Positions 1-49,519 of a stretch of DNA of 49,519 nucleotides are shown here, one piece after another (the stretch's first letter is position 1; the number at the start of each line of letters is the position of its first letter). The stretch is taken from positions 1 to 49,519 of the forward strand of contig CALFCF010000033.1 in assembly GCA_937951345.1 (NCBI GenBank), written 5' to 3'. The stretch is from an uncultured Granulosicoccaceae bacterium (lineage in GTDB: Bacteria > Pseudomonadota > Gammaproteobacteria > Granulosicoccales > Granulosicoccaceae). The position numbers and the translations under genes were made by a program. The notes under the pieces were generated by a model. The model did not search any database. It worked only from the letters and a program-made list of their open reading frames with translations, and was not told the DNA's origin.

Positions 1-26
1 AGTTACCCTTCAATTGCATTTAGCTG

Positions 27-178
27 ACTTAAGGAACCTCTGATTTATTGGGCGAAGCAGGCAGGGCAAGGCGAAATTTGGCGAAAAAGCGGAGTGTATA
101 TGCGAATACATGAGCATTTTGAGCCGAATTTCAACGCAGCCCTGGCAACGCAGGCGATAAATCAGCGGTTCCTTAATC
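27..178. repeat. Palindromic MITE-like element with 8-bp flanking direct repeats
   Basis: Two 20-bp arms at 29-48 and 157-176 are inverted copies with one mismatch. Weaker complementarity continues inward: an AGGGC block and a GAAATT/GGC block recur at matching depth in both halves. The whole unit could fold into one long imperfect hairpin. The 8-bp direct repeat TTTAGCTG lies just outside at 19-26 and 179-186, as expected for a target-site duplication. No reading frame is encoded, so any transposition would need a transposase in trans. It lies in the region downstream of the minus-strand AhpD-like gene. No second copy was noticed in this window. Confidence 0.75.
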
Positions 179-234
179 TTTAGCTGTCATTTGATTGCTA
201 GTGAATTGTCTTTTACCAATCTGTTGATCTTGCA

Positions 235-813
235 CTATCTATTTGCCACCTGAGTTGCAACCCCACTGGCTATCATATCTTCAACGACCCCTGGTTCCAT
301 ATCAATCTGCAATACATCATTAAAGCGGTTGAAAAACCCGCACAGAGATATTCTCAGTGTCAGCTCAACGATTTGCTCTTCAGAGAAATGTTGCCGCAGT
401 TGTTCAAACATGTCATCACGAACACGATTCCAGTCATTGGTCACAGCAACAGCATAGTCCCGAACCAGATAATCAATCTCATCGAACGAATCCACATGCT
501 TTTCAATAATGCTCTCGACAGCGCCCGGGGCCAGACCATGGCTGACTGCCCTCGGAGCATGATGCGCTACGCAATAGTCACATTGATTCAGTTTTGATAC
601 GGTAACCAAGGCTATTTCCAGATATCGCTTGTTCAACACAGCCTCGTCAGCGAATTCGAGTAAAAGCCCCATGATGTGACGAAGTGCTGGCGGACGATGC
701 GCAAACACACGCACTTGATTCATAAACGGGCCGTAGTCCCGCGCATATCGCTCATAAATGGTGCGATCCGCATCAACGAGTTCATCGGCTTCGATATTAC
801 GGACTCTGGCCAT
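235..813 (-). CDS. AhpD-like / carboxymuconolactone decarboxylase-family protein
   Basis: A 192-residue all-helical protein of the AhpD/CMD superfamily. The family signature is visible as Cys78-x-x-Cys81 followed by His84-His85, preceded by a Glu in the helix (ELxxLxV-type context around residue 66). In AhpD these cysteines and histidine form a thiol peroxidase or disulfide-relay centre; carboxymuconolactone decarboxylases use the same fold without the CxxC. The CxxC makes a redox role more likely than a decarboxylase. No signal peptide is seen, so it should be cytosolic. The gene is monocistronic and divergent from the metallo-beta-lactamase-fold gene, with about 134 bp between them. The physiological substrate cannot be told from sequence. 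Confidence 0.85.
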   Translation of the reverse strand: MARVRNIEADELVDADRTIYERYARDYGPFMNQVRVFAHRPPALRHIMGLLLEFADEAVLNKRYLEIALVTVSKLNQCDYCVAHHAPRAVSHGLAPGAVESIIEKHVDSFDEIDYLVRDYAVAVTNDWNRVRDDMFEQLRQHFSEEQIVELTLRISLCGFFNRFNDVLQIDMEPGVVEDMIASGVATQVANR

Positions 814-889
814 GATCTTTCCCCGGTATCGTATGCGTGTTTTTTGGCGATCGTTAAAACAACCGAATCAGTTTAAATATTGAACTACG

Positions 890-901
890 CAGTGTACACT
901 G
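890..901. promoter_or_regulatory. Perfect 12-bp palindrome between divergent genes
   Basis: CAGTGTACACTG is an exact inverted repeat in the 134-bp space between two divergent genes, 47 bp upstream of the metallo-beta-lactamase-fold start. Its position and symmetry suit a dimeric repressor or activator site. No regulator gene lies next to it, so the protein is unknown. It could be chance. Confidence 0.35.
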
Positions 902-947
902 ATGCAAGCTCCAGCGAGATAAGTAGGAAGGAATCAAAAACAACAAC

Positions 948-1856
948 ATGTCACTGAACGACAGAGGCAGACTGGATACCGGGTTAACAGCCTGGCAACA
1001 AAAGTCGAATCACAATCGCATGATCGATCGCCAGAACGGCGATCACCCCACCGCTGAATCCGGGCAGACGCCATCGATCAGCTACTTTGGCAGTTCTGCC
1101 TTTCAAATCACTACGCCGGACGGCATCACCATCATGCTCGATCCGTGGCGCAACCACCCTTCACGTAAATGGGATTGGTACTTCAAAGATTTCCCTGAAA
1201 CATCAGTTGATATCGGCGTAGCCACGCACGCTCACTTTGACCACGATGCGTTACATAGACTTGATGCGCATGTTCTGCTGGATCGTTTGATCGGCTGTTA
1301 TGAATTTAGAGATGTACGCATTGAAGGTGTAGCAGATAAACACGCTACTGATTCAAGTGCTGCATTGTATGACTTTAAAAATATTATTCTTGAGTTTGAT
1401 GGCGTTGACATTACGCCACCGGATAACCCGCGCTCGTGGGATAACTGCCTGATAACCGTTGAGACCGGGGGCATACGTATTTTGCATTGGGGTGACAACC
1501 GGCATAACCCACCAGAAGAGGTCTGGGAACAGATACAAGCAACCGATGTTCTTCTTATCCCGGTCGACGATTCGCAACACGTACTGAGCTATGAGTCGGT
1601 AGAGCACATCATTAAAAGGCTTTCACCAAAGATTGTCATACCTCATCACTACTATATATGGGATATCGTACAACGCCAAAGTACGCTGCAAACCGCTGAC
1701 AATTGGTTACTAAAACACCAGAACCGGGTGATAAACAAAGATAATTGTTCGATTAACCTTGATTCAGGGCTCATGGGCATGGATGATTGGTCAATTATCA
1801 ACTTTGGTGATAATGTTTGTTTCGATACGACAGCCTGGCGAACAGGCGAACCATGA
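948..1856 (+). CDS. Metallo-beta-lactamase-fold hydrolase (UlaG-like)
   Basis: A 302-residue MBL-fold protein. The zinc motif HxHxDH is complete at His94-x-His96-x-Asp98-His99. An earlier SxF/DG pair at about 47-68 and a later GD-N (about 180) and PHH-Y (about 233) match the order in UlaG-type and RomA-like members, which hydrolyse lactones or phospholipid-like substrates. No signal peptide is seen. The first 40 residues are polar and not part of the fold, so translation could start at Met25 (position 1020). The upstream start is kept because GGAAGG lies before it, though about 16 bases away, which is longer than ideal. The gene stands alone between the AhpD-like gene and the TRAP operon; whether it serves the downstream pathway is unknown. 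Confidence 0.8.
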   Translation: MSLNDRGRLDTGLTAWQQKSNHNRMIDRQNGDHPTAESGQTPSISYFGSSAFQITTPDGITIMLDPWRNHPSRKWDWYFKDFPETSVDIGVATHAHFDHDALHRLDAHVLLDRLIGCYEFRDVRIEGVADKHATDSSAALYDFKNIILEFDGVDITPPDNPRSWDNCLITVETGGIRILHWGDNRHNPPEEVWEQIQATDVLLIPVDDSQHVLSYESVEHIIKRLSPKIVIPHHYYIWDIVQRQSTLQTADNWLLKHQNRVINKDNCSINLDSGLMGMDDWSIINFGDNVCFDTTAWRTGEP

Positions 1857-2001
1857 AAAAGCAGGTGCAATGCATTTTTTGGATTTGTTTTTAATGTTCT
1901 AATTTCGCGCAATGGAATTAAGTTATTAAAGCATTTGAAGTAAAAAAAGCAGTCGGTAAACGTATCCAAAAAAAATAAATTGAATTTATCGCGATTGCTC
2001 A

Positions 2002-2019
2002 GATTGATCGAGATCAATC
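2002..2019. promoter_or_regulatory. FNR/Anr-type box upstream of the TRAP operon
   Basis: GATTGATC-GA-GATCAATC is a perfect 8+8 palindrome containing the exact FNR/Anr consensus TTGAT-N4-ATCAA at 2004-2017. Its centre is about 50 bp upstream of the dctP start codon. That is too close for classical class II activation at -41.5, because the start site would then fall on the Shine-Dalgarno sequence at 2049-2054. Repression, or use by a different dimeric regulator, fits the spacing better. The rest of the 204-bp gap is A/T-rich with no clear sigma-70 promoter. Confidence 0.45.
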
Positions 2020-2060
2020 GCCAACAGTGGACAGGTTTGTAATCCGGTAGGAGGAAGCAT

Positions 2061-3164
2061 ATGAAAAATCCAGTAAATAACGTAGTCAAATCAGCCAGAG
2101 TAAAACGGTCACTGCAGTGCGCAGCATCTGTATTACTTGGCATGACCTTAGGTCAGGCAAGCTTCGCCGCTGATTTCACCAAAAAAGAATGGCAGGTGGT
2201 TGGCACATGGGCGACGCTTGAAAACTATAAGCAACACGAACTGCCCTTCTGGACTGAAACATTGCCTGAGCTTTCAGACGGTGCCATTACCGCCAATATG
2301 AAGGACTACACCAACGTTGGTATGTCCGGGTTTGAAACCATGCGTTTATTAAAGCTCGGTACGTTCGATGCGGTTCATGCGCTGACATCGTACACGGCTC
2401 AGGACGCACCGGCTTTGGAAGGCATTGATCTGGCAGGCGTCATACAGGACTTTGGTCAGTACCGCGAAGCTATGGCTGCCTACAAACCCGTCATAGAACG
2501 TGAGCTCAAAGAAAAGTTCAACGCTAAAATGTTGATGCTTTATACCTTTCCGAAGCAACAGTTCTTCTGTAACTTCGGTTCAAAAGATGCCACAGCAGTA
2601 CACCTGGCAGATTTGGAAGGGCGTAAGCTCAGAACGTATTCCACATCGATCGGTGACTTTATCGAAGGACTGGGTGCCAGCGCCATAACTCTGCCTTTTG
2701 CAGAAGTTGTTCCCGCCTTGCAAAAGGGTGTTGCCGATTGTGGTGCGACCGGTGTTATGCCGGCATACAACGCCAAATGGTATCAAGTGGTTACGCACAA
2801 CGTCAGAGTGAACATAGGCTTTGCAGCTACATTCCTTGCGATCAACTTCAAAACCTGGGACGCGCTGTCACCCGATACTCAAAAACTGATGGAAGCGGAA
2901 GCCGCAAAAGTTGAAGACGCTATATGGGAAAGCACACAAGCGCTGAATGATCTTGCAGCACTTTGCAATACGACCGGCCCTTGCGAAAAAGGCGAACCGG
3001 GCGGTATCGTTGCAGTTGAACTGAATGATGACGACCAGGAACGCGTCAAAGTAGCCGTCAATGTTGTACTGAAGCGTTGGGCCAAGCGTTGCGGCAAAGA
3101 ATGCGCAATGGAATGGAACGAGACCATCGGAAACGTTCTTGGGGTTCAGGCACCGGTTGAGTAG
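2061..3164 (+). CDS. dctP: TRAP transporter substrate-binding protein (DctP family)
   Basis: A 367-residue periplasmic solute receptor for a tripartite ATP-independent transporter. A signal peptide covers about residues 1-36, with a basic start, a hydrophobic core and a cut near SFA-ADF. The central stretch at about 190-235 (GRKLR, then ALQKGVADCGATG) matches the conserved DctP ligand-binding helix; its Arg normally pairs with the carboxylate of the ligand. Near the C-terminus are four Cys residues, uncommon in this family. The start is fixed by AGGAGG at 2049-2054, six bases before ATG. The small and large permeases follow after a 337-bp gap that holds a strong hairpin. The nearby hydantoinase genes suggest a carboxylated or amide-bearing ligand, but the ligand itself cannot be read. 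Confidence 0.92.
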   Translation: MKNPVNNVVKSARVKRSLQCAASVLLGMTLGQASFAADFTKKEWQVVGTWATLENYKQHELPFWTETLPELSDGAITANMKDYTNVGMSGFETMRLLKLGTFDAVHALTSYTAQDAPALEGIDLAGVIQDFGQYREAMAAYKPVIERELKEKFNAKMLMLYTFPKQQFFCNFGSKDATAVHLADLEGRKLRTYSTSIGDFIEGLGASAITLPFAEVVPALQKGVADCGATGVMPAYNAKWYQVVTHNVRVNIGFAATFLAINFKTWDALSPDTQKLMEAEAAKVEDAIWESTQALNDLAALCNTTGPCEKGEPGGIVAVELNDDDQERVKVAVNVVLKRWAKRCGKECAMEWNETIGNVLGVQAPVE

Positions 3165-3240
3165 CCCTGTATAACATTAGATTCAGTTACACTTTCAAGC
3201 TGATAGAAACTAACGGTATTTGAACAATGTACTTTGACAA

Positions 3241-3318
3241 CGCCGGATTCCTGCCCTGACGTATTTCCCGTCCATCCTTAAACGGATAGGCGGGAACCGC
3301 AGAAGCGGGAATCCGGCG
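3241..3318. repeat. Nested REP-like hairpin between dctP and dctQ
   Basis: Outer arms CGCCGGATTCC (3241-3251) and GGAATCCGGCG (3308-3318) are perfectly complementary. Inside them TTCCCG (3265-3270) pairs with CGGGAA (3291-3296), and ATCC (3274-3277) with GGAT (3284-3287). There is no U-tract, so it is not a classical terminator. In TRAP operons a stable hairpin after the receptor gene often leaves more message for the receptor than for the permeases; that role is inferred here. Confidence 0.7.
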
Positions 3319-3325
3319 CCGCTTT

Positions 3326-3370
3326 GTGCCGCATTGTCTAGTACCGCATTGTTTAGTACCGCGTCGCTTT
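3326..3370. repeat. 15-bp tandem repeat, three units
   Basis: Two near-identical 15-bp units GTRCCGCATTGTYTA at 3326-3340 and 3341-3355 are followed by a degenerate third at 3356-3370. It sits directly after the REP-like hairpin in the 337-bp dctP-dctQ gap. Nothing else was recognised in that gap. Confidence 0.6.
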
Positions 3371-3501
3371 TGCTGAAATGCTGAGTACTGCATCAAAAAC
3401 CAATGCAGCTGCAAAAGATCGGATATAACCGTACCGTCAGCCCTAAATCACCCATGTCCGTTATCGAACTCATGCTTACGGACTAAAGACATTCGTCGTC
3501 A

Positions 3502-4143
3502 ATGGAAGCATTCGACAGAATACACAGTGTACTTAAAGCAGTTGCTAACTGGGCGGTCTGGATCGCCGGCAGCGCACTGCTTTTCTGTGCATTCATGGTA
3601 ACGATTGACGTGTTTGCCAGAAAGTTCTTTAGCGTCACGATGAGCGGTTCGGATGAAGTGTCCGGCTACGTATTCGCAGCAAGCACTACATGGGCTTATT
3701 CCTATTGCCTTCTAAACCGCTCCAATGTGCGTATCGACGTCCTTTACAATTTTCTGCCGATACGGGTGCGCGCGGTGTTGGATGTTATCGGTATCGCACT
3801 GCTGTTGATGTACATGGGCTACCTGACACGCAAAGCGTTCGATGTTTTCTGGACGTCATGGACAGGAAATTCCATTTCGAATACCACGCTGCTCACGCCG
3901 TTATGGATACCACAACTCGCCTGGTTTCTTGGCCTGGCATTGTTTGTTGTCACTCTGGTTTTCATGTTGCTGTATACAACGGTCGCGCTACTGCGTGGTG
4001 AACCGGGCATTGTGCAACGAGTGGCCGGTGCAATGAGTGCGCAGGAAGAAATAGATCAGGAAACACACGGCCTGGATGTCGCCAAACAATCCGCTTCAGT
4101 TGCTGCAGTTGCTGAATCGACTCACATGAACAGGAAAGACTGA
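3502..4143 (+). CDS. dctQ: TRAP transporter small permease (DctQ)
   Basis: A 213-residue inner-membrane protein with four hydrophobic segments near residues 16-36, 52-70, 90-110 and 135-160. The second carries the S-DE-SGY pattern typical of DctQ. In this family the small subunit binds the large permease and is needed for assembly. A hydrophilic tail of about 45 residues after the last helix is longer than usual. No good Shine-Dalgarno sequence precedes the ATG. The stop is 2 bases from the dctM start, so the permeases are translated together. Confidence 0.9.
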   Translation: MEAFDRIHSVLKAVANWAVWIAGSALLFCAFMVTIDVFARKFFSVTMSGSDEVSGYVFAASTTWAYSYCLLNRSNVRIDVLYNFLPIRVRAVLDVIGIALLLMYMGYLTRKAFDVFWTSWTGNSISNTTLLTPLWIPQLAWFLGLALFVVTLVFMLLYTTVALLRGEPGIVQRVAGAMSAQEEIDQETHGLDVAKQSASVAAVAESTHMNRKD

Positions 4144-4145
4144 GC

Positions 4146-5435
4146 ATGCCGGGAACGATAGTACTGATCCTGCTGGTTCTGGTTGTTGCCAGTATTCCTG
4201 TCGCCGCCGTACTGGGTGTGCTGACATTCACGCTGGACGAGCTCTTTATGGCCGGACGCTTGAAAGGCGCGATCGGTGAGTTCGTCTGGGATAAAAGCAA
4301 AGAGTTTGTTCTTGTTGCAATCCCTATGTTTATCCTGCTTGGTGAAATCATGTTACGCGCTGGTATCGCGCAACGCATGTATAACGCCGTCGTGCAGTGG
4401 TTGTCATGGCTGCCAGGAGGACTGATGCATGCCAATATTGGTTCATGCGCTATTTTTGCTGCCTCCAGCGGATCGAGTGTGGCCACTGCCGCAACGGTTG
4501 GCACAGTTGCCGTACCGGAAATGGAAAAGCGTAAGTACAACCAGCGCCTTTTTCTCGGCTCCCTTGCAGCTGGCGGCACGCTTGGCATATTGATACCGCC
4601 TTCGATCAACCTGATTATCTACGGTCTGATAACCGACACATCCGTCCCCGAACTCTACCTTGCTGGTATCTTTCCGGGGTTGATACTCGCCGGCCTTTTT
4701 ATGTTGATTATCATCGTCGCATGTTTGTTTCGTCGCGGATGGGACGGGGTGAAAGTGGAAACTACCTGGTCGGACCGTATCCGCACACTACCCGACCTGA
4801 TCCCGCCGTTATTACTTTTTGGCGTGGTCGTCGGGTCTATTTACGCAGGTATAGCAACACCCACTGAAGCAGCATCCGTCGGTGTTGTGTTTGCGTTGAT
4901 GCTGGCTGCCTGGCGGCGCATGTTGTCGTTCAAAATGCTGAAAGAAGCATTCGAGGGGACAATGCGAACCACGGCTATGATCATGTTGATCATACTTGCA
5001 GCCATATTCCTGAATTTCGTACTGGGTTTTATGGGTGTCACGCAAAGCATTCTTGATGCAATTGAAGCGTTCGGCCTGACCGCAGTACAAACCATGATCA
5101 TCATCATCATATTTTATCTGATCCTGGGTATGTTCATGGAAACACTATCGATGTTACTGACAACAGTACCTATTGTATTTCCCATTATTGAACGACTCGG
5201 CTACGATCCGGTGTGGTTCGGTATACTCGTTACCGTGTTAATGGAGGCAGCGCTGATCACACCGCCCATCGGCGTCAATCTCTATGTGGTACAGGGTGTC
5301 AGGCGTGGTGGCGGCCCGTTTAACGATGTTGCTTATGGCGCAGTTCCATTTGTTTTTATGATGATTGTACTGCTTGCCCTTTTGATGATCTTTCCGCAAA
5401 TGGCACTTTACCTACCTGAACTGTTCTATCGTTGA
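4146..5435 (+). CDS. dctM: TRAP transporter large permease (DctM)
   Basis: A 429-residue polytopic inner-membrane protein of the DctM family, which carries the Na+-coupled substrate path. Hydrophobic segments fill the whole length, as expected for about twelve helices including two re-entrant hairpins. Family landmarks are visible: the first-half GSS-AT--VG region near 110-125 with GGTLGILIPPS just after, and the second-half TPPIG-N motif near 375. Length is normal. It sits between dctQ and hyuA with essentially no spacing, so transport and hydrolysis genes are likely on one message. Confidence 0.93.
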   Translation: MPGTIVLILLVLVVASIPVAAVLGVLTFTLDELFMAGRLKGAIGEFVWDKSKEFVLVAIPMFILLGEIMLRAGIAQRMYNAVVQWLSWLPGGLMHANIGSCAIFAASSGSSVATAATVGTVAVPEMEKRKYNQRLFLGSLAAGGTLGILIPPSINLIIYGLITDTSVPELYLAGIFPGLILAGLFMLIIIVACLFRRGWDGVKVETTWSDRIRTLPDLIPPLLLFGVVVGSIYAGIATPTEAASVGVVFALMLAAWRRMLSFKMLKEAFEGTMRTTAMIMLIILAAIFLNFVLGFMGVTQSILDAIEAFGLTAVQTMIIIIIFYLILGMFMETLSMLLTTVPIVFPIIERLGYDPVWFGILVTVLMEAALITPPIGVNLYVVQGVRRGGGPFNDVAYGAVPFVFMMIVLLALLMIFPQMALYLPELFYR

Positions 5436-5443
5436 GTCGCACG

Positions 5444-7546
5444 GTGAGCGTTAAACAATCCCTGGTAAACGTTCGCGTCGCTGTCGATATTGGCGGCACA
5501 TTTACCGACTTACACCTGCATGACGAGCGAAGTGGCAAAACGTGGGTCTGGAAAACACCCAGCACCCCTGATGATCCTTCACGTGGTCTAATCAATGGCC
5601 TGATCGGAATCACAAAGCTCGCTGGCATACCACTGTCAGATATCGACACGATCCTGCATGGATCAACAATCGCCACCAATGCGGTTCTGGAAAGAAAACT
5701 ACCCAAGTGTGCGTTAATTACAACCGACGGGTTTCGTGATGTGCTTGAGATCGGCCGGCACATGCGTCGAGATGTGTACACACTAAAAGCAGAAAGACGT
5801 CCGTTGCTGGTTCCGCGTGAATACCGTTTCACAGTGGACGAACGTATCAAATCGGACGGCACAGTTCTTCGCGAACTTAAACCAGAGACAATAACTGCAC
5901 TCGGCCAGCAATTACTGGCACTCGGTATAGAAACGGTTGCTGTCGTATTCCTGCATGGACACCTTAATCCTTCGCACGAGAAGCAAACAGCCGCGATACT
6001 GTCTGAAACAGCTCCCGCTATTACGGTATCAACCTCATTTGAAACCAGCCCGGAGGTGCGCGAATTCGAGCGCACGTCAACCACTGTTTTAAACGCATTG
6101 CTCAAACCAGTAATTTCGAAATACCTTGAACGCGTCGAAGAACGTCTCAAAGACGCTGGCGTTAAAGCTCAGCTCTATTTAGTGCAGTCAAATGGCGGAC
6201 TGGCGTCACCTAAGGATGCAGCAACGCTACCCGTACGTCTTTTATTAAGCGGTCCAGCCGGCGGTGCAACGGCAATGGCCTCACTGGCACGCAAACATGC
6301 CATCAATAACCTGATCGGGCTCGATGTCGGTGGCACAAGCTCAGACATCTCGCTTGTTTCAGATGGCAACGTTGACGAGGCACAGGAATCGAGCATAGAC
6401 GGATTACCGATACGCATGCCAATGATAGAAATACGCACTATCGGTGCAGGTGGTGGCAGTATAGCGAGCGTCGAAACCGGAGCGTTACGGGTTGGACCGC
6501 AGAGCGCCGGTGCTGAACCCGGACCCGTGTGTTACGGACGTGGCGGTACCAACATTACAGTCACTGACGCCAATGCGGTTATCGGTTTTATCAATGACGA
6601 AGCGTTTCGCACCGGCGATATAACACTCGATGTTCACGCAGCGCGACAAACGCTCAACGAAAAATTGTGCCAGCCATTACAGTTAACCGAAACCCGTGCT
6701 GCCAATGGTGTTCTGGATATCGCCAACTCGCATATGGCTGGTGCAATACGCTTAAGTCTGTTCGAAAAAGGTGCTGATCCAGCAGATTTTTCACTCGCGC
6801 CCTTTGGTGGTGCGGCAGGTTTACACGGATGTGCAGTAGCCGAAGAACTGGGTATCCAAAAAATCATATTCCCGGCTCATGCCTCAACACTATCTGCTTT
6901 AGGCATACTGATGGCTGACATTCGTCATGACCTGTCTATCTCAAAACTGCTACCAGCAGTTCCATCTTCACTCCCTGAGTTACAAACCGTGTTGTCTGAA
7001 CTGACCGATCAGGCAACTGCTATCCAGCGGGACAATGGCTTGACAGAAAAAAACAGCGCAATCAATTTCAGCTGCGATATGCGTTACCGAGGCCAGGCAT
7101 TTGAACTAACCACACCCTGGCCCGAGGCAGATAGTGTGACATCGGTTGACGATGCTTGTTTACAATCAGTGATCCGGAATTTTCATCGCATCCATGAAGA
7201 GCGCTTTACCTTCACCGCTATTAACGATCCGATCGAGATTGTCTCAATACGTGCACGTATCACAGGGAAACTTGAATCTAAAGGCGATACTACTGAATCA
7301 GACGATCAGCGCTCGCCAACTGCTTCTATAGATCCAGCAGCAACCACAAAAAAACTGGCTAGCGCGGGTGTTGAGCTAACGTTAAATGTCATCTCACGTA
7401 AAGACTTTCTCAATTCAGAAAAAGATCAAGCGGGTCCTTTTCTTATCCAGGAAGAGTACACCGTACTGTTGATTGCTGACGGCTGGTTCGCACGTCCTCT
7501 GGCCGGCGGAGACATCGAATGCATTTATAGGGGGGCTGCGACGTGA
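5444..7546 (+). CDS. hyuA: Hydantoinase/oxoprolinase subunit A (HyuA family)
   Basis: About 700 residues, normal for HyuA-type subunits of N-methylhydantoinase, 5-oxoprolinase and acetone/acetophenone carboxylase-type enzymes, which use ATP to activate an amide or carbonyl. Two actin-like ATPase phosphate motifs are visible: an N-terminal DIGGTFTD and a mid-protein LDVGGTSSD, with a glycine-rich GAGGGS just after and the AGAEPGPVCYGRGG signature near residue 370. Start is uncertain: GTG at 5444 is given, but TTG at 5432 overlaps the dctM stop and would add four residues. It overlaps hyuB by 4 bases. Context points to an ATP-dependent hydrolase acting on the compound imported by the TRAP system; the exact substrate is unknown. 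Confidence 0.88.
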   Translation: MSVKQSLVNVRVAVDIGGTFTDLHLHDERSGKTWVWKTPSTPDDPSRGLINGLIGITKLAGIPLSDIDTILHGSTIATNAVLERKLPKCALITTDGFRDVLEIGRHMRRDVYTLKAERRPLLVPREYRFTVDERIKSDGTVLRELKPETITALGQQLLALGIETVAVVFLHGHLNPSHEKQTAAILSETAPAITVSTSFETSPEVREFERTSTTVLNALLKPVISKYLERVEERLKDAGVKAQLYLVQSNGGLASPKDAATLPVRLLLSGPAGGATAMASLARKHAINNLIGLDVGGTSSDISLVSDGNVDEAQESSIDGLPIRMPMIEIRTIGAGGGSIASVETGALRVGPQSAGAEPGPVCYGRGGTNITVTDANAVIGFINDEAFRTGDITLDVHAARQTLNEKLCQPLQLTETRAANGVLDIANSHMAGAIRLSLFEKGADPADFSLAPFGGAAGLHGCAVAEELGIQKIIFPAHASTLSALGILMADIRHDLSISKLLPAVPSSLPELQTVLSELTDQATAIQRDNGLTEKNSAINFSCDMRYRGQAFELTTPWPEADSVTSVDDACLQSVIRNFHRIHEERFTFTAINDPIEIVSIRARITGKLESKGDTTESDDQRSPTASIDPAATTKKLASAGVELTLNVISRKDFLNSEKDQAGPFLIQEEYTVLLIADGWFARPLAGGDIECIYRGAAT

Positions 7547-9312
7547 ACGGTAAAAACGCATCGCTCGAATCACTGGCACCGATTGATCCGGTAAGGCTGG
7601 AAGTAATCAGAAACGCTCTACTTGCCGGTGCTGAAGAGATGAATCTTTCCATTTGGCGAACGGCGCGGTCCACGGTCGTGCGCGAAACGCTGGATTATTC
7701 GACCGCACTGTTCGATGGCAACGGTAATGCGGTAGCCCAGTCAACACGCATTCCGGTACACCTGAACAGCATGTCGACCTGCCTGGAAGATATTCTCACC
7801 AATCACATTCCGTTATCGCAATGGAACGACGGCGATATTGTGATGACCAATGACCCTTACTGCGGTGCTCAACATCTTCCCGACTTTGTGTTGTTTAAAC
7901 CAGTCTTTGAAAACGTCGATCTGCAGTCGCAAACTGAAACTCCAAAAAACGCAAATAGTGCAGCAGGCAAAGATAAAAGCAACAGCCAAAGTGAAAACAG
8001 ACGCTGTGTCGCGATCGCTGCAGCCATTGTGCATCACATTGATGTATCCGGCGGAGCTGCCGGTAGTTATTTTGCCGGCGCGACTGAAGTTTTTCATGAG
8101 GGATTGAGAATACCGCCGATAAAACTTTTCGAGCGTGGCGAAGAAAACAGCGCAGTCACAGCTATCATCCGCCAAAACAGCAGAGAGCCAGTAAAAATTT
8201 CCGGCGATCTTCAGGCCCAGATCGCTGCGCTCACCGTAGGAGCGATCGCGGTAGAACGATTAGTTACCCGATATGACTCCGACACGTTGATGCTGGCCAT
8301 GCAGCATATTCTGAAACAATCGGAAGACGCGATGCGAGATACTATTTCCGATATACCGGATGGCGTCTACACATTCAAAGATTTCGTTGATGATGACGGG
8401 CAGGATGCCAAAGACATGGTGATTATCGCCAACGTCACAATAAAAGATGACCATTGCTCGGTCGATTTATCTGAATCTGCAGAGCAAACGCCCGGCCCCG
8501 TGAACTGCACACTGAATATGGCTCGCTCGGGTGTGTACTGTGCTTTGTTGTCAGTTGCCGAAGGTCGTGCCATGGCCAATTCAGGTGCTTACCGGCCAAT
8601 TGAAGTTATATGTAAGGAAGGCACAATTGTTAATTGCACAGAGCCAGCACCGGTAGCCAATCGAATGGCAACTGGCCATCGCATCGTAACGACGGTACTG
8701 GGTGCACTGGCATCTGCAATACCCGACAAAATTCCTGCCGCCTACTACGGCGTATCCTACGTCGCAGCTCTGTCATCACCTGATCGTGTAGAGAAAGATG
8801 AACGACGCGTTTATTTTGAAATTGAAGTCGGTGGCTGGGGCGCATATCCGGGGGGTGATGGTGCTGACGGGTTTTCAGCAGGGTTTCATAACCTCGCCAA
8901 TTCGCCGGTGGAAATGTGCGAATCAATCTTCCCGGTTATCTTCACTGAATACGGTTTTATACCGGATAGTGGTGGAGACGGAAAATTCCGGGGTGGTCTG
9001 GGTCTCGCGCGCGAATGGCAACTCGACGAAGAATGGGGTGTGTTGTCAGGAAACTTTGACCGTTTCCGTCATCCACCCTACGGCCTGCACGGGGGCGAAC
9101 CCGGTTCAAAGGGCCGCTTTATCCATACGCGCGGTGATACCGTCACTGAACTGCCTTCAAAGATATCCGGCTTGAAACTGCAACGCGGCGACCGGGTCAG
9201 ACTGGAGACTTCCGGTGGTGGCGGTTGGGGTCTTGCTGCTGAACGTGATCAGACGCTGTCTGAAAAAGACAAACGCGGCGGTTATCGGGTGATGTCAAAG
9301 AGGAAAAAATAA
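7543..9312 (+). CDS. hyuB: Hydantoinase/oxoprolinase subunit B (HyuB family)
   Basis: A 589-residue partner of HyuA. Family motifs in order are the N-terminal RTARSTVVRE stretch, NDPYCGAQHLPD at about 103-114, HHIDVSGGAAGS near 164-175, and a C-terminal DSGGDGKFRGG. Translation starts at GTG inside the GTGA overlap with hyuA and follows a G-rich run that can serve as ribosome site. An unusual feature is a hydrophilic Gln/Asn/Lys/Ser-rich stretch at about 123-153, between two core strands. It looks like an insertion and sits close to the region that faces the substrate. No gene follows for 480 bp, so this ends the operon. Specificity among hydantoins, oxoproline and related amides cannot be decided here. 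Confidence 0.9.
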   Translation: MNGKNASLESLAPIDPVRLEVIRNALLAGAEEMNLSIWRTARSTVVRETLDYSTALFDGNGNAVAQSTRIPVHLNSMSTCLEDILTNHIPLSQWNDGDIVMTNDPYCGAQHLPDFVLFKPVFENVDLQSQTETPKNANSAAGKDKSNSQSENRRCVAIAAAIVHHIDVSGGAAGSYFAGATEVFHEGLRIPPIKLFERGEENSAVTAIIRQNSREPVKISGDLQAQIAALTVGAIAVERLVTRYDSDTLMLAMQHILKQSEDAMRDTISDIPDGVYTFKDFVDDDGQDAKDMVIIANVTIKDDHCSVDLSESAEQTPGPVNCTLNMARSGVYCALLSVAEGRAMANSGAYRPIEVICKEGTIVNCTEPAPVANRMATGHRIVTTVLGALASAIPDKIPAAYYGVSYVAALSSPDRVEKDERRVYFEIEVGGWGAYPGGDGADGFSAGFHNLANSPVEMCESIFPVIFTEYGFIPDSGGDGKFRGGLGLAREWQLDEEWGVLSGNFDRFRHPPYGLHGGEPGSKGRFIHTRGDTVTELPSKISGLKLQRGDRVRLETSGGGGWGLAAERDQTLSEKDKRGGYRVMSKRKK

Positions 9313-9735
9313 TTCCAGGTAAACGGTGATAAATTTTCTCAACGTCGCTGAAAATCCATAGATCGCATCAGTACATTCAGCCGTTTCTTGTATACGTTGT
9401 TTCTTCTGCGTATTGAAAGTAAGCCCCCGAAAGCAAGCACACGCTTCCAGCGTAACAAACGTTGCATCCGAAGCTTCTGCACTCAAGTGGGATTTTATTT
9501 GACCCATTAGGGTAAACAGCAAATCTGCACCCGTCACTTAACTATCCGCTTGCCAAAACTCGATAGAAAATTTCCGCAAGTCGTCAATCTTCCTTCGCTT
9601 TTAGATTCTCCGATGATCAGCACACACTCGATCATCGATATCTCCATTTGCTCTAAAAACTCACACAGATGCTTTATATTGCATGTTTATTCAATGAAAA
9701 CAGTACTCTCTTACTAATCGGTCATAAATTTTGCT
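9313..9735. other. Gene-poor spacer
   Basis: About 420 bp after hyuB with no convincing gene or terminator on either strand. An open frame of 80 codons on the minus strand (9295-9537) has no recognisable product or ribosome site and runs into hyuB. The A/T content rises toward the lipoprotein promoter that follows. Confidence 0.5.
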
Positions 9736-9771
9736 TTGCCTCAAACTTTATTTGGGCATATTATCCCAAAT
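9736..9771 (+). promoter_or_regulatory. Sigma-70-like promoter overlapped by an operator-like palindrome
   Basis: TTGCCT (9736-9741) and TATTAT (9759-9764) are 17 bp apart and start transcription about 25 bases before the lipoprotein ATG. The -10 box lies inside an inverted repeat with arms TATTTGGG (9749-9756) and CCCAAATA (9765-9772) around 8 bases. A dimer bound there would block polymerase, so repression is the natural reading. Confidence 0.55.
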
Positions 9772-9795
9772 ACAAGTTAACGGCAGAGAAAAACC

Positions 9796-11511
9796 ATGAC
9801 ACCAATTTTGAAAACATTCGATGGAGCCTCACCTCCTTTATTAAACGGCTTAAAGCATAGGCGACGAACCACCAAGTTATACGGCACTGCTATCAGCACG
9901 GCGATTTTACTGAGTGCCTGTGGTGGAGGCAGTAGTTCTCCATCTAATAACGATCCGGTTCTATTAGATGCAACGCCTTCTGCAACGGCATCGCAAGACG
10001 TGACGCTGGCTGCCGAAACGCTGGACCTTGGTGAACTCAACGTCTCCTTCACGTTGCCCCAGCGCTTACAGGTACTAGGCACGGCATTAACCGCAAGAGT
10101 CACCAGCGGTGGCGTTGACCAGACCATGCAGGCAGTAGGTCAGGGTTTTGAAACCAACTTGTTACTCAATCCGGAACAACAGCTAATCGTCTATGTAGCG
10201 GTTCGACGACTGGAAGATGGCCTGCTACTGGCAGCAGCAGAAACTACTGCATGGCTCGGTGATCAGGATGCGGCAGTTTCGCTACCGGAACAACAATTCG
10301 TCTATAACTTTGACCAGGATGGAGATGACGTATCGAACATTGTGGAAATCGAACGTGGTACATCTCCGCTGAGTGTTAGCCTGGATTTCGATGCTGACGG
10401 ACAACCGGATGACATTGACAGTGACGACGACAATGACGGCGTCGCCGATACATTCGATGCGTTTCCTTTTAACGGACAGGAGTTTGAAGACACCGACGGC
10501 GATGGTATCGGCAACAATTCTGATACAGATGATGACGGTGACGGTGTGCTGGATACTGATGATGCATTTCCGGTAGACGCGACAGAAGTTGTTGACAGCG
10601 ATCTAGATGGCATTGGCGATAATCAGGACACCGATGCTGACGGCAATGGTATTGACGACACACAGGAAGATTCAGACGGCGACGGCGTCCCTGATCCGAT
10701 CGACTTGTTCCCGAATGACAGACACGAATCGGCTGATGCTGACGGCGACGGAATCGGCGATAACGCTGATCCGGATGATAATAACAACGGCATAGAAGAT
10801 TTTCGTGAAGGCTCTCAAATAATCATCCCTTATGTTGACGATGCGACCATCGCTATCGACGGCCGCTGGAACACCGGTTATCGCAACGGCCGTTGGTTTG
10901 ATGAATGGGGTAAGGCGGTCGATGATGATTCGTTTGGCAACTTCCTGGGTTTGCGTAACCTGCAGATTGACAACACTGGACGTTTCCACGACTACAGCTA
11001 CAACGGCAATTACTTTGAAATGCTGCATGACGGAACCTACCTGTACCTACGGATTAATATCGACAACGAAGAGCTCGAAAACTGGTTCAATGACTCTGTC
11101 GACATGTGGCAGGACGACTCCGTCGAGATCTACATAGACGTGGGGTACGACCAGTTCGATGCTTACGGGGACAATGACTACCAGCGCATCTTTCGCTTCA
11201 GGGATGATACAGATGATCCAACACTCGATGGCTATCACTCGGCGTCAGGCATGATAACCGAACATGCCACGAGCTATCGATACGAAAACAATGCGGAATC
11301 AGTGTACCAACATATCTATGAGATTCGGATTGATCTTGCCTCCATCAATCTGAACCCCGGTGATACGTTTGGTCTTGAGATCGCAACCAACGATGATGAT
11401 GACGGCGGCGATCGTGAAGCTAAATGGGGTTGGTGGGCGCCTTCAGGAATGGATGTCGCCTGGTTCATGCCCAGTGTTTTCGGCAGAGCCAAGTTACAGC
11501 CGACTGACTAG
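9796..11511 (+). CDS. Lipoprotein with thrombospondin type 3 calcium repeats and a CBM9-like domain
   Basis: 571 residues. The N-terminus has a basic stretch, a hydrophobic core and the lipobox LLSAC with Cys42, so it is predicted to be lipid-anchored and probably outer-membrane or surface exposed. Residues about 173-335 are Asp-rich DxDGDGxxD repeats with DAFP spacers, the thrombospondin type 3 pattern that binds Ca2+. Residues about 340-571 resemble carbohydrate-binding module family 9, with an opening IDGRWNTGY stretch, a central LYLRINIDN strand, DDSVEIYID, and a closing region of several Trp. Residues between 43 and 170 match nothing I recognise. The likely job is binding of surface or particle glycans. 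It is a single-gene unit between its own promoter and terminator. Confidence 0.82.
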   Translation: MTPILKTFDGASPPLLNGLKHRRRTTKLYGTAISTAILLSACGGGSSSPSNNDPVLLDATPSATASQDVTLAAETLDLGELNVSFTLPQRLQVLGTALTARVTSGGVDQTMQAVGQGFETNLLLNPEQQLIVYVAVRRLEDGLLLAAAETTAWLGDQDAAVSLPEQQFVYNFDQDGDDVSNIVEIERGTSPLSVSLDFDADGQPDDIDSDDDNDGVADTFDAFPFNGQEFEDTDGDGIGNNSDTDDDGDGVLDTDDAFPVDATEVVDSDLDGIGDNQDTDADGNGIDDTQEDSDGDGVPDPIDLFPNDRHESADADGDGIGDNADPDDNNNGIEDFREGSQIIIPYVDDATIAIDGRWNTGYRNGRWFDEWGKAVDDDSFGNFLGLRNLQIDNTGRFHDYSYNGNYFEMLHDGTYLYLRINIDNEELENWFNDSVDMWQDDSVEIYIDVGYDQFDAYGDNDYQRIFRFRDDTDDPTLDGYHSASGMITEHATSYRYENNAESVYQHIYEIRIDLASINLNPGDTFGLEIATNDDDDGGDREAKWGWWAPSGMDVAWFMPSVFGRAKLQPTD

Positions 11512-11595
11512 CCGGCAAATCATCATCGCTAAAAAGGAAAAATAAAAATAGAAAAGGAATTCAGAGCAACATACCTGTAACGGGTACCGTTGATA

Positions 11596-11650
11596 CCGGT
11601 CTAGACACTTCGCAACGTAACAAATTGCGTTGTGTCGAAGCCGGTTTTTT
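11596..11650 (+). terminator. Rho-independent terminator after the lipoprotein gene
   Basis: CTTCGCAACG pairs with CGTTG and CGAAG, separated by a 3-base bulge, around a short loop. An outer CCGG (11596-11599) pairs with CCGG (11641-11644), which is followed at once by six T residues. It lies about 85 bp past the lipoprotein stop. Confidence 0.75.
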
Positions 11651-11743
11651 ATTTGGCAAACACAGTTTCCAATAGAAACAGTTAGTCGAAACGGTCAAAC
11701 GCCATTCACTTTTTTTAGATGCGAGAGCGTCTGACTCACATTA

Positions 11744-12556
11744 CTAAGCCCCCACAACCAGCGGCGAAACCTGGGCCCGCAGACTCGCGATCACACTCTG
11801 CGCAACAATGCGTCCGGTGGCGGGCTTCTCGGTTGTCGGTATCGAAAACATTTTCATCTCGAAGCTGGCGGAATCTGCAATAACTTCAATCAGGTGAGTA
11901 TTTCGGTCAATCGTCGGATCTGCCCAGATTTGTAAATGGACATTGTCCGGGCCCGGACCGGCAAGCGATAGCGCTGCCGCTACATTGACGTTAGCCGGGA
12001 ATCCACGTGCACCCTCTCGCGCTGTGCCTTCAAAAACCAGTTTTGGTTCAGTCAGATTTTGAATATCAATATTGTTATCAACAAGATGTGGCGCACCGGC
12101 AAGACCAGCCGGTGGTTTTCGCGTGACCATCGTGACCCGATCGAAATTACCCTCCTTTGCTGCTCTGACTGCATCGAGCCCAAGCAGCGCACCGGATGGA
12201 ACCAGAATACGCGCACCTGTCTGTTCGGCCAGATCGACCAAATCCCAGTGTGACAGTAGAGCGCCCACACTTAACGGCATCAGAATTTTACCGGCCGCTA
12301 TTGCAGGTTCAGCAATCTCACGAAAGATCGCAGCTGGCGCGCACTCGACAACGATATCAGCTTCGGCGGCAAGCGCTTTTGCAGACACTACTGATGGTTT
12401 GGATTTGAACGCCGCCACCTTGTCAATGGCCCTGTCCTTATTGTTTGCAGATACCGCGGCCAGGGATAGTCCCGGTATATCACCTTGATCAAGGCACCGG
12501 GCAACCCTGAATCCGATGGTACCGAGACTGCCGATGGCTACATTTTGCTTTAGCAT
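11744..12556 (-). CDS. Aspartate dehydrogenase-like NAD(P)-dependent oxidoreductase
   Basis: 270 residues, the usual length for L-aspartate dehydrogenase (NadX family). The Rossmann motif Gly9-x-x-Gly12-x-x-Gly15 is at the N-terminus. The middle holds VPSGALLGLDAV and RKPPAG, then GTAREGARGFPANVNVA, the family's substrate-site block. The family makes iminoaspartate or oxaloacetate from aspartate reversibly; paralogues act on other amino acids. Next to a demethylation gene set and a class III aminotransferase it may instead handle another amino acid. It is divergent from the MDR reductase gene with 185 bp between, where both promoters should lie. No signal peptide. Confidence 0.8.
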   Translation of the reverse strand: MLKQNVAIGSLGTIGFRVARCLDQGDIPGLSLAAVSANNKDRAIDKVAAFKSKPSVVSAKALAAEADIVVECAPAAIFREIAEPAIAAGKILMPLSVGALLSHWDLVDLAEQTGARILVPSGALLGLDAVRAAKEGNFDRVTMVTRKPPAGLAGAPHLVDNNIDIQNLTEPKLVFEGTAREGARGFPANVNVAAALSLAGPGPDNVHLQIWADPTIDRNTHLIEVIADSASFEMKMFSIPTTEKPATGRIVAQSVIASLRAQVSPLVVGA

Positions 12557-12741
12557 AAAATTAAGCGATCACTAGTTGATGCTACCAACCGTTCCACCTC
12601 ATAGAGGCATTTCTCGTTGGTAACGGTGTTATCAAGTCTGTATATTCACACACAGACCAGTATTATTGCAGTGCAGATGCATCGTCTGCTGTAACACCTG
12701 TTGACCCAATAGCCTACTAACCACGTTATCGACAAGCAACC

Positions 12742-13770
12742 ATGAACGCGCCCAGCAATCAAAACCGCCGCATCGTTCTCGCCGAGCGCCCCAAAGGCCT
12801 GCCGGATGAGCATACCTTACGATTGGAAGAATCGGATATACCAAAACCTGCAGACGGTCAGATGTTGCTGCGAACGAAGTACCTGTCACTTGACCCGTAC
12901 ATGCGTGGTCGGATGAACGATGCGAAATCCTATGCAACGCCAGTAGCAATCGACGAAGTGATGACCGGTCAGGTCATTGCTGAAGTCGTTGAATCCAATC
13001 TGAGTGGTTACACACCCGGCGACACGGTTCTTGCCCGCAGCGGCTGGCAGGATTACGCAGTTAGTGATGGCGCCGGCGATGTTAATCTGGGTACTGACGT
13101 CGCCAACCCCAGTTGGTATCTGGGCATTCTCGGTATGCCGGGTTATACGGCTTACGCAGGTTTGCTCAAAATTGGCGAACCGAAAGAAGGCGAAACCGTG
13201 GTGGTTGCTGCAGCATCAGGACCGGTCGGCGCAACCGTTGGTCAAATTGCCAAGCTTAAAGGTTGCCATGTTGTGGGCGTTGCCGGTGGCACTGAGAAAT
13301 GTGCGCATGTAAAAGATTATTTAGGGTTTGATCATTGCCTTGATCACAGGTCGGACACGTTTGCCGAAGAGCTTGCATCAGTCTGCCCGAATGGTATCGA
13401 CGTATACTTTGAAAACGTCGGTGGCAAAGTGCTGTATTCAGTCCTGCCATTATTAAACGCGTTTGCACGTGTACCGGTTTGTGGTGTCGTGTCCTGGTAC
13501 AACCTGCAGGGACTGCCTGAAGGCCCCGACTACAGCCCGGCTATCATGGGCACCATTTTACGCATGAAGGTAAAGATGCAAGGGTTTATCATCTTTGATA
13601 GTTTTGCCGACGATACACACAAGGAATTTGTCAGCGATATGACCGAATGGCTTAAAGCTGGAAAAATAAACTACAAAGAACAAATCGTTGCAGGCCTTGA
13701 GAATGCGCCATCAGCTTTGAACGATGTATTACTCGGAAAGAGTTTCGGTAAAATGGTTGTCGCTGTGTAG
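12742..13770 (+). CDS. Zinc-independent MDR-family NADP-dependent oxidoreductase
   Basis: 342 residues, typical of the leukotriene B4 12-hydroxydehydrogenase / CurA branch of the medium-chain dehydrogenases. The signature DPYMRGRM near residues 52-59 and the nucleotide motif AASGPVG near 155-161 are clear, and the catalytic zinc ligands of alcohol dehydrogenases are absent. Members reduce the C=C bond of enones with NADPH. It is first in a run of five or six same-strand genes and ends 15 bases before the MttB-family start, so it is probably co-transcribed. A double-bond reductase at the head of a methyl-amine cluster has no obvious job; detoxification of an unsaturated intermediate is one possibility. 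Confidence 0.85.
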   Translation: MNAPSNQNRRIVLAERPKGLPDEHTLRLEESDIPKPADGQMLLRTKYLSLDPYMRGRMNDAKSYATPVAIDEVMTGQVIAEVVESNLSGYTPGDTVLARSGWQDYAVSDGAGDVNLGTDVANPSWYLGILGMPGYTAYAGLLKIGEPKEGETVVVAAASGPVGATVGQIAKLKGCHVVGVAGGTEKCAHVKDYLGFDHCLDHRSDTFAEELASVCPNGIDVYFENVGGKVLYSVLPLLNAFARVPVCGVVSWYNLQGLPEGPDYSPAIMGTILRMKVKMQGFIIFDSFADDTHKEFVSDMTEWLKAGKINYKEQIVAGLENAPSALNDVLLGKSFGKMVVAV

Positions 13771-13785
13771 AAGCCGAACTACGTC

Positions 13786-15351
13786 GTGTCCAACAACACT
13801 CCTCGTCAATCTGAACCCAACCGTCAAAGGCGAAGAAAACGCTCAACACGCAGCCCTGCGGGACTCAATGCGCAAGACACTCCACGTGCACCTTATATAC
13901 ACCGCCGGCTAGGCACCTACAATGTTCTGAATGAAGAAGGGCTGTGCCTGATTGAAGAAAACGCTGATCGCATTCTTCAGGAAACCGGTATGGAATTTCA
14001 TGACGACGATGAAATTCTGATCCTTTTCAAAGAAGCCGGTTGTGATGTGGACGGCACCCGCGTGCGCTTTGCTCCGGGTTTCTGCCGACAGACGATTCAA
14101 CGTACAGCACCTGCCGTGTTTAAACAACACGCTCGTAATCCGGCACACACGGTTCAGCTCGGCGGTGAAGCAAGCGTACTCTGCCCATCCTGGGGACCAC
14201 CTTTTGTTCACGACAACATCGATGGTCGCCGCTACGCGACGTACGATGACTTCACCAAACTAGTGAAGTTACACCACAGCATTCCCTCGTTACATCATTC
14301 CGGTGGAGTGGTTTGCGAACCGGTGGACCTGCCGGCCAACAAGCGTCATCTGGACATGCTGTATGCCCATATTCGCTGGTCTGATCGTGCGTTTATGGGC
14401 GCGTTTATTGGTAGCGAACGCGCATCACATGCGATAGACATGGCGCGTATAGTTTTTGGTGAGCAATACGTTGACGATCACGCTGTGTTGTATTGTGTTT
14501 CCAATACCAATGCACCACTGGTGATGGATGCCAACATGTCCGGCGCACTAAAAACTTACGCACAGGCAGGACAACCGGTCGCCTGCACACCGTGGGTGCT
14601 GACAGGTGCGATGAGCCCGTGCACTGTTGCGGGCACTCTTGCGCAAGTGCTGGCTGAGGCGCTTGCCACATTAACGCTGGTGCAACTGGTCAAACCAGGT
14701 GCTCCCTGTCTGATGGGCAGTTTTGCGTCAACCATGTCGATGCAATCCGGTGCGCCTACGTTTGGCTCACCCGAAGCCGGACAAATGGTTCTGGCAGCAG
14801 GTCAGCTCGCCAGACGACTCGGTGTACCGCTTCATACAGTTGGCACACTGTCAGCCAGCAAGGTAGCTGATGCACAGAGTCAACAGGAAGCTACCTGGGG
14901 ATTATTAATGGCCATGTTTGCCGGAGCCAATTTAATCAACCATGCTACCGGCTGGCTGGAAGGTGGATTAGTGACCAGTTTTGAGAAGACCGTGATCGAC
15001 GCAGACCTGTGCGGCAAGATAGGCCGTTTTTTTGAAGGTATTGATCTAACTGAAAACGCACAGGCAATGAGCGCTATTGCCGCCACCGGACCGGGCCAAC
15101 ACTTCCTTGGTTCAACACATACACAGGACAACTTTCTAACCGCCCTTTTCAGACCGGAGACGGCTGACAATAACTCGTACGAACAGTGGTCAGCTGACGG
15201 TGCGCTGGATGCAACGACTCGCTCTACTCCAATCTGGCAACAAAGACTGGATAATTACCGGGATCCGGGATTGGATCCGGCGATCGATGAAGCATTGCAG
15301 GATTATATCGCCCGACGAAAAGCCGAAAAGCCCGACGTCGATTACTACTGA
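13786..15351 (+). CDS. MttB-family (trimethylamine methyltransferase-like) protein, non-pyrrolysine
   Basis: 521 residues of the MttB superfamily, recognisable by the N-terminal LNEEGLCLIEENADRIL helix, the GxCDV-G--V segment and the glycine-rich TIM-barrel half. The frame is continuous with no in-frame TAG, so it is not a pyrrolysine enzyme. Characterised non-pyrrolysine members demethylate quaternary amines such as glycine betaine, proline betaine or carnitine, passing methyl to a cobalamin protein. No corrinoid protein gene lies in the window. The start is GTG; no in-frame ATG exists before the conserved core. About 45 N-terminal residues are basic and probably disordered. The stop is 8 bases before the first FAD-GcvT gene, so a shared pathway is likely. 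Confidence 0.88.
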   Translation: MSNNTPRQSEPNRQRRRKRSTRSPAGLNAQDTPRAPYIHRRLGTYNVLNEEGLCLIEENADRILQETGMEFHDDDEILILFKEAGCDVDGTRVRFAPGFCRQTIQRTAPAVFKQHARNPAHTVQLGGEASVLCPSWGPPFVHDNIDGRRYATYDDFTKLVKLHHSIPSLHHSGGVVCEPVDLPANKRHLDMLYAHIRWSDRAFMGAFIGSERASHAIDMARIVFGEQYVDDHAVLYCVSNTNAPLVMDANMSGALKTYAQAGQPVACTPWVLTGAMSPCTVAGTLAQVLAEALATLTLVQLVKPGAPCLMGSFASTMSMQSGAPTFGSPEAGQMVLAAGQLARRLGVPLHTVGTLSASKVADAQSQQEATWGLLMAMFAGANLINHATGWLEGGLVTSFEKTVIDADLCGKIGRFFEGIDLTENAQAMSAIAATGPGQHFLGSTHTQDNFLTALFRPETADNNSYEQWSADGALDATTRSTPIWQQRLDNYRDPGLDPAIDEALQDYIARRKAEKPDVDYY

Positions 15352-15359
15352 CAGCGCTT

Positions 15360-17762
15360 ATGGCAAACACGATTATTATCGGCGGTGGCGTGATTGGTCT
15401 TAGCGTTGCGTACCACCTGGCAAAACGCGGACAGACACACATCACCCTGCTGGAACGCAACCAGCTGACATCCGGAACCAGCTGGCATGCGGCGGGTATC
15501 GTTGGCCCCCTGCGTGCCACGCCCAACATGACGCAAATTGCGCGCTACGCATTGGAGTTGTTTCCGCAACTTGAGCAAGAAAGCAAACTCTCGACAGGTT
15601 TTAAAACAACCGGTGGTTATTGGCTGGCGCAACAACCGGAACGACTCGACGAACTACACCGAATAGCTGCACTGGGACGGACGCAGCAGCTAACAGCATC
15701 AGTGATCGGTGCTGACGACATGCAAACAGAGCTACCTTTTCTGCAGTTATCTTCGCACTGCGGTGCGCTTAAAGTCGCCGAAGATGCGAACGTCAACCCG
15801 GTGGATTTATGTATGGCCTACGCGCAGGTTGCCAGACGACTGGGTGTCGACATACATGAAGGGATTGAAGTCACGAAAATTCGTACAACTAACAACAAGG
15901 TAACCGGTGTGTATCTGGCCGATGACTCGCAGCTGGATGCTGAACAGGTCGTTATCTGTTGTGGAGCCTGGTCAAAGCCGCTGGCAGCAACCGCCGGTCT
16001 GGCGCTGCCATTGCAAGCGGTCGAACACATGTACATTGTCACTGAACCGTTGACGGGTATTCCTGAACCGTTTCCAGTAATACGTGATCTGGATAACGGC
16101 ATTTATATAAAAGGTGACACCGGTGGCAAAGTTGTCATGGGCGGGTTTGAAGCCAACGCAAAGTGCTGGAATGCGTTTTCAGAAGAAGGCGACCGTGCGT
16201 TTCTTGAACTACCGGAAGACTGGGAACAATTCAGCGGATTTATGGACGCAGCACTCCGTCTGATGCCGCAGCTGGAAAATGCCGGTGTACAGCGTTTTAT
16301 GAATGGTCCGGAAAGTTTTACCGCTGATACGCGTCCGTTAATTGGTGAAGCACCAGCAACGCGCGGCCTGTACGTTGCCGCAGGAATGAATTCAGTCGGC
16401 GTGATGTCATCAGCCGGTGTCGGTCGGGTACTGGCGGACTGGATTGCCGACGATGCACCACCGATGGATCTTTGGGAAGTCGATATTTCGCGGTGCGACC
16501 CGCGCTGCGCTGAAGATGATCATATGCAGTCTCGTATGCAGGAATCCGTGCATGATCTGTTTGCCATGCACTGGCCGTTTAAGCAACCACAAGCCGGACG
16601 CAATTTACGTCAATCCTGTTTACACAACCGGTGGCAACAACAAGGTGCTGTATTCGGACTGACCGCCGGCTGGGAGCGCGGACTGTGGTACGCAAATCAC
16701 GCAAACGAAAGGCAATTTCCCTACTCCGTGCTCGAACGCCCATGGCAGCAACAAGCACAACGAGAGGCTGCTTTTATGCAAACTGGAACTGTCCTCGTAG
16801 ATCTGACACCGTTCAGCAAATTTGATGTTATAGGAGACGAATCGCTCAACCTACTGCAACAACTGGCGTGCTCATCAATTGATATCCGAACCGGGAAATG
16901 CGTGTACACCGTGTTCCTCAACAAGCGAGGTGGTATTGAAGCCGATGTAACCATCACACGATTGAGTGATCAACATTTTCGTGTCACAGCAAGCGCAGCA
17001 ACGCGCTGGCGCGATCTGTCACTTTTAACAAGAGCGGCGGAATCGCTCTCGGTAACAGTGACCGATGTTACCGAAACCGAAGCAGTGATCGGTGTGATGG
17101 GTCAAGGTTCGCGTCAGCTATTGCAGTCATTAACAACCAACCATCCATTCAGTGAGGCTTACGGCTCTTCTGAATCAATCTCCCTGGATAACATACCCGT
17201 GCGCGCACAACGCACCAGCTTTAGCGGTGAGCTGGGTTGGGAACTCTATATTGCCAATACGGAGGCAGCGGCAATTTTTGATGCATTAATTGATCGTGGT
17301 GCCAAACCCATGGGCCACTATGCGCTCGAGAGTTGCCGGATTGAAAAAGGCTTTCGCCACTGGGGACATGATATCGGACCGGACACCCTGCTGCCCGAGA
17401 CCGGTTTGCCGGTTCGTGTTGACTGGCAAAAGGACTTTAACGGTAAACAGGCACTTGAAAAGTTACAGGTGACCGGTGTCAACCAGAGACTCTGTTTATT
17501 GCAAGTCGACGGTCGCCCGTTAGTGCTGCACGATGAACCGGTGCACGAAGGCAACCAAGTCGTTGGTTTGACAACGTCCGGCACGCAGGGTGTACGCACA
17601 GACCAGACACTGGCATTTGCCTACATAGACATTGCAACCGATGAAACACCGGCGCAGACCGCCGAGCGCCAGCTTCAAATTGAGATCGGTGGTAACAACT
17701 ACCCGGCCACCTGTTTGCTGCGACCGCCTTTTGACCCTGCTGGCAAAAGGATGCGCGCATGA
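15360..17762 (+). CDS. FAD-dependent dehydrogenase-GcvT fusion (dimethylglycine/sarcosine dehydrogenase family)
   Basis: 800 residues. The FAD-binding Rossmann motif GGGVIG is at 8-13. The SWHAAG stretch with His43 matches the histidine that holds FAD covalently in dimethylglycine and sarcosine dehydrogenases. Residues to about 370 form the DAO domain, about 375-430 the middle domain, and about 435-800 the GcvT aminomethyltransferase-like domain that binds tetrahydrofolate. Such enzymes oxidise an N-methyl group and trap the formaldehyde as methylene-tetrahydrofolate. It is 8 bases after the MttB-family gene and overlaps the next paralogue by 4 bases (ATGA). Which N-methyl amine it uses cannot be read from sequence. 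Confidence 0.88.
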   Translation: MANTIIIGGGVIGLSVAYHLAKRGQTHITLLERNQLTSGTSWHAAGIVGPLRATPNMTQIARYALELFPQLEQESKLSTGFKTTGGYWLAQQPERLDELHRIAALGRTQQLTASVIGADDMQTELPFLQLSSHCGALKVAEDANVNPVDLCMAYAQVARRLGVDIHEGIEVTKIRTTNNKVTGVYLADDSQLDAEQVVICCGAWSKPLAATAGLALPLQAVEHMYIVTEPLTGIPEPFPVIRDLDNGIYIKGDTGGKVVMGGFEANAKCWNAFSEEGDRAFLELPEDWEQFSGFMDAALRLMPQLENAGVQRFMNGPESFTADTRPLIGEAPATRGLYVAAGMNSVGVMSSAGVGRVLADWIADDAPPMDLWEVDISRCDPRCAEDDHMQSRMQESVHDLFAMHWPFKQPQAGRNLRQSCLHNRWQQQGAVFGLTAGWERGLWYANHANERQFPYSVLERPWQQQAQREAAFMQTGTVLVDLTPFSKFDVIGDESLNLLQQLACSSIDIRTGKCVYTVFLNKRGGIEADVTITRLSDQHFRVTASAATRWRDLSLLTRAAESLSVTVTDVTETEAVIGVMGQGSRQLLQSLTTNHPFSEAYGSSESISLDNIPVRAQRTSFSGELGWELYIANTEAAAIFDALIDRGAKPMGHYALESCRIEKGFRHWGHDIGPDTLLPETGLPVRVDWQKDFNGKQALEKLQVTGVNQRLCLLQVDGRPLVLHDEPVHEGNQVVGLTTSGTQGVRTDQTLAFAYIDIATDETPAQTAERQLQIEIGGNNYPATCLLRPPFDPAGKRMRA

Positions 17763-20293
17763 TCAATGCACAGGTAGTCATAGTCGGTGGCGGCATCATG
17801 GGCGTGTCACTGCTGTACCACTTAAGCAAAGCCGGTTGGACAGATGTCGTTCTACTTGAGAAAAACGACCTGACGCATGGTTCCACTTGGCACGCTGCCG
17901 GGCTGTGTACTCACTTCGCGCATAACGCCACTATTCAGGCTTTGCGTGCAACGTCAGTTCGTTTGTATCGTGATCAGTTACCGTTCGAGACCGGACAAAG
18001 TTGCGGCTTTCACAAATGTGGTGCCATGCGTGTAACACGCAACCCTGATCGTATGGATGAATTTGCCCACGTCGCCGGTCTGTCGCAATTTACCGGCTAT
18101 GAACTTGAAGTATTAACACCGGAGCGTATTGCCGAATTACACCCGCTTGCAACACTCGATGGATTGCTCGGTGGTATCTATGAACCGGACGACGGGCACG
18201 TTGACCCATCGCTCGCAACACAGGCACTTGCGCAAGGTGCAACCGCAAACGGCGCTACGATCAGGCGGCATACCTGTGTACGCGCAATCCGTCGCGAAGA
18301 TAACCACTGGCTGGTAACTACCGATAACGACACCTACCGTACGGTTCATGTGGTGAATGCAGCCGGCACATGGGGATGGGAAGTGGGGCAAATGATGGGT
18401 GTCAATGTTCCCTCCGTACCCATACTGCATCAATACCTGGTGACAGATACCGTACCTGAAATTGCCCGGCGTATTGACAACAATCTACCTGAACTACCGA
18501 TCATCAGAGATCCCGAAGAAAGCTGGTATGTCCGGCAGGAACGTGACGGATTTATTCTCGGACCCTATGAACGTGATGCCGAACCCTGGTCTGTCGATGG
18601 TGTACCACCTGAGTTCGGAGCAGACTTATTGCCACCGGCGCTCGATCGTGTTGAACCGATTATCGAAGCGGCTATGGCACGCATACCGGCTATCGCATCA
18701 GCCGGAGTTAAAACGGTTATTAACGGACCGATAACATTCTCACCGGATGCTAACCCGTTAATTGGTCCTGCGCACGGTGTTGACAATGCATGGCTACTAA
18801 CCGGCTCATCGATGGGTGTGATGGAAGGTGGTGGTGCAGGCTGGTTTTTAGCTCACTGGATGACACACGGTGCTCCACCGATGGATGCGCTCGCCGTTGA
18901 TAGCCGCCGTTTCGGCGCATGGGCTGACCGCCAATACAGACTCAACAAAGCGGTCGAGTGTTTTGGTTTACAGTTCGGCGTGCACTACCCCTATGAGGAA
19001 CGCCCGGCCGCACGAAACACTCGCCTCTCGCCATTGCACGACCTGATGCTTGAACGCGGTGCAGTGATGGGCGTTGCCTACGGACGTGAGAGACCGAACT
19101 GGTTTTCTGACAAGTCGGGGGATGTGGCTGAACACAGTTTCAGGCGTACGCATTGGTTTGATGCCGTAGCACATGAAGTAAACCACGTCAGTAAACGTGT
19201 TTCACTGGCTGATTTATCTGTGTTGTCCAAATTCAGTGTCGCAGGACCTGACGCGGATGCGTTTGTAAAGACTCTTGGCGCAAATACGGCACCTTCACCG
19301 GGACGCATCAATCTGACCTATGCATTAACACCTGCAGGTGGCGTCGCTTCAGAATTTTCAGTTGCACATATTTCTAATACTAAAGAGGTGCCGTTTTACT
19401 TTTTGACTTCCGCAGCGGCGGCTGAACAAATGGATTGGGATTTATTACAGGCACATGCCCAACAGCATGACGTGCAACTCGTCAACCATACGGATGACTG
19501 GGCGAGCATCGCGTTAATGGGGCCGCATGCAACCGATGCGATCGCGCAACTCGACGGCGCGGGCAGTTTGCTAGTCAGTGATTGGTTATCGGCACAGACC
19601 GTGACGTTAAACGGAATACCAACCGTTGCCTTACGCGTTTCGTACATCGGTGAAAACGGTTGGGAGTTACACGTGCCAGCCGATCAGGCAGTCGCGCTGT
19701 TCCAGATGCTTGAAACTGCAGGCAAGGCTTTTGATGTCGGTTACTACGGCGCGTTCGCCGCCAACAGTATGCGTCTCGAGAAAGGCTACCGGGCCTGGGG
19801 CATGGACTTAACCACAGAACGCTCACCGCTGGAGTCAGGCTTGAGTCGCTTTGTTAAGTTAGAAAAACATAAAGGTAAAAAACAAAAAGATGACACCCTC
19901 TCACCGGACATCCGCGACTTTACCGGCAATGTAAGCATGTTGGAGCGTCAGCGAACATCCGTCTGGTGTATGGTTTTACTGGAAATTAAAAATGACAGCA
20001 CCGATCCGGTGGATCCGTTTTACGCCCATCCGGTTTTTTTCAACAACGACGTTGCAGGTATCGTGACCTCCGGCGCCTACGGACATCGCATCGGAAAAAC
20101 ACTGGCGCTAGCGTACCTTAACAATGCAGATATACATCAACAGGTTGTAAGCGGCAAACCGATAGACGGCAGGCTGGAAATCAGTATCCTCGGTACACGT
20201 CACGACGCCGTCATACTTGACAACGTGCCGTATGACCCTGACAACCGGTTAATGCAAACGCACACAAAAACGGAATCGATAAATGACGAATAA
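17759..20293 (+). CDS. Second FAD-dependent dehydrogenase-GcvT fusion
   Basis: 844 residues with the same domain order as the preceding paralogue: GGGIMG at 10-15, a GSTWHAAGLC stretch with His45 as the likely FAD ligand, then a DAO domain, a middle domain and a GcvT domain. The two copies are clearly diverged, so they probably act on different methylated amines in sequence, for example dimethylglycine then sarcosine; this is inference. A Lys-rich stretch (KHKGKKQKDD) at about 702-711 lies in the GcvT half and is not seen in the first copy. It starts inside the previous stop and overlaps the aminotransferase gene by 11 bases, so translation is tightly coupled. Confidence 0.88.
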   Translation: MINAQVVIVGGGIMGVSLLYHLSKAGWTDVVLLEKNDLTHGSTWHAAGLCTHFAHNATIQALRATSVRLYRDQLPFETGQSCGFHKCGAMRVTRNPDRMDEFAHVAGLSQFTGYELEVLTPERIAELHPLATLDGLLGGIYEPDDGHVDPSLATQALAQGATANGATIRRHTCVRAIRREDNHWLVTTDNDTYRTVHVVNAAGTWGWEVGQMMGVNVPSVPILHQYLVTDTVPEIARRIDNNLPELPIIRDPEESWYVRQERDGFILGPYERDAEPWSVDGVPPEFGADLLPPALDRVEPIIEAAMARIPAIASAGVKTVINGPITFSPDANPLIGPAHGVDNAWLLTGSSMGVMEGGGAGWFLAHWMTHGAPPMDALAVDSRRFGAWADRQYRLNKAVECFGLQFGVHYPYEERPAARNTRLSPLHDLMLERGAVMGVAYGRERPNWFSDKSGDVAEHSFRRTHWFDAVAHEVNHVSKRVSLADLSVLSKFSVAGPDADAFVKTLGANTAPSPGRINLTYALTPAGGVASEFSVAHISNTKEVPFYFLTSAAAAEQMDWDLLQAHAQQHDVQLVNHTDDWASIALMGPHATDAIAQLDGAGSLLVSDWLSAQTVTLNGIPTVALRVSYIGENGWELHVPADQAVALFQMLETAGKAFDVGYYGAFAANSMRLEKGYRAWGMDLTTERSPLESGLSRFVKLEKHKGKKQKDDTLSPDIRDFTGNVSMLERQRTSVWCMVLLEIKNDSTDPVDPFYAHPVFFNNDVAGIVTSGAYGHRIGKTLALAYLNNADIHQQVVSGKPIDGRLEISILGTRHDAVILDNVPYDPDNRLMQTHTKTESINDE

Positions 20294-21602
20294 GCAGGAA
20301 CATCCGCCTTTGCCTGTCGACTGGTCAGTCAATTCCACTGCCGACAGACGCGATAGATTCTATGCAGCGTCGCAAAGTAAATTTGTCCCGTTCAAAGAAC
20401 CCATTGTTTTTAAGCGCGGTTCCATGCAATACCTGTGGGATGCAGAGGACAACAAGTACATTGATTTATTGGGTATGAACGTCTGTATTTCTGTCGGTCA
20501 CTCACATCCGGTAGTTGTCGCTGCAGCAACTGAACAGGCACAGGCACTAACCCATTGCACCACCATGTTCTACCACCCGGTACCCGCACATCTGGCAGAA
20601 GAACTCGCCGCCACCATGCCCGAAGGACACGACTGGGTTGTGCACTTCACCAATTCCGGCGCCGAGGCGATTGACCTGGCGATGACCATGGCACGCACCT
20701 ACACCGGCAACCTCGACATACTGGCATTACGTACCGCATACCACGGACCCACCGCAGCCGCGCAATCGATTACCGGCATTTCAACCTGGCGTCACCCCGG
20801 TATGCCGGGCAACGTTGCCTTTGTTGCGGAACCGAATCAGTATCGCGGCATCTTCGGCCCGGGTACGGAACCCTATCTGGATGAAATCGAACGAACTATC
20901 GCAACATCTACCAACGGGCAGATTGCCGGTATGTTTGTCGAGAGTGTACAAGGCTACGGTGGCATTATTGAAATGCCACCGGGGTACATGAAAGGCGCAG
21001 CCGAACGTGTGCGAGCCGCCGGTGGACTGTATGTCGCTGATGAAGTGCAATCCGGTTTTGGCAGAACCGGTGACAATATGTGGGGATTTGAGGCGGACGG
21101 TGTTGTCCCTGATATCGTCGTAATGGCAAAGGGTATTGGAAACGGTTTTCCACTCGGTGCGGTTGTTGCCAAAAAATCGGTTGCCGCACCCATGGCCGAA
21201 CGCTTTCTCTTCCATACTTACGGCGCCAATCCGACCAGCTGCGCAGCCGGGCGCGCAGTACTGCAGGTTATACGTGAAGACAAGGTGCAGCAAAACGCAA
21301 AGGAAGTCGGTGCAGACTTACTTGCACGCTTGAACGAACTCAAAACCAAACATATGGCAATCGGTGATGTGCGCGGACGCGGGTTGATGCTCGCCATTGA
21401 GCTGGTCAAAGACAGAAAAAGCAAAGAACCCGATCGCGAAACCACTGCTGCCGTATTCGAACATTGCCGCACACAGGGTTTAATACTTTCCAAATCCGGC
21501 CCGACACAATCCTGTTTACGAATGGTGCCACCAATGTGCCTGTCACTGAAAGATGTCGAGCAGGTGGCCGAAGGCCTGGATGCCGCTTTCTCAAACCTCT
21601 AG
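20283..21602 (+). CDS. Class III PLP-dependent aminotransferase (AGXT2-like)
   Basis: 439 residues, the fold type I class III family. The PLP lysine is Lys283 in VMAKGIGNGFPLG and the ring-nitrogen aspartate is Asp253 in VADEVQSGFGRTG. The overall pattern is close to alanine-glyoxylate aminotransferase 2, whose members use alanine, beta-alanine, beta-aminoisobutyrate or dimethylarginine with glyoxylate or pyruvate. Ending a demethylation run, it could turn the released amino acid or glyoxylate over. A link to beta-aminoisobutyrate would also fit mmsAB elsewhere in the window, but they are 24 kb away. It overlaps the preceding gene by 11 bases. No signal peptide. Confidence 0.88.
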   Translation: MTNKQEHPPLPVDWSVNSTADRRDRFYAASQSKFVPFKEPIVFKRGSMQYLWDAEDNKYIDLLGMNVCISVGHSHPVVVAAATEQAQALTHCTTMFYHPVPAHLAEELAATMPEGHDWVVHFTNSGAEAIDLAMTMARTYTGNLDILALRTAYHGPTAAAQSITGISTWRHPGMPGNVAFVAEPNQYRGIFGPGTEPYLDEIERTIATSTNGQIAGMFVESVQGYGGIIEMPPGYMKGAAERVRAAGGLYVADEVQSGFGRTGDNMWGFEADGVVPDIVVMAKGIGNGFPLGAVVAKKSVAAPMAERFLFHTYGANPTSCAAGRAVLQVIREDKVQQNAKEVGADLLARLNELKTKHMAIGDVRGRGLMLAIELVKDRKSKEPDRETTAAVFEHCRTQGLILSKSGPTQSCLRMVPPMCLSLKDVEQVAEGLDAAFSNL

Positions 21603-21659
21603 CCAGGAAATGTACGTAAAGCAGACAATGTAGACAAGGCAGGCGGCGACAACAAACGT

Positions 21660-22427
21660 ATGCACCCGATAATCGCTTTATGGTGTCACCCACGCTCCAT
21701 GTCAACAACCATGGAACGTGTAATGCGCGAGCGTAGTGATGTGCACTGTCTGCATGAGCCCTTCATGTACGACTATTATTTAAATCCGAATCGCGTGCGT
21801 CCGACACGCGACATGCCCTACTTTGAGCCTGACCCTGGTCACCCTCAGGACTTCGCCAGCATTGCTAAAAAAATACTCACACTCGCCGAGACAACACCGG
21901 TATTTTTCAAAGATATGAGCTACTACATCACGCCTTATCTTGAAACGCAACCCGATTTCTTTACGCGAATCATCAATACTTTTCTGATTCGGGACCCGGC
22001 CGCCAGCATTGCCTCCTACTACGCTCTGGACAATGCGGTAACGCTGGAAGAAATCGGTTACGAAGCACAGTGGACACAGGTAGAGACACTCACCGCGAAC
22101 AATATTAATTGCCAGGTATTGGAAACAGAAACAATACAGACCAACCCGGTTGAGGAAATTACAGCGTGGTGGAAGAGGCTTGGGTTATCAACAATAGAAC
22201 AGGCCTTTAGCTGGAGTGACAAAACTCCCGGCGACTGGAAACAGGTAGAAACGTGGCACGAATCCACACTGTCTAATACGAGTATTCGTATTCGGCAAGC
22301 CTCGGACAGCGTAAGAGAAAAAGAAAAATACAGAAACGCAGCTTCAGAGGCTCCTCATCTGGATGAATTTCTTGCTCATCATACCCAGTACTATTGCAAA
22401 CTGAAGCAACTAGCGATCTCGAATTGA
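21660..22427 (+). CDS. Sulfotransferase-like protein
   Basis: 255 residues. The N-terminal loop His10-Pro-Arg-Ser-Met-Ser-Thr-Thr is the 5'-phosphosulfate-binding P-loop type of sulfotransferases, and FLIRDPAASIASYY near residues 105-118 matches their 3'-phosphate motif. Similar proteins form a short branch often called sulfotransferase-like and few have a known acceptor. It lies 57 bases after the aminotransferase in the same direction and may be the last gene of the operon. It converges with the aldo/keto reductase gene 37 bp away, with no obvious terminator between. A sulfonated end product of the amine pathway is possible but not shown. Confidence 0.78.
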   Translation: MHPIIALWCHPRSMSTTMERVMRERSDVHCLHEPFMYDYYLNPNRVRPTRDMPYFEPDPGHPQDFASIAKKILTLAETTPVFFKDMSYYITPYLETQPDFFTRIINTFLIRDPAASIASYYALDNAVTLEEIGYEAQWTQVETLTANNINCQVLETETIQTNPVEEITAWWKRLGLSTIEQAFSWSDKTPGDWKQVETWHESTLSNTSIRIRQASDSVREKEKYRNAASEAPHLDEFLAHHTQYYCKLKQLAISN

Positions 22428-22464
22428 TCAGTCGGAAATAGTTAACGATAGCGAGATAATGTTT

Positions 22465-23448
22465 TCAGACCATCGCCGCCTGAATCTCTTCTATCAGTTC
22501 AAGCGCTTCTTCCTGCAACGGCCCTTTGTTTATCGCCATCGCTGCTGTTTGAAGTTCGTCAAGTGTTGCTATACCAATTTCTGTGGTCGGTAGTTGCGGA
22601 TTGGATATGACGTAACGCATGGCGAGTTCGGCAAGACTGGTGGCGTGCCCAGCGTCAATCAGTGGTTGAAAACGCAAACCCAGCTTCACGTCGGTCGCGT
22701 AGTCTGTATCAGACCCGATAGGGTCGACGACCGGCATGCCGAGCGGATGACGGTTTACATTGCCTGACAATGCCCCGCCCGCCAATACGCGAACACCGAT
22801 GGCACCGACGCCGTGTTTCGCTGATGTGGTCAGTAATTGTTGGTAATCGGTAGCGTGATGATTGTCAGACACTTGTTTACCGGCAGAAGGCACCAACAGA
22901 TTGTAGAAGATTTGAGCGCTGTCAAAAACTTCCGACTCCACCCATTCAGTCAGCTTCTCAGGTGTTCCATTAGCCGTAAACCCAAAATAGCGCACTTTGC
23001 CGGCAGCCCTGACTTTATCGAATGCCGGTTGTATTTCAGCCAGTAACTGATCTGCATCGTTTTTACAAAAGCGATCAGGTAAACCAATCGAGTTGTGCAA
23101 TTGCAACAGATCAACAGAATTCAGCTTCAGTCGTGTGAGACTCTCATTCAGCGAACGTTCAACCGCCCCGGTGACGTCATCCAGATCCTTGTCTGTCAAC
23201 CAGACTTTAGTACTGACAGTAATGCCTTCCGTATTACCCGCCAGCGCGCGACCCAGATTTTCCTCTGAGGCACCGTTGCCATAAAGTGCAGCTGTGTCGA
23301 AGAAGTTAATACCGTTATCACGTGCCCAGGCAACGGCGTTGTCCTGATCAACGGGTCGGCCTTTCGTCATTAAGCCACCAACCGCGCCGCAACCCATGGT
23401 GAGACGGGATACCTTCAAATCAGTTCTGCCAAATGATAGGGTTTGCAT
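22465..23448 (-). CDS. Aldo/keto reductase
   Basis: About 327 residues, a TIM-barrel oxidoreductase. The catalytic tetrad is visible as Asp51, Tyr56, Lys81 and His118, and the opening MQTLSFGRTDLKVSRLTMG stretch is the usual family start. An in-frame upstream ATG at 23481 would add 11 polar residues; the later start is chosen because it gives the normal N-terminus. Members reduce aldehydes or ketones with NADPH; this one is nearer the bacterial sugar/galactose dehydrogenase-like subgroup. It is followed upstream by a PdxA-family gene on the same strand, 110 bp away. A shared sugar-acid or polyol pathway is possible. Confidence 0.85.
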   Translation of the reverse strand: MQTLSFGRTDLKVSRLTMGCGAVGGLMTKGRPVDQDNAVAWARDNGINFFDTAALYGNGASEENLGRALAGNTEGITVSTKVWLTDKDLDDVTGAVERSLNESLTRLKLNSVDLLQLHNSIGLPDRFCKNDADQLLAEIQPAFDKVRAAGKVRYFGFTANGTPEKLTEWVESEVFDSAQIFYNLLVPSAGKQVSDNHHATDYQQLLTTSAKHGVGAIGVRVLAGGALSGNVNRHPLGMPVVDPIGSDTDYATDVKLGLRFQPLIDAGHATSLAELAMRYVISNPQLPTTEIGIATLDELQTAAMAINKGPLQEEALELIEEIQAAMV

Positions 23449-23558
23449 GGTGTTTTTATCCCGGTTTAAAAATTGAACCAAAAAGGTTAAAAAAAACTCT
23501 GTTCAATTTTTGTGTGTTGCCTTGTTTGCGGCTAACCAACAGACAATGAACCGACAGA

Positions 23559-24620
23559 TTATTCCGGTAGTTTTTTATTATCTGCTGCCCTGCTTGCATC
23601 GTACCAGCCACCCTTTTCAGCTAGCCCTTCTGACAGATCACAACACATCATGAATGCATTCCTGGCAGGCGTTATATTGGCCTTGTTTTCTCCTGCAATG
23701 TCGAATGCCGTGCCGTGAGCCGGCGTGGTCACCGGTACCGGCAAACCAGCGAGCAACGATACACCCTGATCAAAACCCAGTAGTTTTATCGCAATCTGTC
23801 CCTGGTCGTGATACATGGTCACCACGACATCATACTCACCATCACGCACCTTCAGCCACAAGGTGTCTGCCGGAAACGGTCCGGACACATGAACCTGCCG
23901 CTCCTGCATGCGTTGGACTGCAGGACGGATAATGTCAATTTCTTCACGCCCCATAATGCCGCCCTCGCCAGCGTGTGGATTATAGGCGGCGACAACAATT
24001 CGTGGACGTTCATACCCTGCCATGCGCAACGTGCTATCAGCAAGTTCTATGGATTGACAAATACGTTCTTCTGACAACATAGCCGGCACGTCTTTCATTG
24101 CAACGTGAGACGTGACTCGACCATTCCACATCCCTTTGGCAATATTGAATTCACTGGCAGCCGTATCAATGCCGAAGTAATCACGGGCAAAACCGATTTC
24201 ATCCATATACGGGTTGCCGCCTAAATGCATGCTTTCTTTATTCAACGGCATAAAACAGATACCGTCTATGCGTTTTTTTTTGGATAATTCAAACGCAAGC
24301 TTCAGCCCGTTCAGCGAGGATTGACCACCGGCGGCACTTACCTGCGACAGCGGAACATCGGCAATACCATCAATCGCTAGATCAATGTGCTGCAGTGCGG
24401 CGTCGCACACCCGGCCAGCATCAAAAGCGGAAGTATGTTGTCGCTCGATGGTGTGGCCGGTAATATCTTCACCACGTTTAAAAACCGATGGCGCACCAAT
24501 CACAACTATATCCGCGCGCTGACGCACTTCGTCATCAGCCAACAGCTTAACCATCAACTCTGAACCAATACCTGCCGGATCGCCTTGAACCATCCCAATG
24601 ACAGGTTTCGTCGTAGACAT
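23559..24620 (-). CDS. PdxA-family 4-phosphohydroxy-acid dehydrogenase (PdxA/PdxA2-like)
   Basis: 353 residues, normal for PdxA. Family blocks include the opening GDPAGIGSE, the PLNKESMH metal-site stretch, HVAMKDVP with a metal His, NPHAGEGG, MYHDQGQI with the second metal His, and TPAHGTAFDIAG. The classical enzyme oxidises 4-phosphohydroxy-L-threonine for vitamin B6; PdxA2 paralogues oxidise 4-phospho-D-threonate or -erythronate in catabolism. No denK-type (DUF1537) kinase gene lies alongside and no ksgA/surA context is seen, so the choice stays open. It lies upstream of the aldo/keto reductase gene on the same strand and divergent from the MoxR gene (82 bp). Confidence 0.85.
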   Translation of the reverse strand: MSTTKPVIGMVQGDPAGIGSELMVKLLADDEVRQRADIVVIGAPSVFKRGEDITGHTIERQHTSAFDAGRVCDAALQHIDLAIDGIADVPLSQVSAAGGQSSLNGLKLAFELSKKKRIDGICFMPLNKESMHLGGNPYMDEIGFARDYFGIDTAASEFNIAKGMWNGRVTSHVAMKDVPAMLSEERICQSIELADSTLRMAGYERPRIVVAAYNPHAGEGGIMGREEIDIIRPAVQRMQERQVHVSGPFPADTLWLKVRDGEYDVVVTMYHDQGQIAIKLLGFDQGVSLLAGLPVPVTTPAHGTAFDIAGENKANITPARNAFMMCCDLSEGLAEKGGWYDASRAADNKKLPE

Positions 24621-24702
24621 TGTGTTGTTTCCTGTAAATAAAAGACCAGTAGGAATAGATACTTATTTATACTGATGTTGATCTGCCCCTGCGAGCAATT
24701 GT

Positions 24703-25767
24703 ATGCGTCCACACCACCTGAACAAGATTCTTGAGCGCGAGTTTACCAGCGTCGAACAAGGTAATCATACGCCGGTGATGATATGGGGTCCGCCAGGTGT
24801 GGGTAAATCGCAAATGGTGGCACAGGTGGCAGAGCGCTACGCTGTACCACTACTCGATATCCGCTTATCGCAGATGGAACCGAGCGATCTACGCGGCATC
24901 CCATTCCGGGTTGGGGGTGGTTCTGGTGGTACAGATGCAGGTGTCGAATGGGCCGTACCGCGTATGTTGCCGGATGCTGATCGTCACGGACAATCAGGCA
25001 TTCTGTTTCTGGATGAAATCACCTCGGCATCCCCTGCTGTGTCAGCTGCCGCCTATCAGTTAATACTGGACCGTTGCCTGGGTGACTATGTTATTCCGGG
25101 CGGTTGGGTTATTTTCGCTGCCGGTAACCGCCAGGGTGATCGCGGTGTGACCTATTCCATGCCAACACCCCTGGCTAATCGCTTCACCCACTTTGATATC
25201 GACGTCAACATGGATGACTGGGTACAGTGGGCACATCAGCATGCGATTGATGATCGTGTCATCGCGTTTTTGCGTTTCCGCCCGGAATTACTATTCGACT
25301 TTGATCCGTCACAACACCCGGTGGCTTTTCCGACACCGCGCTCGTGGGAGTTTGCACATCACGCACTGAAGAAGTTTGATGATCAACCGCAAATCAGAAC
25401 GGCAGCACTACAAGCTTGCGTTGGCAAAGCAGCCGGTGTTGAGTTGAATGCATTTATAGATAATCTGCAGAATATGCCGGACATCAATGCCATACTGGCA
25501 GGAAACGACGTACCGGTTCCTGAATCCGTTGATCTGCAATACGCAGTTGCATCATCACTCGTCGGGCATGCCACTCGCGCCAAAGGTACCGATAACGCTG
25601 CCACCACGATTGGCAACATACTCGATTATGCGTCGCAATTCCCGCAAAAAGAGATGGGTGTCATGCTGGTCTCGGACATGCACCGTGCGGTCGGCAGTGA
25701 ACTCTTTAACGTACCGCAGTTCAATGATTGGGCGACACGTATGGCTGATGTCATGTTGTATGAATAG
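24703..25767 (+). CDS. MoxR-family AAA+ ATPase
   Basis: 354 residues. Walker A is GPPGVGKS at 29-36 and Walker B is ILFLDEIT with Asp104-Glu105. An N-rich sensor stretch (AAGNRQGDRG) follows at about 140. MoxR ATPases act as chaperones with a VWA partner to mature metalloenzymes or complexes; the partner is the next gene, 69 bp downstream. The pair is 1.7 kb upstream of aprMBA in the same direction, so a role in assembling or maintaining APS reductase is possible but only contextual. Cytosolic. The start ATG lies 82 bp from the divergent PdxA-family gene. Confidence 0.88.
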   Translation: MRPHHLNKILEREFTSVEQGNHTPVMIWGPPGVGKSQMVAQVAERYAVPLLDIRLSQMEPSDLRGIPFRVGGGSGGTDAGVEWAVPRMLPDADRHGQSGILFLDEITSASPAVSAAAYQLILDRCLGDYVIPGGWVIFAAGNRQGDRGVTYSMPTPLANRFTHFDIDVNMDDWVQWAHQHAIDDRVIAFLRFRPELLFDFDPSQHPVAFPTPRSWEFAHHALKKFDDQPQIRTAALQACVGKAAGVELNAFIDNLQNMPDINAILAGNDVPVPESVDLQYAVASSLVGHATRAKGTDNAATTIGNILDYASQFPQKEMGVMLVSDMHRAVGSELFNVPQFNDWATRMADVMLYE

Positions 25768-25836
25768 CAGGAGGTCAACCAGGTGTTCGACTCGCATCGC
25801 TGCCAGCAATGAAACGATTAGGCTTCCAGCAGCGCT

Positions 25837-27063
25837 ATGACAGATACCGACCTTGCTGATTCCAACGATCCGGTATTGAACAAGCTGGCTGCGGCGCGCA
25901 CACGCCTGATTCTTGATAAACCGTTTCTGGGTGCGCTGGTGTTGCGCCTGCCGTTGCGTGAAGCAAGTGCTGAGTGGTGCTCGACCACGGCGACCGATGC
26001 GCGGGAAGTTTATTTTAACCGTAGCTATATCGAGCAACTTCGACTCGGCCAGGTGCAATACGTTCTTGCGCACGAAGCGCTGCATTGCGCACTGTCTCAT
26101 TTTTCACGCCGTCAACACCGTCACCGGCAACGCTGGGATATAGCCTGCGATTATGCGGTGAATATGCTTCTGGCACCCGATGATCTGGACCTACCGGATG
26201 GTGTGTTAATCGACAATAAGTATGAAGGTATGACGGCGGAGGAAATTTACCCGTGCCTTGACGACGACGATGATCAGGAGCCTCTGGACCAACACATCTA
26301 CGACGGCTTACCAAAAGATTCAAACGATGAAGATAAATCAGATGAAGACACAATAGAAACTGCATCAACGCAACGTTCAGCAAGCGCTAACGCATCACCA
26401 TCACCGTCGCCACCACCATTAACCGATACCGAACGCGATGAATTGCAAACACGCTGGCAGCAATATCTGGCAAGCGCTGCGCAGCAAGCAACACAAGCGG
26501 GTAAGTTGAATAGTTCGGCAGCGCGCATCATTGAGCGTCTGTTACGACCGGCTCTACCATGGCGAACATTGCTCGCTCACTATATGAACAGCACAGCCCG
26601 CACAGATTACAATCTGATGCGTCCTTCGCAACGACGCACGGGTGAAGCAATCATGCCCAGCCTGCACACTCGCCAGATTGATGTGGTGGTCGCGATGGAT
26701 ACCAGCGGCTCGATCAAACAGGAAGAACTCAACAGCTTTGTTGCAGAAATCAACGCCATCAAGGGTTCGATTAATGCGCGCATCACATTGATCGCCTGTG
26801 ATGCGGAAATCGATAGTAACGGACCGTGGGTATTTGAAACCTGGGAGTCGCTCCATCTGCCGGACAATCTGGCCGGTGGAGGCGGCACAAACTTCAGACC
26901 GGTATTTGACTGGCTGACCGACAATCACCAGCAACCGGATTTACTGATCTATTTCACCGACGCCAAAGGCATCTACCCTGAAACCGAACCTGTCGTGCAA
27001 ACACTGTGGTTGGTTAAAGGCAAGGCCGATATACCCTGGGGTCAGCGTATTCAGCTCAACTAG
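25837..27063 (+). CDS. VWA-like protein with an N-terminal metallopeptidase-like domain (DUF2201 type)
   Basis: 408 residues. The N-terminal half carries HExxH at His79-Glu-Ala-Leu-His83 with a downstream Asp at 101, the pattern of the predicted metallopeptidase domain found ahead of this VWA type. A low-complexity Asp/Ser/Pro linker runs from about 141 to 195. The C-terminal half is a VWA domain with an intact MIDAS start, Asp288-x-Ser290-x-Ser292. It pairs with the MoxR ATPase just upstream, as in other MoxR-VWA sets. Whether it actually cleaves peptides is untested. No transmembrane segment is seen, unlike many BatA-type VWA proteins. Confidence 0.85.
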   Translation: MTDTDLADSNDPVLNKLAAARTRLILDKPFLGALVLRLPLREASAEWCSTTATDAREVYFNRSYIEQLRLGQVQYVLAHEALHCALSHFSRRQHRHRQRWDIACDYAVNMLLAPDDLDLPDGVLIDNKYEGMTAEEIYPCLDDDDDQEPLDQHIYDGLPKDSNDEDKSDEDTIETASTQRSASANASPSPSPPPLTDTERDELQTRWQQYLASAAQQATQAGKLNSSAARIIERLLRPALPWRTLLAHYMNSTARTDYNLMRPSQRRTGEAIMPSLHTRQIDVVVAMDTSGSIKQEELNSFVAEINAIKGSINARITLIACDAEIDSNGPWVFETWESLHLPDNLAGGGGTNFRPVFDWLTDNHQQPDLLIYFTDAKGIYPETEPVVQTLWLVKGKADIPWGQRIQLN

Positions 27064-27500
27064 AAAATGTGTGTAGTATTTATATGATACACTGATCGCA
27101 AATCAAGTAAAAACACAGATAGATCCGAAGCTGCTTGGATGATGCCAGATTGGCCCGCTAATTGGTCTCAAACATTGCAGGATCGCGGAAACGACTGTGG
27201 ATAACTTCGACTCTTTCGCAATAGCCGTGCGCGGAACAACGGCAGCATCCACGCAGCTTATAGGGATATATAAAACTTGATTTGTCACACCGAAGCGCTG
27301 GCACTACCATCGCATCTATATTCAGTATTATATAAACCGGCAGGTATACAGATACGGTCGTATTTTTCAGCGATCCAAAACCCTGTTACACGCCTATATT
27401 CCCCAAGTGGTGAAAACCTGCAAAACAGGTATCACCCACACGAAACCCGGCACGTACCAGCCGATTGCAGCTGGTGGCGCAACGGGAGGAATTTTTATTC
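27064..27500. other. Spacer upstream of aprM
   Basis: 437 bp with no convincing gene. A weak hairpin ACCTG-caaaa-CAGGT is near 27415 and a short GTGTA/TACAC dyad at 27071-27092. No hexamer pair with good spacing was found, so the aprM promoter is not placed. The strong GGAGG at about 27485-27489 belongs to aprM. Confidence 0.45.
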
Positions 27501-28349
27501 ATGCTAATTAATAACCCGTTTGCAGCACTTTCGATACCGTCTGGCGTTATGCAGATGTACGTGGTGCTGATGATTCTGCTTGTCATCGGCGGAACGCTTC
27601 TCGATATCAAACACAAACGCAGTGCGGAATACTTTTTCCAGAATTCCAAAAAAGCACAGGCTAACGCTAAAAAGAAAGCCGGTAGCGGGAAAAAGGTGGG
27701 ACTTGCAGTTAAGACGGTGGCTGGTGAAGTACTGACATCATCTGAGTTCTGCAATGTACGCCGCCGACAGTCGCACCTGCTGACCATGTACGGGTTTATT
27801 ATCTTTGTCGTGACATCTGCGATTCTTATCTTTTCCTACACCGGCGGTGATGCAAGTTCACCGATTTTGCTCAACATGCTATGGCACATTGGTGCAATTA
27901 TGTTGTGCGTCGGCGGATACTGGTTCTGGTTCAAGATCCGGGTTGACGTTGCTGCCGAAGGTGTAAAGTGGAACCAGTTCAACGGCCGCGGTGACTTCTT
28001 CATTCTCGGTTTGTTATCCATGGCAACGTTTGGTTTGATCTGGTCATTCTTCCAGGGAATCGGTGTGACCGTATTGTCAGTACTATTTTTTGCGCTCTTT
28101 ATAGCCAGCACCACAATGCTGTTCGGCACGGTTTACTGGTCGAAGTTTGCCCACATGTTTTTCAAACCGGCTGCCGCGTATCAAAAGAAAGTCGCCATGG
28201 CTGATGGATCACGGGAAAACCTGCCTGACGACTATGACCTTTCCAGTCCGGAAGTGCAGGCCAAATTCCCGGATATCCCCGAATACCTCGGTGCTAATCC
28301 ACCGAACATGGGACTCGGTATAAAACGCGAAGCCCCTCAACACTATTAA
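27501..28349 (+). CDS. aprM: APS reductase membrane anchor AprM
   Basis: 282 residues with about five hydrophobic segments (16-35, 92-113, 121-143, 165-186, 189-213). Its place directly before aprB and aprA, and its overall pattern, match AprM of sulphur-oxidising bacteria, which tethers the AprBA enzyme to the membrane and is thought to pass electrons from sulfite oxidation to the quinone pool. The start is ATG at 27501, set by GGAGG about 11 bases upstream; an ATG 36 bases earlier lacks a ribosome site. The tail after residue 215 is soluble and Pro-rich. AprB follows after 27 bases. Sulfate reducers use QmoABC instead, so aprM favours the oxidative direction. Confidence 0.92.
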   Translation: MLINNPFAALSIPSGVMQMYVVLMILLVIGGTLLDIKHKRSAEYFFQNSKKAQANAKKKAGSGKKVGLAVKTVAGEVLTSSEFCNVRRRQSHLLTMYGFIIFVVTSAILIFSYTGGDASSPILLNMLWHIGAIMLCVGGYWFWFKIRVDVAAEGVKWNQFNGRGDFFILGLLSMATFGLIWSFFQGIGVTVLSVLFFALFIASTTMLFGTVYWSKFAHMFFKPAAAYQKKVAMADGSRENLPDDYDLSSPEVQAKFPDIPEYLGANPPNMGLGIKREAPQHY

Positions 28350-28376
28350 TCGATTGCACAGTCCGGAGAGAACACT

Positions 28377-28859
28377 ATGCCAACTTTCGTATATATGACC
28401 CGTTGTGACGGGTGCGGTCACTGCGTCGATATCTGCCCGTCAGACATCATGCATATCGATAAAGACACACGACGTGCCTATAACATCGAGCCCAACATGT
28501 GCTGGGAATGTTATTCATGCGTTAAAGCCTGCCCGCATCAGGCGATCGATGTGCGTGGCTACGCTGATTTTGCACCACTTGGCCATTCGGTCCGTGTAAA
28601 GCGTGACGAAGAAAAGGGCGTTATCGCGTGGCGCATCAAATTCCGTAACGGCAAAAAAGACATGGACCTGCTTGCCCCTATCACGACCAAACCCTGGGGA
28701 AGTGCCACTCCTCAACTGCGTGATGCAGAGCCTCCAACGCAGGAACAGCGTGACAGTCAGTTGCTGTTTAACGAGCCTAAGTACATTCGTTTTGATGAAG
28801 GCGATATACACACGTTCGAAAGCAATGGCCTGGAGATGAGACAAGGAGTCGATTACTGA
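28377..28859 (+). CDS. aprB: Adenylylsulfate reductase beta subunit AprB
   Basis: 160 residues, the ferredoxin-like iron-sulphur subunit. Two 4Fe-4S sets are present: Cys10-x2-Cys13-x2-Cys16-x3-Cys20 and Cys42-x2-Cys45-x2-Cys48-x3-Cys52. They carry electrons between the FAD of AprA and the membrane partner. The tail beyond residue 60 wraps the alpha subunit in known structures. GGAGA precedes the ATG. The stop codon overlaps the aprA start by one base (TGATG), so the two are made together. Length is normal. Confidence 0.95.
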   Translation: MPTFVYMTRCDGCGHCVDICPSDIMHIDKDTRRAYNIEPNMCWECYSCVKACPHQAIDVRGYADFAPLGHSVRVKRDEEKGVIAWRIKFRNGKKDMDLLAPITTKPWGSATPQLRDAEPPTQEQRDSQLLFNEPKYIRFDEGDIHTFESNGLEMRQGVDY

Positions 28860-30754
28860 TGAAATTCGACACGATCGTTGAAGAAGACATAGACATCCTT
28901 GTCTGCGGTGCCGGATTAGGCGGTACCGGTGCAGCGTTTGAAGCGCGCTATTGGGGACAGGATAAGAAAATCGTTATTGCCGAGAAGGCAAACATTGACC
29001 GCTCGGGTGCTGTTGCGCAGGGCCTATATGCGATCAACTGTTACATGGGTACCCGCTTCGGCGAGAACAACCCGGAAGATCACGTGCGTTATGCACGTAT
29101 TGATCTGATGGGCATGGTGCGCGAAGACCTGCTGTTTGACATGGCTCGCCATGTTGACTCCACAGTGCACCAGTTTGAAGAATGGGGTCTACCGCTAATG
29201 CGTAACCCCAAGACCGGCACCTATCAACGTGAAGGTCGCTGGCAGATCATGATTCACGGTGAATCCTATAAGCCGATTGTTGCTGACGCTGCGAAGAAAT
29301 CTGCAGACAAGGTGTTCAACCGTATCTGTGTTACCCATCTGCTGATGGATGATGCAAAGGAAAACCGCGTTGCCGGAGCTGTCGGATTTAATGTCCGAAC
29401 CGGTAACTATCACGTATTTAAATCGAAGGCTGTTATTGTTGCCGCCGGCGGCGCATCGAATATCTACAAGCCGCGTTCGGTCGGTGAAGGCGCAGGACGC
29501 GTATGGTACGCACCCTGGTCATCCGGCTCGGCTTATGGTCTGTTGATCGGCGCTGGCGCCAAGATGACGCAGATGGAAAACCGAATCGTTTTAGCGCGTT
29601 TTAAAGACGGCTACGGCCCGGTGGGTGCGTACTTCCTCCACCTGAAAACCTATACGCAAAACGGCTTGGGTGAAGAGTACGAATCGCGCTGGTGGCCATC
29701 GCTTCAGGAAATTGTCGGCAAAGAGTACCTTGATCCGGAACTTTCACACCGCACACACCGTCCGATCCCGACCTGCCTGCGTAACCACGCGTTTATTCAG
29801 GAAGTGAATGCCGGACGTGGTCCGATTCACATGGTTACTATGGAAGCATTCCAGGATCCGCACCTTGAGGAAATCGGCTGGCACAATTTCCTGGGTATGA
29901 CTGTGGGTCAGGCGGTACTTTGGGCGGCAACTGATGTCGATCCGAAATATGAGAACCCCGAACTGACGACATCTGAACCCTATGTTATGGGCTCACACGC
30001 AACCGGTTGTGGTGCCTGGTGCTCAGGCCCGGAAGATCTGTCGCCTCCTGAGTACTATTGGGGATACAACCGGATGACTACAGTCGAAGGACTGTTCGGT
30101 GCTGGTGATGCTGTGGGTGGTACACCGCACGCGTTCTCATCTGGCTCGTTCACCGAAGGGAGACTTGCTGCGAAAGCTGCCTGTCGCTACATCGATGATG
30201 GTAAAGCCGACGGCATCAAAGTATCTGAAGAACAGATCAACCGTCGCAAAGAAGAAATCTACAAACCGATGGAGACCTACCGTGTGTTCCGAAACGAGAT
30301 CACAGCCGGTTCGGTCAACCCGAACTATATCAACCCGCGTCAGGCCCTCGACCGTCTGCAAAAGTTGATGGATGAGTACGTCGGTGGTGTAACGGTCAAC
30401 TACATGACCAATGAAAAGTTACTGAACATTGGCCTGAAGAAACTGAAGACCCTGCAAGAAGATCTCGAGAAGATCGCCGCTGACAACATTCACGAGTTGT
30501 TGCGTGCCTGGGAGGTCAAACACCGTACGATGACGTCTGAGTCGGTTATTCAGCACACCCTGTTCCGCAAGGAAACTCGTTGGCCCGGTTACTACTACCG
30601 CGGTGATTTCCTTAAAGTGGATGATGCGAACTGGCACGTACTAACGGTCTCACGCCGTGACCCGGAAACCGGTGAGTACACCATGGAAAAAGCACCTTGC
30701 TACCACCTTGTTGAAGTTGACAAGGATAAGGACAAGGAATCAGCCGTCGCCTAA
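28859..30754 (+). CDS. aprA: Adenylylsulfate reductase alpha subunit AprA
   Basis: 631 residues, the FAD subunit that interconverts AMP plus sulfite and adenosine 5'-phosphosulfate. The dinucleotide-binding GAGLGG is at 17-22, followed by an RSGAVAQGLYAINCYMG active-site block near 48-64. Known Apr landmarks such as FKDGYGPVGAYFLHLK and GSHATGCGAWCSG are intact. With AprM instead of Qmo, it fits reverse (sulfite-oxidising) use in sulphur oxidation or organosulfonate catabolism. No sat (ATP sulfurylase) gene lies in the window. A strong terminator closes the operon 32 bp after the stop. No frameshift or missing core segment is seen. Confidence 0.96.
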   Translation: MKFDTIVEEDIDILVCGAGLGGTGAAFEARYWGQDKKIVIAEKANIDRSGAVAQGLYAINCYMGTRFGENNPEDHVRYARIDLMGMVREDLLFDMARHVDSTVHQFEEWGLPLMRNPKTGTYQREGRWQIMIHGESYKPIVADAAKKSADKVFNRICVTHLLMDDAKENRVAGAVGFNVRTGNYHVFKSKAVIVAAGGASNIYKPRSVGEGAGRVWYAPWSSGSAYGLLIGAGAKMTQMENRIVLARFKDGYGPVGAYFLHLKTYTQNGLGEEYESRWWPSLQEIVGKEYLDPELSHRTHRPIPTCLRNHAFIQEVNAGRGPIHMVTMEAFQDPHLEEIGWHNFLGMTVGQAVLWAATDVDPKYENPELTTSEPYVMGSHATGCGAWCSGPEDLSPPEYYWGYNRMTTVEGLFGAGDAVGGTPHAFSSGSFTEGRLAAKAACRYIDDGKADGIKVSEEQINRRKEEIYKPMETYRVFRNEITAGSVNPNYINPRQALDRLQKLMDEYVGGVTVNYMTNEKLLNIGLKKLKTLQEDLEKIAADNIHELLRAWEVKHRTMTSESVIQHTLFRKETRWPGYYYRGDFLKVDDANWHVLTVSRRDPETGEYTMEKAPCYHLVEVDKDKDKESAVA

Positions 30755-30785
30755 TATCCGGCAGCTCCTTCCATGCGTATAAACG

Positions 30786-30833
30786 GCCGCCGTGCATCTG
30801 CAATCAATGCAGCAGCACGGCGGCTTCTTTATT
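30786..30833 (+). terminator. Rho-independent terminator after aprA
   Basis: A perfect 10-bp stem GCCGCCGTGC (30786-30795) / GCACGGCGGC (30815-30824) encloses a second 5-bp stem CTGCA-atcaa-TGCAG and is followed by a T-rich tail (TTCTTTATTT). It is the clearest terminator in the window. Confidence 0.9.
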
Positions 30834-30900
30834 TGCGCGGATAGCAAACGCTACTACCGCTACACAACTCTGTTTAAGTAACGCTCTGCACAGGTAATGC

Positions 30901-31254
30901 ATGAATATCATAGAGCAGTCTGACGACGACCTTCTGGCTATCGCCAATCCGATGTGGGACGACTTGATCCGTTATTCCAATGAAGGAGAATACGGCAAGT
31001 TTATCCGCCATTTCTCTTACGATCTGCTGTTCGGTTTAAATGAGGTGGAAATAGGCAAACAGTTCGCGAAAAGCGAGCTCACGCGCAACCTTGACCCCAA
31101 TTACGATGTGCTTGGTCTTATTCGTCGCAATGAGCACGTGACCGTGCTCTATCGGGTACGCAGCACCCAAAGAGACGGTGAATGGCTCGGTCGCATGGTG
31201 TTGGGCTACGACAAAGAACAGGAAGTAAAGATATTCGGAGCTTCCATTTTCTAG
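30901..31254 (+). CDS. Hypothetical 117-residue protein, possibly NTF2-like
   Basis: I do not recognise this protein. It is cytosolic-looking and mixed alpha/beta: a helical, acidic first third, then strands with VLYRVRSTQRDGEWLGRMVLGYD. The size and the helix-then-curved-sheet order recall NTF2/SnoaL-like folds, but no catalytic residues stand out. It is the first gene after the aprA terminator, 67 bp on, in the same direction as the SlyD-like and helical-repeat genes. No clear ribosome site precedes the ATG. A role tied to sulphur metabolism is only suggested by position. Confidence 0.7.
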   Translation: MNIIEQSDDDLLAIANPMWDDLIRYSNEGEYGKFIRHFSYDLLFGLNEVEIGKQFAKSELTRNLDPNYDVLGLIRRNEHVTVLYRVRSTQRDGEWLGRMVLGYDKEQEVKIFGASIF

Positions 31255-31327
31255 TTCACCGAACTCAATATTCACGATCAAACGACAACGTCTACCCAAC
31301 CCAACGCAAAATCTTCAGAGCCAGCCT

Positions 31328-31861
31328 ATGAACGACCCTCAAATGGAAGATCCGATCGAAGACGGTAAGCTCGTAGAACTGACCTACAAAGTAATCGATG
31401 TCAAAACACGCAGCACGCTGACCGAGGTTGAATACCCGATTGGCTATGTGCACGGGGTTAACGAAATCCTTGCGCCTCAGGTCACAGCCGAGCTCGTTGG
31501 CAAACTACCGGGTGATGTAATAGAGGTGCCGATCGACTGTAATGAGTTGTTCGGGGAACGCGATGAATCGCTGGTGGTTACAGACCTGATCGAGAACGTA
31601 CCTGAGGAATACCGTGAAGTCGGCACATCGATTCTGATGGAAAATGATCAGGGCGATACCAAAACGTTTCTGGTTACCAGGGTCGACGAAAAAACGGTCA
31701 CTATTGATGGTAACAATCCGCTTTGCGGTCGTGAAGTTATCTTCAGGCTACAAATACTAACTGTCCGTGATGCAACACCGGAAGAGCTCGAGCACGGAGG
31801 GCCGATCGAAGCGAGCATCAGCGACGTGGTCGGATCTGATCAGACTGTACGACCGGTTTGA
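31328..31861 (+). CDS. SlyD-like FKBP-type peptidyl-prolyl isomerase, possibly chaperone-only
   Basis: 177 residues. The N-terminal and C-terminal parts form the split FKBP domain, with an insert-in-flap region between about 75 and 120. The end NPLCGREVIFRLQILTVRDATPEELEHGG matches the SlyD ending closely. The His/Cys-rich nickel-binding tail of E. coli SlyD is missing. The segment where SlyD has its GxxxDxS-pattern active-site Asp reads TRSTLTEVEYP here, so prolyl isomerase activity may be lost while the chaperone insert remains. It sits 73 bp after the 117-residue gene. It may fold or protect a client encoded nearby. Confidence 0.8.
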   Translation: MNDPQMEDPIEDGKLVELTYKVIDVKTRSTLTEVEYPIGYVHGVNEILAPQVTAELVGKLPGDVIEVPIDCNELFGERDESLVVTDLIENVPEEYREVGTSILMENDQGDTKTFLVTRVDEKTVTIDGNNPLCGREVIFRLQILTVRDATPEELEHGGPIEASISDVVGSDQTVRPV

Positions 31862-31916
31862 CTGGCTGAAGAATCAAGCGCAACGAAAACCAAACAAAAT
31901 TCTGACAAGGTCAAAC

Positions 31917-33026
31917 GTGCTTCAACACCTCTACGCAGAAACGTTACTATGCCCGGGCCTTGACTTGTCGTTTCAATGGCGCTTCCAAAATAACGGATGG
32001 GGGCTGCTGGATGTTATTGACCCTGAATCACCAACCCGCGGGGCGTTTGAGCAAGCCCTCGAGCGATTTGAATACACCGTGTTCGAACTCGCTGCAAATA
32101 AACCCACCTTGATCGAGTGGGCGAACTCGCAACACACGCTGGAAGATCCGGCAGACCAGCGCGAGTTACGCCTGGCCAGTGCGCACGTAATGCAGCAATC
32201 CATCGAGATTTTGCAAGGCATGCAGATGATGACTGATAGGGCGGAGGACCCGGTTCGTTTGTCTGCCATTCATCATAATATCGGTGATGTAATGGGCTGT
32301 ATCGGACAACGTAGCGGCAGTGTGCACTTTCTGGAACAGGCAGCGCTGTCCTACGAACAGGCCCTTGAACTGCGTGACGAAAACAGTACGCCCGAAACAT
32401 GGACCCAAACCAACTTTAACGTGGCAGTTGTTATGCAAACTCTGGGGCAGCTTGAAGACGACATCGGGCTGATGAAGCAGGCGCTGCAACTTTTCAAGGA
32501 GGTTGTTAATCACATCCCGCGCGAGCACGCACCTGACGAATGGGCATCGGCGATGTGCCACGTAGCCACCCTGCTCTGTCAGCTCGGCACGCACAGACGC
32601 GGTGCACGAACGCTCGAACAGGCGTTGGTGGCATTTCAGAACGCTGCCGCTGAACGCTCCAAAGACAGGAATTTTACAGCCTGGATAACGCTACAAAACA
32701 ATCTTGCTGTCACGTTACAGGCGCTGGGCGAGCACGAAGAAGATATCGGTTCGCTTGAAGCCTCACTGCCTGTTTATGACACACTGTTAAAGGCAATTGA
32801 CGCGAATGACATGCCGCTGATTTTTTTACTGATCTCGGCGAACCGCGCATCGGCACAAATAGCACTAGCCGGTGAGTCAGATTTTCTCGATATGGCGGAA
32901 ATGGCAGTCGCTGCGTTTGAGAACATCGCGCTGGAGCTCTCAAAAACTGAATACAAAAACTACCACGACAAGGCCGAGCAGCAAATGCAACGTGCGCGAG
33001 ATCTGGTCGCATCACTACAAGTGTAG
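31917..33026 (+). CDS. Helical-repeat (TPR-like) protein of unknown role
   Basis: About 369 residues and almost all helical. Repeated A-x3-Y/F-x2-AL pairs such as FLEQAALSYEQALELRDE, GLMKQALQLFKEVV and TLEQALVAFQNAAAER indicate four or more tetratricopeptide-like units, mostly in residues 100-340. The start is uncertain. A GTG at 31917 with AAGG a few bases upstream gives a natural start after the SlyD-like stop; an earlier in-frame ATG at 31767 lies inside the SlyD-like gene and adds 50 residues that look like out-of-frame coding. No signal peptide. TPR proteins usually bind partners, so this may organise other products of the cluster. Confidence 0.75.
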   Translation: MLQHLYAETLLCPGLDLSFQWRFQNNGWGLLDVIDPESPTRGAFEQALERFEYTVFELAANKPTLIEWANSQHTLEDPADQRELRLASAHVMQQSIEILQGMQMMTDRAEDPVRLSAIHHNIGDVMGCIGQRSGSVHFLEQAALSYEQALELRDENSTPETWTQTNFNVAVVMQTLGQLEDDIGLMKQALQLFKEVVNHIPREHAPDEWASAMCHVATLLCQLGTHRRGARTLEQALVAFQNAAAERSKDRNFTAWITLQNNLAVTLQALGEHEEDIGSLEASLPVYDTLLKAIDANDMPLIFLLISANRASAQIALAGESDFLDMAEMAVAAFENIALELSKTEYKNYHDKAEQQMQRARDLVASLQV

Positions 33027-33071
33027 GTACCGGGTTTTGAGCCACATAGATAGTTACTCACAACACAAAAG

Positions 33072-33929
33072 ATGATCACAGCTTTCTCAGAACGACTGAT
33101 GCCACCTTTTTCCGGACAGGTGCAGATAGCACAAAGCGACACTTACCGGGCACTGACACTGGATGGCAAGGTCTGGGAAATCCAATATGTGAAACGAAGT
33201 CATGTCCGCGTCGCAACACTATCTGCAGATGAACTGAAGTCTCGAGCGACTCGTCAGGAGTTATTGGATGGTGACGACATCGCAGATGAAGAGCTCACTG
33301 AGCTGCTTGATTACCTGAGCCGGGTTGAACTGCCCTTTGCCGCGAACGATAATTATGAATACTGGTTACTGGAAGCGAAATCCGAGAAGCCGCTGGCTCT
33401 GATTTTCACCTGTACGGAAGCCGCTCAAATGGACAAGTTTCCGAACCGCGCTGAGTGGACTGCACTACCAGCGGCAGTGATGCCCATAGAAAAAACACAG
33501 GAAGAGATCGATCGCGACGCCCCGCCGATCAACTACCAGCTTGAGCGCCTGGTGGCGGAACGCGCCGGCAATAATGCCAAAGCCCGATGGTTTAACCGTA
33601 CGCACGATTTGTCGCTTGATTTCCCGCCATTGATGGTGCGCGAGGATTGGGCAGATGCAGGTCACCAGGCAATCTGTCGACGTTATATCGAACGTCAGTC
33701 ACCCCGATTACTCATGCTGCAAGGGCTTGATACCGAAACGCGCCAGCGCCTGGAATCATATTGTCGCCAGCAAGCCGTTGAAGTCGCACGTTTTTGTGAG
33801 ATTTACCCTGAAATTTGCAATGAAGTTTTAATAAAATCTCTACGTGTCGAAGCCCGTTTACGCGGCTCGGCAGATGACAGTAACGGGAAAGGTGTGCAAA
33901 ATCGACGTGACGGTGTGCTTTATATTTAA
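33072..33929 (+). CDS. Hypothetical 285-residue protein
   Basis: I do not recognise this protein. Residues about 15-50 form a beta-rich start (YRALTLDGKVWEIQYVKR), followed by acidic helices. The middle (about 105-170) has an EWTALPAAVMPIEKTQEEIDRDAPP stretch, and the last third is helical and Arg-rich. There is no signal peptide or membrane segment. It follows the TPR-like gene by 45 bp on the same strand and is followed by two small frames. Being in this group after aprMBA suggests, but does not prove, a shared role. Confidence 0.75.
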   Translation: MITAFSERLMPPFSGQVQIAQSDTYRALTLDGKVWEIQYVKRSHVRVATLSADELKSRATRQELLDGDDIADEELTELLDYLSRVELPFAANDNYEYWLLEAKSEKPLALIFTCTEAAQMDKFPNRAEWTALPAAVMPIEKTQEEIDRDAPPINYQLERLVAERAGNNAKARWFNRTHDLSLDFPPLMVREDWADAGHQAICRRYIERQSPRLLMLQGLDTETRQRLESYCRQQAVEVARFCEIYPEICNEVLIKSLRVEARLRGSADDSNGKGVQNRRDGVLYI

Positions 33930-33947
33930 TTTACGAAACACAGGAAT

Positions 33948-34037
33948 ATGTACGCAGAAGTCGACATCGGCGAACTGAAAATTTTAAAATCTGACAGGTT
34001 ATTTACTGTCCTAATTAATCACAAGGTGATGAAATGA
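33948..34037 (+). CDS. Possible 29-residue leader peptide
   Basis: A short frame opens at ATG 33948 after AGGA and ends at a TGA overlapping the next gene's ATG (ATGA). That arrangement would let its translation couple to the 53-residue gene. The peptide shows no recognisable domain and could be chance, since the support is only the ribosome site and the overlap. Confidence 0.3.
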   Translation: MYAEVDIGELKILKSDRLFTVLINHKVMK

Positions 34038-34195
34038 GCGAATCAACGAACGAACGCCCGGAAGTACCCGAAGGTGAATCCGCCTATCTGAAAACGCGCC
34101 AGATGAAGCCTAACGAAAAAGGCTTTGTTGGCTACGAAACGATCTGGGAAACCTTCCAAGAGGAAAAGGAATACGAAATACCCAAGAAACCATAA
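34034..34195 (+). CDS. Small acidic 53-residue protein
   Basis: A 53-codon frame with AAGGTG about 7 bases before its ATG. The product is hydrophilic and rich in Glu, Lys and Pro, starting MSESTNERPEVPEGES and ending EIPKKP, with aromatic residues (Tyr, Phe, Trp) in the middle. There is no membrane segment and no cysteine, so it is not a toxin-like or redox peptide by eye. It closes the same-strand gene group that follows aprMBA and overlaps a 29-codon frame by ATGA. I do not recognise a family. It could bind one of the neighbouring proteins. Confidence 0.6.
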   Translation: MSESTNERPEVPEGESAYLKTRQMKPNEKGFVGYETIWETFQEEKEYEIPKKP

Positions 34196-34772
34196 GCTGC
34201 CTCGCATTAACTTTTTGGTAATGTTTTTGTAATCTCGTGTTTTGACTATCTGAAACCAGGCTTTGCATATCAAGTTGTGCACTAGCTTGTGAAAGTAACA
34301 CTGGTGAAAGGAATTCACTGTTTTTCCGGCGACCCAATGCTCAAATTGTCAGCCGTTTCTCAACCGGTCAACACTGAATCGATCATTGCAGATCAATCAG
34401 TTCGACCGGTTGAACCATTCCCACCCGACGTACATCTCATTTTTGCTGACGCCATTCAAAGCGTTGTTATAACTGCATCACGATTCCTTCTGGGTCCGCG
34501 CACACAATCGAAACCCCGGCGCCAACCATGCCGCCAAATACTCGACGCTCATCTTGTATAAGTTGCACTAATCGTTGTCTTCTTCATAAAGATAGTGAGC
34601 TTAATGTTTGCTGAATATGCAGTGCTACTTGCATATAGCGTTACTTCTTCTCGAAATTGCAATAATTTCTACTACACTCAGTTTACGAGTCAGAAACCTG
34701 TCAGGGTTTGTCATCGTTGAGCAAGCATCTATGTCGTATGTTTAGTGCGTACTCAAATTAATTTGTGTAGAT
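34196..34772. other. Spacer with a gene relic
   Basis: 577 bp with no intact gene. A plus-strand open frame of 90 codons (34289-34561) overlaps the VOC relic on the other strand and shows no family likeness. The last 190 bp are A/T-rich and should contain the promoter of the glycosyltransferase gene, but no hexamer pair is convincing. Confidence 0.5.
34467..34583 (-). pseudogene. C-terminal relic of a VOC/glyoxalase-family gene
   Basis: The minus strand is open for 38 codons between two stops and has no start. It reads like the end of a VOC-fold protein, with RRVFGGMVGAGVSIVCADPEG followed by a short hydrophobic end; the ADPEG step before a final strand is the usual last beta-strand turn of glyoxalase-like domains. 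Nothing upstream continues it in any frame. It is best read as a decayed remnant of a gene once present here. Confidence 0.55.
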
Positions 34773-35744
34773 ATGAAACTGTTTCTGACTTCAGCCTATG
34801 ATTCACACGAGTCACTCGACAGGCTGACAAAACTTGCATCACTGGATCGCGTTGGCAAACACGCGGTTTGTCATTCACCGCGTGAAGCTGACGCGATTCT
34901 GTTTGTCGAAGACGCACACTTCAACGACTACCTGTACCGACGCGTGCGAAAGCACACGCTTGTGAGTCAATACCGCGAAAAAACATTTATCTACACAGAG
35001 GCAGATAAACCGTTTCATGTGTTGCCCGGGTTGTATTGCAGTATGCCCAAAGGCCGGTTCCGGTACGACCAACATATCTCATTTCCTGTGATTCGCTCGA
35101 TGAATAAATATGTGAAACACATAAGTTCCTGGAAAGTAGAGCAAGACTGGCCATTTTCTTTTGTCGGATCAATGAGTCACAAGCTAAGAAAATCCGTCTT
35201 GAAACTAGGGCATCTCAGTCCTGGCATTAGCGATACTTCAAATTTCGATTTCTGGCATGCGACACCACAGGAAAAAGCTGCACAAGGATTAATATTCGCA
35301 GAGAGTATGGCGCGAAGCCGTTTTATCCTATGCCCACGTGGAATAGGAACCACATCGCTTCGACCATATGAAGCCATGCAAGCGGCTCGGGCCCCTGTCA
35401 TCATTTCAGATCAATGGGTGCCACCATCTCAGGTAAACTGGGATTTCGCAATATTCGTAAAAGAATCCGAAATCAGCAGGATTCCCGAAATATTGACAAC
35501 GTTCCATGATGAAGCTGCTGAACGGGGTAAAGCAGCGCGAGCTGCATGGGAAAAGGTGTACGCGCCCGATGTTCTATTCGATACAACTGCAACATCAATT
35601 GGTGAATTGCTTAAAACCAGATCGAGCCGGAACCACTCTAATCTGACGCAATTCGCACAAGCAAGTGTTGAAAAAGTGGTTACTTCTGTCGAGATGAAGT
35701 TACGTAGTAAAGTTCAAATGTACAGAAATCTAACCACCAGCTAA
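34773..35744 (+). CDS. Exostosin-like glycosyltransferase (GT47-type)
   Basis: 323 residues. The middle-to-late block RFILCPRGIGTTSLRPYEAMQ followed by APVIISDQWVPP near 185-220 is the exostosin (GT47-like) signature: a nucleotide-sugar-binding stretch and a conserved Pro-rich loop. No signal peptide or membrane anchor is seen, so it is cytosolic or loosely membrane-associated. Such proteins build surface glycans. No other glycan-assembly gene is adjacent, so it is an orphan. It converges with the exchanger gene, with 65 bp between them containing a tandem repeat. Its base composition looks richer in A/T than its neighbours, which fits a later arrival. Confidence 0.8.
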   Translation: MKLFLTSAYDSHESLDRLTKLASLDRVGKHAVCHSPREADAILFVEDAHFNDYLYRRVRKHTLVSQYREKTFIYTEADKPFHVLPGLYCSMPKGRFRYDQHISFPVIRSMNKYVKHISSWKVEQDWPFSFVGSMSHKLRKSVLKLGHLSPGISDTSNFDFWHATPQEKAAQGLIFAESMARSRFILCPRGIGTTSLRPYEAMQAARAPVIISDQWVPPSQVNWDFAIFVKESEISRIPEILTTFHDEAAERGKAARAAWEKVYAPDVLFDTTATSIGELLKTRSSRNHSNLTQFAQASVEKVVTSVEMKLRSKVQMYRNLTTS

Positions 35745-35747
35745 GTG

Positions 35748-35773
35748 TCACAATAGATAATCACAATAGATTA
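35748..35773. repeat. 13-bp tandem duplication
   Basis: TCACAATAGATAA (35748-35760) is followed directly by TCACAATAGATTA (35761-35773), one mismatch. It lies between two convergent genes. It may be a binding site pair or a replication slip. Confidence 0.6.
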
Positions 35774-35809
35774 TCGTGCACATTGCAGCGTGCCGGGTGC
35801 CCGGTGCGT

Positions 35810-36772
35810 CTATATAAAAAAAGATAGCACCACGAAACCAACATAGCAACTGACCAAGCACACACCAGCAACTCGGTTGGCGAACCGAGTTGCTAACATA
35901 ATTACCAAAGCAAGTGTGAACAATAAAACAGCTGTATTGGACAATTGTCCAATGTCAATGCTGGTCAACGGCCTTACCAAGGCGCTGAGACCAAGTACTA
36001 ACGTCAGGTTCATAATATTAGAACCTACAATGTTGCCCACCGCCAATTCGAACTCACGCCGAACAGCTGCTATCGCTGTCGCAGTGACCTCGGGTATTCC
36101 TGTTCCAAAGGCAGTGAGCGTAAGTGATATAACTGCTTCTGACACGCCAAGTGCACTTGCTATATCAACTGCTGCGAAGACGAGTAACTCCGCTCCGCCA
36201 ATTAACAAAGCAATACCGAGGATCAGCCACATCGCAGCCTTCCAATGCACAGACTTAACAGCATCGCCCGCCGGTTCTTTGGTGATAAGCTCCATCGACC
36301 CATCAGAACGATCAGAGAGGTTTCCATTTATGGAATCCCTGTAACCCAGCGCCGTAAACCCTACAGCCAGCAAAAATAAGAGTATCCCTTCAATTCGGCC
36401 GAGTGTGCCATCAAGTAGCAGTGCAACACTGGCTACAGTAACAAAAAGTAATATGGCGAGATCTCGCCGGTGTAAGGCAACTGATGACGGCATAGATGCA
36501 ATCAGCAATGCGATCCCAAGCGCAAGGCCGATGTTCACTATATTGGAGCCAATCACGTTGCCGGCAACGAGGTTGCCGTGATCTGACAGCGCCGAGCCAA
36601 TGCCGAAGGCTAGCTCAGGTGCACTAGTACCAATCCCCACTACAACCATCCCGACAAACATACGGGGCAGTCCCAGAAGTTCAGAGATTTTTCCAGCACC
36701 ATGCACCAGTGCATGCCCGCCAAGAAAAAGTAACCCGAAGGCCAGTAACATCCAGACAATTGAGAGAGTCAC
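35810..36772 (-). CDS. yrbG: Calcium/sodium antiporter (YrbG/CaCA family)
   Basis: 320 residues with about ten membrane helices in two inverted halves. The alpha-repeats are visible as GIGTSAPEL with GNVIGSNIVN in the first half and AFGTGIPEV with GNIVGSNIMN in the second. The Glu in each repeat holds the Ca2+. The second repeat has Gly where most members have Ser after GT, a mild change. The family exports Ca2+ in exchange for Na+ or H+. It lies downstream of the CNNM/CBS gene on the same strand with 66 bp between them, so the two ion-handling genes may be an operon. Confidence 0.93.
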   Translation of the reverse strand: MTLSIVWMLLAFGLLFLGGHALVHGAGKISELLGLPRMFVGMVVVGIGTSAPELAFGIGSALSDHGNLVAGNVIGSNIVNIGLALGIALLIASMPSSVALHRRDLAILLFVTVASVALLLDGTLGRIEGILLFLLAVGFTALGYRDSINGNLSDRSDGSMELITKEPAGDAVKSVHWKAAMWLILGIALLIGGAELLVFAAVDIASALGVSEAVISLTLTAFGTGIPEVTATAIAAVRREFELAVGNIVGSNIMNLTLVLGLSALVRPLTSIDIGQLSNTAVLLFTLALVIMLATRFANRVAGVCLVSCYVGFVVLSFFI

Positions 36773-36838
36773 GGTGAAAAAACGCTGATGATCAGAAGAG
36801 GTTTGAGAAAATTTTTACGAGCGGATGACCGATGGATT

Positions 36839-37921
36839 TTATACCGGATCGGATGAACCGTCGCTCGTATGCTCAAGCAAACCGAGACGCGTGGCGCGTT
36901 GTTCCCATTGTTTGCGGGCGAGTTTCTGCATATCTGTTGTACCGTCTACTTCATCCACTATTTCCATCCCCAGCAGGGTTTCAATGACATCTTCCATTGT
37001 GACAATTCCGGCCGATCCACCGAAATCATCAACCACTAAAGCGATGTGCGTACGATTTTCAGTGAAATGCGTGAACAAATTGGGGATTGGAAAAGCTTCT
37101 TCCACCGTCGTTAATTCACGTTTTAACGAGGAAAGCGCCTGTTCGCCTTTCTTGTCAATAAGTGCCGATAACAGGTCGTCCCGCATGATGTAGCCAGTAA
37201 CATTATCGATCGATCCGGTGAACACTGGTATACGGGAAAATTGCAGATTGGGATGACTCTCATGAAACGAAGACAACGTCTCTTTCTCATCAGCAGCAAC
37301 AACAACTGGACGCGGTGTCATGATATCTTTGGCTCTTACGCTGCGAAAACGCATAAGATTTTGCATCAAACTCGATTCGCGCTCGTCAAGCAGCCCTTCT
37401 CTCTGGCCCAGTTCCGCCATTGCTGTAAAGTCTGCACGGCTCAGTACACTCTTTCCTTTGTCTTTTTTTAACGACTTTGTGATGAGCTGACTTACTGCAA
37501 CCAATGGCGCAAGCACAAAGATAATTAATTTAAGTGTTTTAACAGTAAAGCCTGCAAGTTCCTGCCAGTAGTTGGCTCCTAACGTTTTAGGAATAATTTC
37601 AGAAAGTATCAGAATCGCCAGTGTCATTACGACAGGGATGATCAAGCTCGACACCAGCGAATCACCCCAGATCTTGACCGCCTGACTGCCGACACCAATG
37701 GCACCTACCGTGTGGGCAATCGTGTTCAAGGTCAGGATTGCTGCGAGTGGTCGGTCAATATTCTTTTGAAAATCGGTCAGAGCCTGCCCGACGACCGGGT
37801 TTTCCGTCTGCTGACGTTCTGCAAACGCAGGTGTAATACTCAGCAATACGGCTTCAAGGACAGAACACAAAAAGGAGGCAACGATGGAGACCAGAAAAAA
37901 TACAACCAGCAAAATGTACAT
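36839..37921 (-). CDS. CNNM-domain (DUF21) and CBS-pair membrane protein
   Basis: 360 residues. The first half (about 1-150) holds the DUF21/CNNM membrane domain with hydrophobic helices and the SEIIPKTLGA motif. A cytosolic CBS pair follows at about 195-330, with DIMTPRPVVV and DDFGGSAGIVTMEDVIETLLG as its landmarks. The CorC C-terminal domain present in longer relatives is missing. Members are often mis-named haemolysins; characterised ones transport or sense Mg2+ and Co2+. It is upstream of yrbG on the same strand. The start ATG follows no strong ribosome site. Confidence 0.9.
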   Translation of the reverse strand: MYILLVVFFLVSIVASFLCSVLEAVLLSITPAFAERQQTENPVVGQALTDFQKNIDRPLAAILTLNTIAHTVGAIGVGSQAVKIWGDSLVSSLIIPVVMTLAILILSEIIPKTLGANYWQELAGFTVKTLKLIIFVLAPLVAVSQLITKSLKKDKGKSVLSRADFTAMAELGQREGLLDERESSLMQNLMRFRSVRAKDIMTPRPVVVAADEKETLSSFHESHPNLQFSRIPVFTGSIDNVTGYIMRDDLLSALIDKKGEQALSSLKRELTTVEEAFPIPNLFTHFTENRTHIALVVDDFGGSAGIVTMEDVIETLLGMEIVDEVDGTTDMQKLARKQWEQRATRLGLLEHTSDGSSDPV

Positions 37922-38176
37922 AATCTCGAATGATTTCAGGTAGTCAAATGACCGATTACTATCAGTTTGTCGCGGACTCTATTTACAGAGTAGACGCGAA
38001 TCATGCCAACCACCACTTAAATGGTGCAATATTAAGTGGCAAGTTGGACCAGCGAAGACTGTATGCATGATACCGCTAAAGCAACTGCCCCGAGTTTGAG
38101 CACTTGAAGGATCACTGGGCACAGCGTCGGGAGCTTGCCCGGCAATTGACCAGCAGATAAACCGCCAAGCGGATGG

Positions 38177-38563
38177 TTAATCGTTCGCACCAACCGAAAG
38201 GGACCTGCTGCGCTCGGCAGTGCGTCTCGCAAGCAGTACCCCAAGCAGCAGGAGAAACGTCAGCATCAACCCCATACCTTCACGGACCGGCTCGATATTC
38301 CACCAGACTTCCTGGCGCCACCATCCGGGCTCCCGTGGCCAGTAGTAGACCACGAGAAATCCGGCTATTACCAGGCTAAACATAAACAGGACACGTGCGG
38401 TCGAGCGAAGAAGTAGCCGTGGCCGTATCGCTGCTATCGCGCACCAGAGCATCGCGCCAGCGTACACCACTGCCCAGTACACGCCGTCCGGATCATTCAT
38501 TTGAACACAGCAAAACCCCAGCAACATCAGTGCTGCGAAACCATTGAAAATGCGTGAAAACAT
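38177..38563 (-). CDS. TMEM220-like small membrane protein
   Basis: About 128 residues with four hydrophobic segments. The VQMNDPDGVYWAVVYAG block between the first two helices is the TMEM220 family hallmark. No function is known for the family. Translation is placed at MFSRIFNG (ATG 38563) because GAAGGGAA lies about 11 bases upstream; an earlier ATG at 38599 would add 12 polar residues. The 5' end is only about 69 bp from the divergent eboA start as given. Confidence 0.75.
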   Translation of the reverse strand: MFSRIFNGFAALMLLGFCCVQMNDPDGVYWAVVYAGAMLWCAIAAIRPRLLLRSTARVLFMFSLVIAGFLVVYYWPREPGWWRQEVWWNIEPVREGMGLMLTFLLLLGVLLARRTAERSRSLSVGAND

Positions 38564-38631
38564 CACAGTCGAATTCCCTTCAGGTGTTTGACCGTACAAC
38601 CGGGCAGAAGCATAGAACTAACAACGACAGC

Positions 38632-39678
38632 ATGTTCTTTGCCAGTGAGTACGCAGTGGCGAACTATACTCTGATGAATATCGGCAAAACCTGTAAATTA
38701 CTGTCAATGGATCGTTGTTTATCCCAGTATCCCACTGCACCTGAGAGCTCCGATCAAGCGCTGAAGAATGACTTTCAGACCGCGATCAGTGCGCTTGACG
38801 GCTGGATAACCCAACGACTGACAGCGCAAGACAATCGCTGGCTACAGGCATCTATTGATGACCTGCTAACGGACTACTCCGACAAACAGTTATATATCGC
38901 ACTCGGCAGGATTCCGCGTGTAATCGGTCGGCATGATTTTAATCTGTCAGCACAGGAAATTGAGCAGGCGGATTCACTTCGGCCGGGCTGGTACCCCGCA
39001 CGCTGGACTTTAGCAGGTGCTGCACGGACCGTGTTACTTGCGAAACTCAGCCACGCTGATCGACACCGGATGGATGACATCTACCCATCGCTGTGCCGCA
39101 CAGCGGACTACAACGAGTTAATCGATCTGTACTCGTCGTTGTCGGTTATTTCGCCCAGCGAAAAGTTAACAACGCAGGCAGCTGATGGCCTCCGAACCAA
39201 CACCCGCGCCGTTTTTGAGTCAATAGCACACCACAACCCCTACCCTGCAGAAAATTTTGATGAGCAACGCTGGAACCATATGGTATTAAAAGCGCTGTTT
39301 ATTGACAGCACGCTCGGCCCGATAATTGGTCTTGATTCGCGCAGGAATAAAAACCTGGCCGACATGCTTTACGACTACGCCAAAGAACGACGAGCCGCAG
39401 GACGCACAGTCAGTGCAGAGCTCTGGCGCTGTGTCGGTCCGTTTGCAACCGGTGAACTGTTGAGCGAACTTACCCGGGTGTTGCGATCTGATAACAACAA
39501 CGAACAAATGGCAGCGGCACTTGCAGTATCAGAAAGCCCGGATCAGCATGCGTCCGAAATTTTGTCAAGCGCTCCCGAAATCGCCGAGTCGATTAGCTCC
39601 GGCAAACTGCAATGGCAATTTGATAAAGATTTGCCAGTACTTAACGAAACCACGATACAGGCAGGTTGTCAGTCATGA
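38632..39678 (+). CDS. eboA: EboA-family protein
   Basis: About 348 residues. The second half carries the recognisable EboA stretch: GLRTNTRAVFESIAHHNPYPAENFDE, then MVLKALF, GLDSRRNKNLADMLYDYAKERRAAGR and ELWRCVG. EboA is a helical protein of unknown biochemical role, first gene of the ebo (EDB) clusters. In cyanobacteria the cluster is needed to move a scytonemin precursor to the periplasm, and it also occurs in other bacteria. The start is uncertain: ATG 38632, ATG 38674 and GTG 38554 all lack a clear ribosome site, and 38554 would overlap the divergent TMEM220-like gene. The stop overlaps eboB by ATGA. Confidence 0.88.
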   Translation: MFFASEYAVANYTLMNIGKTCKLLSMDRCLSQYPTAPESSDQALKNDFQTAISALDGWITQRLTAQDNRWLQASIDDLLTDYSDKQLYIALGRIPRVIGRHDFNLSAQEIEQADSLRPGWYPARWTLAGAARTVLLAKLSHADRHRMDDIYPSLCRTADYNELIDLYSSLSVISPSEKLTTQAADGLRTNTRAVFESIAHHNPYPAENFDEQRWNHMVLKALFIDSTLGPIIGLDSRRNKNLADMLYDYAKERRAAGRTVSAELWRCVGPFATGELLSELTRVLRSDNNNEQMAAALAVSESPDQHASEILSSAPEIAESISSGKLQWQFDKDLPVLNETTIQAGCQS

Positions 39679-40613
39679 TGTTTATAGACCCGCATGCGCA
39701 TATGATCTCGCGCACCACAGATGATTATCAGGCAATGGCTGCAGCCGGTGTTGTTGCCGTTATTGAACCGGCATTCTGGGTGGGGCAACCACGAACGCAT
39801 GTGGCTACCTACAGCGACTACCTCTCCGCGATCATCGGCTTCGAGAGATTTCGTGCCGGGCAGTTTGGTATCCGCCACTATTGCACTGTCGGTTTGAACT
39901 CCAAGGAATCCAACAATCAGGAGCTCGCCGAAGCCGTAATGGAAATTCTGCCACGCTTTGCATTAAAGGAAGGCGTAGTTGCGATTGGCGAAATTGGTTA
40001 CGACGAACAATCGGATCTGGAGGATCATTACTTTCGCGCGCAGCTGGAACTCGCGAAAGAACTCGCACTACCCGTTATGATTCACACGCCACATCGGGAT
40101 AAAAAACGCGGCACCACCCGATCCATGGATGTATGCGAAGAGCACGGTATGGATCCAACAAAAATCATAGTCGACCACAATAATGAAGAGACCGTCCGTG
40201 AAGTTCTCGATCGAGGTTACTGGGCTGCTTTTTCGATCTATCCGTCTACCAAAATGGGCAACGAACGCATGGTTGAAATTCTGAAAGCCTATGGTGGTGA
40301 TCGAATCATGGTGGATTCTGCATGTGACTGGGGAATTTCAGAACCGCTGGGTGTTGCCAAAACAGCAAAGCTTGCTTTACAACAGGGCATTACCGATTCA
40401 ATCGTCAAAAAAGTCTGTTATCAAAACGCCCTTGATGCCTATGGCCAAAGCGGACAAATGCGCGAAAGTGACTGGCTCAACCCAACCCCCATTGATCAGC
40501 GTACGCTTTACGAGGGCAACTCCATTCTGCGTGGTGGACGGGAAGCGTTGGTGGAATCAGATCTGGCAACACCAGCAGTCGAACGAAACGCTGATAACCT
40601 AATTATCAAATAG
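39675..40613 (+). CDS. eboB: TatD-family hydrolase EboB
   Basis: 312 residues, a TIM-barrel metal-dependent hydrolase. The metal sites are visible: Asp5-Pro-His7-Ala-His9, a GEIGYD Glu near 115, a HTPHR His near 140, VDHNN near 175 and VDSACDWG Asp near 220. Within ebo clusters the TatD-like gene directly follows eboA, as here, and no metabolic substrate is established. Translation begins at ATG 39675 in a 4-base overlap with the eboA stop; a TTG 9 bases earlier is less likely. It is followed 6 bases later by eboF. Confidence 0.88.
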   Translation: MMFIDPHAHMISRTTDDYQAMAAAGVVAVIEPAFWVGQPRTHVATYSDYLSAIIGFERFRAGQFGIRHYCTVGLNSKESNNQELAEAVMEILPRFALKEGVVAIGEIGYDEQSDLEDHYFRAQLELAKELALPVMIHTPHRDKKRGTTRSMDVCEEHGMDPTKIIVDHNNEETVREVLDRGYWAAFSIYPSTKMGNERMVEILKAYGGDRIMVDSACDWGISEPLGVAKTAKLALQQGITDSIVKKVCYQNALDAYGQSGQMRESDWLNPTPIDQRTLYEGNSILRGGREALVESDLATPAVERNADNLIIK

Positions 40614-40619
40614 CGATCA

Positions 40620-42011
40620 GTGAAACCGGTACTTGTCATCCTTGTCGTCGGGCTAAGTCCTTCACTACTCGGTGCACATACCCCGCATCTGAATCAATTG
40701 ATTCGCCGTGGCGGCATGCGTCCGATGAAAACAGTACTGCCAGCGGTGACTTGCACTGTGCAATCGACGTTGTTGACGGGTGAAACTCCCGCTGTCCATG
40801 GCGCTGTTGCAAATGGCTGGTATTTTCGTGACCTGTCTGAAGTCTGGTTATGGCGTCAGTCCAATCAATTGATTGGCGGCGAAAAGATCTGGCATGCCGC
40901 GCGCAGGATAAACCCTTCGTACACCACTGCAAAGATGTTCTGGTGGTACAACATGTACGCCGATGTCGAATGGAGCGCCACACCACGCCCGATGTACCCG
41001 GCCGACGGACGCAAGATTCCTGATCACTATGCCTGGCCTAAAGAACTACACGATGAGCTGGACAGCGCTTTCGGCCAGTTCCCACTTTTCAACTTCTGGG
41101 GCCCAACTGCAAATATAACCTCCAGTGAATGGATTAAGAATGCAACGTTGCACGTTATGCAGACACGCAACCCGACACTGACACTAACGTATTTACCGCA
41201 CCTGGATTACAACTTACAACGCCTCGGGCCGGATTTATCTCATCCCGACGTACAGCGTGACATTACCCAGGTTGATGCCTTGTGTGGTGAGCTGATTGCA
41301 GAGGCAGATAAAACGGGGCGGGAAATTGTTGTCGTATCTGAATACGGTATTACACCGGTCACCGATGCCATTCATATTAATCGCGAGCTACGACGCCACC
41401 AATTGCTTGAAGTGCGCGATGAAAACGGACACGAGCAGCTGGACGCAGGAGCATCCCGAGCGTTCGCTATTGCTGACCATCAACTCGCACATGTCTACGT
41501 GAAAAATTCAGACGACGTGAGTGTTGTAAAAGCGCAGCTGCAATCTATTGAAGGTATCGAACATGTGTATCAGGGTTCAGAACTTGCCGATGTCGGCCTC
41601 GATCATGCGCGTTCAGGAGAGTTAATAGCAGTGGCACACGCCAACCGCTGGTTCAGTTACTATTACTGGCTGGACGAAAATCGTGCACCTGACTACGCAC
41701 GCACCGTCGACATTCATCGTAAACCCGGATACGACCCGGTTGAACTGTTTTTAGATCCGGCACTAGCACTACCAAAGGTACGTATTGCGCGTAAACTTCT
41801 GGCGCGCAAACTCGGATTTAGAAATTTACTGGATGTAATCTCACCGTCAGCAACCCATCTTGTCAAAGGTTCGCATGGCAGACCCACAGACGACCCGGCC
41901 GACGGACCGTTGGTTATAAGTTCGCGGCAAGAGCTGCTGCCCGAATCAGAAAGTAGCGCCGTTGATGCAACACAATTCAAGTCACTGGTGCTCAAACACA
42001 GTTTTGAATAA
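40620..42011 (+). CDS. eboF: Alkaline phosphatase/nucleotide pyrophosphatase-family protein EboF
   Basis: 463 residues of the type I phosphodiesterase/nucleotide pyrophosphatase family. The N-terminal LVVGLSPSLLG stretch takes the metal-binding D-x-R/G place of the family, and PAVTCTVQSTLLTGE near 41-55 contains the Thr that acts as nucleophile. Later metal sites are seen as LPHLDYNLQRLGPD near 196-209, SEYG near 241 and ADHQLAHVY near 287. Start is GTG, 6 bases after eboB. In full ebo clusters this is the last gene. A polar Ser-rich tail ends the protein. No signal peptide is seen. A hairpin lies 10 bp past the stop. Confidence 0.85.
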   Translation: MKPVLVILVVGLSPSLLGAHTPHLNQLIRRGGMRPMKTVLPAVTCTVQSTLLTGETPAVHGAVANGWYFRDLSEVWLWRQSNQLIGGEKIWHAARRINPSYTTAKMFWWYNMYADVEWSATPRPMYPADGRKIPDHYAWPKELHDELDSAFGQFPLFNFWGPTANITSSEWIKNATLHVMQTRNPTLTLTYLPHLDYNLQRLGPDLSHPDVQRDITQVDALCGELIAEADKTGREIVVVSEYGITPVTDAIHINRELRRHQLLEVRDENGHEQLDAGASRAFAIADHQLAHVYVKNSDDVSVVKAQLQSIEGIEHVYQGSELADVGLDHARSGELIAVAHANRWFSYYYWLDENRAPDYARTVDIHRKPGYDPVELFLDPALALPKVRIARKLLARKLGFRNLLDVISPSATHLVKGSHGRPTDDPADGPLVISSRQELLPESESSAVDATQFKSLVLKHSFE

Positions 42012-42020
42012 CCCGCATCG

Positions 42021-42040
42021 CACGTCATTTTTATGACGTG
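42021..42040. terminator. Hairpin after eboF, terminator-like but without a clear U-tract
   Basis: CACGTCA (42021-42027) and TGACGTG (42034-42040) are perfect complements around a T-rich 6-base loop. The following ACTTTAACTC is only weakly T-rich, so it may be a poor terminator or a dyad site for the downstream gene. Confidence 0.4.
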
Positions 42041-42249
42041 ACTTTAACTCTATTGCGTGACAATCGCGTCAGACTTCATTACAGAGTTTGAGAAGTTACT
42101 GTGTCACCAATGAGTTTGCCTCATAATGCCCGCCGCAAACGCCGTAAAAGATTTGTCGCTTATAAATACTAATAACGGCTTTGCTGCATTGACAGCAGGA
42201 AGACTGTCAAAACGCACATCAATGGATCCGGAAATCAGTGGTGAGACAC

Positions 42250-45200
42250 ATGTATAACAATAAGCTTGGCCTGCTGGTTCGAGTAACTGAAAGTCCTTTG
42301 TTCGATACAGAACAAATTTCACGATTCCTATCCGCACTTTGCAAAAAACGCTACCGGCTAAAGGTATTGCTTGTGTGCCTGATGCTGGTTTCTTCGCAAG
42401 CGTATGCAACACCAGCGCAACCCACCGGTCTTGATGGTGAAATTCTCAACGACCGGGTGCAACTCTCATGGGATGAAGATCCAACGGGTGAAACTGCAGG
42501 CTACAACGTCTACGTCAACAATAATTACCTGGACACGGTCTTTGATACCACTTACAGCCGTGATGTAGAAAGCGAGCAGTTATTGTCTTTTACTGTTGTT
42601 GGCTTCAGCGAAGCGCCCGTGGAATTTTCTGTCAGCTCCGAGTCAATTGAATTACCTGAATCGCTGATACCGGATGATCTGACAATACCGCCGTCTGAGC
42701 CCGGTGACTTATCCGGAAATATCGTTGACGATCGCGTGTCGTTGAGTTGGCAGGCGTCAACAGACGACGAAGCTGTACAGGGTTACAACGTGTATCAGGA
42801 TGACGCCTATCTGACGACCGTGTTTGAGACCCGCTACAGCGGTACTGTTACACCGGGTACGTCGCACAGTTGGTATGTTGTTGCGTTCGACATACGAAAC
42901 AACTTCTCCGAGCGTTCAAACCGATTACGATTACCGGATACAGGACCGGTGGATACAACCATCCCACCAACCGTACCCGCCGCACTGAACGGTTCCGCAG
43001 TATCACTGGGCGATGGACAACTATCAGCGTCGATTACCTGGACACCCTCAGAAGATGATCAGCAGGTGGCCGGGTACAATATTTATATTAACGGCGATTA
43101 TGAAACCACCGTCTTCGAGAATTCGTTTGCCACAACCATCTCGGTTGACGCTTTCACCAGCTTCAGTGTGGTAGCGTTTGACTTTGACGATAATTTCTCT
43201 GCGCAATCGGAGTCATTAATACTCCCTGCTCTGTCAAATCCAGCTGCACTCACGGAACCACCAACGCAACCCGCAGGACTCAACGGTGTCATCAGTGGCA
43301 ATCAGGCAACGCTATCCTGGCAAGCGTCGACCGATAATATCGGTATCGGTGGCTACAACGTTTATCAAGACGGCGCTTATCTGACGACCGTTTTCGATAC
43401 GCAACACACAACCCCCATTGACACTTCTGCGATAACCACGTTCTACGTGGTTGCATTTGATCAGAACGGTAACTTTTCCACCCAGTCTGACGAGATATTT
43501 CTACCCGACACCGGAACGGACAGTTTTCCACCCCCAACAGCGCCTGCCAATCTGACAGGTAGCATAGATGAATCGACCAATGGTTATCAGGTTGAACTCG
43601 CTTGGTCAGCACCGGAAAGCGAGCTGGGTATCACCGGCTACAACGTGTATCGAAACAACCAGTATCTGACAACAGTATTTAATGCGACCCATACTGAAGT
43701 TGTACCCACGCTGGGACCATGGACCTATCACGTTGTCGCGTTTGATCGACTGGGTCAATTTTCACCTGACTCAAACCGTGTTTCACTGCCCGACAATCAA
43801 AATCAACTGCCGTTTCTTGCGGGCTTTGACGATCGCACCATCGATGCCGGCCAGTTGTGGGAATTTATTGTCAGACCCGTTGATAACGATGGTGGTGCAC
43901 CCGGCTTGTTCGGCGGGCGATTACCTGAAGGCATGCGCTCCACAGACAACTTCGATGGCACGCGTACACTCAGCTGGCAGCCACTGCAACCGGCAGTTGG
44001 TGACCATCAAATAACATTCACAGTATTCGATACTACGGACCCGACACTGTCTGTTACAGAGTCGATGATCGTTACCGTCAAACTGCCTGATGACCTATCG
44101 ACGATTCCAAACCCTGGACCAACCATTGATGCAATTTCCGATTACAATGTCAGAACAGGTGACACAGTTGTGATGCTGGTAAAGGCAGTCGATGCGAACG
44201 GCACAGTACCCGAACTCGAAATTCTGAATCCGCCGGATGATTCAACGTTCGACGTGTTTCCGACCGACCCGCGTGTGCGAGTGCTGCGATGGACGACAAC
44301 CGCTGAAGATCTTGGTACGACAACATTTAACTTTCGCGCAACTGATGCAGATGATGACTCACTGACTTTCGAGTCATCGGCCGAACTTACAATCGTCGAC
44401 CCATCGGTTTATGTGCGATCCGGCGAACGCTTGCGTGATCTCGCAGACGATCGCGATTTCCTGTTCGGTTACGCGCACTTGCTCGAGTGGTACCAGCAAC
44501 CGGATGCAGATCTATACGCAGATACAGCAGCTGAAGAATTCAATCTGCTCAGCACTGAAAATTCGATGAAGATGGGTTATATGTGGCCCGAACCCGATCG
44601 TTTTCGATGGGAAGGCGCTGATCGCGAAATTGCATTTGCGCGTGAAAACAATATCAAGGTTCACGGCCACCCATTGCTGTGGTACACCGTGTTACCCCCC
44701 TGGATTATCAATTCACCGGTTGATCAACGCGAATCAATCATGAATACGTTTATTGACACAGTGGTAACACGCTACCGGGACGACGTCGAAATATGGGATG
44801 TGGTCAACGAAGCGCTTGAAGACGATGGCAGCTTCCGCCAGTCTGTCTGGTTTGAAGCGATGGGCGAAGACTATATCGCAGATGCCTTTCGTCGCACTGA
44901 TGCAATCGCGCCCGACGCTGAATTGCTCTACAACGATTATGACGTGTCTTTCAATGGCCCGAAGTCAGATGCGATGTATGCACTTCTCCAGAACATGCTG
45001 GACGACAACGTGCCGGTAGACGGTGTTGGATTTCAGATGCATCTGACAACATCCTTTGATCGGTTTGATGAGGTGGCAGCCAACTTTCAACGTTTCGCAG
45101 ACTTAGGTCTTGATATCTACGTCACCGAGCTGGATGTGGCAATGGAACCCAGTGCCAGCAACGACGAACAAGCCGTGGTTTTCGAAAACGCTGTGGCCAC

Positions 45201-45351
45201 CTGCCTGGCACAGCCAGCCTGCAAGGCTGCACAAATCTGGGGTTTCACCGATCGTTATTCATGGCTGGGGGATCGCAATGCACTGATTCTTGATCGCAAT
45301 TACCAGCCTAAAGCGGCCTATCAATCACTGCAAAATGTCCTGGAACAATGA
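42250..45351 (+). CDS. Secreted multi-domain GH10 endo-xylanase with five FnIII-like repeats
   Basis: 1,033 residues. A signal peptide is likely (KKRYRLKVLLVCLMLVSSQAYA), but a polar stretch of about 30 residues precedes it. Five fibronectin-III-like repeats (about 54-520) each contain a GYNVY-type strand and a TTVF-type strand. Two Ig/cadherin-like modules (about 525-715) follow. The C-terminal third (about 722-1033) is glycosyl hydrolase family 10, with acid/base Glu854 in DVVNEAL and nucleophile Glu960 in VTELDVAME. GH10 enzymes cut beta-1,4-xylan. The start ATG 42250 has GGTGAG a few bases upstream; GTG 42238 is less likely. There are no anchor domains, so it is probably released. A xylanase is unusual beside sulphur-oxidation genes. 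Confidence 0.9.
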   Translation: MYNNKLGLLVRVTESPLFDTEQISRFLSALCKKRYRLKVLLVCLMLVSSQAYATPAQPTGLDGEILNDRVQLSWDEDPTGETAGYNVYVNNNYLDTVFDTTYSRDVESEQLLSFTVVGFSEAPVEFSVSSESIELPESLIPDDLTIPPSEPGDLSGNIVDDRVSLSWQASTDDEAVQGYNVYQDDAYLTTVFETRYSGTVTPGTSHSWYVVAFDIRNNFSERSNRLRLPDTGPVDTTIPPTVPAALNGSAVSLGDGQLSASITWTPSEDDQQVAGYNIYINGDYETTVFENSFATTISVDAFTSFSVVAFDFDDNFSAQSESLILPALSNPAALTEPPTQPAGLNGVISGNQATLSWQASTDNIGIGGYNVYQDGAYLTTVFDTQHTTPIDTSAITTFYVVAFDQNGNFSTQSDEIFLPDTGTDSFPPPTAPANLTGSIDESTNGYQVELAWSAPESELGITGYNVYRNNQYLTTVFNATHTEVVPTLGPWTYHVVAFDRLGQFSPDSNRVSLPDNQNQLPFLAGFDDRTIDAGQLWEFIVRPVDNDGGAPGLFGGRLPEGMRSTDNFDGTRTLSWQPLQPAVGDHQITFTVFDTTDPTLSVTESMIVTVKLPDDLSTIPNPGPTIDAISDYNVRTGDTVVMLVKAVDANGTVPELEILNPPDDSTFDVFPTDPRVRVLRWTTTAEDLGTTTFNFRATDADDDSLTFESSAELTIVDPSVYVRSGERLRDLADDRDFLFGYAHLLEWYQQPDADLYADTAAEEFNLLSTENSMKMGYMWPEPDRFRWEGADREIAFARENNIKVHGHPLLWYTVLPPWIINSPVDQRESIMNTFIDTVVTRYRDDVEIWDVVNEALEDDGSFRQSVWFEAMGEDYIADAFRRTDAIAPDAELLYNDYDVSFNGPKSDAMYALLQNMLDDNVPVDGVGFQMHLTTSFDRFDEVAANFQRFADLGLDIYVTELDVAMEPSASNDEQAVVFENAVATCLAQPACKAAQIWGFTDRYSWLGDRNALILDRNYQPKAAYQSLQNVLEQ

Positions 45352-45372
45352 AGCATTTGGATACCATTTATA

Positions 45373-45406
45373 GCGCCGGACTCTAAAAGAGCGGCGCACT
45401 TTTTTT
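45373..45406 (+). terminator. Rho-independent terminator after the GH10 gene
   Basis: GCGCCG (45373-45378) pairs with CGGCGC (45392-45397), with an inner CTC-taaaa-GAG extension and a 2-base bulge. AC and then seven T residues follow directly. Confidence 0.8.
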
Positions 45407-45733
45407 AATCCGCTTGTTTCATGCCAGGATGTATGGTTCAGCATGAATCCTGTAACTCAGGTTCCAGCTTAAACGCACATTAAACTGGCTATTGCACCTG
45501 CTGCAGACCTTGATGCCGGTCACAATGTACTAGCAGTGCCTGTGCTCAAGACCGTTATCGACAGTCAGACGGGCCAAAACGGTCGTTCCCCCCTTTAAAC
45601 CGGATTCCACCTGCAGCGAAACCTGCCTGAACGCAGCTAATTCAGGCTCATTTTTGCAGTCGATACTGGTATCATTTCGCCTGTCTGCGGCGCACATGCT
45701 GGCACCCTCAACTCGACGATCGGATAAATACCC
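45407..45733. other. Gene-free spacer upstream of mmsA
   Basis: About 330 bp with no convincing gene. A minus-strand open frame (45530-45751) runs into mmsA and shows no family. No promoter pair stands out. Confidence 0.45.
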
Positions 45734-47230
45734 ATGAAACACTACGGCCACTTTGTAAACGGTTCTTCAATTGAAGGTAACAGCGGGCGTCAGGCCGATG
45801 TCTTCAAGCCCATGACCGGAGAGGTTCAGGCGAAGGTTGATTTAGCCAGCGCTACAGAAATCAACCAGGCAGTACAAGCGGCCAAAGCGGCTCAAACTGC
45901 ATGGGCCGCGGTCAATCCACAACGTCGCGCTCGGGTTCTTATTAAATTTCTCGAGTTGGCACACCAGCACTACGACGAGCTTGCAACACTGCTGTCGGAG
46001 GAACATGGTAAAACTATTCCGGACGCCAAGGGTGATATTCAGCGCGGGCTTGAGGTTGTTGAATTTTGTATCGGTATTCCACATCTTCTGAAAAGTGAAT
46101 TCACAGAAGGTGCAGGTCCTGATATCGATCTGTTCTCGGTTCGCCAGCCTTTGGGTGTTGTTGCCGGGATTACACCGTTTAACTTTCCCGCCATGATCCC
46201 ACTATGGAAAGCGGCTCCGGCCATCGCCTGCGGCAACGCCATGATCATGAAACCGTCCGAGCGTGACCCAGGTGTCCCACTGCGCCTCGCGGAATTATTC
46301 AAAGAAGCCGGTTTACCCGACGGTATCTTCAACGTCGTCAATGGCGACAAGGAAGCCGTTGATGCGTTGCTTGATCACCCGGACATTGCGGCCATCGGTT
46401 TTGTCGGTTCTACACCGATTGCCGAGTATATTTACGGCAGAGGCTGCAGCAACGGAAAACGAGTGCAGTGTTTCGGTGGCGCAAAAAACCACATGATTAT
46501 CATGCCGGATGCTGATCTTGATCAGGCGACAGATGCACTAATAGGAGCCGGCTACGGTTCAGCCGGTGAACGTTGCATGGCGGTATCTGTTGCAGTACCG
46601 GTGGGTGAAGATACGGCCGACCGGTTGATGGAAAAACTTATACCTCGTGTTGAATCGCTAAAAATTGGCCCGTCAACCGATCCGGATGCCGACTTTGGCC
46701 CTGTAGTTACAAAAGAAGCTCTTGATCGCATCCATAATTACATTGACATCGGTGTGGGTGAAGGGGCAAAACTGGCTGTCGATGGTCGTGGCATCAAGCT
46801 GCAAGGTTATGAAAATGGTTTTTACATCGGTGGATGTCTGTTTGATAACGTCACCAATGACATGCGCATTTATAAGGAAGAAATCTTCGGCCCGGTATTA
46901 TCAGTTGTACGTGCTAAAACTTATGAAGAAGCACTGGACCTACCCAGTTCGCATGAATACGGCAACGGCGTTGCCATCTTCACCCGTGACGGAGACACTG
47001 CCCGGGATTTCACTTCACGTGTGCAAGTAGGCATGGTAGGGGTCAATGTACCAATACCGGTACCACTCGCTTATCACACATTCGGTGGCTGGAAACGCTC
47101 GGTTTTTGGTGACCTCAACCAACATGGTCCGGATTCTATTCGTTTCTACACTAAAACCAAAACGATTACCTCACGCTGGCCGTCAGGCATAAAGGAAGGG
47201 GCGGACTTCTCAATACCTACAATGAAATAA
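45734..47230 (+). CDS. mmsA: Methylmalonate-semialdehyde dehydrogenase (CoA-acylating)
   Basis: 498 residues, the usual MmsA length. The catalytic Cys281 lies in GYGSAGERCMAVS. The place of the general-base Glu reads FGGAKNH, as expected for CoA-acylating members, which lack that Glu. The family turns methylmalonate semialdehyde to propionyl-CoA and CO2, or malonate semialdehyde to acetyl-CoA, with NAD+ and CoA. It sits in the valine/thymine/myo-inositol end pathways. mmsB follows after 35 bp on the same strand. No strong ribosome site precedes the ATG. Confidence 0.93.
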   Translation: MKHYGHFVNGSSIEGNSGRQADVFKPMTGEVQAKVDLASATEINQAVQAAKAAQTAWAAVNPQRRARVLIKFLELAHQHYDELATLLSEEHGKTIPDAKGDIQRGLEVVEFCIGIPHLLKSEFTEGAGPDIDLFSVRQPLGVVAGITPFNFPAMIPLWKAAPAIACGNAMIMKPSERDPGVPLRLAELFKEAGLPDGIFNVVNGDKEAVDALLDHPDIAAIGFVGSTPIAEYIYGRGCSNGKRVQCFGGAKNHMIIMPDADLDQATDALIGAGYGSAGERCMAVSVAVPVGEDTADRLMEKLIPRVESLKIGPSTDPDADFGPVVTKEALDRIHNYIDIGVGEGAKLAVDGRGIKLQGYENGFYIGGCLFDNVTNDMRIYKEEIFGPVLSVVRAKTYEEALDLPSSHEYGNGVAIFTRDGDTARDFTSRVQVGMVGVNVPIPVPLAYHTFGGWKRSVFGDLNQHGPDSIRFYTKTKTITSRWPSGIKEGADFSIPTMK

Positions 47231-47265
47231 TTCTGGTAAATCTGCGCAAAAAATTATAAACGCAT

Positions 47266-48144
47266 ATGAAAAAAATCGCTTTTATCGGTCTTGGCAACAT
47301 GGGTTTACCAATGGCTGTCAACCTGAAAGCAAGCGGTTATCAGGTAATCGGATCTGATGTTGTGGACACTGCGTGTCAAGCAGCTGAAGCCGCTGGCATA
47401 ACATTAGCTGGAGATGCACAAGCAGTCGTTCAGGATTGTGATGCCGCGATTCTGATGTTACCCAATGGTGAAATTGCATCCAATGTAGCCGCTGGTGTGT
47501 TACCCGATATGCCGGCGGCCAGTCTGTTAATTGATTGCTCAACTATTGACGTAAAAACAGCAAAGCAAATTCACAAGCAGGCTGCCAAGCATAAAAAGAA
47601 GTGCCTGGATGCACCGGTTTCCGGAGGCGTGGTTGGCGCCGAGAACGGTACGCTCACATTTATGGTTGGCGGAGATGACGCCGCATTTGAAAGCGGCAGA
47701 CCGCTACTCGACGTAATGGGCGGTAAAGTTGTGCATTGCGGCGACGGTGGTGCAGGACAGGCTGCAAAAATTTGCAACAACATGTTGCTCGCTATATCCA
47801 TGATTGGTACAGGTGAAGCATTTGCTCTAGCAGAAAAACTCGGACTCGATCAAAACCGCTTGTTTGATGTCGTCTCTACATCATCCGGTAGCTGTTGGTC
47901 CGTTAACACCTATTGCCCCGTTCCCGGCGTCGGTCCAACGAGCCCTTCAGACAACGACTATAAACCGGGTTTTGCCGTATCGCTCATGCTGAAAGACCTG
48001 AAGCTTGCGATGGCGGCTTCCGATGAAGTCGGTGCCCATGTGCATATGGGTAAAGAAGCCACACAAATCTATGACCGTATGAGTGAGCTTGGATATGGCG
48101 ACGACGATTTTTCATCGATCATCAAGCAACTCGGTTTGCTGTAG
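47266..48144 (+). CDS. mmsB: 3-hydroxyisobutyrate dehydrogenase
   Basis: 292 residues. The NAD-binding motif GLGNMG is at 8-13, a substrate-site DAPVSGG block is near residues 114-120, and the catalytic Lys168 lies in AAKICNNMLL. The product oxidises 3-hydroxyisobutyrate to methylmalonate semialdehyde, the substrate of MmsA, and together they finish valine breakdown. The usual acyl-CoA dehydrogenase and enoyl-CoA hydratase genes of valine catabolism are not in the window. No terminator is obvious downstream. Confidence 0.93.
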   Translation: MKKIAFIGLGNMGLPMAVNLKASGYQVIGSDVVDTACQAAEAAGITLAGDAQAVVQDCDAAILMLPNGEIASNVAAGVLPDMPAASLLIDCSTIDVKTAKQIHKQAAKHKKKCLDAPVSGGVVGAENGTLTFMVGGDDAAFESGRPLLDVMGGKVVHCGDGGAGQAAKICNNMLLAISMIGTGEAFALAEKLGLDQNRLFDVVSTSSGSCWSVNTYCPVPGVGPTSPSDNDYKPGFAVSLMLKDLKLAMAASDEVGAHVHMGKEATQIYDRMSELGYGDDDFSSIIKQLGLL

Positions 48145-48387
48145 GCTCTAACTGCCGGCAACCTATATCCTCAACGTTTACAATATTCATTAGCTTTTAC
48201 TTTTTACCTTCACGATCCAGATGTACGCAGCACATAAGTGACGGGCAATAACGAAATTGTCGGGATAGGTAAGACGTACCGTCACCACGCAACAATCTGA
48301 GAGCGCACCTTTAAATAACCCCTTCAGCAGATCACCAGCATATAGAAACTATATTGCAGCAGATACTTTTACCTGTTTTTCTATAGC
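48145..48387. other. Spacer downstream of mmsB
   Basis: About 240 bp without a gene. No hairpin with a U-tract follows mmsB. The promoter of the next gene lies just beyond. Confidence 0.4.
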
Positions 48388-48429
48388 TTGATAAATTTTC
48401 TTACATTTTCTTAAATTTACATTAAGAAA
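48388..48429 (+). promoter_or_regulatory. Promoter-like hexamers overlapped by an 8+8 palindrome
   Basis: TTGATA (48388-48393) and TTAAAT (48411-48416) are 17 bp apart. The inverted repeat TTTCTTAA-n7-TTAAGAAA (48407-48429) covers the -10 box. The palindromic hexamer GCATGC occurs twice just downstream, at 48436-48441 and 48451-48456. This is compatible with a repressed promoter for the partial gene that follows. Confidence 0.4.
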
Positions 48430-48501
48430 TACTATGCATGCGGATATATGGCATGCAACCTGAATCATGAACGCGGTCACAGAAACATATGCCACCGCTA
48501 A

Positions 48502-49519
48502 ATGCGCATCAACTTCAAACGAACTTTATCGCCAGCTTGCACGTTTATCACGTGCTCGTTGCCATTATTTGCTCTGCCTACAAACACGCTGGCGGATCAG
48601 CAGCAGGCACTGAGCTATCATGCAGACGGCGCGTGTTATTGCACAACTCACGTTCCCTCATCGGAGCAGGCAAATACAATCCTTCCAACACCGATCGGTG
48701 GCCAAAGCGTTACTCAGATATGCGAACGTGTTGGTAACGGCCCCGGCCTACAAGTCGCCAACGGATTGTACAACCACCCGGCTTACAGCGATTTGCAATG
48801 TGGAAATCCGGTAGGTAATCCGCCTGCAAATAATGCAGTCAGCGCAGAAAGTTGCACCGGGTTGTCAGCACCGGGAGCCCATGAATGCCTTGAAGCCGGC
48901 CCCACATGGGATCTCGTCTCGGCTTATGCGCGCCCGGTAAAAGTACAATCCACAGAAATTGCTGCAGCTGATACTGAAACAACCAAAATTAATAAAACAA
49001 CTGCAGCAGTAACTATTGCCGAGTTACAGCATTCGGATACAAAACATTCCGCTGAGAACGTTGCACAGACACAACTGACCGGCCAAACCAATAACGATAG
49101 TGCTGACGTGGAAAATAAAGCGATCACGCTTGTTGAGTCGGCTTATCAGCATGGTCATACCAACGAACTGGCCGAGTTGGAAACCGTCGAATCAGAGCCT
49201 ATACCTGCTGCAGCGCTCAACGATATCACTGAAACAACACAAGCCAGAAAGATTGCGCCATCAACGCAAGCCTTTGTACCCACTGCCGGGGACATAGGGC
49301 CAAACAATTTGCCAGAACAATTGACGCAGGCTCAAATCCGCAATCTACCTGAAATATTTACTGAAGAAATACCCAAGCCAGTTACGTTAAGCGACGGAAC
49401 AGTCACAGTTATCACAGACACGGCCACTCTCAATGACAAGGGTACGACGGTTATTGTCATCGAAGCCGACGGAACACCGCGTGTGATGACACAGGAAGAG
49501 ATTGAGCGCTTGCCTCTGG
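48502..49519 (+). CDS. Partial secreted hypothetical protein (runs off the window)
   Basis: The frame opens at ATG 48502, directly after an in-frame stop, and stays open for 339 codons to the window edge. Residues 1-31 look like a signal peptide ending near NTLA. The next 100 residues of the mature part carry about seven Cys, so disulfides are likely. After residue about 150 the chain becomes Thr/Glu/Ala-rich and low complexity, then a short TLSDGTVTVITDTATLNDKG strand-like segment and an acidic stretch appear near the end. I do not recognise a family. No ribosome site is seen. It could be a surface or periplasmic protein; the missing 3' part may hold its defining domain. Confidence 0.7.
   Translation, partial: MRINFKRTLSPACTFITCSLPLFALPTNTLADQQQALSYHADGACYCTTHVPSSEQANTILPTPIGGQSVTQICERVGNGPGLQVANGLYNHPAYSDLQCGNPVGNPPANNAVSAESCTGLSAPGAHECLEAGPTWDLVSAYARPVKVQSTEIAAADTETTKINKTTAAVTIAELQHSDTKHSAENVAQTQLTGQTNNDSADVENKAITLVESAYQHGHTNELAELETVESEPIPAAALNDITETTQARKIAPSTQAFVPTAGDIGPNNLPEQLTQAQIRNLPEIFTEEIPKPVTLSDGTVTVITDTATLNDKGTTVIVIEADGTPRVMTQEEIERLPL

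Follow-up and report, generated by a model that had tools for sequence, protein, structure and literature searches.

The oxidation of sulfonate-derived sulfite by APS reductase and ATP sulfurylase (Sat) is an already published pathway type. Parts of PMC10356861 describe that 'Candidatus Taurinisymbion ianthellae' degrades taurine via Tpa, Xsc, AprAB and Sat, which was supported by proteomics (Sat itself was not detected) and by the release of sulfate, and that no sulfite dehydrogenase was found in its MAG. The same parts name the gamma 3 symbiont of Olavius algarvensis and SAR11 as Apr-using taurine degraders and report that ATP sulfurylase is missing from most SAR11. For the APS reductases of lineage I of the sulfur-oxidizing bacteria (SOB) the electron acceptor is called unknown in a section of PMC2211403.

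The locus analyzed in our study lies in a window of 49,519 nucleotides, which is the whole stretch of DNA examined, from an uncultured Granulosicoccaceae bacterium (Table 1). Like 'Candidatus Taurinisymbion ianthellae', this organism is a gammaproteobacterium that encodes Xsc, an APS reductase and Sat. Unlike it, it carries AprM, whereas QmoAB with HdrBC is given for the former in the parts of PMC10356861 mentioned above. Moreover, it has sulfite-oxidase-like genes, and neither tpa nor tauABC was recognized among the proteins scanned near xsc. The Olavius algarvensis gamma 3 symbiont also has an aprMBA locus (L036) with an AprA 87% identical to that of the window, but this AprA is found in another part of the tree. 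The aprM-aprB-aprA order and a similar Sat are shared with Allochromatium vinosum and other Chromatiaceae of SOB lineage I, and the AprA in Chromatiaceae-titled records is 89-92% identical to ours. In contrast to the Chromatiaceae system, dsrAB, soxB and RuBisCO were not detected in this genome.

Table 1. Features of the aprMBA operon and its 3' neighbours (positions in the window).
Feature	Position	Strand	Description
aprM	27501-28349	+	282 aa; membrane partner of APS reductase; five hydrophobic segments
aprB	28377-28859	+	160 aa; two-[4Fe-4S] beta subunit; TIGR02060
aprA	28859-30754	+	631 aa; FAD alpha subunit, dissimilatory APS reductase; TIGR02061
Hairpin followed by T-rich stretch	30785-30825	+	Probable intrinsic terminator of the aprMBA operon
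117-aa protein	30901-31254	+	Conserved neighbour 3' of the operon; no match in family searches
FKBP-like peptidyl-prolyl isomerase	31328-31861	+	Conserved neighbour 3' of the operon; PRK10737 match below cut-off

All three apr ORFs are intact, and the ATG of aprA overlaps the stop codon of aprB by one base. AprB and AprA scored 211.8 bits (cut-off 135.65) and 1106.2 bits (cut-off 641.75) against their NCBIfam models. AprB contains eight cluster cysteines (positions 10, 13, 16, 20, 42, 45, 48 and 52), and residues 10-619 of AprA could be aligned to the solved enzyme 1jnr with 640 bits, a range that takes in the glycine-rich N-terminal stretch at position 17. The intact cluster and FAD motifs of the initial annotation were thus borne out. 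The type of AprB was compared with the characteristics given in parts of PMC2211403: the Cys-13 to Gly-19 loop of the Qmo-linked type is absent, as the loop following Cys-13 of 1jnr_B is missing from this AprB in the alignment, and Cys20, Cys42, Cys45 and Cys48 correspond to the cluster I ligands tabulated there for SOB lineage I AprB. The position of aprM directly before aprB and aprA is a lineage I trait as well. Among 90 homologous loci, three of them duplicates of others, aprM was located 5' of aprB in 85, and in the remaining five aprB lies at the very end of the sequence stretch. The strong terminator described before was also recovered, since the hairpin had a folding z of -6.6 and none of 200 shuffles was as stable; it was not among the four sites of a consensus terminator scan (4.0 expected). 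A promoter scan found four sites compared to 4.4 expected. Both 3' neighbours have counterparts in the same-genus genome G004, where the 117-aa protein (76% identity) is encoded in the same gene order and the neighbouring FKBP-like protein is 80% identical; the latter reached 60.6 bits against PRK10737 (cut-off 174).

The initial annotation had noted the absence of sat and dsr from the window and had taken the missing sat as a hint to an unusual role. The window gave no match to the sat, xsc or cysI of the same genome, nor was any match of the genome-wide dsrB search located inside it. The missing sat proved to be uninformative, since Sat is encoded on another contig of this draft genome (C7) and, among 41 named aprMBA loci viewed with roughly 8 kb of flanking sequence on either side, sat is visible in 21. 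Within the order we compared 48 genomes, 21 with and 27 without Apr, and sat was located at most about 4 kb from aprA in only 7 of the 21 genomes bearing apr. In addition, part of PMC3779200 reports that sat and aprMBA are likewise unlinked in Thiocapsa marina. Therefore, the distance between the genes is ordinary, and a dead-end production of APS for lack of Sat is ruled out by the presence of sat in the genome. The closest solved structures of this Sat are the sulfate adenylyltransferases 4dnx (594 bits) and 1jhd (589 bits), which we take to originate from sulfur oxidizers, with the next structure at 233 bits. By these matches, the genome encodes a Sat of the sulfur-oxidizer type. The same short, lower-scoring Sat type was found in 20 of 21 genomes with Apr and in 5 of 27 without (Fisher p = 6e-8, only indicative because the genomes are related), and all 21 Apr-positive genomes encode a Sat of some type.

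Genome-wide searches of the assembly, a 95.5% complete draft of 115 contigs in which the absence of a gene is not final, found neither dsrAB, for which only a CysI-like protein matched, nor soxB, the gene for which the suggested sox search was run, nor the RuBisCO large subunit. A full dsr and sat set outside the window had been named beforehand as the mark of an ordinary sulfur oxidizer; sat is present, whereas dsrAB was not found in the draft assembly. RuBisCO was discarded as a discriminator, since it matched in 9 of the 48 genomes of the order and in only two (G003 and G042) of the 14 with DsrB. The single match of a search with the methanogen-type HdrB model (33 bits) turned out to be GlcF (580 bits) adjoining GlcD and was not regarded as a sign of an Hdr-like pathway.

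As dsrAB and soxB are not detectable in this lineage, Apr would serve sulfite from other reactions. On balance we favour a heterotroph without Dsr and SoxB in which AprMBA and Sat act on sulfite within the cytoplasm that probably derives in large part from sulfonates. AprBA would join sulfite and AMP to form APS, two electrons would pass from the AprB clusters via AprM to the quinone pool, and Sat would convert APS and pyrophosphate into ATP and sulfate. The best supported source of sulfite would be the cleavage of sulfoacetaldehyde, originating from taurine or isethionate, by Xsc. A search for xsc, which had been recommended before, detected a gene whose product reached 1020 bits (curated cut-off 676.4) on a contig different from that of apr. 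A second Xsc-like protein on C82 remained below this cut-off (394 bits) and was not counted. None of the proteins scanned near xsc was named tpa, taurine or isethionate dehydrogenase, taurine transporter, pta or sulfide:quinone reductase. The adjoining regulator need not be a taurine regulator, since it exceeded the curated cut-off for the pyridoxine regulator PdxR (345 compared to 320 bits).

Seven of the 48 genomes have Apr without DsrB or SoxB, and xsc was found in six of them. Nevertheless, the co-occurrence of xsc and apr cannot serve as support for a sulfonate source, since xsc was equally frequent with and without Apr (18/21 vs 23/27 genomes). In contrast, dsr was enriched in genomes with Apr (11/21 vs 3/27, p = 0.003), so that Apr in Granulosicoccaceae rather follows inorganic sulfur oxidation. 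The initial proposal that Apr serves organosulfonate sulfite rather than lithotrophy is therefore retained only in part: the missing dsrAB and soxB matches and the full-score xsc speak for it, while the equal distribution of xsc, the separate contigs and other possible exits for sulfite speak against an exclusive use. The missing enrichment of xsc also favours an alternative which we regard as unlikely, namely that most of the sulfite reaching Apr and Sat originates from inorganic or thiol sulfur, via sulfide:quinone reductase and persulfide dioxygenase or a partial Sox system, with sulfonates as a minor source. Such routes are common in heterotrophs. However, neither SoxB nor an HdrB-like protein other than GlcF was detected, and the Xsc present would itself release sulfite.

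In the AprA tree, which was built from best matches to the AprA of the window and includes no known lineage II sequence, the window sequence grouped near Chromatiaceae. It belongs to a clade of 23 sequences (SH-aLRT 99), consisting of 21 from the family, for which several near relatives bear the name Granulosicoccaceae in their record titles, and two MAGs titled only Gammaproteobacteria. As this clade also includes Dsr-bearing relatives, the operon probably descends from a sulfur oxidizer. For the nearest sequence, that of G027, the identity of 97.5% refers only to AprA residues 1-445, at which the G027 contig ends, and the AprM (78%) and AprB (91%) of G027 are as similar to those of the window as in other relatives. 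For these reasons we do not claim a recent transfer. Another alternative, likewise improbable in our view, is an ordinary sulfur oxidizer with a dsr/sox island missed in the draft assembly. A single missed island could explain both absences, because the genome is a draft of many contigs and soxB is located on the same contig as dsrB in each of G003, G013 and G032. Furthermore, Apr tracks Dsr in the family, and the same-genus G003 (84% complete) has both soxB and dsrB, but no aprA match over the cut-off. However, the double absence recurs in G004 of the same genus (91% complete) as well as in G009 (92%) and G015 (91%), and the tree requires six changes of the Dsr state and eight of the SoxB state among the 21 family sequences. 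When the soxB/dsr surroundings of G003, G013 and G032 were compared for an anchor of an empty site, no outer flank was shared in the stretches examined beyond the dsr operon and sox genes.

Returning to the favoured oxidation of sulfite by AprMBA and Sat, Apr may not be the sole outlet, since a TauE/SafE-type exporter gene (PF01925, 123.5 bits) is located directly 5' of a gene with the sulfite oxidase fold on C15 and a second sulfite-oxidase-like gene was found on C18. By sequence, both Mo enzymes belong to the fold family of sulfite oxidases, but neither scored high enough to count as a SorA/SorT/SoxC-type sulfite dehydrogenase. Their substrate is uncertain, as their best scores of 220 and 185 bits are far below the SorA cut-off of 600 and their N-termini, judged by eye, lack a signal peptide. 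A third PF00174 match was MsrP. That Apr is a vestige and sulfite leaves mainly through this exporter or these enzymes, as the gene pair on C15 and the second gene on C18 might suggest, is very improbable in view of the intact and conserved aprMBA, the presence of a Sat in all genomes with Apr and these same low scores and absent signal peptides.

AprM weakly resembles the cytochrome b module of QmoC and NarI. The sequence match to the QmoC/TcuB membrane module was weak (E = 3.3e-12, but 46.5 bits with a cut-off of 300), and 44 of 52 AprM sequences matched the membrane part of QmoC at 1e-5. The AlphaFold model of AprM had a mean pLDDT of 84.8, and NarI provided the best structural matches. Comparison with 3egw_C resulted in a Z of 10.3 over 172 residues at 5.3 Å rmsd, where apparently unrelated helical proteins reached Z values of up to 8.8, and the best Foldseek E value was 0.26. 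No entry titled Qmo was among the structural matches, which is evidence neither way. Of the histidines that might bind haem b, His38, His92 and His218 are conserved in 75 of 75 sequences and His129 in 71. The only solved structure matching the AprM sequence, b-iTHR-110, was rejected as a relative because only a short repeat matched (E 0.047). In a limited literature search we found no printed description of a similarity between AprM and QmoC. Tentatively, and with considerable doubt, we suggest that the sulfite-oxidizing end was repeatedly uncoupled from Dsr and Sox in Granulosicoccaceae and kept for the respiration of organosulfonate sulfite. AprM would then do more than serve as an anchor and would act as a haem b quinone reductase that is related to QmoC and resembles NarI, and AprMBA would be a minimal Qmo-free sulfite:quinone oxidoreductase, which would also provide ATP via Sat.

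Should AprM prove to be a haem b quinone reductase, this would make the electron acceptor of the lineage I APS reductases testable. For surveys, our results are a warning that apr genes alone are no marker of sulfur lithotrophy. Moreover, they extend the short list of published possible oxidizers of sulfonate-derived sulfite of the Apr type by a gammaproteobacterial family in which Dsr-positive members occur next to others that are apparently Dsr-negative.

The window is part of contig C33 of a draft genome that totals 4.49 Mb over 115 contigs, with a completeness of 95.5%. It carries an intact aprM-aprB-aprA operon, as the initial annotation had stated. The aprB stop and the aprA start share one base, and both proteins far exceeded the curated cut-offs in the profile search. 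AprB holds eight cluster cysteines, and AprA could be aligned over nearly its whole length with the enzyme of known structure, 1jnr. The hairpin following the operon was very stable on folding and was absent from the list of a consensus terminator scan of the window. AprB lacks the loop after Cys-13 which an excerpt of PMC2211403 links to Qmo docking. A loop-less AprB and an aprM placed before aprB are both features of the sulfur-oxidiser lineage I. Directly upstream of aprM lie a MoxR-like and a DUF2201 protein gene.

To place AprA, a tree of 93 rows was calculated after removal of eight duplicates (quick search, no bootstrap). The window sequence fell in a clade of 23 rows (SH-aLRT 99) comprising 21 rows of the family from 20 genomes and two MAGs titled only Gammaproteobacteria. 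As this clade adjoins Chromatiaceae rows and mixes Dsr-bearing with Dsr-free relatives, the apr genes look like those of sulfur oxidisers rather than a separate sulfonate type. The nearest row was a partial sequence from G027 and not the one from the same-genus genome G004; therefore, a tree built on this single gene does not stand for the species phylogeny, and the state changes on it (6 for Dsr, 8 for SoxB) are not a count of losses. Genome G014 has two full-length aprA, on the separate contigs C191 and C255, that do not group as sisters.

That no sat is in view is true of the window, where none was found, yet as an argument it is uninformative, since sat lies elsewhere and is often unlinked. 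The single genome-wide Sat match, of 397 aa, is encoded on contig C7 and scored 594 bits with 4dnx and 589 bits with 1jhd, the next solved enzyme reaching 233. In G004 a sat 76% identical to it is located near aprM in divergent orientation, and the three genes 3' of aprA correspond to those in the window. Of the 21 genomes with apr, seven (G004, G005, G014, G027, G032, G040 and G042) have sat and aprA on the same contig with under 4 kb between them, a lower bound because of contig ends. Across named loci, sat was within the available stretch in 32/80, and in 21/41 when only loci with full flanks were counted. Unlinked sat and aprMBA are described for Thiocapsa marina and others in a section of PMC3779200.

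Further genome-wide searches covered DsrB, PF01077, SoxB, HdrB and RuBisCO. The best DsrB score was only 25.6 bits, and the single PF01077 protein (563 aa, two half-matches) is a CysI-like sulfite reductase. SoxB and RuBisCO gave no match. The HdrB model served as a rough proxy for an Hdr-like sulfur pathway; its sole match (33 bits) was rejected as GlcF adjoining GlcD, part of a glcDEF-like cluster on contig C95 in which GlcF is over its cut-off and GlcD just under its own.

We surveyed 48 genomes of the order, all from one family; because they are related to one another, p values on co-occurrence are indicative only. AprA was present in 21 (20 over the cut-off plus G010, where the gene is split), Sat in 32, and DsrB, SoxB and Xsc exceeded their cut-offs in 14, 27 and 41, respectively. 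By score and frame length, Sat was divided into the kind of the window genome and a long kind with higher scores, the latter in seven genomes; G016 was kept in the former, its frame being long but its score low. The window-genome kind was associated with Apr (20/21 Apr-positive vs 5/27 Apr-negative genomes), as was Dsr (11/21 vs 3/27). No association was seen for SoxB (11/21 vs 16/27) or Xsc (18/21 vs 23/27). DsrB was absent from ten Apr-positive genomes (G000, G004, G007, G009, G010, G015, G017, G018, G039 and G041), seven of which also lack SoxB; these absence calls are based on draft genomes, four of the seven being more than 90% complete (G000, G004, G009 and G015). Xsc occurs in six of these seven, the exception being G010 (77% complete). 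Kelp-associated Granulosicoccus MAGs are presented as heterotrophs in part of PMC9238374, with sox genes in 5/8 and sulfide oxidation in 0/8.

According to a passage of PMC3779200, AprM resembles no known domain or cofactor site. A match of the window protein to the C-terminal portion of QmoC had an E-value of 3.3e-12 but scored far under that model's cut-off. The protein also matched TcuB, and 44 of 52 AprM matched QmoC at 1e-5. The best structural match of its predicted model (mean pLDDT 84.8; four other models 74.9-79.4) was NarI of nitrate reductase (Z 10.3, 172 residues, 5.3 Å); further rows were EtfD (Z 10.1) and cytochrome b proteins (b6f, bc1, Dcytb). TRPV channels, chemoreceptor domains and designed proteins at Z 7 to 8.8 count against the NarI likeness, and Foldseek alone gave no significant match (E 0.26). 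AprM weakly resembles the QmoC/TcuB membrane module and, in the predicted model, NarI. His38, His92 and His218 are invariant in 75 AprM and His129 is conserved in 71, which would allow a haem b site. Since helix order would place the first three towards the cytoplasm and His129 at the opposite face, one haem appears likelier than two.

On contig C48 a protein scored 1020 bits with the Xsc model (cut-off 676.4). Upstream of xsc on the same strand lies a regulator of the MocR/GntR type, to which taurine regulators (TauR) belong; it exceeds the cut-off set for PdxR, the regulator of pyridoxine genes. Nearby genes encode a polyamine-type ABC transporter, a hydroxyacid-dehydrogenase-like protein and an aquaporin, and neither tpa nor a taurine transporter was identified among the proteins scanned near xsc. 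A TauE/SafE-type gene and two sulfite-oxidase-like genes are candidates for other exits of sulfite. Both oxidase-like enzymes are far under the SorA, SorT and SoxC cut-offs, and neither has a visible signal peptide. A third PF00174 match (C83) was discarded as MsrP.

Elsewhere in the window, the proteins of the organic solute region, TRAP permease and aminotransferase aside, are under the equivalog or subfamily cut-off of their best match, and the aminotransferase-like protein passes none of its top match's cut-offs. The EboA-domain protein (157 bits; domain cut-off 50, under the subfamily cut-off of 320) is possibly part of an ebo metabolite-traffic cluster.

Features of the window and of stretches around loci on contigs C15 (L121), C18 (L122) and C95 (L111)
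Feature	Position	Strand	Remark
Organic solute region	4146-21602		TRAP transporter, hydantoinase/caprolactamase-like pair, MttB-family-like methyltransferase, two GcvT/sarcosine-oxidase-like fusions, class III aminotransferase-like protein
MoxR-like AAA ATPase, then DUF2201 protein	24703-27063		VWA/metallopeptidase-like (DUF2201)
aprM, aprB, aprA	27501-30754	+	aprM 5' of aprB
Hairpin	30785-30825		
EboA-domain protein	38554-39678		
TauE/SafE sulfite exporter-type gene, sulfite-oxidase-like gene	L121:5499-7521		exporter-type gene directly before oxidase-like gene
Second sulfite-oxidase-like gene	L122:6232-7404		beside tripartite-transporter-like genes
glcDEF-like glycolate oxidase cluster	L111:2841-7296		

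As published for such enzymes, APS reductase would convert sulfite and AMP to APS with release of two electrons, and Sat would form ATP and sulfate from APS and pyrophosphate; in the window organism AprM would be the partner in place of Qmo. An excerpt of PMC10356861 describes a sponge symbiont in which taurine yields sulfite via Tpa and Xsc, followed by APS reductase and Sat, supported by proteomics (Sat itself undetected) and by the release of sulfate. Further cases named there are SAR11, the Olavius gamma 3 symbiont and two sponge symbionts. The suggestion that the enzyme serves sulfite from organosulfonates came through the check proposed with it, xsc and sat being found and dsrAB and soxB not, and is plausible though unproven. 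The window system is a further case of this known type of pathway.
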